From: Thysanoteuthis rhombus
Taxonomy: Eukaryota > Mollusca > Cephalopoda > Oegopsida > Thysanoteuthidae
Direction: 5' to 3'
NCBI GenBank assembly: GCA_963457665.1
Contig: OY735211.1
Span: forward strand, 36,917,485 to 36,981,484
DNA: 64,000 bases
Shown: in pieces, positions 1 to 64,000 of the stretch
Numbering within the stretch: the stretch's first letter is position 1
How the letters are laid out: every line of letters starts with the position of its first letter
The notes under the pieces: generated by a model
Seen by the model: only the letters and a program-made list of their open reading frames with translations
What the model was told of the DNA's origin: nothing
The model's database searches: none
Translations under genes and position numbers: made by a program

Positions 1-552
1 ATTTGACAGATCTTTTTATTTTCTTTATCTTATATCTAGCAGGTAGAGAACCAAGAGTGAGTACAGATTTCATTCAAATTAGATAAATTTAAAAGAAGAC
101 AATCACGAGGCAATTGTTTCTAAGAATTCAGATGCCATTGTGTTTCTTTTTAATCTATCAGACAGGTAATCTACTAGATTATTTTGCCTTATGTTTCAGT
201 ATTGCAAATCAGAAGGAAGTGAGGGAGTTGTTAATCCATAAAAAATCTAATGAAAACTGTATTTTAGGCTATATAATATACAGTGCTTTGAAAAATCATT
301 CAATGCTTCTGGCGTTTCCCTTATTTTTAGAGAGTGAGTACAAATTTAATTCAAATTAAATTGATTTAAAGGAAGACTATCATGAAGCATTTGTTTCTCA
401 GAATTTAGATGCCATTTTCTTACTTTTTTCTATTCAACAGTTAGGTAATCTCTTAAATTATTTAACCTGTGTTTCAGTGTTGTGAATCAGAAGGAAGAGA
501 GGGAGTTGTTAATCCATAAAAAATTAAATGAAGACTATATTCTAGGCTGGAA
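1..552. repeat. Two-copy tandem duplication, period about 278 bp
   Basis: The segment from 53 (gagtgagtacagatttc) repeats from 331 (gagtgagtacaaattta), including a shared aatcagaaggaag and ggagttgttaatccataaaa. One frame across the second half stays open in both copies, but the differences are mostly amino-acid changing, so I do not call a gene. The first copy may extend left of the window. Confidence 0.8.
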
Positions 553-949
553 AAAATATTTTTGATTGTGAAACCAACAAGAAAAAGGTCTGGTTAGTCA
601 CTCAATAGGAAACATCATGTGACCAACATTTTCTGGCAGCATGCCATGTTGGGTTTATCAATCAAAAGATTGGAAAAAGGGATGATCAGTGAATAAGTTA
701 CTTCTTTCGCTTTTGTTGGGTAGTGATCAGTAAAAAGTCTGAATTTTCAAAAGAGCAAGCACGAATGCTGCCAGACAAAAAAAATGACCAATCCAATTGT
801 ACTGTAAATTGAAATATAATTTTGTAGATGACTGACAATCGGTAAAAGTAGAATTGGACAAATGATGGTGCTGATCCAGGGTTATTTTTTTGGTTGAGAT
901 ATATTTTTTGATTTTTTTTCCATATATATATATGTCTACAATCATGACT
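553..949. other. No recognised feature
   Basis: AT-rich sequence; short minus-strand ORFs of 72-85 codons are low-complexity and unrecognised. Confidence 0.6.
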
Positions 950-1300
950 ATTCACCCTATATCTCCAAAAGTTCTGAATGATTTTTAATGGCTATTTGTG
1001 AAAGGATGTGAAATAGGCTATTGAAGAAGTGATTAAATTTTTGGATGGAGTCATGCTTAATTACTTCCCTTACTTTGTAGTTCTATTTCCACAACACGTA
1101 ATATTGTTAAAAGTTCATGTCTGTCCACACAATATCTCCAAAAGTTCTGAATGAAATTAGATGAAATTTTGTGGAAGGATGGATCACGGGGTAAAGAGAA
1201 GTGATTAGATTTTTGGTTGGATCCAGATGTTTTCTTTTGATCAAAAGATATTTTACAGTCTCTTTTTCATGCATTCATGTCTGTGCACACGATATCTGCA
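950..1300 (+). repeat. Dispersed ~175-bp repeat, two units, sense
   Basis: Unit signature ctccaaaagttctgaatg at 963 and 1137, followed by gaaggatg and gtgattaaatttttgg. The same unit occurs reversed at 2190-2790, so the two arrays could fold back on each other. Confidence 0.7.
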
Positions 1301-1348
1301 GAATTTAGAGATACAAAAGAGTCGGGGAGAAAAATTTACAGAAGAGAC

Positions 1349-1590
1349 CAAAAGTGAATACCATGACTTACAAAAAAGTCGAAAAATATTTGCTAGAGCT
1401 TACAGAGTTGAAAAGTGAATGCATGGACTCATGAAACGGTGAAAAAGTGAATACCAGGACTTATAAAAGAATCAAAAAGTAAATACCAGGACTCACAAAA
1501 GAGTCACTAAGTAAAAACCAGAATTTGAGTTATTTTACAGAGTTGGCAGAGGTATGCACTCTCTGAGTGCTCTCTAGTTTGTAGAAATAA
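1349..1590 (+). repeat. Degenerate ~32-bp tandem repeat and dispersed-repeat terminus
   Basis: Units of the form agtgaataccaggacttaca start at about 1350, 1410, 1440 and 1473. The stretch ends with ggcagaggtatgcactctct, gagtgctctctagtt, a terminus also seen near 23865-23900 after another copy of the ~175-bp repeat. Confidence 0.6.
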
Positions 1591-2189
1591 GTTGTAACAG
1601 AATGATCACTTCTTGTATTGGGTTGTTATATATGAAATGTCAAGCTGGAGGATGATAAAGACAATAAAGAACACTGAATATTCAATCAGAATATGACTCG
1701 TTTGAAGCGATAACTTTTTTCCCAACAATCTACTAATGAAAATATGCCATCTCCGTAAGATTCTTCAGGTTTAGTTATTAAAAATTCAATAAAAGCACAA
1801 ATTACAGCTTCTCTATCATTGGACCTTTTATCATGGATTTAAAATATCATAATCTCTAGGAGAAAAGTCAGGTGAATGTGGAAGATGCTGCAAGACTTCA
1901 TATTCCAATTCTTTACGTTAAGACGCAGTCATTTGAGAGTTGTGGGGTCAGATACTGCAGTGGTGGGCTTATGGTTGGTGTCATCTGAGGCAGTAATTCA
2001 TGGCATCAGCCCCCGCCAAAATTTTGGTGATTTTTTTGTACTAATACCATTCAATATTCACCATGATTCTTCCATATCATTCAATGTGATAGCATAAGCC
2101 TATACTTATTAACAATTCTATTCATTTTAAGTTTTTAATTTTTTTGTTTTGATTTTGTGAAATGATATGAAGAAAATTGGCCTATGTCT
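1591..2189. other. No recognised gene; AT-rich
   Basis: A possible old repeat end lies at 1600-1720 (aataaagaacac at about 1665). A short plus-strand ORF at 1876-2097 has no recognisable similarity. Confidence 0.5.
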
Positions 2190-2790
2190 ACTCTTCCACA
2201 ATATTTCTTTGAAATTCAGAGAACTTTTGGTGATATTATGTGGTATGAACCTGTAAATATGACATAAAGGGGGTAATTATGCATGGATATGCCCCAGAAT
2301 TTAATCCTCTTTGAAACCAAATTTCTCACCCTTCCATAAATTTGCATTCTTATTCATTGAGAACTTTTGAGGATATCCTACTGACAGATGAAATTTTAGT
2401 GATTTTTTTTATTTTATGTGGTATGAACATATAACTAAGACGGAGGAGAGGCAGTAATGCATGATTCTACCACAAAGTTTAATCACTTCTTCCGTAGCCT
2501 ATTGTTCATCTTACAATAAAATGCCATTGAAATTCACTGAGAACTTTCAGAGATATTGTGTGGACAGTATTGAACTTTTGGTGATATTGTGTGGTGTAGA
2601 TCTATAAATATGATGTAGGGTAGGTAATTGTGCATAGATCTATCCAAAAGTTTTACCGCTCCTATCGTAGTCTATAGTCCACCCAGCCATTAAATTTAAT
2701 TGAAGTTCATGAAGAACTTCTGAAGATATAGCACGGAAAGTCATGGATATATACAAAAATGTATGAAAAAAGTCTGGGAAAATAAAAATA
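2190..2790 (-). repeat. Dispersed ~175-bp repeat, about four units, antisense
   Basis: Reverse-complement signatures (ttgagaacttttgaggatat, ctgagaactttcagagatat, gaagaacttctgaagatata) recur about every 170-180 bp, inverted relative to 950-1300. Confidence 0.7.
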
Positions 2791-2869
2791 CATTCAGTGA
2801 TATTGTATGGACAGGCAGATGTTTAATTAGAAAAACGAATTATCCAGAAACTATATGAAACATTTTTAG

Positions 2870-3205
2870 GCTGTCATCTTGGTGTCACCCTCTCTAATGG
2901 TGTCACCTAACAGAGAGCAGCCCCCTCCCCCAGGAGGAATTGGAAAATATTGAAACATCACTGGCGTTTTCCATCTTTAGAAACATCTACAGCAGAGTAA
3001 AACTTCTAAAAAAAATTTAAAAAAAGACCCTCCCCACCCTAAAAGAGAAGTTTAGAAGGGGTCTAGTGGAGTAATGGTACCAATATTGACGTCTGTGGAC
3101 AAAACGGTATGGCCAGGATAGCTGGAACACACACACATAAAAAGAAGAAAACAAACGTACGTACGTACGTACGTACGTACAAAAAGGCAAGAACCCTTGG
3201 TCACT
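2870..3205. repeat. Dispersed repeat ending in (GTAC)n
   Basis: Contains the doubled word ggtgtcacc and the tail gtctgtggacaaaacggtat, ggccaggatagctgg, then (ACGT)n at 3155-3181. The tail half recurs at 9150-9265 (gtctgtaaaacagtaaggcc, aggagtactggagcac). Confidence 0.65.
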
Positions 3206-3459
3206 TTGGTAGCTACTACTCGATAGACAATTTATTTAAAAAGAAAAAAAAAGAAAAGAAAGTAAGGTGCTCCCAATATGACTGAATAAGCATATTTACT
3301 CAGAAGAAAAATGTAATTATCTGTGTTCATGTTCATTTCAGAAAAAAATGCTATCGAGCAGATTGAGTCGTTTCTCCATTAACTATCAGCAATCACTGAA
3401 CTCTTCGGGGTTAAAAATTTGGGGTCTTGGGGATGTTTCTTTTAGAACAATAACAGGTA

Positions 3460-3595
3460 GACAGTTTCTGCGCATAGAGGGACGGTTCTCTGCCCCATGT
3501 TCACCGCTGCTGGCTGGGTGTCCTGCCTCACAACATGGCGGGAAATTGACGTTGTTGAAAAAAATCGAACCGATTTTGTTTATTAATCCACGATA
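3460..3595 (+). promoter_or_regulatory. Probable PMS1 core promoter / 5' UTR with YY1/E2F-like composite
   Basis: This stretch is less AT-rich than its surroundings. It contains CAACATGGCGGGAAA at 3531-3545: CATGGCGG resembles a YY1 core and GGCGGGAAA (3537-3545) matches an E2F half-consensus. There is no TATA box close by, which suits a housekeeping TATA-less gene. E2F control of mismatch-repair genes is known in vertebrates; here it is inferred from the motif and its position 50-60 bp upstream of the start codon. Confidence 0.5.
3535..3549 (+). promoter_or_regulatory. Four-codon upstream ORF (MAGN)
   Basis: ATGGCGGGAAATTGA lies 61 bp upstream of the PMS1 ATG. If transcription starts before 3535 this minimal uORF would sit in the leader. 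The same bases form the YY1/E2F-like motif, so the ATG may instead mark the transcription start area, as at YY1 sites. Confidence 0.35.
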
Positions 3596-3736
3596 ATGAC
3601 AACTCTAAAAGCGTTGTCTTCGGACACTGTACGACTGATTGGTAGCACCCAGGTTATTACCTCTGTCAGTAGTGTAATCAAGGAATTGATTGAAAATTCT
3701 CTAGATGCTGGTGCTACAAGCGTTGATGTCAAGTTG
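3596..3736 (+). CDS. PMS1: PMS1 coding exon 1 (aa 1-47)
   Basis: Starts at ATG and encodes the start of the ATPase with [12 protein letters not shown], which includes the ATP-hydrolysis glutamate E30 and the Mg-binding N34. It ends AAGTTG before a gtttgt donor, phase 0, and continues as LENYGLDR in exon 2. Confidence 0.95.
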
Positions 3737-6700
3737 GTTTGTACTTAATACTCAACTTCTACAAAGATTTGTTGTTTTTTTTACAACCTTATTAATTTCA
3801 GTTTTATATTTTTTTCTTAAAAGGTCAACATAGAAAAGGAATCAATTTGAAAATCTCTCTGCTTTGTTCGTTAAATCCTTTGGAGATTTAAAGAAATGTA
3901 TTTATGAAGTAGCGAAGTTTTTAATTTTTTCACTTGTCTCGGAGTTGACTACAAATCAGTGGGAACCTGTTTTTAGATAAATAATTTCAATTCATTTTCA
4001 ATTTAATCGCTAAAAAAAGAGGATAGTTGATTTTTTTCATTAATGAAATAAAAATATGGACGGTGTATAAAAACCTGTTGAGATTTAGCACCAAATGCAT
4101 GGGCAAAAGAAGCGTGTTATGTTTTGAATGGATTGACGCATCTTGAAGAATTTGATAAATGTTCTCTTGAATTTAAAATTATTCTATTCTGCTGCAAAAT
4201 GATGCTTATTATATTTTAAATATGAATCACTAGATGAGTTGAATAACTGTTCTAAATAAGAGAAAGATATTTAAAGAATTTACATTTATTTAAAACAATT
4301 AAACGAATCACCACTCTTTCTCTCTTCCCGAAAAACCTAAAATTCAGTCATGTTCATAGCATTATTGTTTTGAAGGGGACGACAGCAATCTTTCGCTATC
4401 GTCAGGCGATTCAGAATCAGCCATTTACGAAATCAGGTACGGTAGGGCGGAATTGACTAAATACGCCTACAGCCCTTTCTGATTCAGATTTTCTTTTCAA
4501 TTTCTCAACATTACTACATACTTCCACTTTTAGCATGACGAAAATATTTGATTTTTCGATAAAATATTTTTTTCATCATGGACCAGAAATGAAAAACTGG
4601 GCCTGCAACACCAAATTTCAATTCGTAGAAAGAAAAAGTAAGAAACAGCGATTTTAACTGAATTCAGAAAAATTAGGCCAGTTTTATCGAATTAGTTTTA
4701 TTCTATTTTATCAAAGCTTTAAAAAGTGGGACCGCCGGCCGGCTTGCCGGTTACTACCGAGTGTGCTATATTTACATTCACTCGAGTTTCGACCGATAAA
4801 TGAAAAAAAGTTTGATGTAAAAATCGTCTGCACAGAGCTGGTATCAAATCATCAGAATAGACCTTTCAAATAAGAATGACATAAAATAAGCCACTTTCTT
4901 CATTACTACAGGCATTTCAAAAGTTTAAATTCAAAAGTGTCTATTTTAAAAATCATAAATATCGGTGTGAATCGGCATGCGGTGTATACTGAATTTCTGA
5001 CCCCTATTACTATAAAGATCATACATGAATATATATACATATACCACGCTCTCTTAACATAGCGGAAGGGTTTACTGAGTTCGTATTGAAGGTCAGTCTA
5101 AGAGTGTAATTAGTTTGAACTTTCCTGGGCACTACATTCACACCGTCAGACCAAGCAAAACTTCATAAATAATCATTCATTAATCGATACATTCACATTC
5201 CTTTTATGCCAAGATAGATGGGATATTAATTTATTTGATTTTTTTTCAGGAAAATTATGGTTTGGATCGTATTGAGATCAAAGACAATGGAAAAGGAATT
5301 CCTGAAAATGATATTCCTTACGTGGCTAAGCGTCATTACACTTCCAAGATTTCGGCTTTTACTGATTTGGAGCAATTACTGACTTATGGTTTTCGTGGAG
5401 AAGCCCTTGGTGAAGCTTGTTTTTTTTTCTTTTTAATCATATTAAAATTTTGCTCAAGGCTTTTTCTATAAACCAAACATTAAATGTAAGAAATAATTCT
5501 ACAAACACAATTGAAAAATAAAAATTATGGAACATTTGAAAGAAAAATAAAATTTAAAAAAAAAGTTTATTGAATAGCTTTTGGCATCTTTGTTTTAATT
5601 TATGTTACTATTATATGCTATACATTGTTTTAGTTTCTTCATCTTTGTTGTCTTTATCAACATTACATTTGCTCTACTCTCTGGCTTTTCTAATGTTGGT
5701 ACTATTATGCAAAAAGTTCATACCTATAGTATATACTTAATTGATTCATAGAAACATGTTTCCCAAGGCTCAATGATTTATTTCCTTTTCTTTATCTTTA
5801 TTAATTTCAGCTTCTCTCTGTGCTGTGAGTGATGTGACTATTACCACACGAACGGCAGGTGAAGCTGTGGCACGTTCCCTTGTCATCAGCAACACTGGCG
5901 ATGTTGTTTCCACAAAATTTTCTCCTCAACCTGAAGGTATATGTATAACAACCTTATTCTGGCAATAATGTTGGCTTTGATTTCTAACCCTTTTTTTCTT
6001 AATTTTTAATTCTATGGTAACATTACTAGCAATGTGTTTTAATCAAAGCCATAATAACCTTATTGTGCTAATAATCCTTATATTAGATACTGACCATTGA
6101 TAATCCCTTTCTACCTATTTTTCAATGCATTCAAAAGTAAAATCATTAGCTGTGCATGTTCATTATATGTATAGTACCTCTATTTTGTCAGTACCACTTG
6201 CATTAATTCCTAACCACTGATAGTCCCTTTCTTCCTAATTTTCAGCATATTGTAGAGTTAAAAGAATAGGTTCACACTGTCTTAATCCTTGAAGTGTTTA
6301 TTCTATGATTCTGCCTGTTCCCAAACTGAAATAATGTTCCATGGGGTCATTTTTAACCATAAAATTCACCTCCTGCAGTTCTTAACCCGAACACTTGGAA
6401 GGTAGATAATTGTATAATTTGTAAAGCAAACAACACATAGAGAGAAATGAACACAACTTTCCATACAATTCTGACATGAAGAATTCAGAAAGATGATGAT
6501 TATTATCTTGTCTCTATTTCAGGACAAAAAAGTGAAAGAATGTTGAAATCCAATTAGGATTTCATACATAGAATAGATATCAACTTTTTTTTCTATAATC
6601 TATTTTTTTCTTAACTCTTGAAGTGTTTATTTTAAGATTCTGCCTGTTGACTAGTTATAATAATGCCTGCTGGAGTTTATTCTAACCCTATATTATACCT

Positions 6701-9700
6701 AGTTTGAAACTAAACACAAAAAAATATAAAATCACATAACTTTTGAAGTAAACACCATCGCAAAGACAAATGAGCACATTTTTTCAATACAATTGAGAAA
6801 AATAGTTACTATTAAGATACAAACACATCTTAATTTCTTTCAGGAGGAAAAACTGCAAAAAAATTGTGGAAAAATCTTATAGTCCTGTTCCCATTCGGGA
6901 TAAACTGTGCAGGTCAAGCCATTTTGGTGTAGAATTTGTCATGCTGTTGAAATTAGATAATTCAAAGGTGCTGATTCTAAATCTACCAGATGACATTCCC
7001 CTTTTTTTGTTATTATAGAAGAGCTCATTCAAAATCAGAGCCAAAATTGCATTTTTACTCTAAATTGGATGTCAGTGATTCTGAATGTGACTATGAAACA
7101 CACAGCATAATCCCATGAAATTTTCTATGTGTACTAATGGGACCCCCAAGCATGTTTTTTAGCAAATTAGTTTTTGAAAATTCCTTGAAAATGTGTCAAT
7201 GTTTTGGAGTTCGCATTCAGACACGCATCAATATAGTCCTGCAGAATTTTTCAACCTGGAAAAAAATGTAATTAATTTGACATAATATATCATTGGGAGG
7301 AGATTATTATCAGCTCTTCAACAGGTATCTAGCATTTTACAAAGTAATTTCATATATATGTACTTCATAATACACAATCTATAGATTATGGATTTAATTT
7401 TTGATGGAGATGTATCCATATGTATTTTGAGAAGATAATTCTATCAGCTTTCTAACATTGTATCTTGTCAATGTCTATCTGTCATAAAGGTTACTGCCGA
7501 AAAGATGAAGCTAGGTATTTAGCATTTAACAAGAAAATTTTTGAGGATGGAGCAAATCATTCTGACCCTGTGGATGAGGAGGAAGAGATGGAGATGGGAG
7601 AGATAGACTTAGACTCTGATGGTGATGAGTATTTTGAGAAAAAGACTCATTTCTTCAAAATGAAGGTTTGAACTGGAATGATGTGCCAACAGAGAAGAAT
7701 ACTGAACAAACAGTCAATCTCTAGTGTATATGTTGTGCCAAATCATTGAAATTGTCTATTTCATGAAATAGGCTAGCTTACTGCCCAATTCACAAACTTT
7801 TAGTTATTGTTTGTTTGAGTGATAACTGTATCAATGTGTCTTGATTATTACTCTGCAAAGTTGTTTTTAATCTTGAAAGAATTAACATGTTTATATTTTT
7901 AATTTCAAGTTGAAAATTAGTAAACCATCATTGAAGTATTTATACGATAGTTTGTGGAATTTCTCAATTAACAATGCTTTCATACTAAACTAATTCCCAT
8001 TCTATTTTTAATTGAAATACTTTTATTTTGATTTAATTTTTTTGGACCATTCAGATGCATATGTTTTATAGAACTATATGTGTGGTAAAATAAAGATATT
8101 TTTCTTTTAGTTTTATTTGATGAATTATTATTTTACCTTCAGTTTGATCTGTTAGTTACTTTCTTATTTTTTTTAATTGGCTTGAATTAAAGTTATGATT
8201 CACTTAAGCTAGTGTTTTTATTCACTAGAATTCAATAAAATTAAGCTGAAGGTAAAAAGTTGTCATGCAGAGTGTCTAAAAAAATTTTCTTTATAAAAAA
8301 TATATAATCAAACAACATATTCATTAGAAATTAACAATATAATGAAATTAAAGCATGCCTTTATTTCGACTCCTAATAAAAAAGATTCACTAAATGTCTG
8401 TCTGTGACTGCCTACTGTAAAAACTACTTGACATAACTTCATGAAAATTTCTGTCGGTACCTCTTCATGCAAGTTATATTTTGAAAACCATCCCCCAAAA
8501 TGTATTGGGAGGAAGGGTTGATCGATTTACAAAAAAAAATCCATATTGAAACGGATACAATTTTTATGCCCAACATGTCGAAGAGCAGGGAGTTGCTGTG
8601 TATCATTCCTACGGAGGGTCAGAGAGTAAGAGGGAGAACATAAGTTAGAGAGATTTTCTTTTTCTCTCAATACCTCAGAATGCTGTTTGCAGAGAAACTT
8701 TCTTTCTCTTCCCGTCCCTCTCCCTAAAAGCTTTGGCTCTTAGTCTCCCCCTCTTTATAAAAGTGTAAGAGCTGCTTTTCTTTATTTTTCTTTTGCTGTC
8801 AAAATAAATTAATAGCGATTTCTCTGCTCCAAGTAAAAAATTGTTCTCTCAGAAGAGATGTATTTACATTTAGAGCCAAATCACCTTAACAGTCAATAAT
8901 TGAACAATTATAATGTCAAAATTTGAAATCATGCGAAGAAATTCTATTGAAGAATAGATAAGACCAGAATAAATTCTATTTATGACATCACATGTTTTTT
9001 TTTCACTGGAAAATATCTAAAATAGAAAAGACAAAAAACACATTGAAACATCTAGATTCTGGAAGACCTAGATGTTATCAATAAACCTGTCAGAATAAGG
9101 CTACAAGAAGGTGAAAAAGAAAACTTTTTCCAAAAATCAAAAACATTTTTAGAAAGTGTCTAATAGAGTACTGATGTCAATTTTCAGGTCTGTAAAACAG
9201 TAAGGCCAGGAGTACTGGAGCACAAAAACAAACGTACATATAAAAAAAAGAGATAAAACCCTTTGCCATCTTTGATGGCTACAGTTGTTCAATTTTAATT
9301 TAAATTGATGTATTTACTACTGTTTCCTTTCTGTAGTTCTTTTTTATTTTTTTTTATTTAATGCTATCTAATATCCATCTGGCTATCTTTTTATTTTATT
9401 AATTCCTTTTTTTGGACATCAATGTATTCTGCCTGTTAGGGTGGGTATTTAGTATACTAGTGAAAACAGAACAGATCACAAAATGGTATATAACATAATT
9501 TCATCCCTTGACTTGGATTATCCAATTTACAATACTTCATCTGTGTTTATTGATAAAATGAGAAGGAAGATTCAGGTTAATTTAAGAAAAGATTTCCATG
9601 CATAATCAAAAGGGGAGCTTATGTGGTTCATGACTATAATTCAAGCCTGTTTAAAGATTGAAAAAGCAACTAAAAAATTGAGCTGAAAGTGAAGAGTAGT

Positions 9701-11634
9701 CATAAAAATTAATGATTTATAATGATTCATTGTATAAAATCAAAGAAAAAATATAAGTACTTGAATGGTTGTTCACAAATTTTCAACTTGAAATCAAAAA
9801 TAAACCTGTTAATCCTTTCAGCATTAAAAACAGAACTGCAGAGTAATAATCAACACATGTTGATACGGTTATTGCTCAAGTAAACAATAACTAAAATAAA
9901 TAGTTTGTGATTTAGGTAGCAAGCTTGTATATTATATTGTATATCCATATATGAAAACATGTTATCGGATTCTCAACATTTTTGTGCTGTTTTTGTCATA
10001 AATGAAAATGAGTTTGAATCTGGACATAAAGCATCTTACTGAATCGTTAGTGTCATACTTGGGTAGAGAATGCGTTCGTTTGTCTCTTTATTGTATTTAC
10101 AATTTTTCTATTCCCAGTATCCAGGTTCAGAACTGCACTAGGTGTAATATAGGGTTTGAATTAACCCAATCTCACGTTATTACAGCCTTTTAACAAGCAC
10201 AATCATAGAACAGACATTTCAAGGTTTAGGAAAAAATAGATTATTGGACAAATGGTTGATATCCAGTCTATATATGAAAACATAATCGGATTTTTCAATA
10301 TTTTTTTTGCTTTCTGTTTTGATCCTTAAATACAGTCAAGATGTGTTTTGTATCTCAAGAGTTATTAATATTATTTTAGAAAATTATCTTGATCAGAATT
10401 GTATGGAATGATGTGTCCATTTATATTTGTATACTTACTTAAGATATTATATTATTAAGAAATGGATAAATTGTGCATGTTGAAAGAAACAAATAAAGCA
10501 GATATAGACTGAATGAACAAAAATGAGAATTTGGAGTTGGAACAGTTATTTGGGCCTTTGCATTACTGGCGACTGTTTAGCTGGCAAGAGCAATGCTATG
10601 TTGATGTGGCTTCTTTAACAGTTGCATGTTCGATTCCTGCCCCCCCCCATTTTCTTTCATTGTTTTTTCTATTTATGGTGTCTTGGCCGAATAGTACATT
10701 CACCATGTAAAAATGGGAGATCATTTCAAGTAGAGTTTCAGTATAATATAAGACAATTTATAATCATTCTGTCAGATCATATGTCCATTTGTTCATATCA
10801 TAATATAGATTTGTAATACCTTGCTAAAACAGATTCAAGGTAAGATATTGCAAAATTTGAAGTTTAATCATTGATTTCCTTTTTGTTTGTTTATTTATTG
10901 CTATTTTTAAGAGTGGTTAAGGAGGAATGGTTGAATGGTAGTAAAGTGAGTGGGCAGAAATAGAAAAGGTCATAACCTTGCCTATTTATATCCGATTCAA
11001 TTGCTGTTTGCATTAAAATCCAGCCATTTTTATTGCTTGATTTTTTTTTTCTCTCGATAGTGAGGATTTGATAGTGCATCAATTTGCATGCAGTCATAAG
11101 AGAGAAAGATAGTTTTTGATGAATTTGTTCTATAAATCCTACCTGTCATGTCACTGGTTTGTTACATAAACAGCTTGAAGCAAATATTGTTTGTAAGTTC
11201 ATACGAGGCAACTAAATGTAAAACTTGTTCATTCTGAGGATAAAAAGTGACTTTACCTAAAAGAGAAAAAACGGAACTTTTCTACAAAATTTCTCTATAT
11301 TTTATTCATTTTAAAGTCTATTTTTTTTTTGTTTTTGTGAAAAAGTTGGAATTTTTTTGACTCAAAAGTGATTAATAAGGACCTACCTATGCGAGTGAAA
11401 TTTAAACAATAATGAAAAAAAAGAATTAAATGCTTCAAGTGTACTTCTCCCTTGCTTAATAATTCAATAAAGAATAAATTATTTTCATTCACAATCAGCT
11501 AACTGTGGCATGTTCAGAGATTAAATATTTTCAATTATCCGCACATTTTAGTTGTTTATAGTACAATGTTTGAGTTGATATATTCTTCCTCCTGTTTTCG
11601 TAAAATTCTGATGTGAAGTATTTCCATACACATC

Positions 11635-11709
<75 letters not shown>

Positions 11710-14700
11710 TGGCTGTCGACTTGACATGCTACGAGAAGAAAACACTGACCACCAACATGCGTGAAATGGACTGGAAGAAATCAGAGACTTGGAGGGTCGA
11801 GGTGAAGAGGGGAGGAGAGACAGTGACAGGAAAAACCTGCCACCGACCACTATTTCTTCCTTACTGCACATGCAATCCATTGACTCCTTACTTGCATATC
11901 TAATGTGTGTGTATATACATATATATATGTGCATACATACACACACATGCAAACAAATTTATTCATATATATATATATATATATATCTATTCTAGAAAGC
12001 TTTATTGCTTCAAACACTAAATATATAAAAACATTTTCCCCAAAATTCATGTTATTTCAGTCTGTTATTTCCCAATATATATTACTGAAATTGATGTAAT
12101 TTTCTTTAGTATTTTTATTTTTTAATCTTTTTTTCAAATGTTTTACACTGAATTTGATATGGCAGAGTGTACGAATTTTTCTTGTTGGGATTTCAGTTGT
12201 TTACCATATATCTGTTTCAGGATTTAAAAACAAAACAGTTATACTAACATAGCTTCCCAGCAGTGTTGATCAAACATGACCTCCCCTTCAAGTATCTAAT
12301 ATATAGTTTATGTCATATTACATGTTATTCTATATAGGGTATTATCATAATGTATTGTATATGAATGTTATTTTATTCAACTCATTTAATTTTTGGAACA
12401 GAGGGCTTACTCATGTAAGTTACCCCCAGCCAAATATTTGACAATGAGGGATCAATAAGTATAAAGGATGTAACTTATATATATATATATATATATATAT
12501 AATTAGTCTCCATTTAAAAGATACTATAATTTTTCTCTTCGTGCTGCTAGGTACAACAATTTCTGCAGCAAAATTATTCAAGAACCTCCCTGTGAGACAA
12601 CAGTACAGTAAAAATGACAAGAGACGGAAGGAAGAATTGAAGAAGGTTGAGAACTTAATCATGGCATTTGGTATTATCAAACCGAAGATTCGATTTACCT
12701 TGCGTCATAACAAAGATATGATCTGGCAGAAAGCTGCCATGGACACCATTCGCTCGTCTATACTCACAGCATGGGGCTATGGTGTGGTTCAACACATGGA
12801 ACACTTGCAGCAAACAAAAGAGGACCCACAGGTATACAAATCAAATGTTCTTTATTTTAATGTTTTCTGGCTTGATCTTATTGGATTTCTGGCTCAGCAT
12901 ACCAGCTCGATCCTCTTTGATTTCTGGCTCAGCATTCTGGTTTGATCCTTTTTGATTTCTTGTTCAACATTCTAGCTTGATCCTCTTTTTATTTCTGGCT
13001 TGGCATTCTGGCTTGATCCTTTTTTTATTTCTAGCTCAGCATTCTGGCTTGATTCTTTTTGATTTCTTGTTCAGCACTCTGGCTTGATCCTTTTTGATTT
13101 CTTGTTCAGCACTCTGGCTTGATCCTTTTTTATTTCTGGCCCAACATACTGGCTTGATCCTTTTTGAATTTCTTGCTCAGCATTCAGTCCTATTTAAAGT
13201 ACTCTGGGATGTCAAACACTTATCCTATCGTCCTTTCTCTTTTTTCAAAATAGTCTGCAAGATTTTCTTTAAGGATTACCATTAGCTTCTTTGTCCAATT
13301 CTCCTTAATTTCATCCTCATGTCTGAAATTTCCTTTTCTATGATGGTTTTTAGCTTGATAAACCAACTCTTGACTGTAGGGGTGGCTGAGAGTCCTGGTT
13401 AATGTTTTGCCAAAATACCCTGCATAAGATTTGAAGAATGGGCTCCCTCAATAGCATAAGTGAGTAACACTATGGTAGTGTCAGTTCCCACTTGCACAAA
13501 GACCACATAGCTGCTTCTTGAGTTATTCAAACTTGCTTGATACTTTCAAGATATACCTTGAATAAAGACATATATATATTTTTTTTCCTCAGGTATCCAT
13601 TGAGATGTTTGTCCCTAAGAGTGGTTCTGATGTGATGTCAATGAGCAAAACAGGAGGAGACCAAGGATTTGTTTATGTTAACAAACGACCTGTAAACCTG
13701 AAAAATGTACAAAAGGCAAGTCATATTATCATATTATTTACTTCTTAGCTTCTTTATCTGATCCAAGCAATAGTAAGAAAAAGCTATTATATAGTCAACT
13801 TTGACAAAAGCCAATAAGATAAAAAATCATCTGTACTATAGCCTGAGGTAATTGCATATTTTCCTTCTTGCTCAAGTGATCTATCTTGGGCCCAAATGAA
13901 AACTAAAAATTAGAATGCTGATTTCCAAGGAAGCAAACCAAGCAGGCTTTCTTCAATGGTAATATTAGTACTGCACAATCTTCCTCCCTAACCTCATGTA
14001 GCCCTTAGCTTAGTAGATATTTGAAATGATTTATGTATTGTAATTGATTTTCTCTTTTTCTCTTGTGAAGGTGATTCGACAGTATTATTGCAGCTGCCAT
14101 AACTGTGACACCAATAGGTATCCGCTGTTTGTGGCTTTGATATCCCTGCCTCAAAAAGAAGTGGATGTCAATTTGGATCCAAACAAAACTCAAGTCCTCA
14201 TACATAATGATGTAGGGTTTGTTATTTTTTTTATATAGAAAATTCTTCCAGCTACTAATTGAAGCTCTTTTTGCAATTTGTTTGTGCATCATTCATTCAA
14301 AGAGTTTAGAAGATGATATCTCTCTCTCTAATATATCTTTATGTGTATACATAAATTTGGTTGTCTGTCCATATATCAATGTGTGAACAATTCCTGTAAA
14401 AACAAAGAAAAAAATAGTTGCCATAAATTTGTTATATGTTTTAACTGAATCAGTTTGAGTTGATTAGCAATCCATAAATATCTGTAGATAGCCAAATGGT
14501 ATTTATATTTCAACTACCCTACTACTTTTCTTCCTCTTTTTCCAGCCTGTCTGTCATGGTAGGTATGGGCAGCTCAAATATGTTTATGCCCCACCGGGTT
14601 TTCTGTTTTCCCCTTTTTTACTATCAATTGGAAGGAAATATGACGTTAGACTTCAATACAAAGCTGTATTTGGAATTTGTGCTGAGCATTCTCATTCATT

Positions 14701-15947
14701 CCTGATTTCCTTCTGTCAACTAAATTGAGAAGAGATATGTTTTTGGTCGTGTCTGTTAGGCTGTTGGTTTGTTTATTTGTTTAGTTGGTTCATCTGTCCA
14801 GGAGATATCTCCAAAAGTTCTGAATGAATTTCAATGAAATTTAGTTGAAGGATGGGCAATCTGTTAAGATAGAGTTCATAGTAAGTTCATATACATGCAT
14901 TTAAATTTCTAGCAACTGCGATAAATTTTTAAGATCAAATTTTTTTATTATTCTTACATATTCAAATAACATATATGAAATGTATTGTTTCATGAACTGT
15001 TTAGACAATAGTAGGACTTGAAATAATCCAATCAAAATAGAAAAAAACATTGAGCAGGAGGGGAGGTTCCTAATGGAAAAAAATTATTTTACAAATAAGT
15101 ATAATTCATGGGAAGAAAACAAATTTCAAGCATCAAAAATAAGAAATGTGACCCAGCATTTGTTTTACTTACACTCGAGTTGTAGTTTTTTTTGTTTTTT
15201 TTTTCCAGAAATAGAATCAACTAAAGAGTAAAATAAAATGAAAATTGAAGGAATTTACCTCAGAGCCAATAAATAAAAAAGAGATTTCTTTTACTAAATC
15301 TCTAAAAAATTTCTTTGTAGGTTTTAGGCGCCATTTCTTACTTTGGGTTTAAATTGCTTACACATAAAATACCATGTTTCGATAGAAACAAGCCACAATA
15401 AATGGGAACTGGAAAGCACTCAGAAAGTGCATAGTATTGTCAATGTCATCGTCAGGGGAAGTAAGTGTGCATTGATCCATTCCAAAAATTTAATCACTTT
15501 AATCATAACCCGTTGTCCACCCTTTCACGAAATGTCATTGAATCTCATTGAAAACTTTTGGAGATGTTGTTCAAAAAGACCCGATCTTTTGTTGAAATTA
15601 TGTTGTATGGACATACAACTACGATGGGGGGGGTAGTTGTACATGGATCCACCCTAAAATTTTATCACCGTAGCCTATTAATTACTCTTCCATAAAATGA
15701 ATTGAGATCTTTCGGAGATATTGTATGGACACACATGTGCGTAAACATAAATGTGAGAAAAAGTAAAATGAAAAATATCTCACAATCAAAATAAAATTCC
15801 TGGATCTGCCCCCAAATTTCACCAATTTTTCCTCACCCCATAACCTATCCTTCCACAAAATTTAATTTAATGTCATTGAGTACTTTTGGTGATATCTCCA
15901 AAAGATATCTTATGGACTGACAGATGGAGACAGACAGAAAGATGTGA

Positions 15948-16004
<57 letters not shown>

Positions 16005-19000
16005 CTCCAATTTCAATGGCAGTGTAAGCATATCTGAGTAAATTTTGACTATCTTAAAAGAAGGTTGCATGACGGGAGGCTAGATAGAATTTTAATCAAA
16101 TTTCTCTCTCTTTTGTTTTGATTTTTCTGCAGGATATTGTGATGGATGTCATAACAATCCTTCTTGAAAGTGTCTATGGTCAGCTTGGTTCTGTCTCTGG
16201 ACAAAAACAAGTGTGTGAAAACAAATCGGATAAAACCCACAATTCTGTCATTATGGATGACTTGAAAGACTCCCCACAAACGCTAAACAATAATTATATG
16301 AAAAGTACTACTAAAGACTCATGTTCACCACAGATTGGGTCACTCCTTCACACTACAGAACCTATATTGGAACCCTCAACTCTGGCTGAGAGGCAGAAAT
16401 CTACAGAAATCAATCTTACTTGCAATGATCTTGATGAAAGCCACAAGAGTTCTGTTATATCAAATCCAGAGAAAACACACAGTATTCCTCCTCCCTCACC
16501 AGGTAAGTTCCCTTGATATTTTACAAGGACTTTCTAGAAAAAAACCAACCATCATGATTATCTTTAAAACTGTATGCGCAGCCTTTGGCAACCAATCAGG
16601 CAATCTTGAGGTGCTTTTATGAATTGAAACTCTCCCATGAGGTTATTCAGTTGGCAGTGAGACATCATTGAGTGAGCTTGTGTACTGTATAATCATCACA
16701 TTTGCAATATCCATTCTTCATGTCTCATTCTGGGTTCTTGTCAAAGCATCACCTCAACCAGGTCTGTCAGCCCTTACAGTCTAGAATTGGCTCCCTGCAT
16801 CTTCTGGCTTTTCTCATAGCTAAAATCCCCATCGTAAATTTCAGACTGTGGATGGGATTAAGAAGAATGCAACGAAGCAGTTGATGGCGTTTCAGAAAGA
16901 GGACTTTGCAGATTGTTTTGAAATGTGGAAATGACTCTGCTATAAGAGTGTGAGGTCTCAAAGAGAGTACTTTGAAGCGGACTAAGGCATCATCGTTCTA
17001 GTTAGGCTAATTTATTGTTAATATTTAATGGCTTGATACTCTCCAGACAGATCTTATATCATGTGAATTTATGAGGTTAATGTAAAAGTTCCTGCCACCA
17101 TTTTTTTGTGCATTGTGAGGGAAATCTTAAAAGTGTCTGACATTATCTAAGTTCTTTATTACTTCTGCAATGTGTCAGTTACAAGTGTTTGGGAAAAATC
17201 GTAAGCTAGTAAAATACATTCCACTCAAACTCACATGAATGAACATTGGTCAGCATGTAAACACTTGCTCTAGACAGAAAAGAGTGATTTTTGTACAAAA
17301 TGTCTCCGGTGAGGAAAAATGGATTTCACACGAGAATCCGTATTGAAGAAAATTATGTTTTGATTTGGAACAGCCTAGAATCTTGACAAAAAAAATATAT
17401 GGGGGGGGGGTCTTATTTATATTTGGTAGGATTCAAAGGGAGTTCATTACAAGGAATTACTGGAACTTGGACAAAATGCAAAAGGATACGGTGAGCTATT
17501 GGCTCATTTGAATGATGCATTGGATGAGAAAAGACGTTTTGGTTGGCAAAGAATTCTCTTCCATCATGACTATAATTGTCCTCAGATTGTAAATTAAATA
17601 TAGCTGATGATCTAAATGGTCTAAATGGGAAGTTCTTTTTGTTATTGCTCCACAGTGAGACGCTATCATTTTCTCTTGGACACCCAGCAAGTACCAAACT
17701 CACTACAATAGTATAGGCTTGTGAGATGAGCGTGCTAACCATTGCTCCTTGGAGAGGTGTTGAACCTATAGATTTCCTCAAATTTTTACAGGCACAAAAT
17801 TTCTGTGAATTAAGAAAAAAAAAACTATGAAAAAGAAATTTTTACCTGAATTTCTGAGATTACGTATTATTCCTGTTATAAAATAACCTATTGAACCAGT
17901 TTCATTGTCTTAGTTGTCTTTATCGTAACGTTTTGTCCGCTCTACCATCCAGCCTTCTTCATGTTGTTACTATTATACAATGATTCTTTCTGAACAGTTT
18001 TCTTATCATTGTTGGCCTCTGTTTCTTTAGGATCAGTTTCTCTTTCTGTAAATGTCAAAGGAATTTTTGTTTGTTTGTTACAATACAACATGAAAGTATA
18101 TACTAAGGCTAGCTTAGTCTGGCACAAGTCAACAACTGTGGGGCACCCAGTGAGGATTGAACTCACTACAGATTTATTAAAAAAGTAATGGCTTGTTAGA
18201 CTGGCTTGCTACCCATTGTTCCATGGTAAGGCAACAGCTAACTATAAATTCAGTCACAAGGTCATGTGTGGGGTACTGTTATGAAATTTCTTATGTTCAA
18301 GTCCTGAGTATAATCTTTCTTATCTACCCTGTTGAATATTCACTGCAATGTTTGGAATTGCTTATGAATTATGCTTAACATATAAAAAAAAAACTAATAT
18401 CTTTTTAAAAATATGTGCTTTTGCTGAGAATTGGTTTGTTTAGGGAACCATTGGGGAGCTATACTGAACCCTCCATGTTATCTCTAGAGCAAGAAGTAGT
18501 AATTGGCAGCACCTATCTCCTCTTCAACAAACTAGAGACAGGTTGTTCTGGGTTACATAGTACCAGTTTCACGGAAGAAACTCTGATCTGACTGCACTTG
18601 TCTCAAACCATGCCAATGAAGAGACATTTGAGAAGATATCTGGTTTGGGCAGAGCACAGGGAGAGTAGATTCATTCCTTTCCCAAAGGTGTTAGTATGAA
18701 GCTGATATACAGCCTAGGCCACAATTTGAACTCTGTCGTTAAATTTCTTTTTAACTGTTATGTGATCATACGCATGTATTCCTTGAAGTTACTACTACAA
18801 AATAACACTAATATAATAACTTGGATTGAAATTATATTGACGAGTTCTAATAACTATTGACCAGACATAGTTTAGCAAAACCCACTGATGATTGAAGTTG
18901 CTACTCAACTGTAATGATGTACAAGACAAACTTGCTGACCATTACATCATAATGAAGTACTCACTTTGGATATCTTAAACTTTTTGGCCAATTTCACGAT

Positions 19001-22000
19001 TCTTTTTCTTTCTTTTACATTCCTTTAGATAAACCAATTCCGAATAGTGCTGATAGCTGTTTCCTTCTGGAACTTTCTACGAACACAGTCGATTTGTTCT
19101 CGCAATCAAATTCCTCAAATGATACAAAGGCATCAGCTACTGCTAAAAACCCTGGAATTGATCTTAGCACTGGCAAGGATCTCCTTCCTGAATCTCAAAG
19201 ACCAGAATCAGAAAAGTTGAATGACACGTTTGGCAGTGAACTTTTTGACAATCTGGTTGGGTCTTTTACTCTGGACACACCAGCTGGAGCAGAACCAGCA
19301 TCGGATAAAAAGATAAAAACCCAGTCACAAGGATCAAGCCTTCTTGAAGACAATCTGCGTGCGGCAGATTTTCTCGATTCTTTTCATGAACCTGTGGATG
19401 GAGAAACGTGGAGCCGGGGGAAGTTGAAATCGGCAGAGGGAAATCTTGTACAGGTTTGTATATTTGTGGGATATTTTAGGCATCAACAATGTCCTGTACA
19501 TAAATGTGTGTGTCATCCATATATATTGTGTGTGTATGTACGTATAAAAACCTTTGTGTGTATGTAACATGTACATATATGGATATAAATTGTGTTTTAT
19601 ATAGAAACTTATTTGAAACAATCTCCTGTCATTACACCGTTAACGTATCACTTGCCCTACACAATGTAAATAGAATAAACAATTATAGAAAAAGGGGCTG
19701 CTGCAGGAATCTAACCTGTGACTGGTAGGGTAGCTGCTTCAACATAATGATGCTCTTACCATTGAGCTAAACAGCTGCCAGTAATGCAAAGGCGTAAGTA
19801 ACTGCTTTCACACCAAATTCTCATCTCATTTATTCTCAGTCTATTCGCTTCTTTCAATGTAGCAGTTATGAATTATGAAATGGATATATATAATCTGACA
19901 GAATGATTATAAATTGCATTATATTATATTGAAACTTATTTAAAATGAACTCCTGTCATTACATGGTTAATGTATCGCTTGCCCTAGACAACCCAAATAG
20001 AATAAACAATCAGAGAAAATGGGACTGCTGAAGGAATCGAAATCTGGAAACCTTTTTCAAGTGATCCATATGTAATGATAGGTTATCATTTCAAATAAGT
20101 TTCTATATAATATAACGCAATTCATAATCATTCTTTTGGCTCATATACATCCATTTCTTGATACATATATGTACATATATTGTAAAAATGAACGATTTAT
20201 TTTATTAATGTTTTGCCAAAATAGGCTCCATTAGAATGAGAGGGAATACAAATGTATCAGATTCTTTTTGTTGCCTTTGCACTGCTCCTGTTTGTGGGTG
20301 TCATAAATCCCGTACAATCAATATTATCTCTGTCCACTTTCGAAATCAAAAGACTAAAAAGTTGACATTTCTTTTTCCATTCCCAGCCTGTGCAACTGTT
20401 TGCTCCATCTACTCATCACACTCCTGGAAAACGGCCCCTGTCTCCTACCCGTGATTCGGAACTGGCACCTGTAGCCAAGAAAAAAACTATTGGACCGAAG
20501 GTAAATTGTACATACATTTGTACCTCTTTGATCCGACAACCTTAGGACTTACCAAATAATGCTGGAAGACAGAAATTGACCCCTAAGGGGAACCCCTATG
20601 TAAACATATGGCCCACCCTTAGTATTGTCAGTCTATTTCAGATTCCTATTGCTGTGTTGTTTCTGTTTGCTTATGCTTTAGTTAGTTTTATTGAAAATAA
20701 TTTATGAAATTCATAAAAGAATTAATAAATACATCTCTAATTTTATTCTAAAATATACAATAAAACAAAATATGATGAATAAGCTACTTTTCAAGGCACT
20801 GGAAATAAAGCTACTGAGAGACTGTGAAAAACATGTGTTGTCTAGCTATTGATTGAGGGATAAAATCCTACCTTTTATTCAGAAATCTCATCTTGTGGAG
20901 AAAATTTGACTAGAAGTTTTGCTTTTCACTTCAACATTTATCATTACCTTTTTAAAAAATGTAGATCTGTTGCTGAGCTTGAAGTGTTTAATCATCTATG
21001 GGAATATATGCATTATTCTCAGCGTAAATATTCGGGGGTATGTTATACAATGTGAAGACAAGAAATGATAGTATTTTTCATATAATTTAAGAATAAAACA
21101 TGCGTTTTTTAGTTAAAAAGAATTTTTGTTTTCTTATTTAATGTATGAATGTTGTTCCTGCTCAGAAACGTTGATTTGTCTGATTGTGTTACCATGATGA
21201 CTTCTGAGAGAAACAGACAAAGGGTATTTCTAAATACCAAAGACATGCTGGTGTGCCCACCTAAGCGGGCGAGCCTGAGGATAGTAAAGCCTCCCCTTAT
21301 GTAAATTGTAAAAATATTTGTCAATGGATTTCCTCAATATTTCCATTAATATAATGGGAATTCACCACAATTAATATCAATCACCCCACTGAGGCTGGTT
21401 GGTTGGCTCATACCAATAAAGTAATGAACTACAAATTTTTGTGACAACGGTTATTTTGCATGGAGTTAAAAGAATCAATTTTTCCAATTGAAGACCACCC
21501 TGGGAAGAGGAAAGCAGATTAATTTCAATTTTTGTGCCATTTGATAATACCTTGAACGCTGCTGAGCCAAAAAAAAAAAACACAACAGTACTGAAATCCA
21601 TTCTGGCTCGCTGTGTAATATGGAATCACCTGTCTTACAAGGGTTGCTGAGAATGATATCGCTGGTGTGGCTTGCATTACTTGGAATGAGCCAAGCCCCT
21701 TGGTATTTGCTAGTGTCCTTTCTGTTCAACTTTTTTTCTGAGAATCAGATCCTTCTCCTTTTGGATTGTACACCTGAAGAAAGCTGAAGAATGGATCATC
21801 TGAAATGCGGTTACAACAAAAAGCAATGCTGATAATGAGTTGAGTAATGCGAAGAAACTTTTGGAAGATAAAATTTATTTTCTACTTGTTCATCACTGGA
21901 ACCATGAAGACGGAAAGTTTTAGTTTAGTAAATTCACAAAAAAAAATGGTGTTTCTCAATTTCATTAAAAATTGAAATAATTCTTTTACTTTTTATTTTT

Positions 22001-25000
22001 ACTTTTTTTAGATTAACCTAATGGAAGGGCAGACAACTATGTACGATTTAGTTGAGAGTCAGCCAGTTAAACGTCCTGAAACATCATTTCTCATCTTCTC
22101 CAAGCAGATCAAACCAAAGAGTAAGTAACCAAAGTGTAAGCCCCTTATAAACATACTATAATATATTCAACTGCATGAACATGTGTGGTGAAAATTCTGT
22201 TTAATTGCATTTAGAAGATAAAAGCCTACCTGTACCTCATTGAATTTTCAAAACCTTGAGATTACCCTAATAGAGATTTTTCCTCAAATCCTTGCCACAT
22301 CAAAGATTGAAACTAAAAGCTATGATGAATTGAAGACCATTTCTTTAGAGCCAAGCAGGGCTGGAGACTGTCTCCCCAAAGCCTAGCCAGGTCCCATGTA
22401 TGTGAGAAAAACATGGCTTTGGCTGTGAATACATATGAAAAAGATGACCAGTTAGCAACAAGGGCATAAACTACCAAGTGGAAGCAGGTGGAGTTAGATT
22501 TTGCTTATACCTTACTCTCGGGAGTGGTCATACAAATTGGAATGAAAGAGAAACCCTTATCCCTTGTTCAACCTCTTATCCTATCATCAACAAATATTGA
22601 ACTTTAACCAGAGTGAGGTCCGAGTTTCAATCTTTCTTAACCTTCTCATTAGAATAGGAAGATAACTGACTTGTCCTTTGAACAAATTATACTAAAATAG
22701 GAATCAAAACAGCAAAAGAATATTCATTTGAATAATTTTCTCAATGATGGCAATTCAGAACTTAAGATGAAAAAATTTTTTTTGTTTTAACTCTCAAATT
22801 GTTTTGTTTTTTTACAGTTATGGAAGAATATCCAGATGCAGACTACAAGACCCTATCAGAACTCGTCTTTAAAAGGTGGAAATCCCTGACAGATGAGGAG
22901 AAAGCCGAGTATGAGAATCTTTGTGAGAAAGATGTTAAGAGGTAATTGTTTTTCACTGATAGTGGGCATGTTGATCATAATAAATAAAGTATATATCTCT
23001 GTACGGCTTGCCATCTACATAAAACTCAGGAGAGTAAGTGCCCCCTTCCCAAATTAAGACAAAACGGTGGAAAATTTTTGGCAAATCATGCCTTTTGCCC
23101 TCCATATTGAAAGTTACCATATGCCTATCAATAGTAGTATTAACAATGGAGAAGAGTAAAACTTGACAACTTTGACTTGTTTTCCTAGAATCTCATTTTA
23201 GTTGCTTGTTTACACCCAATAGTATTAATAGACAAGATATTTCTCAGTTATTTCTTGCATGAAGTATCTTCATTATTTGTTTTCATTAGTTTTTCTTTTC
23301 TTTTTTTTTTGTTGGTTCTTTATACCTAGGTGTAGTAGATGTAATAGCCTTGAGTTGTCTGAATTTCTTAGATGAAGCATTGTCATTATGATTAATTTTT
23401 TTACTAGTTTTTATCTAGCTGTAGTATTATAGTCTTGAGTTGTCTGAATTTCTTTTATTTCCAATAGTTGTTGCTTTGTGAAATTCTAGCCAAATCAGTA
23501 GGGTGCTATCCATGTCAGATAGGCGTCCAAAGATTAAAATTAATGTATGCATGATAGTCTTAAGCTGTCAGTATTTTTCTGTTTGTCTATACAATTTCTC
23601 CAAAGGTTCTCCATGGATTTTTATAACATTTTGTGGAAGGGTGGTGCATGGGCTAAGGATGAATTGACTAAAATTTGAGGTACATCCAGGGATTCATTTT
23701 TGATTGAGAGAGATTTATTCATACATCAAGACAATAGTCAGAATTATGGAAAATTTTAAACTCACACTCTCTGCTGCATCATAGCTATGTATGAACTGAT
23801 TTTCATTCAGTTTGTGTTTAGGATTTTACAAATGATTTTCTTTCAGATTTTAGTGAATATGGCATTGGTACAGGTATGTGCTCTGTGTTCTCTCTAGTTG
23901 TATTTAAGCACTTCTTGAAATGTGCAAGGCTCTTACCAGGCATTTAAAAAAAATATATGTTTTTAGAGAAAAAAATCTTCAAAATCAATAAGCAGAGCTT
24001 AGTATGACACCGGGTCAAAAAAAGTGAAATATTGTGAGGAAGGTTGTTACTCTAATTGTCCAAGTGTGAAGAGCCTGGAATTTAGATTTTGGCTAGACCA
24101 CTGACCTCTAGCATGTAACAATCATGAAATTAGTTGGAAAAACAGTTTGTTCATATGTCATCAAATGATTATCATTTTCTGTTATTGAACTCTTTAACCT
24201 TTAGGAGTTTAAATCCTAAGCGGGGGTTTCTCAGACTTTTTTCATTCATGACCCTTTGATGAAATAAAATTGTTTGTGCCCCCTCATTCACTGTTAAGAC
24301 AGCAATAGGTATTGAGACTTGGTCTTTAGCTTTATTATGACAGTAATTAAACATAGAAATTAGCCCCAAATTTGTTGAAAATTGCAGTATACTTATATTC
24401 TATATCAAGTTTTACATTGTTATGAGAAAAAAAATTACCAAAACATAACAGTAACAAAATTTATCATGAAAATATCAATTTTTTGCAATAAGCACCAGAA
24501 GGAGTACAACACTCTTCTAAAATCTTTGATTACACACACACGTATTCATGCAGCAAAATACCAATAAGGACACATTTTCCTCTCAACAACACACCATTAA
24601 GTACACATTCATTTTTTCTCAATAAGCGTCACTAGATTCAACTACATATACAAACCTTTTTCATTTTCACTCCCAATACACAAATGATTTGAACTTGGAA
24701 TTAATTAATTTTCTCCTTTTCTGTCAGTAAAATATAAGAAGTTTAGAACAATAATAACTTTGCATTACCCCCCCCTCCTCTCCAAACCTTGTTATTGGCA
24801 AAATTTGATTGTTTTTCCCATTTGATGTTGACAATGAGAGACAAAAGTCTATTAAAACATGTAATGGAAATAAATATGATCCAGTTTTTGAACTTTCGTA
24901 TTTCCACATTGTCTATTAAATTCACCATTATCATTATGTTGAATAAATCTCATCCATTTCCTCACCATAGATATAAAACAAAAAATACTAGTTACATAAT

Positions 25001-28000
25001 TATTTTAAAAACAATGCAAATCCCAGAGTGGTACCAACCCATACTTTGAGAAGTCCTGGTCTGTAGGACGTTTCTGATTTTGAATAATTTTTTTTACAAA
25101 CTTTTCTGTTGTTTTATTTTTGTAGTTATTATTTCAAATTTTAAGATTGGAAGTTGTTTGCTTGCCTTTTGACCAGGACAAGATCTGTGTTGTTAATTTT
25201 ACATCGTAAACCTTCAATTTCAGTCTTTCAAGGGATATAACCCATTTGGCATCTAAGGGAAGGTAATTCCAGTTCAACGAAATTTTCATGGTATTTCATT
25301 ACAAAGAGAGAAATTATCGTTATACATCTTAGAAAGCATTTTAAGTTCATTTGATGACGGAGGTGACTCAACTCCCATCCCATCCCGACTAAGAATTATA
25401 TTTGAGTTATGCTGACAAAGCAACTGTTAACATGAAAGGAATTAGACAAAATATTTCAGTAATCAATAGACAACATTTTTTTCCACTTCCCCTTAAGAGC
25501 TTAGATACAAGATATCTGAAAGGGCAGCAGCTTGCTGGTTGAAAGGGTTAAGTGAATGTACATATTTTAAATTTTGAACAGTGAAATTTGGCATGCTTTG
25601 TATAATAATGTTTTTTTTTGTGTTATTTTTTAATTACTAGTATGACTGCTGCAGACTTGAACTCAACTACTCCTATTCTGACTGTAGATGATTACTGCAA
25701 CTTTTGTATTGTATATATGATAAATGATTTTATAAATTATAAAACAAATATATTATTGGTATAAATGTGTTTATTAATAAGAATGAAATAAGCCATTGTA
25801 TATTAGTTACACAAATATTCATCATCATCAGTCTGATATCGTCTGTTGTTGCACATAGACCTTCCCCAGGATTCACCATATCTTTCTATCGTGGGCATTG
25901 CCAATATTTTCTCAACCTGTCCAATTCGTCTCGCCATCTCATATTCTACAGGCCTCGGTCCCACATTTGATCTCTGGGGATCCAAGATGTGAGTCATCAT
26001 GTCTATCAGTTGTCTGCCATTCTTGCAACATGGCTAGCCCATTGCCATTTGAGTTTCCTAATGGTTTCTATGATATCTCGGACTCTTGTTTTTCCCCTCA
26101 TATACTGTGCTGTCTTGTGGTGTCTCCATGGGATATTGAATATGATTCTCTCATGTGTACGTTGCATGGTTCTCAGTTTGTGGGACAGTCTCTTGGCTAG
26201 GTTCTATGTTTTAGTTCCATAGATGACTATCAGGAAGATGCATTGGTTGTATACTCTTCTTTTAAGGACCAATGGGATTTTCTTGTTCTTGAAGGTTGAG
26301 TTTGCTCTACTGAAGGTGTAAAACTTGTTAGTTTGGTTCACTTGTTAAGAGAACTGCTTACTGATTGCATGGTCATGATTTCAAATCACGGTAGGGAAAT
26401 GTTTATTTTTTTTTATCGGTTTGGTTTAATGTGACAGGATAGACAAACAGTGAACAGTTTACTCCTCTTAATTTGGTGGGAATTGTTATTTAATATTGGG
26501 GAGGGGGGCAAAGCCAACTCGAGACTTTAACTGGAGTGTAACGAAAAAACTTACATTAAAGAATACTGTGGTTTATATATTCAAATCTCGCTTAGTTTTT
26601 AGATGAGACTTGTTCCTTCTTTCATCTATGTCACCCATACCCGCCCTGCAGTTATCTTGGTTTGGTTATAATGCAGTTGGCTTCCTTGGACCCCGAAACC
26701 TGTGTTATAATGCGGGGGGGGGGGGTGCACCTGAATTAAATTTTCATAAAGTAAAATTGTTTTTAAGTACGAATACCAATAGTTATGATTGATGTATCCT
26801 TTATTTAATGTTTTGGGCTTGTTATTGTTATCTGAAAGACTCTGTCCCAAAATGATCACAATAAGCAGCTTCCTAAGTATCTATTCAGTTTACGCAGAAT
26901 TCTTTGTTAGAATGGGGAATAATAATCCAGATTACTTCCTTCCTTTCTTCCTCAATCACTGATTTATTTTCTTTTTTAGATATGAAGAGCAAATGCATTT
27001 GGCGAAAGAAAGAGCAGCTAATAAAATAATGAATTCTACACCTAAAGTTTCTACGGTAAGTTTTATCTTTTCAGGATAATGTTTACTTAGCTTTGTTTGG
27101 TATATGGCCATACAGTAATATATCTACTCAATCATAGATACATTCCCCGTAAAAACTTAAAACCAATTAATTGTGTAGGGTGACAATTTCAGTCATTGCA
27201 TTTCTACAGCTCAGCAAAAATTTCGTCATGTCATTGTTAGCTTGCTAAAGTACCTCTAACCTGGCAAGTGGTCATAACCCAAAACAAAACTGTCTCTCTC
27301 GATATTAACAATAGTAGATGAGAATTATAATTTCTTCTTAACATTTTTTTTTTTTTTTTCCAGAGAGTAAAACCAGGAAATACGCCTGGCCGAGAAAAAC
27401 TTCTGAAGACATGCAAGTTGACTATACAGGAGCCCACAAAACGACGATACTTAAAAGTACAAGTGATACCATTCAGTATGAACCAACTGAAGAAAAAACT
27501 ATCTCATGAATACAACTCCAGGTTTGACCTGTGAATTCTTTTTCTCTATTTATTATATGTTATGTAACTTGTGATGCAATTGGTAGGATCTATCAAACAG
27601 ATCTGTCAGAACTGATGATTATAAGTAATTGATACAGTGACACAACCAGATGCGTTAATGCTCATTGTTTAGAAATTCCAGATGCGTTAATGCTCATCGT
27701 TTAGAAATTCCAGATGTGTTAATGCTTGTCATCTAAAAATTCCAGATGCGTTATTGCTCGTCACTTAGAAATTCCAGATGCGTTAATGCTTGTCATCTAA
27801 AAATTCCAGATGCGTTAATGTTCATCATTTAGAAATTCCAGATGCGTTAATGCTCGTCATCTAAAAATTCCAGATGCGTTAATGCTCGTCACATAGAAAT
27901 TCCAGATGCGTTAATGCTTGTCATCTAAAAATTCCAGATGCGTTAATGCTCATCATTTAGAAATTCCAGATGCGTTAATCCTCATCATTTAAAAATTTTT

Positions 28001-29657
28001 ATGACTACATTTTTACCTTTATCTTATCTTATTCATTTTTTATCACAACTTTTACTTGGACCTGATTTCCCTCTGGCAATGAGTAAATAGCATTGGGGGG
28101 GGGTGTTCAAATCCCACCAAGAGCTTATCGTTTATCTCACTGCCGGAGGAATATTGGTCTGAGTAGAAGAAAAAAAAAATAGTCATAAAGATTTTATTAA
28201 AAATGATTTATAATACTTAATTTTATGAAAATAAATAATATAATAATAAAAATGTATTGAAATGTAGGTATATTTTTTATTTGATTCTTTTTTGACTACT
28301 CATGTTCATCTGAATTTTTTCATTAAGTTGTGATAAAAAAAACAACTAAAAAAACCGAGATGGAAGTAAATTGTCAAATCAATAATAGAGTACAGTACTT
28401 TATCTAAAAAAATGAAATAATTATTTTATTCTTTTTATTGACAGTCAGTGTAGCTGGACTTCTGCTAATCATCTTGTGCCTGTTGGTTATCTGCCATCTC
28501 GTGACTCCTGGGTCTGCCATCAAGGAGTCCGACTTATGCTGTTGAATCCCCACAGAGTCGATGAAGTCTTGATATACCAACGTCTCATGGAATCCTTTCA
28601 AGTTAATGCAGAGCCTCTCGAAGACCCAATCATCCTCAATGAGAAGTACTTTGAGTCATTTTCATAAATTTCATTTATCTTTCATCCTATTTTGTTGCTT
28701 TTTTTGATATCACAATGCTTGAGTTCTTTTACGTTCTATGACTGTTAAGGAAGCATATGGATTGCGAGTTCAATTCTTGTTGGGTACCGTTATAATTATA
28801 TATTGTATTTCTAGCCTTGAAGAGGTTATTTTTGTCACGAAATAAGTCAGGAAAATTTACCCTGCATCCTATGTGCCGAAAGTTACTTCTTTCATAGGCC
28901 TATCCTAACCCTGGAAGAAGGTTATCTTCACTCCTTCATATAACCTCTGAAGCGTATAAATTATATTTAGTATAAAATAGTGAATGAACAAAAGTACTAT
29001 AAATAATTAGAAAAAAAAAAAAAAGATCAATAATTGGAAAATTTATTTCCTATATTGATATATTATGGTAGATAAGCCTGTGGACTAGTAGTAATTTAGA
29101 TAACTGTTACCCCACAAATGGCCTGTCTGACCAGCCAGCTTAGTGAGCTACAGATTCCTCTCTCTTTACTCGTCAGTGTGTTAATGTGTGCTCCTAATCA
29201 CATTTTTTGAGTTACAAACTTGAAAATTTGCATGAGTATACTTCTAGGCACCATCTAAATTTTTTTTTCTTTTCTGTTGGTCTCTATAGTCATTTTTGAC
29301 CAACAATGCCCAAACTTTGTGCTGGTATTTTTAATGATAATTTTAGGTATAAGATGTAGTTTCTTAGATGATCAATATTATTACTGGTAACCAGGACTAA
29401 TTGTATTCCAAACTTGATTCTTATAATACTAACATCTTATATTCTGCATATTTGATGATGTAATACTCTTAAGTTGTTTTGAGATTCTGAGATGAGTATT
29501 TTCATCATTACAAATATTTTTGACCAATTTTCTTTCATGTGCTTTTGTAACAAAATAGGCTGAAAGGCAGCTGTGAAAGTAATCCGCTTGAAACATCAGT
29601 GGGATTGAACTTAGAATCAAACACAAGTTGACCAGTATAATTAGAATTTGTACAAGG

Positions 29658-29713
<56 letters not shown>

Positions 29714-31625
29714 TGTGTTTGTGTTTTAAACTGGTGTGCCTTCATACTGGTTGTATTTATGGTTATATTAAGTGGTGTACATTAGCATCTTAATGTGCAA
29801 CAGTGTGTTCTTTGTTTAATCATAAAAGTAGACATCTGAAAATTGATATTTAAACCCGATACTTTTTTCTATATTTTGATAATTTCATTCAGCATTTTAT
29901 TTTCCATATCGATATTTAAAATCAACATAGAAATATTTCATGTTAAATTTCTATTCATGACACGGAACATATACATTTTTCTATTTCATTTGTTGCTTGC
30001 TTGTTTGATTAATTGGAAACAGTTGTCTATTTCAATTTTAGATTTTTTCTTGTCCTACTGACTTGTTGATGTCGGGTATGCATAAAACCATTACATTAAA
30101 TAGTTGGTTCTTGTATAACTGGTATACATTAAGAAGATTACCATCTTAATAAGATTTCTCAACAAAATATAGCGATTTAAAGTATTCTCATTTATTTTGC
30201 TTGTTTTCCCCGTGTGGTGGAAACATGACAACAGTTTTTAAATAATTTCGCAATTGCATTGAATATGAAAAATATCAAATACATTGTTTCTCCAGTTTTT
30301 CTTGTTCATGTTCGACCAGAATGAACCCAAATTTTTTATGCATTCGCAAGAAAAATCAGTATGGTGTATTACTCTATAATTAGACTTTGATATTTATCTC
30401 GCTTGACAAATGTTACGGACTCAAAATATAGACATACATGTAGCATTTCATGTACATAGATTTTTGTTGTTTTCAGATTGCCTGGAGGGGAAAGAATTTG
30501 GAAGACGTTAATGTCTTTGAAACGTGAAGATCATGCAACATCTTCCCATCAGGTTGTAAGTGACCAACGTCTGCTGGCCAATGGTTTCACTGTGGCAATT
30601 TACAAAGGTCAGTGCAGGATTTTTTTTTTTTTCTCTTTGAATTTACACAAGTTTTGCTTAATATCCATCGATGATATCTGTATTTCTATAATTCAATGAT
30701 TTGCTTTTAGGCTTGCGTTGGTATGGATAGAGATATATATGGGTTTGCTTGGTAGCTGAGATAGTTGTATATTTTCCCACTGGAAAAAATAGTTGCTTAT
30801 AGTGCCTGGTTAAAATAAAAATGCATAATGTGCTAAAAATGTTATTTATTCTTCTTCTATCTTCAATGTACAAAATTACTCTGATTTTTCTTTTTTTTCA
30901 ATACATGCTGATGTGATAACAATTAAAAGTTATATTTTTTAGTGAAATTTCTTGAAAACATGGCTGTGATAATTCGCAGTTCAGTCTTGGATAATTCATA
31001 GCAATTTTTGGGAGTTTTGTAACGTACCACAGAAAAAGCATCATAGAAAATACGCTGTGCAGTATAAACAAAACTTGAAAAGTTTGGGAAATCATAAATG
31101 CATCATGATAATATTTGTGTTGTTTATTTATTTGTGCAGACGTATAAACTCTGTTTATATGTGGATGAAACACTTATGAATCAATTGAATGGTATTTTAG
31201 ACAGTCATTTTTTTTTGCTAATTGTGTTGTTAAAAATTTACTCATGTTTTTTTCTTAGTAGATGAAGGTAGGTCAGCTAAAATTATTTGTGGATTTTTGT
31301 ACATGTGGCCCCTGGTGCCCATAACCATCCGCGAATATCAAGTTATAACTGTACATGTTCTTAATGCTCTCTGTTGACAAAAAACAGACTTTTGGGGTCA
31401 CCTGATAGATAGGTAGAAATGTATGTAAATATCTGTCTATTGATACATAAATGAATGAATCAATAAGTTTGCTACCTGATGTAGTTATAGCTGAATTTTA
31501 ATCTGAAATTTTCTCTGTATAATGTTTGATCTATATTATTAATATTCACAGGAAGAAGATTGTTAAAAGATATTTGTATCAAATTGATTCATTCTTTATC
31601 TGAACTTAGTGATTATCTATGTCCT

Positions 31626-31658
<33 letters not shown>

Positions 31659-32833
31659 TTGATTAAAGAGGCAATTTGAAAAGCCGAAGTAGATCTTAAA
31701 AATCAGATATCTTTATATAATTTAATATGTTTTGTTTGTCAGAGGTGATTTCTTTAGAAAATGTGTCAGAATATAGAATACTGTCTATTTATCAGATGAA
31801 TAATAATCGAAATCCATACAATGGTCATATATAATTCTCCGGGGTATGTTCTCATTCCTACACCTGTCAAATAAATGTTCTGTTCAACATTCCTGGAATG
31901 TTACAGAACTGACACCTGAGGTAGGCTGGAGTGTAGAATGGTCGAGATGTTTATGATAAAGACAGCAGGTGTGAAGGAACTGGTCTGAAATCCACTGCAT
32001 AATCGTAACTAAATCTCCTATTAGTTTTATCATGTTTCTTGTCTTCTTTGCAGAAAAGCCCAACTTGTCATCAGAAGTGCCTCAGGTAGAAATGACTGGT
32101 CTCACTACCCATGTGCCCATGTATGGAGTAAAGGACTTGCATGAACTTTTGGAGAATATTGCTACGATAGGACCATCCACGTCTTTAATGCAGTGTCGTC
32201 CTCTGAAGATTGTCAATTACTTGAAGGTATTATGTTTGATCTGTGCAATTGATATTCTCCAGTGAATTAGGGTCATTGACAAGGGAGGAGATTATGTTAA
32301 AAAATGAGTTTTTTTTTTTTTCCCAATCATCAGACTAAGAACTTACTGATATATTTATTTACTAATCTATCCATAACATCAAAAAATGAATTAATTTGTA
32401 ATTGCGATGTACTTATAGAAAATATGGAAAATATTTTGTTGCTCTGCATTTTTTTTGTTTACGTTCCATCAGATTGAAGCCAGATTTTTTATGGATTTTA
32501 TAGATAAAAAATAAGGGAGACTACTCTGTAATTAGCATAGATATCTCCCTTGTCGAATGTTACAGACAAAAAATATGTATGTCATTTTGTATGAGTAAAT
32601 AAAATAAAAAAAAATTTTTTTTTTTTCTGCTTTAGTCAGAAGCTGTCCGCATGGCACGGAGCTCACCATCTTTCTCATCCAGGCATGATGTAACTGACCT
32701 GCTCGAGAGAATTGCAAAAACACGCAAGTTGAATTGCCTTCATGACAGACCTTTCCTGCATGAAATTTACAACTTCAACAACCTGCCCTTATCACAGGAG
32801 TCTCTGATGGAGAGTCAACAGTCTGTCGTCTGA
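3596..32833 (+). CDS. PMS1: PMS1, MutL-homologue DNA mismatch repair protein (17 coding exons, 1016 aa)
   Basis: PMS1 pairs with MLH1 in the nucleus (MutL-beta in human); its repair role is auxiliary. Exons: 3596-3736, 5250-5409, 5811-5936, 12551-12831, 13593-13715, 14071-14211, 16133-16502, 19029-19453, 20387-20500, 22012-22120, 22818-22941, 26980-27055, 27364-27521, 28445-28645, 30477-30607, 32054-32226, 32636-32833; all phases join. The N-terminal GHKL ATPase shows [12 protein letters not shown] (catalytic E30, Mg-binding N34), DNGKGI (59-64), GFRGEAL (94-100), GTT (143-145) and the FKNLPVR lid. The S5-like domain has FVYVNKRPV and [13 protein letters not shown] divergent linker (about 340-640) keeps WSRG (575-578). 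An HMG box lies at about 645-712, the hallmark of PMS1 against PMS2 and MLH1. The C-terminal dimerisation domain has NPHRVDE (817-823) where PMS2 carries its DQHA endonuclease motif, so no nuclease is expected, as in human PMS1. Human PMS1 is 932 aa; the extra length is linker. The ATG was chosen because [15 protein letters not shown] aligns with the human start. Confidence 0.97.
3737..5249 (+). other. PMS1 intron 1
   Basis: Mostly AT-rich. At about 4377-4460 an ORF piece reads [18 protein letters not shown], like the acidic/serine-rich N terminus of piggyBac-type transposases. At 4730-4751 there is a GC-rich near-palindrome (accgccggccggcttgccgg). Possibly a dead DNA element; evidence weak. 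Confidence 0.5.
5250..5409 (+). CDS. PMS1: PMS1 coding exon 2 (aa 48-100)
   Basis: The acceptor is a T-run followed by cag. It encodes [17 protein letters not shown] and ends inside GFRGEAL at a gtgaag donor, phase 1. Contains GHKL motifs II and III. Confidence 0.95.
5635..5720 (+). repeat. Short dispersed repeat in PMS1 intron 2
   Basis: ttgttgtctttatcaacatt, ctctactctctggc and ttggtactattatgcaa match 17905-17985 and, more weakly, 61365-61450 (ttctaccttccgacc, catgttgttac). Confidence 0.5.
5811..5936 (+). CDS. PMS1: PMS1 coding exon 3 (aa 101-142)
   Basis: The acceptor is ttaatttcag. Encodes [19 protein letters not shown] and the following beta strands, equivalent to human GSICCIAEVLITTRTA. 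It ends PQPE plus one base at a gtatat donor, phase 1. Confidence 0.95.
5937..6840 (+). repeat. PMS1 intron 3, first part: imperfect tandem copies
   Basis: Two pairs of related segments: accattgataatccctttct (6094) with accactgatagtccctttct (6217), and cttgaagtgtttattctatg (6290) with cttgaagtgtttattttaag (6620), each followed by gattctgcctgtt. Unassigned repeats; no gene. Confidence 0.55.
6841..8390 (+). other. PMS1 intron 3, middle: unassigned repeat-like sequence
   Basis: An ORF at 7465-7671 encodes an acidic tail ([18 protein letters not shown]) with no recognised domain. It may be a transposase N-terminal scrap. Otherwise AT-rich with nothing recognised. Confidence 0.4.
8575..8860 (+). 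repeat. Possible LTR-like fossil in PMS1 intron 3
   Basis: A sharply different C/T- and G-rich block with tataaa at 8755-8760 and aataaa at 8803-8808 about 45 bp apart, a layout seen in solo LTRs. No flanking internal domain and no target duplication seen. Old and incomplete if real. Confidence 0.2.
9150..9265. repeat. Second copy of the 2870-3205 repeat tail
   Basis: gtctgtaaaacagtaaggcc, gtactggagcac and aaacaaacgtacat match 3095-3165. Confidence 0.6.
9266..10439 (+). other. PMS1 intron 3: nothing recognised
   Basis: AT-rich sequence with two related stretches (atatccatatatgaaaacat near 9940 and atccagtctatatatgaaaa near 10260) but no gene or known element. Confidence 0.5.
10440..10810 (+). 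mobile_element. tRNA-like SINE units in PMS1 intron 3 (tail plus next unit)
   Basis: The tail of one unit (gttgaaagaaacaaataaag to cctttgcattac) runs into the head of a second (gactgtttagctggcaagag; B-box gttcgattcc at 10628-10637) and its body up to about 10800. Same family as 19.6, 39.1, 55.9 and 62.0 kb. Confidence 0.75.
10811..11630 (+). other. PMS1 intron 3: nothing recognised
   Basis: AT-rich; short minus-strand ORFs are low-complexity. Confidence 0.5.
11631..11990. repeat. Microsatellite-bracketed block in PMS1 intron 3
   Basis: (CA)n(TA)n at 11635-11706, then about 200 bp of more GC-rich unique sequence, then (TG/TA/CA) mixtures at 11905-11990. Long ORFs here are IYIYIY or HTHTH translations of the microsatellites. 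Confidence 0.8.
11995..12475 (+). repeat. Unidentified dispersed repeat, copy 1
   Basis: Shares with 44785-45480 and 52440-53010 the blocks aaaacaaaacagttatacta, gcagtgttgatcaaacatga, atagggtattatcataatgt and caatgagggatcaataagt. It ends at a (TA)n tract 50 bp before PMS1 exon 4. Confidence 0.75.
12551..12831 (+). CDS. PMS1: PMS1 coding exon 4 (aa 143-236)
   Basis: The acceptor is tgctgctag. Begins with the GTT motif (GHKL motif IV) and [11 protein letters not shown], then the transducer-domain start. It ends KEDPQ at a gtatac donor, phase 0. A (TA)n tract lies 50 bp upstream of the acceptor and a 35-bp minisatellite starts 30 bp downstream of the donor. Confidence 0.95.
12863..13187. repeat. 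Minisatellite, 35-bp unit, about 9 copies (PMS1 intron 4)
   Basis: cttgatc or its variants recur at 12871, 12906, 12941, 12976, 13012, 13048, 13083, 13118 and 13153. The unit is close to tttctggctcagcattctgg plus cttgatcctttttga. Confidence 0.9.
13593..13715 (+). CDS. PMS1: PMS1 coding exon 5 (aa 237-277), GC donor
   Basis: Encodes VSIEMFVPK through [16 protein letters not shown], matching human FIFINSRPVHQKDILK. The exon ends AAAAG followed by GCAAGT, a GC donor that otherwise matches the 5' splice consensus. Phase 0. Confidence 0.92.
14071..14211 (+). CDS. PMS1: PMS1 coding exon 6 (aa 278-324)
   Basis: The acceptor is tcttgtgaag. Encodes [18 protein letters not shown] through [21 protein letters not shown], including the conserved VDVN-PxK motif of MutL proteins, whose lysine contacts the nucleotide. 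The donor is gtaggg, phase 0. Confidence 0.95.
14790..14880 (+). repeat. Dispersed ~175-bp repeat unit, sense (PMS1 intron 6)
   Basis: gatatctccaaaagttctga and gaaatttagttgaaggatgg match the 950-1300 units. Reversed units follow at 15480-15935. Confidence 0.65.
15085..15310 (+). repeat. Dispersed repeat shared with 51255-51430
   Basis: gaaaacaaatttcaagcatc, aaaaataagaaatgtgaccc, cactcgagttgtag match 51275-51350. No known family recognised. Confidence 0.6.
15480..15935 (-). repeat. Dispersed ~175-bp repeat, about three units, antisense (PMS1 intron 6)
   Basis: Signatures at 15545-15570, 15700-15725 and 15875-15905. Inverted relative to 14790-14880, repeating the fold-back layout seen at 1-2.8 kb. 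Confidence 0.65.
15951..16002. repeat. (TA)n microsatellite
   Basis: 52 bp of uninterrupted TA, 130 bp before PMS1 exon 7. Confidence 0.95.
16133..16502 (+). CDS. PMS1: PMS1 coding exon 7 (aa 325-447)
   Basis: The acceptor is tttttctgcag. Encodes [16 protein letters not shown], the last helix of the N-terminal domain, then a polar Ser/Thr/Asn-rich linker. It ends PPPSP plus one base at a consensus gtaagt donor, phase 1. Confidence 0.93.
16640..17060 (+). mobile_element. Mariner transposase 3' fragment in PMS1 intron 7
   Basis: Encodes [11 protein letters not shown] followed by [20 protein letters not shown] and [11 protein letters not shown], recognisable as the C-terminal end of a Mos1-type mariner transposase (LAPCDFxLFPxLK). 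Stops and frameshifts interrupt it and the aspartate region is altered, so it is inactive. The downstream part (gatactctccagacagatc) is shared with the copy at 54.8 kb. Confidence 0.75.
17061..17639 (+). other. PMS1 intron 7: nothing firm
   Basis: May include the 3' side of the mariner remnant; a G-run lies at 17402-17410. No gene. Confidence 0.45.
17640..17770 (-). mobile_element. tRNA-like SINE, second family, PMS1 intron 7
   Basis: Minus strand reads ggagcaatggttagcacgct then gtagtgagtttggtacttgc and tgggtgtccaagag, the head of a tRNA-derived repeat with A- and B-box spacing. The same family is at 17.98, 18.88 and 50.51 kb. Confidence 0.6.
17985..18240 (-). mobile_element. tRNA-like SINE, second family, longer copy
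   Basis: Minus strand: ggaacaatgggtagcaagcc, then gtagtgagttcaatcctcac with tgggtgcc, then ttgacttgtgccagactaag and a T/A-rich tail. B-box gttcaatcc is clear. Confidence 0.65.
18241..18879 (+). other. PMS1 intron 7: nothing recognised
   Basis: Unique-looking AT-rich sequence without ORFs or known repeats. Confidence 0.5.
18880..18962 (-). mobile_element. tRNA-like SINE head fragment before PMS1 exon 8
   Basis: Holds gctactcaactgtaatgatg, acaagacaaacttgctgacc, the family head in antisense. The duplicated exon-8 segment near 35599 begins inside this same head, so the duplication breakpoint falls in or near the SINE. Confidence 0.55.
19029..19453 (+). CDS. PMS1: PMS1 coding exon 8 (aa 448-589)
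   Basis: The acceptor is cattcctttag. Linker exon from [11 protein letters not shown] to [15 protein letters not shown]; the WSRG motif (575-578) is shared with the human PMS1 linker. Donor gtttgt, phase 0. A damaged second copy of this exon lies at 36199-36432. Confidence 0.93.
19590..20045 (-). mobile_element. Two head-to-tail tRNA-like SINE units in PMS1 intron 8
   Basis: On the minus strand an A-box-like tagctcaatggtaagagc and B-box-like ggttagattcc sit in the unit ending at 19590. A second unit body (19880-20045), starting gattccttcagcagtccc, runs into it through cctttgcattactggcagct. Equivalent points in the two units are about 325 bp apart, so they are tandem copies of one repeat family. 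Confidence 0.75.
20046..20165 (+). mobile_element. Inverted partial SINE unit (tail half)
   Basis: Carries the same body as 19590-20045 (atttcaaataagtttctata, acgcaattcataatcattc) but on the opposite strand, so the array turns around at about 20046. Confidence 0.65.
20387..20500 (+). CDS. PMS1: PMS1 coding exon 9 (aa 590-627)
   Basis: The acceptor is cattcccag. Encodes [20 protein letters not shown] and a basic stretch, AKKKTIGPK, which could act as a nuclear-localisation patch (inference). Donor gtaaat, phase 0. Confidence 0.9.
20501..22011 (+). other. PMS1 intron 9: nothing recognised
   Basis: AT-rich sequence; short minus-strand ORFs at 21377-21729 have no recognisable domain. Confidence 0.5.
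22012..22120 (+). CDS. PMS1: PMS1 coding exon 10 (aa 628-663), start of HMG box
   Basis: Encodes [20 protein letters not shown] then [16 protein letters not shown], the N-terminal arm and helix I of an HMG box. YDL and the K-[RK]-P entry to the box are shared with human PMS1. Donor gtaagt, phase 1. Confidence 0.95.
22121..22817 (+). other. PMS1 intron 10: nothing recognised
   Basis: No repeats or ORFs of note seen. Confidence 0.5.
22818..22941 (+). CDS. PMS1: PMS1 coding exon 11 (aa 664-704), core of HMG box
   Basis: The acceptor is tttttttacag. Encodes [17 protein letters not shown] then [18 protein letters not shown], helices II and III of the HMG box with the signature W and Y. Donor gtaatt, phase 2. 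Confidence 0.95.
23290..23480 (+). repeat. Dispersed ~110-bp repeat (PMS1 intron 11)
   Basis: gagttgtctgaatttcttag and gagttgtctgaatttctttt about 85-90 bp apart, same family as 58080-58440 and a weaker copy at 29440-29560. Confidence 0.6.
23580..23905 (+). repeat. Dispersed ~175-bp repeat unit and terminus (PMS1 intron 11)
   Basis: tttctccaaaggttctccat, gaagggtggtgcatgggcta and a terminus ggtatgtgctctgtgttctc, tctagttg, parallel to 950-1590. Confidence 0.6.
24220..25058. mobile_element. hAT-like nonautonomous element in PMS1 intron 11
   Basis: The left end reads cgggggtttctcagactttt; the right end, reverse-complemented, reads caggacttctcaaagtatgg. This is the common hAT terminal form CAGGGGTTCTCAAACTTT. 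Internally it has gaccctttgatgaa and gtgccccctcattc, also typical of such elements. About 840 bp with no transposase ORF. I could not see a clean 8-bp target duplication. Confidence 0.55.
25060..25814 (+). other. PMS1 intron 11: nothing recognised
   Basis: AT-rich sequence between the hAT-like element and the LINE fragment. Confidence 0.5.
25815..26330 (-). mobile_element. Antisense LINE 3' fragment (same family) in PMS1 intron 11
   Basis: Clearly related along most of its length to 35630-36096, including the ATC-rich edge and the minus-strand [12 protein letters not shown] region. It extends about 60 bp further toward the LINE 5' side. The ORF is interrupted, so the copy is dead. Confidence 0.75.
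26330..26410 (+). repeat. tRNA-like repeat head in PMS1 intron 11
   Basis: tttggttcacttgttaagag and gtcatgatttcaaatcacgg resemble A- and B-boxes of a degraded tRNA-derived repeat, immediately after the LINE fragment. Confidence 0.35.
26411..26979 (+). other. PMS1 intron 11, 3' part: nothing firm
   Basis: Contains ggttataatgcagttggctt and gtgttataatgcgggggg, a doubled word that may be a MITE end, and a G-run at 26711-26720. Confidence 0.4.
26980..27055 (+). CDS. PMS1: PMS1 coding exon 12 (aa 705-730)
   Basis: The acceptor is cttttttag. The 76-bp exon encodes [19 protein letters not shown], the end of the HMG box third helix and a basic tail, then STPKVST. Donor gtaagt, phase 0. Confidence 0.92.
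27364..27521 (+). CDS. PMS1: PMS1 coding exon 13 (aa 731-782)
   Basis: A T-run of about 18 precedes ccag. Encodes [20 protein letters not shown] then [19 protein letters not shown], equivalent to human IKMVQIPFSMKNLKINF. It ends NS plus two bases at a gtttga donor, phase 2. The exact acceptor (27363 or 27365) is slightly uncertain. Confidence 0.92.
27646..27997. repeat. Minisatellite, 32-bp unit, 11 copies (PMS1 intron 13)
   Basis: Eleven contiguous units starting ccagatgcgttaatgctc; checked unit starts are exactly 32 bp apart. Units ending tagaaatt and taaaaatt alternate over most of the array, giving a 64-bp higher-order period. Confidence 0.97.
28445..28645 (+). CDS. PMS1: PMS1 coding exon 14 (aa 783-849), weak donor
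   Basis: Encodes [16 protein letters not shown] through [19 protein letters not shown] to ILNE, matching human MLLNPYRVEEALLFKRLL. The best-aligned donor is AA|GTACTT at 28646; a second candidate GA|GTCATT at 28655 keeps phase 2 and adds three residues. Reading through gives a TAA at 28665-28667. Confidence 0.85.
28646..30299 (+). other. PMS1 intron 14, main part
   Basis: Holds an in-frame read-through to TAA at 28665, a weak copy of the 23.3-kb repeat near 29440-29560, and a (TG)n(TA)n tract at 29659-29708. Nothing else recognised. Confidence 0.55.
30300..30476 (+). repeat. Dispersed repeat at the 3' end of PMS1 intron 14
   Basis: Related along its length to 32455-32635: both have ttgttCAtGTTC-type starts, attttttatg, actctataattag or actctgtaattag, gaatgttacagac-like and end at the acceptor of the next exon. 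Confidence 0.65.
30477..30607 (+). CDS. PMS1: PMS1 coding exon 15 (aa 850-893)
   Basis: The acceptor is ttgttttcag. Encodes [18 protein letters not shown] through [18 protein letters not shown], equivalent to human LSDPRLTANGFKIKLIPG. Donor gtcagt, phase 1. Confidence 0.93.
30608..32053 (+). other. PMS1 intron 15: nothing recognised
   Basis: AT-rich, with a short interrupted (TA)n at 31627-31660. No gene. Confidence 0.5.
32054..32226 (+). CDS. PMS1: PMS1 coding exon 16 (aa 894-951)
   Basis: The acceptor is cttctttgcag. Encodes [29 protein letters not shown] and [11 protein letters not shown], matching human LPFYGVADLKEIL and CRPRKVISYLE. Donor gtatta, phase 0. Confidence 0.95.
32455..32635 (+). 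repeat. Dispersed repeat at the 3' end of PMS1 intron 16
   Basis: Second copy of the 30300-30476 repeat; contains both agggaga and tctccct, so it has a small internal inverted repeat, and runs into the T-tract of the exon 17 acceptor. Confidence 0.65.
32636..32833 (+). CDS. PMS1: PMS1 terminal coding exon 17 (aa 952-1016)
   Basis: The acceptor is tctgctttag. Encodes [15 protein letters not shown], a helix, then [18 protein letters not shown], where human has CVHGRPFFHHLTYLPETT; the usual HGRP is HDRP here. It ends SQQSVV and TGA, about 17 residues past the human C terminus. Confidence 0.95.
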   Translation, partial: SEAVRMARSSPSFSSRHDVTDLLERIAKTRKLNCLHDRPFLHEIYNFNNLPLSQESLMESQQSVV

Positions 32834-33220
32834 AAATGAATGAGCTGATAAATCTCTCCATTTCTTTTTGACTACCATGGAGTGAGATTGCCAGATTTGG
32901 CCAGAAAGGGAGATAATCTGAGCTCAGTCTCGAGGACTTACCATGTACAGGCATGTGATTAGCCTCATACTTGGAAATCATGCAAGTCTGGAAGCAGGCT
33001 CAATACTAACATCTTGAGGTGGGTTTGGATTATCTCCCTTTCTGGCCAAATCGGGCAACTTTGCCAAGGCTTCCTCATCATTCATGCATTGAAGGTTTCC
33101 ATGAACAGAACAGAACAGAACAGAAGACTCAGTTATATGGAGCTTGCGTTAAAGCTTCTCTATTTTGATCATTTTTAACCTGTCTATTTTGGTTGGAATA
33201 AAAGATTTTTTTTCACTTCA
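32834..33220 (+). other. PMS1: PMS1 3' UTR with hairpin
   Basis: Runs from the stop codon to just after the AATAAA signal. A perfect 25-bp inverted repeat (32894-32918 and 33028-33052) with imperfect extension toward 32887 and 33059 would form a long stem with a loop of about 109 nt. Also holds a short (ACAGA)n run at 33105-33125. Confidence 0.75.
33197..33202 (+). terminator. PMS1 polyadenylation signal AATAAA
   Basis: Canonical hexamer 364 bp after the stop codon, followed within 10-20 bp by a T-rich stretch. It is the first AATAAA after the stop codon. Confidence 0.7.
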
Positions 33221-35598
33221 ACTTGGTTTAAATGTTTGAAATTTTATTCATTTTTAATGTGGCTATGGAATTCCACTGATTTTCCTTTGGAATATTAAGA
33301 TAAACAACCTCTAAAATGTCAAAGAAAATAAAAATAAATCCTTGAGGAAAAATACATTTAACGTGTTCACTGCTAAGTATATTTTTCAGTGCTGTCACTC
33401 TTGTGCTGTATTTCTTTTTCTTCTAAAAGAATTGATGCAAATAGAAAGTTTTCATTGCATGTTTAAAACGGTTTTACTTTCATACAAAACAATTAATGTA
33501 CAACAGATTATTTAACGGGCCTGGCTGCTGCATGGTCAAACTCTACTCCTACTTTTATTTTGATTAAAGATGATTACTGCATTATACATGCAACAAATAA
33601 AAAATTTATAAAATATGTTTTTTATTTAAAGTTATCTATTTATTAGAATGATATAAGCCCTTACGTATTCGTGACATAATTTTCGCACATATGTAAGACT
33701 TGTCAATTCAGTTCAGTTGGCAGGAGGCCAGCCTACAAATCAGTTGTTATTCAAAATCACATTTAAAGAATGTTGATTTTTATTTCTCCTAAATTTTTTA
33801 TGGTAGAAAAACAAAGTAAACTCAAGACTTAGATGAGAGTTTGTAAATGAATTAAATATTCATGTAAGTGTGTTAAAAATGTAATATTTCTATAATTTGA
33901 ATGAATATGGAATATCTTACATGCAGTATATTTGTAACTAGCCTAACTCCAGATTACTGTAATATTATTCACTCAAATATCATCATTACAATTCTTAGAT
34001 TAGAAAAGAGATTATCATGAAAATTCATGCTAGATGTTCTTAGATGAACATCTTTGTTTAATACCAACTCATTTCTCTGTTTCAACTCATGATGGCTGGA
34101 GGATGAAAGCACTTCAGCCATGCTACTGGATGTGAACTAGTTTGTTGATATTTAACATTTTAGCAAATTTAGTATTCTTGACTTCTTTTGGTTACAGTTA
34201 CCAATTAATCTCTGAAAAAAATTCAAAGATTTATTTGAATTTTTAAGAGACAGGGGTAGTGTCTATTCAAATGGTGCATGTCAGGAAGGAGGCTAGACTT
34301 TATGATGTGTGGGATAGCTAGTCCTAATTATCATGTAAAACAATTTTCCGTCTGTTGTTTGGAACTACAACTTCGAAGTACTTTGGTTATGTCTCTTCAG
34401 TGTGGATCTTCCATATCTAACTTTGGATATATCCTGAGTGAAAGTCAAGGGCGATAACTCGGAAAAGAATCTATAATCTTGATTTATTTTCTCAAAATGC
34501 TGCCCCAAATAACTTCCAACTTGTGTGCTGACTGATTTATCTGACTGAATGTAAATTTTGTACAATGGCCAGCTGTCGAGTGATCAAGGTGTAAACAGAT
34601 TTCTTCCATTGTAGTTAGAAAAGAAAAAACTGAACTCGTGTCATTGGAAGAGTTCATTGTATTATATGGTGGGTAGGTTGATTTTTTTTTTCCCTTCAAA
34701 ATAGTTATTTTTCAGCTGAGAGCATGGTAATCACAGAGAAATAGAAAATCATTATTGTATTTCACGAATATATTAAAATTCCTATGATACTGACCATGAT
34801 GGGAAAGAGATATTTTTATTTGTAAGAGTGGAAGAGTCCATTGTTACGGGCAAATAGATAAAATGTTAGTTAATTATATAAGCAGATCATACCCTCCATT
34901 CAAATTCTGTTAGTGATAGGATAGATAACTCCTATATCAATTATGCGGAGTTAATTCCCTTTACATTACAAAAACATGATTTTCCTGAAATTTTACTCAG
35001 AGTTATCTCCCTTACATCTCGACAGGAACGCATTGAAATCGTAAAATGTGATAGATTTGTAATCAGAATGATTTTTTTTCTAAAATCCAAGAGATGAATG
35101 AAAGACGTTGGGGAAGATTTGGAAATATTACTATATAGACTACATGCGATACAGAATATTGATATCCCTAATTTTGGTGAAGAAAATCTCTAATTTCGCT
35201 TAAATCTTTCGTGAATATCGAAGTGTTATTTTTCTTTACTTGAGTACAGAATTGCATATGAAGACGTGATATCATTTTTTTTCTTAAAAACGGTTAATAT
35301 TTCTCTTATTGCTTTTTTCTAAAAATTGAAATATTGTTAATTATGTAAGTTTTCTTTTGTAAAACATAACAAAAAAAAAAGGAGCTCAAACCATGATCTG
35401 CGAATGACGGGAATTTCTGTCATTGCTGTTCTATGACTATCACAATTCTATTTAGTGATTGATGGCTATTCAATTCTATCTGTGATTCAGGACTTTTATC
35501 TTGCAGTGGATAAGTTATTACTCTCTACCACTTTTTGGCAGTTAATGTGTAAACCAAGTGAGAACTCCATCACAATTTTGCAATGTAGAAAAACTCAC
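33221..35598. other. Intergenic, no gene
   Basis: AT-rich; several scattered agttatctccctt-type words (for example 35001-35013) common in molluscan repeats. Minus-strand ORFs at 34365-34699 are unrecognised. Confidence 0.6.
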
Positions 35599-35629
35599 TA
35601 CTCAACTGTAATAATCTGCAAGACAAACT

Positions 35630-36096
35630 TCATCATCATCATCATCATCACCAGTCTTTTAACGTCCGTCGTTGGACATAGACCTTCTCCAGGATTTACC
35701 ACACTTTTCTATCATGGGCATCGCAGAGCCTGTACTTCCTGAACTTGTCTAGCTCGTCTCTCCAGCTAATATTCTGCCGGACCCGGTTGCGCATGTGATC
35801 TCGGGAGATCCATGTCGTGAGTCCTGATGTCCATCGGTTGTCTGCCATTCTTGCAACATGGCCTGACCACCGTCATTTGAGATTTTTAATAGATTCTATG
35901 ATGTCCCTGACTCTTGTCTTTTCCCGGGTGTACTATGCTTCCTTGTGGTCTCTCCATGTGAGGCCCAGCATAATTCTTTCATGTGCACGTTGCATGGTTC
36001 TCAATTTACGGGTCTGTCTCTTGGTTAGGTTCCATGTTTCAGCTCCATAAGTGACTATTGGGAGGATCCATTGGTTATACACCCTTCTCTTTAAAC
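35630..36096 (-). mobile_element. Antisense LINE 3' fragment (RTE-like) inserted in the duplicated segment
   Basis: On the minus strand it reads [20 protein letters not shown] then WNLTKRQTRKLRTMQRAHER, the typical C-terminal end of a non-LTR reverse transcriptase ORF, with a 3' tail of GAT trinucleotides. It is 5'-truncated. The motif AAACTT occurs at both edges (about 35624-35629 and 36091-36096) and once in the parental locus, so it looks like a 6-bp target-site duplication. Clade is uncertain. Confidence 0.8.
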
Positions 36097-36198
36097 TTGC
36101 TAACCAATAAATCATAATGAAGCACTCGTTTAATTTTCGGATATCTAAACTTTTTGGCTAACTTCGCAATTCTTTTTCTTTCTTTTACATTCCTTTAG
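36097..36198 (+). repeat. Duplicated PMS1 intron-7 flank
   Basis: Matches 18938-19028, the intron sequence directly before exon 8, including aaactttttggc and the pyrimidine-rich acceptor ttctttcttttacattcc. It proves the exon-8 copy came from genomic DNA, not from a spliced mRNA. Confidence 0.9.
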
Positions 36199-36432
36199 AG
36201 AAACCAATTCCGAATTGTGCTGATAGCTGTTTCCTTCTGGAACTTTCTACAAACTCAGTTGACTTGTTCTCGCAATCGAATTCCTCAAATGATACAAAGG
36301 TATCAACTGCTGCCAAAAACCCCTGGAATTGATCTTAGCACGGGAAAGGATCTCCTTCCTGAATCTCTAAGATCGGAATCAGAAAAGCTGAATGACTCAC
36401 TTGGCAGTGAACTTATTGACGATCTGAGTACT
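36199..36432 (+). pseudogene. PMS1: Broken partial copy of PMS1 exon 8
   Basis: From the acceptor tcctttag onward this is a close copy of the first half of PMS1 exon 8 (19029 onward): it reads [16 protein letters not shown] and [18 protein letters not shown] in the same frame. An extra C (four C at 36320-36323, three in the parent at 19150-19152) shifts the frame, and similarity stops near 36430 before the parent's donor. The upstream 100 bp also match the parent intron. It lies outside the gene and has no partner exons, so it is a duplicated dead exon. Confidence 0.92.
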
Positions 36433-36847
36433 CTCATGCATGGATGATATATTTAACTGAGATAAGAAAAACAAAATAAAAACAACAACAACAAAAAAAC
36501 ACCAGGCCAAGTCATTGTTGGTTGTTAGTAATGAGAAAGTTAATATGGGCGTGTGGAGGCCAAGGATCAAATGGAGTAGATGATATGTGTGTGATTTGGA
36601 TCTAGGGAAGTGTGGATCGATATGTGATCTCTTTCCTGAATTTTATCAATAGAGTGAGTACAGTTGGTGTACTTGTCAATGTGTGGTTTATTCTTTCTCT
36701 CAGGTGCGTGACTTATTTGTTTGTTTTCCGTATGTTTTCTTCTCAAAGGGTCAGTGTGTACAACCAGTGTGTGTGTGTGCGTGTGCGTGTGTGTGTGCGT
36801 GTGTGACCAATGATCAGTATGTTTGTCTATGCGTGTTTTCTCCTTTC

Positions 36848-36884
<37 letters not shown>

Positions 36885-37229
36885 TCCTAAAGAATCAGAG
36901 TATATTTGCACGTGGGGTTGACCAGTATGCCTGTGCGTGTACTTTTTTCAACGGAGATTAGTCCGTCTTTATGTATGTGTGAGTGTGTGATTAGTATGTT
37001 TGTCTGTCCATGTGCGTTCTCCTCTTGTATATCGTCTGTATTTCTTGCGTTTGCACATGGTTGTTTTCTATTTTGATTTGGTTTATTTCAAAATCTGTGC
37101 ATTTAATATTGTCGCTAGTTGGAAGTGTCCATGTCTTTGTGATATCATTTTGGATTCGGATATAAAAGCAGCTTCGATGCATTTACGTGTTGATTATAGG
37201 TATTTCTACGTCCGACTAAGATGTTCAGG
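36433..37229. repeat. Intergenic with (GT)n tracts
   Basis: (GT)n at 36766-36811 and 36851-36881 explain the Val/Cys-rich ORFs. The right part may belong to the Penelope-like remnant. Confidence 0.6.
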
Positions 37230-37930
37230 CTAAGTTTTAGGGCCCTCCGGTTTTCATATACCCTTTTTAGGGGTATAGATGTTTCACTTATGTAAACCTC
37301 ATTGCAATCGTTGCATGATATTACGTAAATAATTAGATCCCTAATGGATGCTGATGACCATATGTTTATTCAGTTTGCTTAGGTTAGTGCTGATGTCGGT
37401 GGTAGTTGAGTTAGTAGCTTGTGTGATTCGCTTCAAAGTAATTTCATCTTTCCTTTTATTTTGTTCTATTTCAATTCTATGAACTTTTTTTCCTCATCTA
37501 GATACATGCAGTTGCATATCCTAAGGGCTCTTGGGTAAAATCTATGGCTAATACTGATTTTATGTGGGAGTAAAGCTGTATGTGGTCATTCTTGTTTGCA
37601 GCTTTGCAGAACACACTAACTTTAATGTTATTGTCTGTTTCAAATAGTAGGGTGTCAAGAAAAGGTAATGTGCAATTGGATTCCATTGTGAGAATTTGAT
37701 AGAGCGTTCTACGGCGTTCAGCTGTGTTACTGAGTTATCTGGATTTATTTGTCGGGGTTATAGAACCAGGGCTTCGTCGATGCAGCGAAAATAAGTGTCC
37801 GTTTTGGGTATGGTATATGCAAAAGGGCCCGATTCTAGAAATTCTAAAACAAAAATGTCGGGCAAACACTCTGCTTGTTGGAGACCTCATGTGTAAGCTG
37901 AACTTTTGTTTGTAGTATTTCATATCGTTA
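37230..37930 (-). mobile_element. Penelope-like retroelement remnant (RT end and GIY-YIG)
   Basis: The minus strand carries, in order, YFRCIDEALV (compare RYxDD of the RT core), LPFLDTLLFETDNNIKVSVF followed by a K-x-x-N-K-N-D segment (compare LPFLDVLV...VYRKPTHTD of Penelope-like elements), and VYISETSIPLKRVYENRRA, a degraded GIY-YIG endonuclease core. The pieces lie in different frames with interruptions, so it is an old broken copy. Both ends are indistinct. Confidence 0.7.
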
Positions 37931-38189
37931 AAAAAAAGTTCTGTTACGCGGTGAATACATATTTTTATGATTTCTATGTATGGCTAGGGCCGATTTCGTT
38001 TTGAATTTTTTGCATTAGAGTTATATCACATCTAGGTAGGCCATTGATTTGTCTATGTTTTGGTAATGAAAAGGGGGAAAGACCCCCCTTCACTTTTGGC
38101 CCCTTAAAGGTGGGAAAATTTCCATTCACTCTTGATCACATGAAGTATTGTATCTAAACATAAGATATGTACATGTACATTTGTATATT

Positions 38190-38330
38190 AAACGGAAAGT
38201 TGGTTATGCTTTAGCATTATAGTTAGATTGCAAATAGAACCCCCTAGGTCAAAAATCCTTAAAATCTTTTTTCTCAAAACTGTCAACTTCAAACCTTACC
38301 CTAGGCCCAGTGTTTGCAGGCTAAATTTAT
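38190..38330. repeat. Half copy of the 49.1-49.4 kb repeat
   Basis: agcattatagttagattgca, aatagaaccccct and ctcaaaactgtcaacttc match 49314-49385. Confidence 0.65.
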
Positions 38331-38395
38331 TTGAGCTGCGGTGATTTCTACAGCGTGACAGACAAACACGCACATTGACGGACGGAGTGACACCA

Positions 38396-38468
38396 CACAC
38401 ACACACACACACAGATTTATGCATACATGTATTTATATATAAATGTGTCTACATGCATAAAGTGACAA

Positions 38469-38516
<48 letters not shown>
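38396..38516. repeat. (CA)n and (TA)n microsatellites
   Basis: CA run at 38396-38413 and uninterrupted TA at 38470-38516. Confidence 0.95.
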
Positions 38517-38520
<4 letters not shown>

Positions 38521-38908
38521 ACATGTGTGTAACATTACTATTACTTTTTCCCTGTAGTATGCCCGGTCGTTAGAATTCTTTTGTGTAATTCTGGCCAAAC
38601 TTAAGTAAACATTTGGAGACATCCAGCCCAGGCAAAGGTGTCAAGAGAAAGAAAAAGTAAACATGATACTTAGACGAACTGAATGCCTGCATGTCCTGTT
38701 TGTGCCAGACGATCTGAGCACCGGATATCGTTAACGCGCATGCGTGTACACGCATCTATACATGTCGGACGCATTTGTACAAATAGCCATAGAGCTAATT
38801 GTATTTGCATAATGGTACGCTTATATAAACGTACAATTAGGCACAATAAATACGCAGCTATGAATAGAAAAAGACACTCATATACGTGCATGCGTGTGTG
38901 TGCTTGTG

Positions 38909-38916
<8 letters not shown>

Positions 38917-38955
<39 letters not shown>

Positions 38956-39053
38956 TCGTTCAGACTTGGAAAATTAAATAAAAAATACAAATGCTTATAT
39001 TTGTACCGATATATGTGTAACTATAGACATACTTCTAATTGTGCGGACGTATG

Positions 39054-39128
<75 letters not shown>
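38917..39128. repeat. (TA)n, then (CA)n(TA)n tracts
   Basis: TA at 38917-38951; CA at 39055-39087 followed directly by TA to 39128, where a SINE head begins. Confidence 0.95.
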
Positions 39129-39131
<3 letters not shown>

Positions 39132-39235
39132 ACCGATGGGGTAGCCACTTCAACGTAGCAATACTCTTACCTCTGAGCTGAACAGCCGCCGGTAATACAA
39201 AGGCCAAGTTACTGCTTTCAACCCTAATTCTCGTC
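39128..39235 (-). mobile_element. tRNA-like SINE head, minus strand
   Basis: Reverse complement of gctgttcagctcagaggtaa, with the unit linker (taatacaaaggccaagttac). It abuts a (CA)n(TA)n tract at 39055-39128 on the body side, so the body is missing. Confidence 0.65.
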
Positions 39236-39475
39236 GTGTCGATTCCTGCAGGAGTCCCATTTTCTTTAATTGTTTATTCTATTTACGTTGCTCAAATTGG
39301 GTGGTATGCTAACCGTGTAACGTTGGGAGATCATTTCAGATAGATTTCCATATAATGTGACGCAATTTATAATTCATTCTGTCGTGCCAAATATGTCCAT
39401 TTCTTAAATACATATCTGTTGCGTTGAAAGAGAATAATAGACTGAGAATAAATGAGATGAGGATTCGTGTTGATA
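39236..39475 (+). mobile_element. tRNA-like SINE body, plus strand, inverted against 39128-39235
   Basis: Begins at the B-box (gtcgattcctgcaggagtcc) and runs through gagatcatttcagatagatt and gactgagaataaatgagatg. Together with the preceding minus-strand head it forms a head-to-head inverted pair. Confidence 0.7.
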
Positions 39476-39954
39476 GCTATGTATATAATTTCTTGTATTA
39501 CGGTTCGTTCTATGGTGGGTGTGTCTGTGTACATCGATATAATTGTAGAGGTCCATCGGTAAAATATATATATATATATAATCGGATAGAACAATGTTCT
39601 TAGTCTACTGACAAAAAAGCTTTATACAACAAATAGTTATTTTCCCTTGTCTTCGCACTTGACCCAAGGATTCTCCATTATACAATGTAAATTCAACTAA
39701 TGACTATCAGGCTGAAAAATTATTAATCTGCGTTAGCATGCAGTGGTGTGGTCTGCGTATGTGTCAGTGTACATGCATGTATAACTATACACACATGCAT
39801 TGTAAACGTCTGCGTGCCAATATATCTTTACTCGTTTAGAAGTGTTTTTATCCATGGTTATAGTGCTCAGTATTTTTACATTTTCATTCAGATAGATAGA
39901 TATAAAAAATCATATAGTTGATTTTGAGTCGTTTGAGTAGTCCGTGGTAACTAT

Positions 39955-40110
39955 TAGTAACTTTTTACACAATTTTGGATTGGACCAGCGACGATTAAAC
40001 AGCGTAATCGGAAGATAAAGAGTAAGCCCACAGTGAGAATCGAACTCAGACTCTCCAGCCAGATGAAGTCTTATATACATACACTTGGCTGCTTTTAACC
40101 ATCCAATCAT
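39955..40110 (-). repeat. tRNA-like repeat, third family, copy 1
   Basis: Minus strand has gagttcgattctcactgtgg (B-box) and cgattacgctgtttaatcgt. A related copy follows about 375 bp downstream in the same orientation. Confidence 0.5.
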
Positions 40111-40319
40111 GTGGACTTAATAGTTGAACGGAAGCTGATTTTACACCTTAGACTTTACTCCTTGCAGCCGATATTCAACGCATGTTGGTGTTCACAATTT
40201 AGTCCTAGAAATCTTTTTTTAATACAACGAATTTTTCTTTCAAATTTATTCTTGGCTGAAGTGTTGCAACATCATTAATGATTTTGATAATTTTACACCT
40301 TCTTCCTAATTTTCATTTG

Positions 40320-40445
40320 CTTTTCATCACAACTTTTAATCGGACTGTAATTCTACAGGAACGATTAAAAAGCGTAATCGAAAAATAAAAAGTAACCCAC
40401 GGAGAGAATCGAACTCTCATCCTCTAGCCTGAAGGGTCCCACATT
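40320..40445 (-). repeat. tRNA-like repeat, third family, copy 2
   Basis: Minus strand: gagagttcgattctctccgt and cgattacgctttttaatcgt, matching copy 1 at 39955-40110. Confidence 0.5.
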
Positions 40446-41066
40446 TACAATTTCATTGCTACAGATCAAATTCACGCAAGCTGTATTTTGTATGACGTTT
40501 CCAAAACATTGGTATCACTTGAATTAACATATATCCAAGTACTTTTAATGAAATTTGCATATGAAGATATACTCATAGAGGTATTATTCAATAATGATGA
40601 TGATAATGAATTATATGAAAATCCCATTTAACGTTATTAATGTTGACTAATTTTCAACTTACTTTATCTAAATATTAACTTACATTCCCATTCATAGCAG
40701 TCTATACAAAACAACTACACACCCACGCCGAAAGACCTATCTAAAAAAATCCCAACAAAACCACTCCCACTGCCCACCCCCATCTTCCCCCGAGATGGCA
40801 TCGAATTCCACAAAATACCAATCGATCATACGTACCACCCAGAGCCCAATAAAGTACTGATCGGACAAAAAATAACACCTCTGACCCGTACACATGTACA
40901 AAGGAAGAGAGTAAGATACGCCCCCATCCCCCCAAAAACAACCGTAAAAAACGAAAAAAAAAACTTCAGTTGTATATAAAAGCAAAATGAATAGAGAAAA
41001 AACTATTATCTGTGCATCTCAAAAGCCGTGTAAAACTGATCGGTAATAACAAAATTATAAATCGCA

Positions 41067-41075
<9 letters not shown>
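40446..41075. other. No gene recognised
   Basis: 40700-40980 is a C-rich stretch on the plus strand; the overlapping 66- and 82-codon minus-strand ORFs look like low-complexity W/G/F translation. Confidence 0.5.

Positions 41076-41162
<87 letters not shown>
41076..41162. repeat. (TA)n, 87 bp
   Basis: Uninterrupted AT dinucleotide tract, one of the longest pure tracts in the window. Confidence 0.97.
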
Positions 41163-41219
41163 GTAGTTAATTATGAAGATCGAATACATAAATGAACCAC
41201 AAATGAATAAAGAAAATGA

Positions 41220-41506
41220 GCACTGTTTGGGACCATGGACCAGCGTCCACTAAGGAAGCAGTTAATAAGCGACTCTGCTCTCACCATCTGAGCAAACAAC
41301 ACCTAGCGAGGCAAGGAAAATGAGATCGCACTTATATTGCTCGCCCTTAATCATTCTCATTTGGGTTCAACTATACGCACATACTTCTTACATATAAATA
41401 TATAGCCAGTGTAGGAGACAGACAACTTTATTTTCAAAGCAGAGCCTCAAAGAGCGCCCTGGTCGTCCACTACATTTAGATCTGTCTCTCAACGTACTGA
41501 GGTTGC

Positions 41507-41562
<56 letters not shown>

Positions 41563-41745
41563 CAATTTCACTCGGACCCAATTATTTACGATAGTGAGCG
41601 AAACAATGGCGACGATAGAGATAAGCCGTGGATGGGATTCGAACTTACACCTTTTTTTTCTATGGGAGAACCTGTGTAGCCTAGGTTTGCACTAACTGAT
41701 TGTACCACCAGAACTCTGACGGAAGACAGGGGTCTACATAACACC
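41220..41745 (-). repeat. Two further tRNA-like heads (41220-41320 and 41560-41745)
   Basis: The first has, on the minus strand, gtttgctcagatggtgagag. The second has a B-box aagttcgaatcccatccacg and a matching head further 3'. A (TA)n tract (41509-41557) lies between. Confidence 0.45.
41509..41557. repeat. (TA)n
   Basis: 49-bp uninterrupted tract between two tRNA-like heads. Confidence 0.95.
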
Positions 41746-44025
41746 CTCAAATAATTCCTTTCCTTCTCCGCTACTTGTATTTTTACGCATTTCTACGTAT
41801 ATATTGTTCATAAGACGACAATGAGTTCAAAGTGTTATCTAGACCGGCCTACAGTCAGTGTCCACGTGGATCAATCGGTTTGCACAGACGTAAGTTACAT
41901 AGGTTTTCCCATGGAAAAAATGGAGTGGGTCCGAATCCCAGCCGAGCAAAAATTAGTTCCCAAAGTGTTTTTCCTAATTTCACGATGCCGGATACTGAAG
42001 TCCATTACAATTACCAGCAGCAAGATATGGCATAAGATTTCCAGAGACTTGGTTGCATTTTCGTCAAATAACTAACAGTCATGTAAAGTGTAAATCACTT
42101 TTAATATGAATACTCATAAATATAATGAAATCTTATCTTGGAACGTTCATCGATTTTAAGCTTATCTGTCTGATGTGGCCAATGTCGATCAAACTGTTCT
42201 TTGCTTATTGGTTATATTGTGGATAAGAACATTAGACTGGGCAAATAAGTGCACGAACGAGCTCATGTCAAACAACATACTGTTATATATGTCTGTGTTT
42301 GTTTGTCTCTCACGCTATGTAAACCTCATAAACATGGGTACAGCCCAACCAAATTTGTTTATCATACTCAATAGACCTAGGGGACGGTTTTGTTAAAAAA
42401 AGATTCGGGATTTTTCTATTAAAATAACATTATGATAATGATTGAAAATAAAGTACAAAATTCTATGCGGTAATGTTATAATGGATTTTACAGGTCTGGA
42501 AGCTTTGGTCTTGCCTTTTTTTTTACGTCTTGAATATTTAACCCTGCGGAGACGAGTATTTCAGGTAGTATAACAGAAGTCACGATTTTTTTTTCCAATG
42601 CAGACGCTGTAACCCTTCTTTTTTTTTTTTTTTCTTTTCAAAGAGCTTTCGCCAGACGGTCCCATGTAAACTCCAGTTACCCTCCTTGTTAGTTATTTGA
42701 CGCCTTTCCCAAAGATTAGAAAACTCTTTGAAGATTAGTACACCCACCCACGTTGCCTTACTATGGCAAACAATTACTTGACTCAGTCCGAACGAAGTTC
42801 ATTATTGGCTTTGTACTTTGAGATAAAAATCTAGCCTTGTGCAAATTTCATTCATCCCGTCGTCATTTGATAATAAGCCTTAGTAGAGTTAACAGAGATA
42901 TCTGGCAATTCTTGTAAATTGATCACATCTACCTAGCTTGCTTCATGAGATAAACTAAATTGGCGCCACACTGTCTTCCTGCTCACTAAGTAACCATTAT
43001 GTTTGTGTACTTGTAAAGTTAGCAAAAAGCCGTTATCTATCTATATATCTCACTATCTAAGTTTGTTTAAAAAAATCATATCTAACTGTTCATGTGGATA
43101 CCTGGTATCTTCATTTCTATTTTGGAAGGATTTGCTTTGGGACTTGAGCAAAACTGGTTGATTGTCGGTTCAGCACATTTTGATCCTCAATGCATCTATG
43201 TCGGACTGTTTAATAGAAGCAGGAGGAAATCAAAGACGTTATTTCCTTTTTCCACCCTCGAACGAATGTAAGTATTTGTGTAATGCTAAAGAAGAGATTA
43301 AGGAATACAGGACTGTCGGATCTCAGTAAGGAGACTGAAAGCACCCTGCTAGAAAAAGAAAAAAAATGAAATTTAACCAATTTCATCGGCGTTTTGAGGC
43401 CTCATGGGATAATAAATTGTACCATATACTGGGTAATTTTTCTCATCAGTAAATTGTTAAAATTGGGGATTTGGTAATATATAAATAAGTATGGAACGCT
43501 GTTCCCCCTCTCATTCAACATAAGGGAATGTCGTTCCCAAGCGTTCCCACAGCATTACACTACAGGGAGTGTATTGGGCCTATCTCCTGTAATAGGAGGC
43601 CTTTCGTTCCGACAGAATCAGCATTCAAAATCCTGACCTCTTCCGGGGTTCGAACACCAGTCACCGGTGGAAGTGAACAACACTTTCAACGACCTGATCT
43701 TTTTTTGAGATCGGTAAAACCAAGTTAGAGGAGTTGGGCACAGTTAAGCAACTTCTTAACCACGATGGTTGACATTAAGCAGACATGTTAGTCATCCTTC
43801 CTTGATACTACTAATAGTGCTGAGTTTGAAAGAATTTAGAAATGAGAAAAAAAAAAGAAAAGAAAAGAAGAAAAGAAGACGAAAAGCGTGTATCATTTTC
43901 GCCTGATCTTGATAATGGTAAAGTAGAAAATTCTAGATCCCAAATCTTTGGGCAATTTTTACATTCATTGGATCAAGACATGCATTCTCTTGTACGTAAT
44001 CAAAAAACGTTAACTAAAAAATTGA
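41746..44025. other. Intergenic, no gene
   Basis: ggggttcgaacaccagtcac at 43638 is B-box-like and may mark a degraded tRNA-derived repeat. Poly-T at 42618-42635. ORFs of 66-84 codons are not recognisable. Confidence 0.5.

Positions 44026-44102
<77 letters not shown>
44026..44102. repeat. (CA)n(TA)n
   Basis: CA to about 44049, then TA to 44102. Confidence 0.95.
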
Positions 44103-44106
<4 letters not shown>

Positions 44107-44633
44107 TTGTGGTGACTGAGGAAGTAATTCATCAGACTTCGGTTGTTATTTGGCTTCTACGACGGAGGAATTCATAGGCAGCTGACTATTGTCCATCATA
44201 ATTGAATCTTCCAGTTCTCGTTATCTGTTTTTTTTTTTCGACCGGATGACGTCTTTTTTGTATGTAATCCATCGGTTTCCATAATCGGGATATTCATGAC
44301 TGATTCTTTTGGTCTCTCCGGCGTAACGAAGATTTCGTTTTTAGATAGGCAATTTTGGATCAGGATCGTTTATCAATCTGTCAACGCACTTACACACTAA
44401 TATGTGTGCGCGCTTGTATTTGCGAGTGTGTGATTTATCAAGCTTAGCTTATTCTGTCATAAGGCCATATATGTAGAACGGCCAGTGAAGATAGAATTAT
44501 ACTCGGAATAGCTTGGTAAACAAGTCCAAAGTACAGGACATCGAGAGAGGATCGTGACACTAGCCATTTTTTGTTATAACTTTGGTTGACTTGACCAGAG
44601 GATTTAGAAATGGGACAGCCATTTGACATGATT

Positions 44634-44637
<4 letters not shown>

Positions 44638-44704
<67 letters not shown>

Positions 44705-44721
44705 TATATATATATATATAT

Positions 44722-44783
<62 letters not shown>
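44638..44783. repeat. (TA)n, (CA)n, (TA)n, (GA)n compound tract
   Basis: TA 44638-44696, short CA, TA to 44723, then about 30 GA repeats to 44783, abutting dispersed-repeat copy 2. Confidence 0.95.
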
Positions 44784-44784
<1 letters not shown>

Positions 44785-44785
<1 letters not shown>

Positions 44786-45480
44786 TAAATAGCTTTTACT
44801 GCTTTGAATACCAAATATATTAAAAAAATTCCCCAATATCAGGTAATTCCAAACATCAGGTAATGCAATTTTTGTATTTTTTTTCAGTGGGTTTAATGAA
44901 CAATACAGAATTAGATATTATGGTACCATGTGTGAATTTGGGGATCAGCAGTTGTTCACCATGTAACCGTTTCGGGAATTTGAAAACAAAACAGTTTTAT
45001 TGACATGGCTCCCCTGCAGTGTTGATCAAACACCATCTCCCTTTAAGCTATGATTTTTTATATATAGCTTTATTTTGTCATTTTTAGGACCGTGTTATGA
45101 TACATGATGCTTATTTTATATAGGGTATCATCGTAATATATTGTACATGGATGTTATTTTATACTACACATCATCTAAATTTTTGAAACAAAGGGCTCAC
45201 TTACATAGGTTACCCCCCCCCCCCAAAAAAAAAACGTATTTGACGATGAGGGATCAATAAGTGTAACAACAGACGTGTCACTTCTATTGAGTGTTAATCC
45301 AAATGAATATTGAATCCGTTATATCAGATTCAATATCGAACTGTATGCAAACCAACTTATGATATCATATAAAGGAATACTAGTTAGTCGGAAAAAAACT
45401 TCTTCGAGTTGTTTTTCTATCAATATATTCAACTGAAGAATTTGACAAAATGTTTCATGATCACTAACCTTGGACCTGAA
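44785..45480 (+). repeat. Unidentified dispersed repeat, copy 2
   Basis: Fullest copy together with 52440-53010. Extends past copy 1 through attcaatatcgaactgtatg, atgatatcatataaag, actagttagtc and gaagaatttgacaa. Contains C/A homopolymer runs near 45213-45233. Confidence 0.8.
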
Positions 45481-48017
<2,537 letters not shown>

Positions 48018-48018
48018 C

Positions 48019-48051
<33 letters not shown>
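48018..48051. repeat. (CTAT)n microsatellite
   Basis: Eight uninterrupted tetranucleotide copies. Confidence 0.95.
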
Positions 48052-48459
48052 AACAATCGAAGTTATCCGTGTCTTTCCGTCTTTACTCATAATTGATCCT
48101 TGAATCACGGTGCATTCACAATCTAATCTTTTCTATTTTAAAAGTAGCACGCACATATATATATAAGTGTTTTTATGTTTTACGATGAATAAAGAAAGAC
48201 AATTAATTTACTTATTTTACCCTGTTGAAGACACTCACAGCGATAGCGTCATGATACGCATGCCTCGTGCTCTTTGACCAAACGGATAATGAGTAGGGAT
48301 GATCCGATCGGCCGATAACAGATTTCCTATTGTTGACCTGCTGACGTCACAAAATTTATCTTCCTTCATTCGTGAGAAACTAAGGGCGCAACAGCTGGTT
48401 TCAGGTCAACTATCGGCTCTGACTCATTTTGTTCAGAAGCTGACAAGTTTTATCCAATC

Positions 48460-48925
48460 CTGACATAGTTCGGTTGGCTACGGAAATATACGAGCAGTTC
48501 CGGGAATACGAGCGTTTTTTTCTTCATTCATTTTTTTCTTCTCTTTTTTTCCGGTTGGCGTTTTTCGGCTAACCACAGAAGCATTTTCGGTAGTTCCGGG
48601 AATGCCAGTGTTTTTTTTTTTTTTTTTTTTAGTTTTTCCCCTACTCGGTTTAGTTCGGTTAGCTACGTGGATACTCGGGTTGTTCTGAGACTTCCCCCCC
48701 CTTGGCATAGTTCGGCTAGCTACGGAAACATTTGGATTGTTTCAGAGATTCTTTTTTTTTGCTTGCTTGGGATAGTTCAGCTTGCTATGAAAATATACGG
48801 ATTGCTCCAGGAATGCTAGCATTCTTTACTATTTCTTTCTTTCTTTTCTTTCTTTTTTCCTTTTTTTTTTGGTTCGGCTAGCTACGGAAATATTCGGGTA
48901 GTTCCGGGAGTATCAACGATTTATT
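48460..48925. repeat. Imperfect tandem repeat, 65-115 bp units with T-rich spacers, 6 copies
   Basis: Each unit carries ttcggctagctacggaaata and gttccgggaatgccag-like words at about 48467, 48565, 48650, 48710, 48775 and 48875, separated by poly-T or poly-C/T runs of varied length. Confidence 0.8.
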
Positions 48926-49084
48926 TTTCATAAAGTAAAAAACTGGTAAGAATTTTTAGTCAAGATTCGCAAGTTCAGTCCAAGCCAAAAACTTTACTGA
49001 AAAATTTTTTTCAAGAAATTCTTTTGTGCTTTCAATCTTAGGAAAATTGTAAGGTTTCGATTTTTTTTTTTCAAAGGGTTTTAG

Positions 49085-49400
49085 TTGGTGATTCTATTTA
49101 GCATATAACTATAAAGCTGAACTGGACCCTCGCTTTCAGTTTGTCGTACCGTCATAAGACCGACCATCGTACTGAAATACGGCTTTGAAGTATTTCAGTT
49201 ACTTCCGTTGTGATTCTCAAACCTGAAAAAATGAAAGAAATTCGCAATGAAAGTAACTGAAATACTTTACAGCCGTAGTTTTGTACGACGGGTGGAAAAT
49301 AAGGGTCCAATCCAGCATTATAGCTACATTGTAAATAGACCCTCCACTAAAACCTAAAGTACTTTTTTTCAAAACTGACATTGTAAAAAATCGACGCGTT
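49085..49400. repeat. Hairpin repeat with ~90-bp inverted arms
   Basis: The left arm (about 49108-49212: ctgaactggaccct, gtcgtacc, acggctttgaagtatttcag) pairs with the right arm (about 49240-49325: ctgaaatactttacagccgt, gtacgacggg, agggtccaatccagc). The spacer is about 30 bp. Confidence 0.75.
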
Positions 49401-50509
49401 TTCCTGAAACAATTTTCTAAATAGGGTCTTAGGCTTTGCCTAAACTTACCAATTTTTGTTCTTTAAATGATCATCTCACCCTATCGAAACCAAGAATATG
49501 CCAAAAATAATTCTAGAAGAATATAAGTTCTTATATATGCCGCGTAAAAAAACTTGTGTAAATATATTTATATACCGTTTCCCTCTCCCCACTCCAAAAA
49601 TAGTCAAAATTAAAGATAATGACAACATAGACCAGCCAACTCTCATGTTTTGTCGTATGTCACACGATTTTTTTTTACTCCGATCTTAAGATCACACGAT
49701 TCGATGTCAATTTCACAAAGTTTTTAGCATTTTTCTTGCAAACTATCGAGAACAACAATTTTAACAATTTTTCTATCATTTCTTTTGTAATCAATTTAAA
49801 GTTGCTGAGATAAAAATTTAGTTTTCCCACTGAGTAATGCAAAAGAGGAGAGACTGTTTTGTATTGTCTGCAAAAATAAAACTGATAGTCGATCATCAAT
49901 AATCATAATTGGCACTTCATCAAGCATTTTATCCATGATGTCAAGATTTAAGGAGTCTGAGATTCCGTGTCCCAAATGGTAACCGGATGTTAATCTTGAG
50001 CCCAGAATGCAACAGTCCACTATAACAATGCTCGTAAGAACTGATATTTTGATTAATGAATTGACATTTATAGAAGAATTGAATCGTGCATTTTACTCAT
50101 TTTTAAAACTTTTTTTTTTTTTTAAATCTTCAGATCTATTTTGTATAAATATTAAGATTTTTGTACTTCGGTGGTTGACGGGTCTGAACAAAACTTGACT
50201 TACGAGATTCATAGACTATTGCATCTAATACTACTTGTGTAAATAAATAAATAAAACAACAACATGGCGGTGTAGTGAAGGTCAGAGAAGAAAAGAATAT
50301 AGCTATACAGCCTATTTGAGCAGCACGTAACAATGCAGCCAGATTGGTAAGGCACTGTCACCTTAGAACAGATTTCCAAAGATAAGGAATGCCAGAGGTT
50401 TACTCTCTGATTCTGATTCTGATCTGCTTGCTCAGCAGACTTGAGATTTGCAATAGAGAGCAACAGAAATAAGATTGAAAGAAATACAAGTCAAAATTAT
50501 TAATGGGCG
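49401..50509. other. Intergenic, no gene
   Basis: AT-rich; ORFs of 63-84 codons on both strands without recognisable domains. Confidence 0.55.
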
Positions 50510-50625
50510 TAGCTTATTTTGACACAAAGCTGCAGCTATGGGGCTCCCGGTGAGGAACGAACTCATCACTCAACAGTAATGATATGCAAGACTAGCTTGC
50601 TTACCACGAAGCACCATTTCCTGAA
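50510..50625 (-). mobile_element. tRNA-like SINE, second family
   Basis: Antisense copy with atggggctcccggtgaggaa, cgaactcatcactcaacagt and gcaagactagcttgcttacc. It directly precedes the pogo-like MITE. Confidence 0.6.
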
Positions 50626-50630
50626 TATAG

Positions 50631-51000
50631 GTTGAACCTCACTCGTCCAGGACTCATAAGTCCGACAGCTTCGATGGTTCGGAGCTGTGATTTGCTTCTG
50701 GCGTTCGGCGAGAACCTTAGGGAAAATAACTGAACTTATATGAAGTTAATTATATCGTCAAGATCTTTGAGTGTGAAATGTTTTTTTTTTTTAATTGGTA
50801 AACAAAAAAATAATTGTAATAATTTTCATTAGAATATTTCTATGCGAGCTAAGTTTATGCTTCTGGAAGTTGTATCAGTATCAATAATACGATACAGTAT
50901 AAGAATTTCGCCCTTTACCCAGTTTCACTGGTTCAGGAAATTCATCACCCCAGCACCTGCAAGGTCCCAAACTTACTGGATTAGTGCGATTTAATTTATA
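50631..51000. mobile_element. pogo/Tigger-like MITE (about 370 bp)
   Basis: The left end gttgaacctcactcgtccag and the reverse complement of the right end, attaaatcgcactaatccag, form imperfect inverted repeats of about 22 bp of the type seen in Tigger-like MITEs, next to TA on both sides. The interior has no ORF. Confidence 0.5.
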
Positions 51001-51254
51001 TACAACTCTTAGTTTTGATTAGTTATAAATCAATCGAGCGATTTTTATAGAGACTTGGCTAACAAGCTAGTTTTGCATGCTATTATTGTTAGTGAGAACG
51101 ACCCTTCATGGTTGCTTTTCTATGATAACCCTGCACTGGATAAAGCGTAACTTGGTAAGTATCAACAAAGCACTATCCGTAGTAAGGCCGGATACATGAA
51201 TTAGAGCAGAGGGTGGGTCCAAATGGAAAATCTTTTGAGCAGGATTATTCAAAA

Positions 51255-51430
51255 GGAAAATACGCGACAAAGAAAACAAATTTCAAACATCAAAAACAAG
51301 AAAGTAATATGTGATCCGACATTTTTCATTCACGTTTGAGTCGTGGGTTTTTAGTACAAGAATTGAAAAAGAGTAAAGTAGAAAATGAGAAATTCTCCAC
51401 AGAACCATTAAATACTTTTTTCAATAAAGA
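51255..51430 (+). repeat. Dispersed repeat shared with 15085-15310
   Basis: gaaaacaaatttcaaacatc, aaaaacaagaaagtaatatg and cacgtttgagtcgtgg match the copy in PMS1 intron 6. Confidence 0.6.
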
Positions 51431-52439
51431 ACAAGACAGAAGACATCTTACTTATATAACAAGAAAATGAGTTGTTTTAAAAGACAATTTATGATCACTC
51501 AGGATTATTTGTTTTTTAAAACGAATCTATTAATAAAATCTCTAATTAGATACTTAAAGATGTTTTTAATTGTGCTTTGCTCGATCAGGTTGCTTATCTC
51601 GCAGACTTTTATCAAGTGTAATCAGTTCGATATCCAACCTTGATGCTCTATTTGTGTGGCTTTGTGTCGATCACAGCACTTAGAAACCTAGTGTTATTAA
51701 TTTTTAATCAGGATTAGAAGTATACAAAAATCTACAAAACACGATATCAGGTGATCGAAAGAAGTCCATTCAGTTTTCGATGTTCTCTTTCTTATCAGCT
51801 TTAGGAAAAAAATAAACCTCTTTAAGGGTAACAGTCCGTAAGCATTTTCACTGACAAAAAAAAACCTATACGCACAGTTTGCAACCAGATAACGTTCACC
51901 CTCAAAAGATAATACTTACAATAGTAACGCGCGAAATAAAAATGATGACCCGGAATTAGTAATTGTTAGAGGGGTTCTATTGTCCAAACAAAATCGGCGT
52001 AGGTATCTAGTAAAGATAACGGACTGCCTTCATTACTTTTCTTTGACATTTAGAGAATTTGTCGAGAGTTTCCTCTCAAGTCTCTGAAGTGATTGCAAGT
52101 GATTAAAATCAATGCAGGTATAATAATCCATCTACACGTTCAAGAGTCTGATCATATTTTTTAAGGGTTGTAGTTTTACATACATTAAATGAAACATATA
52201 ATGGTACCTATAAACTAAAAGCTCACAACAGATACAAAACAGATATTGCTAACTGAAACTGTTTAAGTTGAGTTAGTGATGACCAACCAAAAACCCACGT
52301 TTGCATGTTCACATTGGTCCAATTAAACGGTTCAGTGGCTAAAAAAAGTGGAGAAAATGATTACAAATATAGTCGATTTGTTGTGGGTTTTGAAGATTTG
52401 GCTCAAATAAATGGAAGTCCTGATTAACTGGTAATTCAA
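51431..52439. other. Intergenic, nothing recognised
   Basis: No ORFs of 60 codons or more and no repeat signature seen. Confidence 0.5.
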
Positions 52440-53010
52440 TTTACCGGTTAGTGATTTTTGAATATCTTGTCAAATTCTTCGATTGAATATATTCGTAGAA
52501 AATCGCCTTAAAGATTTTTTCTGATTAACTAGTATTCTTAGATATGATATCATAAGTAGGTTGGCATGCAGTTCGAAATTAAATCCGACGTAATGGATTT
52601 AATCTTCACATGAGTGAACTCTCAACAGAAGTGACACGAACAATAAATCACATCCGTTACGTTTTGGCTAAGTTCCGTTAGTAAGCCCTTTGTTTGAAAA
52701 AAATAGATGATGTATAGTATATAATAACATCTATACAAAATACATTATGAGAATACCCGATATAAAATAACAGACTACATGCATTATGACACAGCGCTAA
52801 AAACTGAAAAAAAAAAAAAAAAGTTAAATATTAAAATCATAGCTAAAGAGTAAGTTGTGTTTGATCAACACTGCTGGGGAGCCATGTTAATATAACTGTT
52901 TTATTTCAAAATCATCGAAAAGGTTACATGGTAAACAACTGATGATCCAAGCAAGAAATAGTCACACATAATACCATAATATCGATTTCTGTGTGAAACA
53001 TAAAACCCTT
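52440..53010 (-). repeat. Unidentified dispersed repeat, copy 3 (reversed)
   Basis: Reverse-orientation match to 44785-45480: gtgtttgatcaacactgctg, ggttacatggtaaacaactg, gatatcataagtaggttgg, tgtcaaattcttcgattgaa. Confidence 0.8.
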
Positions 53011-54047
53011 TGAAAAGCTTACATAAATTGCGTTAGAAATATTTTGAAATAATTGTCTGAAATTACGTTGATATTGAAAAAAAAACTCTTACATCTTTAG
53101 TGTTTAAAGCTGGGAAATTTTTAAACAGTACATACACACACACGTATGTATATATACCACAATGCAAATCAGGAATATGATATAACATAATACAATATCC
53201 GATGTGTGGTGGGTTCATTTCATAAAGTGCTCGATACATTCAACATTAAACATTAAGTTGAGTTAGAGTAGAGCTTAAATTGCGATTAAGTAAGGATTAG
53301 CCACACGAACATGTTTGGGCTTCTCCATGCGAATGACCTGGTTTGTTTTAGATTCCTATTCAGGACATTTCTTTTGTGTATGTCCATTTCTAAGGTTGTA
53401 GGATCTCCCTTTAATTCTATTTATATATTTTTTTCCTTTTTTGTTTTGTTTAGTGTTTGACCTTTGTTTTTCTGTTTTATTACTATGCTTGTTGGTAGTT
53501 ATAAATTATAGATTAGGATGATTTAGTGGAGGCATTTCCATTATCAGTGTGTTTTTAACCTCATCTCGTTGTGGTATGTTTCCTCTCTGAGAGTATTTTG
53601 TTCTCACTTAAATCTGCTTCTCGGTGTTTGGGTTTGGTATGTTTCTACATGTCTAAGATAATTATAGTGATTGGGTTGTTCTTTGAAGTGGCTGGAATTA
53701 TGAAATAATGATAACTTTCATAGTAATAACGAGGGAAATAAGATATCTATGGGAGTTGATTTTTTAATACCAACGTGTGGGGTATTAAATTATGTTTGTT
53801 AATCGACATTTTCAGCGGTGCTCTTTATCCTTCCTTTCTTATGAGCTGCTTTCAAAGAGTTGTTGGCGTTGATAGACCTGTCGATATTCGTCGCTGGTAT
53901 TAACAAAATTATGGCAAAATACAATAAAATAGAGAAAACGCAATTCTCAAAGCTCTTTTCAAATCGATGCTACAATGTATAGAACTGAAGCGTAGAAATT
54001 AAAATTTCAAACTTCACAAGGAAATTATAATGACCATGTTTATTAGC
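53011..54047. other. Intergenic, nothing recognised
   Basis: AT-rich with no gene. Confidence 0.5.
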
Positions 54048-54059
54048 ACGTGTGCGCGC

Positions 54060-54076
54060 ACACACACACGCATACA

Positions 54077-54158
<82 letters not shown>
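54060..54158. repeat. (CA)n(TA)n
   Basis: Interrupted CA tract then pure TA from about 54113. Confidence 0.95.
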
Positions 54159-54160
<2 letters not shown>

Positions 54161-54434
54161 CAGGTTACTTCAAGTTAGGTTACGTTGTACTCAACGTTCT
54201 TTTCATATTTCATTGAGCCTCCAGGGTGGCCAGACCAATCTACTTTCTTTCCTGTTTTATTTTTCTTCTTGAAGATGTGTCACTACGTCTCTTTATTTTG
54301 AGGAAGGTGGAGAAGAAAATCTGTGTCTGCTTTTATCGTAAACACCAAATTTTACAACCAACTGGTAACATGAACTTTATTTAACACACTGATACTGCGC
54401 TTTTCTTCCTGGAATCCCGATACGGTTTTTGACA

Positions 54435-54500
54435 GTTTTTCCTGATGGCTCAGTGGTAGACTACTGGACAGTGGGGAAGGGGAACTATGCATCATCTGAA
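54435..54500 (+). repeat. tRNA-like repeat head
   Basis: gatggctcagtggtagacta resembles a tRNA A-box region; no convincing B-box follows. Confidence 0.3.
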
Positions 54501-54764
54501 TACCACTTCTTTAAGCGACCCCCCGCCTCCGGAAAAATTTGATGCACAAAAAGAAGTAATTACTCTTTAGAAGTATCAGTTTAGTACAAAATGAGATAAT
54601 ATATTTTTCCAGGTCAGATAAAAAATAGATAAAAGTCAAGACCTGTTCTATTATCTACCAGGTCAGCGAGGAAAGTATCCAACCATTTTGAATATCTTGA
54701 GAACCGTGGGCACAGGCTTGATGTAACTTGGCAACCGAGTATATCTTCCGTCGGGTTACTTAGT

Positions 54765-55150
54765 CGATAGTGAGACGCCATCAAGTGATTTTGAGTACTG
54801 TGTGCCCATTGCATTCACAACGATTGAGCCTGTGTTTTCCAAAACATTGCATCTCAAAGGTCTGTCAACCACCACAGATTTGGTTCCCTGAAACTTTCTA
54901 CTTAGGCTTTTCCCCAAAGGGATTTCAGATGGTGAACAAGATTAAGGGCAACATGATAAGGTAACTGATAGTGATCCCAAAAGAGGACTCTACAGACTGT
55001 ATTGGAAGGTGAAGGGACGCTGGGATAAGTGTGAGAGGTCAAACGATGGAGTACTTTGAAGGAACTGAGGTACCATTTTCTGAGGTAGACTAATTTTCTT
55101 GTTTTTTTTAGTGAGAGATTGAATACTCTCCGGACAGACCACGTGTTTCA
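54765..55150 (+). mobile_element. Mariner transposase 3' fragment, second copy
   Basis: Matches 16640-17060 through the segments after gtgagac, ggtctgtca, gatttggttccctg, gaagggacgctgggataagt, ggagtactttgaagg and gaatactctccggacagacc. The last parts retain RWDKCERSNDGVLRR-like coding similarity. Broken; no intact terminal repeats seen. Confidence 0.7.
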
Positions 55151-55799
55151 TCTGCTGTGTTTGAAAATTATGTTATGCTAATCTTCTGAATGGGGAGGGC
55201 GTAGTTGCTTTGACATCCTGTTTTTTTACCCGAGCAGGTGCATCGAGTTCTGCACCGGTGGTAAATGCGTAACTATCTTGATATTTTCTAAGCTCGATTT
55301 AGTACAATACAATGTCAATTGGAGAGAATGGGTAAGAAGATCGTGTTGCGCCAATCTTCCAAATTTTGTTTTAAAACTGACCTCTGGAGCCGTTAGGAAA
55401 TAGGATCTACCTTAGCCACGAGGAAAGTCACTTTAATGTTTAATTCGTCTAAAGGCCAACCATGGGAAAAACCTTGGTGGGAAAATTGTTTGAAAATTGC
55501 ACATCTTGTTGTTACATAATCTTGCTCAATCTAGTACAAGACTAAATATGGGAGGAGTAGGAATAGGAAGATTGTACTGTGCCAATCATCCAAGTTACCT
55601 TGAAAATCAGCATTCCAAATCCTGAAATGTGAACTCTGATGCCGATGAGGAAAAGTACGATAGTGTTTAGTCCACGAAGCGGGTCACCCCGTGTCTTTCT
55701 TGTTATAGCAGGGGAGGGAATTCATAAGAATCGCGCAGTCAGTCCTAAGTTTTTGAAATTTGGCATGATGTTGGGTATGACCATAACATTTGTTTCTTT
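55151..55799. other. Intergenic, no gene
   Basis: Two loosely related segments (gaagatcgtgttgcgccaat at 55336 and gaagattgtactgtgccaat at 55568, each followed by a Gly/Val-type stretch) suggest another degraded tandem pair. Confidence 0.45.
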
Positions 55800-56012
55800 C
55801 AATGTGGACTGTTTCCTTCAATATAATACAACACAGTTTATTATTATTTCTGTCGGATCATATATCCATTTCTTAATGATATAATTTTCTGCGTTGAAAG
55901 AAACAAGTAGAGCAGATATAGACCGTGAATAAACAAAAATGAGAATTTAGAGTTGAAGCAGTTATTTGGGCCTTTGCATTACAGGGGCTGTTTAGCTCAA
56001 CGGTAAGAGCAA
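55800..56012 (+). mobile_element. tRNA-like SINE tail and next head
   Basis: Nearly the same linker as at 10.45-10.57 kb (agcagttatttgggcctttg), followed by ggggctgtttagctcaacgg. Seven bases after the A-box it is cut by a (CA)n(TA)n tract. Confidence 0.72.
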
Positions 56013-56018
56013 ATCTCT

Positions 56019-56044
56019 ACACACACACACACACACACACACAT

Positions 56045-56108
<64 letters not shown>
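56019..56108. repeat. (CA)n(TA)n abutting a SINE head
   Basis: CA from 56019 with one interruption, TA from about 56067 to 56108. Confidence 0.95.
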
Positions 56109-56111
<3 letters not shown>

Positions 56112-57234
56112 CAACATTGCAAAATATTAGCTGCATGAGCAAGATTGTCACTAAATTTCCTATTAGCATCTACAGCGCAAACACTTTTTTCTGACGTGTG
56201 TAGGCCAAGAATAGAACAATGGGGATTCTCCAGAGATTAAACAGCATCGCTTGAAAACTGGTATTAGTCACAGCACTGTGCAGGGGACAAAATGAAGACA
56301 AGGCATGGGTTTCAAAAAGGGAATGTTACGTAATAAACATCGTTTGATGCTTAAATGATAAAGTACCCAAAACATTAAAATCATTTGGCGCTGACCGTAT
56401 AAAGCAAATATTGATTATCATCAACCATATTTTTTGTAGATGCTTTCATTTTTAGGCACAGATTCCATTACCTTTCTTTATTGTTAGAAACCGTCAACCA
56501 ATAATGTCACCTAATCTGTCATAACAGGTTTCTTCAGTTTGCAAGTGAGTCCGTCTGTCTGTCTGGCTGGCTGGTTATCTACGCGTTTGTCGTGCGTAAG
56601 CTGCACCAGTGGATATAAAGGGTTGTTAGTTATAACATTTACTCTGCATCGTGTCTAGAAAAAAAAAGTTTTTATTCTTCTCCAATTCCCCTCACCCAAT
56701 AGGTATTTAGTCTTTAAAATAAAAAAAGAAAAAAAAAGAAAAAAGGTCCCTTAATTTGGGTCCGGCAGCATCCACACATTTCATTTTTATTCAAACAAAA
56801 GGCAAGAGAAGTAATCTACTTATTGATCACAGCAATCTCAATTTTCTTGATTGATAACCTCCAACACAACATACTACCAAAAGACGTTGATCAGGTGATG
56901 GTTTATATTGAGGGACTAACCAGATCTGTTTTAACTTGTTTCATCACACTGGGCGCTGCACTGTGGCAGATTGATTTAAGCCACGTAAGATTTTACATTC
57001 CATCTTTGTTCATTTTTTTGTATGTATTTATATTTTCTATAAAGAAATCATAGTATTAATCGAATCAATCACAACCAATGCACTAAAGTTTATGAATAAA
57101 ATGCTTATAAAATCCTCAATACACCCGACACAATCACTACCCATATACATAAAGCAAAATGTGCATCCATATATATATATATATATATATTTCAATGTAT
57201 TACATCTCTTCAGTGTGGCTATAGACATTCCATA
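56109..57234. other. Intergenic, no gene
   Basis: An ORF at 56823-57053 has hydrophobic stretches but no recognisable family; A-runs near 56720-56740. Confidence 0.45.
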
Positions 57235-57320
57235 ATCACCATTCGGTACTGCGAGGCAGAATTGAAACCATCACTTCAGACCATAGGTCGATATCCTACC
57301 ACTGGACTACGGAACTGGAC
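57235..57320 (-). repeat. tRNA-like repeat head
   Basis: Minus strand reads ccgtagtccagtggtaggat (A-box-like) and, 30 bp on, ggtttcaattctgcctcgca (B-box-like). A (TA)n tract lies on each side within 100 bp. Confidence 0.5.
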
Positions 57321-57407
57321 AGGTTTTGAGGCTGAATTTAAGTTTTATATTCAAATCACACAGAAATCCCTCATCCACCAGAGTGCTCAATTCCAATAGA
57401 AGAGCAT

Positions 57408-57410
<3 letters not shown>

Positions 57411-57453
<43 letters not shown>
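57411..57453. repeat. (TA)n
   Basis: 43-bp uninterrupted tract. Confidence 0.95.
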
Positions 57454-57456
<3 letters not shown>

Positions 57457-58079
57457 TTTTTCATTTATGCATAGAACATAAATCTACCTTGTGACAACGC
57501 GGAGATGTTATAGATGCTGTTCAATCCTTCCATATTCAAGTTTTAGACTGGAAGAATGGAACAATTTTCAATGCAACAAACTTTTATCAAACATGTGTTT
57601 GTTGTACGAAATTGCAACTGTTTTGATTTTTGTTACACTCCAGTGAATATGAACTGCAACCTTGGATTACTTGAGAGGCACACAGGCATCCATAAATGAC
57701 TCAGCTAATAATCTTTTCAAAACTAAAAAAAAAAAATGACTTTTAAAAGCACAAACTTGTTGCAACCGCTCCCAAACCTATTAGCCATGGCAAAACACCA
57801 TGTGCTAACTAGACAAACTGACTTGACACATGTTAACCATGTCACTTTGAAGTAAACAAAACAATGATTAAAACTAAGTTTCGGTTAATTCATGCAAATG
57901 CTTAGGACAGTATGACAAAACGATTACTTTCATACTACTAAAACACTTTTTCCCCTTTTAAATACAGCTGCAGATGTTGAATGAGTCTTCTGTCCTTTTG
58001 GTCGGGGTGGTCTAACTGTGCCTTTGCAGTATGTGTCATCAGTCTAGTATGTTTCTGATTTGGGGAACAAGGTTTGTTG
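57454..58079. other. Intergenic, nothing recognised
   Basis: AT-rich sequence with no gene. Confidence 0.5.
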
Positions 58080-58440
58080 CAACCGTCCTTGCTCTCCCCT
58101 ATGAGTTTTAAATTGTCCGAATTTCTTTAATGAACCATTTTCGTTTTTATCAATTCGTGACTATTTTCTCTTTCATCTTATATTTGATTCTTGTTTACAT
58201 CTGGAAGTAATAGACAAAATAATCCTGAGTTGTCTGAATTTCACATGAAGCATTGCTTTTATTATAATTTCTCGATTTTACATTTTTGTCACTTGTTTAC
58301 TCCTGGACCTAATAGGCATAATAGTCTCCAGTTGTCTAATTTTCTTGGATAAAGCACTTTCATTGTTGAATTTTTTTCTAATAGTTTATCTTTCATCTTA
58401 TTTTTGTTGCTTTACACTTAGAAGACAAGATTTAAGATAA
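58080..58440. repeat. Dispersed ~110-bp repeat, three units
   Basis: attgtccgaatttctttaat (58108), gagttgtctgaatttcacat (58228), cagttgtctaattttcttgg (58330), with shared tagtttatctttcatctta-type words. Same family as 23290-23480. Confidence 0.65.
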
Positions 58441-59560
58441 ACCAGTAACAAATCAACAATGAAACTGTTTCGGGTAAGTAATTTGGATAATAATATTTGC
58501 TTTTAAGAAAATTTCAATTATGTTATAACATTTTTATAAACATTCCTCTATTTTCAAAATCAGTTACTCTAAAATTAGATTACTACCCTCACCCTAAAAA
58601 GAAAAATATAAAAAGCATTAAAGCTGATAGGGAAACAAACCAATAACATTGAAGAACAAGCTTAGGTTTTCGTCTGATGTGAAGTTTCTTTCTTGGAAAA
58701 TACATGATCTCATTGGGTCTAAGTGAAAAAATGGCCGACCTAATTCGAGAGCCGTTTCCAGAAAACCATCCAGTGAGTGTGATTTGCAGTATAAAATGTA
58801 CAGAAATACAGTTAATGCGAAAGTATCCCAATATTCAAAGAAAAATACGTTAACACACTTATACGCCTTCAAGATTGATTTGATTGAATTCAAACCGAAG
58901 AGATCTAATTTTTGTGCATAACTTTTCAATGTGCCATAGTGTTTCAATAGTTTTTGGCTTTGGGGATTTTTAATCTTTTGTCCAAATTTTGTCAACTATA
59001 AAACTGTACAAGGATGTTGAAATGAACATTTTGAAATGTATTGGATACTTCTTGCACTCACTGTACGTCAATCAAAAATGAGAGAATGTCGTTCAAAACA
59101 ATACATCTTAATTAGTTAACGAAGCTGTCGACCTTGAAACAAATATCTTTTGGGGTGGACATAAGTATCGTTTCAGACACAAGCCTCGGGCACTAATCAC
59201 ACACACAAACACACACAGAGACACACACACACACACACACTGGCGTAGCACCTGTCAAAATGACAGGATTATATATGGATAAAATTTACAAATATGTATT
59301 TTAATATGAATGTATCTATGTCTTGAGGACAACATCCTTCGTAAAGGAGTGTGATTCTACGAGTTTACCTTCATAATCTTCCATCTGTACTTTTAAGTCA
59401 GTCGGATTCCTTGTTCTATTCAGGATTCATTTAACACAATTGTTGAAACTTTATTTCACTCGAACGGTTACATATACAATGACACGGTAAATTCATGCAG
59501 TGGTGGGTGTGAAACAAAAATCACCATTGTATTATAGCGCCGATTGGTTGATCTATCACT
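58441..59560. other. Intergenic; one unexplained 125-codon minus-strand ORF
   Basis: The minus-strand ORF at 58618-58995 (MTKFGQKIKNPQSQ...) is the longest non-repetitive open frame in this half. It has no recognisable domain and could be chance or part of an unknown repeat. CA runs at 59198-59240. Confidence 0.3.
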
Positions 59561-61876
59561 TCACACACAAACACACACACACACACACACACACGCATAC
59601 ACACACACACATAAACACAACCCACACACACAACCACGAACACACATCCATGCATACACGCTTTCACACAGTAGCTGCTACAGGGTCAAAATCCGCTCCT
59701 ACCTCAATTCCGACCGAAGATGATTTCTGCAATTTGTGCATTGTATACAAAATGAATAAAAAAATTATAATAATATGTATATTTTGTTTAACTGTCCTTA
59801 TTTTTTAGAATGAAATAAGCCATTGAATATTTCTAACAAATTTTCGTTGAAAAGTAAGACTTATCAGGTAGGCTCAGATGGTTAGAGAGTCGCCTAGCAA
59901 TCACTTGGACAGTCGAAAAGTGAAGAATATACTCCTCTGAATTAAGTGAGGATATCTCTTGTTCTAATTATTCTCGTTATGTTGGATTAAGAAGGTAAAC
60001 CCCAGCTTTCGATTTGGAGTGGAGTTTAAGTAAAGACTGACAGCGCAAAGCGAAGGACAGAGAAAGAAATGAAGGTTGGGATTGATATACGAGATAATGC
60101 AATGGTCATCGGCTCAGAAAACAGAATCTGCAGAGTTCAAATTTCGGCTGAGGTTGCTTGTGTCCACTTGGCACAAATGAATGTCATAGGACGCCATGTC
60201 ACTGATATGCCATGATGGTCAAGAGAGTAAAAAGCTGTATCACCAATTGTAAATCTTGCCAGGAGACACACACACGCGCACATTCACATGCAAATATGAT
60301 GAGAGTTATTAATTTTGATTTGTTAATTTTTTTTAAATAATTGCCGATTTTTTCAGCAACGCTCAGATCATTTTAATTCTCACGATCGTTAAGTAAACAA
60401 CATGGATTGGGATTAAATGAATCGGAACAAGTAGTCTCCAACGAAATTTGAACTCATTCTCGTAACCTAAGGAGCTCCTCTGACTCGGACAACGACTTAG
60501 CCACGGAAATCCATCAGCAGCGCTACTTGTAAAACTTAGTTAGACCAGTAGCAATTAATACGTTAATTATCTTTGTTAAGTTGAATTATTCTTGGAATCA
60601 AGTCAATCGAAAAAGTAAAGAAGAAAAAAAAAATGATTTATGACAAGAGAAATCGTCCTAAACAATGAAGCATATAATTTCCTTCGACTTATCTTTAATA
60701 GCAAAGATTCATCATTTTTACGATTGTTCGGGTTAATGGCGGATTTATGGCGATTATATCGACCTCTTTTTGTTAATATGCTCGAGGTCGTCATGTCGTG
60801 TACCCCCCACCCGTGTCTCTTTTGCCTTTACCTTCCTCTTTGGCAAAAACCACTTGGTAAACACCCATCCGAGACGCTTCCCGTAATTAGGTCGGTTAAC
60901 AACTTCGTTGGGAACCCAAATCACTCATGAACTTCTTTCTCTTATCTTCTTGAACCATCTAGATACAGATGAGTACGTCGTGGAGTGACGAAGACGTTAT
61001 TTGGGAAAATAGATAAATAAATAGAAATATTAAGAAAAAAGGAAATAGAGTTAAGAGGAAAAAATCAAGTGTCTCCCTCTCTGTTTGATAAAAAAAAAAA
61101 ACAAGCTTATTTAAAAAAAGTTATCTTGGCCCTAAACGGGCATAACTCTTCGACTTGATATTAAGAGTTCTTTTTTCAGTGAGATTAAATAGTGACAAGT
61201 ATCACCGATAATGCACCAAGAATTGAATCTCAAAATCCGCTGTTAATAACGATTATGAATGATAAAGAAAGTTTTGTTACACGGCTCTTCTAATATAACG
61301 GACATTTTTAAAGTCAATTCTGATAGCCTGAGAGGTTTTCGACTGTTTCGTTTGAATTTCTCTGTCTAGTTGTTACTATTAATATGATTCTTTCGGATCA
61401 GCGGTTTTATCACAATGTTTCGACCGTTCTACCTTCCGACCTTTCGCATGTTGTTACTTGAACCTGGTTCTTCGCCTTCGTTATATAGTTTTTCTCCCTT
61501 TGCTCGACACAGAGAACACTTATTTCGGACGGACACCAAAAGGCCAGGGAAATTCTTTGATGATGACTGAATAAATACGCAACAAATTCATTTGATTAAA
61601 ATATTTTGTCTCAGAATGCTGGAAACTTTTGCATCTACATAGCTACCTTTCCAGCTATTATCTGGTTTTCGAAAATTCGCTTTACGCCACTCCGTTTTCA
61701 TGAAAGACCTAAAGCTAACGATGCTTTGAATTGAACAAAAGCTCCAATTTCCTAGACTGAACATCAAGTTTGGTCTCCACTGTTTATAGATATACATATT
61801 GGTGATGATCAGCTTAGAAGAATGGAGTTTTAGCCCTTTATTTGAAGCATCAATTTTCCTTAGTTGGTCATCACAT

Positions 61877-61877
<1 letters not shown>
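59561..61877. other. Intergenic, no gene
   Basis: (CA)n at 59561-59640. aggctcagatggttagagag at 59872 and gaaatttgaactcattctcg at 60437 are tRNA-like words. A weak copy of the 17.9-kb repeat is at 61365-61450. Confidence 0.5.
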
Positions 61878-61917
<40 letters not shown>

Positions 61918-61927
61918 TATATATATG
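61878..61927. repeat. (CA)n(TA)n
   Basis: CA to 61910 and a short TA part, abutting the SINE at 61928. Confidence 0.95.
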
Positions 61928-62101
61928 TGTGAAATGATCTCCTGTCATTATAGGGTTTATATATCACTCAACGTAAAACAACGTAAGTAGAATGAACAGT
62001 TAGAGAAAATGGGGCTACTGCAGGAATCAAACTTGCCACCGAAAGAGAAGTCGCTTTAACGTGGCAATGATCTTACCATTGAGCTAAACAGTCGTCGGTA
62101 A

Positions 62102-62103
<2 letters not shown>
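61928..62103 (-). mobile_element. tRNA-like SINE unit, minus strand
   Basis: Reverse complement gives gactgtttagctcaatggta (A-box) and gtttgattcctgcagtagcc (B-box) and the body to caggagatcatttcac. It is bracketed by (CA)n(TA)n at 61878-61927 and (TA)n at 62104-62168. Confidence 0.75.

Positions 62104-62168
<65 letters not shown>
62104..62168. repeat. (TA)n
   Basis: 65-bp uninterrupted tract abutting the other side of the same SINE. Confidence 0.95.
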
Positions 62169-62169
<1 letters not shown>

Positions 62170-63734
62170 TAAACATCTGGTAATTTTACATACGGTAAGT
62201 CTATTTTGTGATGTTAACTTACCATCGTTTTCTCACACCATTCTTCGTAGAAGCTCTGGACGAAACGTTAGCCACCATGACCAATAAAGAATTCGAAATA
62301 TACTTATCAGCCTCAACTCTTTTTTTTTCAAATGGTCTACTATCTTCACATCATCTTGTCAGATTTACATCCATTTCTCTTTCTCTCTCTCTCTTTTCAC
62401 ACACACACACATATCTATGTGTGTGTGGTGTGTAGGTGTATATGTGTGTATGTACTTTTCAGTCTATATTCTTGGCAAAAGAAAGAATGCCAGGTATTTT
62501 CAAGTCATAAGATTCGTCTTTTCTATTCGTCAACAGAGCCAAATTCTCAGGTGCAAAACGTCGGATAATCTTCGGAATAAGGAAACAGTCATAAAAATAA
62601 TGGCAGGCAATGGGCTTGTTTATTCGGTGGTATTTTTGTGCAAATAATCGCGCCTGGCAGCAGTACGATTTGTACAATCGAGGTCGATGGCTGAGCCCCG
62701 GTTTATGGCCTGAAAAGAAATAAAGCTTCCTGTACATAGACACATTCAAATAGACCAAGACGTTCTGGAATTCAAAAGGCCAGGACTGGATGAAATGAAA
62801 TTTTCTGAGGCTTCCGACAACTTAATACGTCTTCAGTTAGCGAGCTCAATCAACAGACCTATTCCTTATTTTGATTTCCACCCTCAATGGGTGCTCAGTT
62901 CCTGAGGGTGCATTTTGCTGATCTTCATCATTATAATCAGCCGTTGGGCATAAGGTTTGTTGTTATATTTCTAAGACATGAGGAGTGATGGTCCTTACAC
63001 TGCCTCGCTGTCCAATGATCTGTAGGCAGGGCTGTAGTGATCTTAGTGTGGCAGCCCAGTCCCCCTGGACGACTCAATAGCCGTGTGTTCTTAGAGCTTC
63101 GAAAATGTCGTCCCTTTTTTTTATTGCACTGGTCAACAATTTTTTCTTGTCAAGGTGGCATCACAGTTTTATTAGAACGTAGGACTGATTCTCAAAAATA
63201 CTTCAATAACAACCAAGCAATCCTTCAAGTATCCCAAATAGTATCCAAAGATAGTATTCACATATTTATGGATATTTAACTAATAGCTAATAATCTTACA
63301 TCCATACGGATCATTAAACACGGGTATACACCTTGAGTTTGTTTATTTCTAGCATGTCTAATTCTTTAGCTACGGACTTGGTATGCTTCCAGTTCTACTG
63401 TATATGAGGCAGTGTAGGTGAAGGTTAAATCAAAACAAGATTTGTATCATTCAGAACCTTTCAATGCAGAGAACCAAAATTACTATCTATAAGATATACA
63501 AAGAAGTTACTATGTAGAAAGGCAAGCTAAAAACGTTGATCTTTAGACCCCCTCTGGTGCTCTATAGGGGTTATATTCTAAAATACTGCTTCTATCATAT
63601 CTTGCAAACTGGACATGAAATAAGAAAAGGAATTAAATTTTCAGAATCAGCATCGGAAACTACAAAGAATACTTGATCAAAATTTGATGTTGACCAATAT
63701 TGTCAGACTAGAAAAAATTGTAATTAGTTATAAG
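62169..63734. other. Intergenic, no gene
   Basis: ORF piece EALDETLATMTNKEFE at about 62250 is unrecognised. catcattataatcagccgtt at 62928 resembles the ATC-rich 3' edge of the LINE family at 25.8 and 35.6 kb in the same orientation, but the following sequence does not clearly match. Confidence 0.45.
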
Positions 63735-63925
63735 AATCACCTCCGTAGCACGATGGTTAAGATAAATTTTGGGGGATAGTGTGTTCAATCCTTTATTGGT
63801 GCCCCATTAATGTGACCATGTACCACACTAAGTAACTCTTAGTATAAAAGTTGTCCATTGAAGCATAATGGTTGGTAAGCCCGTCCAGCAAACCACTTCG
63901 TTGATATCAGTGAATTTTGAAAGTT
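63735..63925 (+). repeat. Two tRNA-like heads near the window end
   Basis: gtagcacgatggttaagata with gtgttcaatcctttattggt at 63753-63802, then gaagcataatggttggtaag at 63860. They resemble the second SINE family in sense orientation. Confidence 0.4.
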
Positions 63926-64000
63926 CGTCTCTCGCCATTTTTCAGCTTTTACGAAAAAAGCCAATAAGCGAAAATAGAGTTCAGCGTTTGTTTAGCTGCC

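Follow-up and report, generated by a model that had tools for sequence, protein, structure and literature searches.

What is a piece of a PMS1 exon, with the end of the preceding intron still attached, doing beyond the end of its gene, and how did it come to lie there? The question is raised by a stretch of 64,000 nucleotides from Thysanoteuthis rhombus (contig OY735211.1), which was analysed at its full length and is called the window below. We find that the piece is a DNA-level exon ghost, a genomic fossil of an ordinary and familiar sort. Very probably it is a small interspersed segmental duplication that arose as a repair patch, drifted without coding function and was later split by a LINE.

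The host gene

Judged from its sequence, the host gene is likely PMS1 (MutL family, MLH2 type), given that a MutL ATPase N-terminus and an HMG box are both found.

3596..32833, plus strand: PMS1, running from the exon for the N-terminal MutL ATPase to the stop that closes the last coding frame; limits approximate for this unassembled gene

The MutL model TIGR00585 matches three exon frames (E 7.5e-13, 1.5e-20 and 1.5e-12), all three short of the whole-protein cut-off, as is inevitable for single exons, and HMG_box matches one exon frame with 28.5 bits against a cut-off of 25.4 (E 2.2e-6). The combination is what we take to mark PMS1, the HMG box being the feature that sets it apart from PMS2 and MLH1. 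No NCBIfam match was found for the frame that includes exon 8, and the three C-terminal exon frames tested have no Pfam match; the latter presumably belong to PMS1, judging by the vertebrate protein. The last coding frame ends with a stop at 32831-32833. Among ten further frames searched against Pfam, nine of them downstream of PMS1, none scored above the cut-off; one weak zinc-finger match (E 0.0057) fell below it.

The window also holds two short tandem arrays with units of about 32 and 35 bp (27646-27997 and 12865-13185), as well as a 217-bp near-tandem duplication (54-270/331-548, 82%). On the minus strand at 37148-37757, frames resemble a decayed Penelope-like element in their GIY-YIG-like and LPFLDTL-type reverse-transcriptase words; frames 37148-37369 and 37501-37734 have no supporting Pfam match.

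Extent of the source segment and of its copy

18901..19255, plus strand: source segment, 355 bp of PMS1, the end of intron 7 and most of exon 8
18901-19028, plus strand: intron 7 part of the source including the acceptor, 128 bp
19029-19255, plus strand: exon 8 part of the source, its first 227 bp (exon number as in the earlier note)
35598-36426, plus strand: copy overall, same orientation as the source, split by a LINE insert
35598..35630, plus strand: left-hand 33 bp of the copy, from intron 7, ending in AAACTT, the left target-site duplication of the LINE
36099..36198, plus strand: remainder of the intron stretch of the copy, with a polypyrimidine tract and an AG acceptor that look intact
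36199..36426, plus strand: exon portion of the copy, 228 bases matching the first 227 of exon 8, stopping before the donor

An earlier note on this DNA, made from the sequence alone, held that the acceptor flank of exon 8 is duplicated outside the gene in the same orientation, and both blastn and pairwise alignment bear this out. Comparison of 18001-21000 with 35001-38000 gives a main match on the same strand with 296 of 335 columns identical (88%, 8 gap columns, E 4e-113), and a left piece of 33 bp, 18901-18933 against 35598-35630, identical at 30 of 33 positions. The copy lies 16.7 kb downstream of its source. Pairwise, 34 of 354 aligned bases differ (23 transitions and 11 transversions, source and copy taken together), among them 12 of the 127 aligned bases of the intron part. 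Four internal indels separate the two sequences, of 5, 1 and 1 bases in the intron part and one extra C in the exon part. About 1 kb was aligned on either side of the duplicated segment, and similarity there is at shuffle level, both beyond the left edge (score 21 against a mean of 20.98 in 100 shuffles) and beyond the right (19 against a shuffle mean of 19.53).

The earlier note had placed the copy at 36097..36432. Its right-hand part is indeed there; the true span is 35598-36426, interrupted by the LINE. The estimate of about 230 bp of exon was close, the exact figure being 227 bp, and the copy does stop short of the donor, ending at 36426 after those 227 exon bases. With 128 bp of intron present in the copy, the view that the intron was carried along in a DNA-level duplication is likewise upheld. 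The distance of 3.2 kb from the PMS1 polyadenylation signal becomes about 2.4 kb if it is counted from the first AATAAA/ATTAAA beyond the last coding frame, at 33197.

The LINE insert and the order of events

35631..36092, minus strand: LINE insert, 462 bp from the 3' end of a high-copy LINE, truncated on its 5' side and tailed by (GAT)n
36093..36098, plus strand: right target-site duplication AAACTT, 6 bp
25819..26265, minus strand: LINE fragment, same or related, inside PMS1, 77.5% identical to the insert

The sequence that splits the copy is a 5'-truncated fragment of a non-LTR retrotransposon (LINE), as its dispersed family, its simple-repeat 3' tail and its target-site duplication indicate. 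5' truncation and target-site duplication are general features of LINEs. Exact AAACTT words flank the insert at 35625-35630 and 36093-36098, and the source has AAACTT once at this place; the chance of an exact 6-mer duplication at such a place is about 0.0006. A genome search with the insert returned 8011 first-look candidates, and of the 40 that were scored, the 39 other than the insert itself are 91-94% identical to it. Twenty places, the best of these 40 scored among 8011, were compared: 15 of 19 relatives continue past the 5' end of the insert with common sequence, hence the insert is a 5'-truncated copy, and the other four share a shorter common stretch or none. At the opposite end, (CAT)n adjoins differing flanks. 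The mean distance of the 20 best-scoring places to the insert is 0.078, a figure biased low from which no age was drawn. A minus-strand frame of the insert, 35936-36091, reads ETWNLTKRQTRKLRTMQRAHERIMLGLTWRDH, which we take to be typical of RTE-like LINEs; this 52-aa frame has no match in Pfam or PDB.

The LINE breaks a sequence that is continuous in the source, and it does so with a target-site duplication of its own. Therefore the duplication came first and the LINE second, and since the LINE is later than the duplication, it is not its cause. The nested LINE with its target-site duplication thus offers a worked example of how events can be ordered and an adjacent retroelement cleared as their cause.

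This order also bears on the suggestion that similarity begins in a tRNA-like SINE head (at 18.9 kb and 35.6 kb) and that a SINE-associated rearrangement produced the duplication. The supposed head consists of intron 7 sequence, forms the left end of the duplicated segment and belongs to it; similarity extends far past it, through the rest of the intron part and into exon 8. The repeat that does adjoin is the LINE fragment, inserted later with its own target-site duplication. A tRNA-like match does exist in the window, the only Rfam match at the gathering threshold (19695-19776, minus strand, within the next intron), yet it lies 440 bp beyond the right end of the source segment and no such match is found at any edge of source or copy; when 18801-19260 and 35401-36500 were scanned permissively, no tRNA was listed. 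Involvement of a SINE is therefore hardly credible.

Separately, a dispersed repeat family occurs in both orientations at 19614-20042, 39239-39465, 55817-56011 and 61930-62091. With a member over the tRNA match at 19695-19776 (minus), it is probably a tRNA-derived SINE.

Copy number and flanks in the genome

The earlier note could compare only copies within its own stretch, so that the closeness of source and copy is by itself no evidence for a local mechanism. In the 2.73-Gb assembly, a 336-bp query covering most of the copy finds two places only (2 of 2 candidates), the copy itself at 100% and the source at 88%. Searched as protein, the exon frame gives three matches among 13 scored candidates, all at the same two loci. 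Two places genome-wide mean a single local event rather than a repeat family.

In the genome search, no second full copy of the right flank (36428-36760) appears. Of its 20 further matches, self excluded, 19 are short, to a dispersed repeat, and start at or after 36561; the remaining one covers 39 bases at 36467-36505. In the left flank (35298-35597) there is an old dispersed repeat of 75-83% identity, whose listed matches, from 40 scored of 980 candidates, reach no further than 35557 and so leave 40 bp to the edge of the copy. Within these flank searches, neither edge of the copy coincides with a repeat boundary.

Is the copy, then, what deletions left of a larger tandem or near-tandem duplication of PMS1? 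Its orientation and neighbourhood, both those of the source, would agree with such an origin, and a larger duplication trimmed by deletions on both sides would look identical. However, only one of 15 exon-bearing frames, that of exon 8, has a match downstream of PMS1 in the window, similarity ends abruptly on both sides for the 1 kb aligned, and the source locus is absent from the genomic matches of either flank, among those listed. We consider a larger duplication unlikely. One 16-nt word of the copy (36349-36364) recurs with one mismatch at 36626-36641; the surroundings do not match by eye, and we take the recurrence as chance.

State of the exon copy

As the earlier note had seen, an extra C in the copy (run 36320-36323, against CCC in the source) shifts the reading frame, which then meets a TGA at 36330-36332. 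Mismatches in the exon part fall at codon positions 1, 2 and 3 in proportions of 10/75, 2/76 and 10/76, and amount, with two doubly changed codons split by hand, to 10 synonymous changes over 50.7 sites and 11 nonsynonymous changes over 174.3 sites. Intron and synonymous sites, taken together as the neutral class, changed at 22 of about 178. At that rate, about 10.8 nonsynonymous changes are expected if the copy evolves neutrally and its source is fully constrained, and 11 are observed. The pattern thus fits neutral drift of the copy next to a gene under constraint. The rate of change was lower at nonsynonymous than at neutral sites (11/174 against 22/178, Fisher p 0.067); constraint on the source alone would suffice for this contrast, although some past constraint on the copy may also have contributed. 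We infer that the exon copy is probably dead, without coding function.

Could the copy nevertheless be a used exon, the alternative terminal exon of PMS1 read-through transcripts? Source and copy agree at 31 consecutive bases across the acceptor, which is intact, and an AATAAA lies at 36475, 49 bases past the edge of the copy. Yet a run of this length is expected at this divergence (the longest anywhere in the alignment is 34 bases, permutation p 0.71), the reading frame is broken, and the stretch from PMS1 to the copy contains seven AATAAA/ATTAAA words. We rate use as an exon as highly improbable. It is equally improbable that the copied acceptor still functions and that some PMS1 read-through transcripts end in it as a decoy exon; if they did, the decoy would truncate the PMS1 protein or trigger decay. 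Constraint on the copied acceptor was considered in its own right and rejected, the identical run being no longer than chance. For annotation the locus is a warning: the acceptor looks intact, and gene prediction could mistake the exon-like stretch behind it, outside PMS1, for an exon.

A date was also attempted. In Octopus vulgaris a JC distance of 0.09 is given for 25 million years (PMC13282606), and this borrowed rate, which may not be that of the host, would yield roughly 14-19 million years; the figure was not adopted as a date.

Edges of the copy and proposed origin

By the marks of a processed pseudogene (introns removed, poly(A), target-site duplication) the copy is none: it keeps its intron, its edges, examined for a target-site duplication of the whole copy, match strictly at one base, and no poly(A) or microsatellite tail is found at them. 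The word TACTC is common to the surroundings of both edges at chance level (p 0.14 to 0.52). Capture by a transposable element was rejected, as the inverted repeats in 34600-37600 are four pairs of 12-17 nt with none at the edges.

These edges also weigh on the idea that an unspliced PMS1 pre-mRNA was retroposed by a LINE, in the manner of class 1 templated sequence insertions. The intron is kept, as it is in nascent RNA, and the LINE family is abundant in this genome, with its 8011 first-look candidates. Against this stand the lack of tail and target-site duplication just described, and the A-rich stretch nearest to the right edge begins about 35-40 bp beyond it. Class 1 insertions, as described in PMC5110952, carry poly(A) and duplicate 5 bp or more of their target site, and the copy shows neither feature. 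Retroposition appears very unlikely.

What the copy does show are the marks of an interspersed segmental duplication: low copy number, a non-adjacent site and unspliced genomic sequence. A one-off unspliced copy, with sharp edges outside detected repeats and without tail or target-site duplication, points to break repair or template switching. We therefore favour a small segmental duplication laid down by repair. A 355-bp stretch of PMS1 would have been copied once, in the same orientation, to a site 16.7 kb downstream, most likely as a patch when a break or a stalled replication fork was repaired, by template switching or end joining. The copy would then have drifted without coding function, and a frameshift and three intron indels now lie between it and its source. 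Later, a 5'-truncated LINE inserted in its intron part, duplicating AAACTT.

Comparison with known systems

The proposed patch has a counterpart in the class 2 templated sequence insertions (PMC5110952), which likewise bring in sequence from elsewhere without target-site duplication or poly(A); the likeness is drawn from these features. At their junctions, class 2 insertions are marked by microhomology, a small deletion or added bases. As described there, class 2 insertions are human polymorphisms with distant donors, thought by the authors to come from reverse-transcribed RNA.

The nested insert has a microsatellite tail, as do cephalopod LINEs of the RTE type (PMC9115989, PMC13282606). Octopus is reported to have RTE elements whose 3' ends are microsatellites, and microsatellites are called common in RTE (PMC9115989). 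By its tail and by the motif in its minus-strand frame, the insert may be RTE-like.

In size and placement the copy resembles the small segmental duplications of Drosophila, being under 500 bp, non-tandem and of low copy number. In that survey, 83.4% of detected duplications are under 500 bp, and interspersed duplications are more abundant than tandem ones (PMC6380325). The Drosophila duplications, as presented there, are young polymorphisms, whereas the PMS1 copy and its source have diverged at about 10% of sites, and a LINE is nested in the copy.

The pseudogenic exons (PsiE) of Morais and Harrison 2009 (PMC2718932), disabled copies of one exon close to the parent gene, are a recognised class in mammals. 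Compared with PsiE as surveyed there in four mammals, the PMS1 exon copy is cut short ahead of the donor and is found outside its gene. It is, like them, a single duplicated exon near its parent, disabled by a frameshift and a stop.
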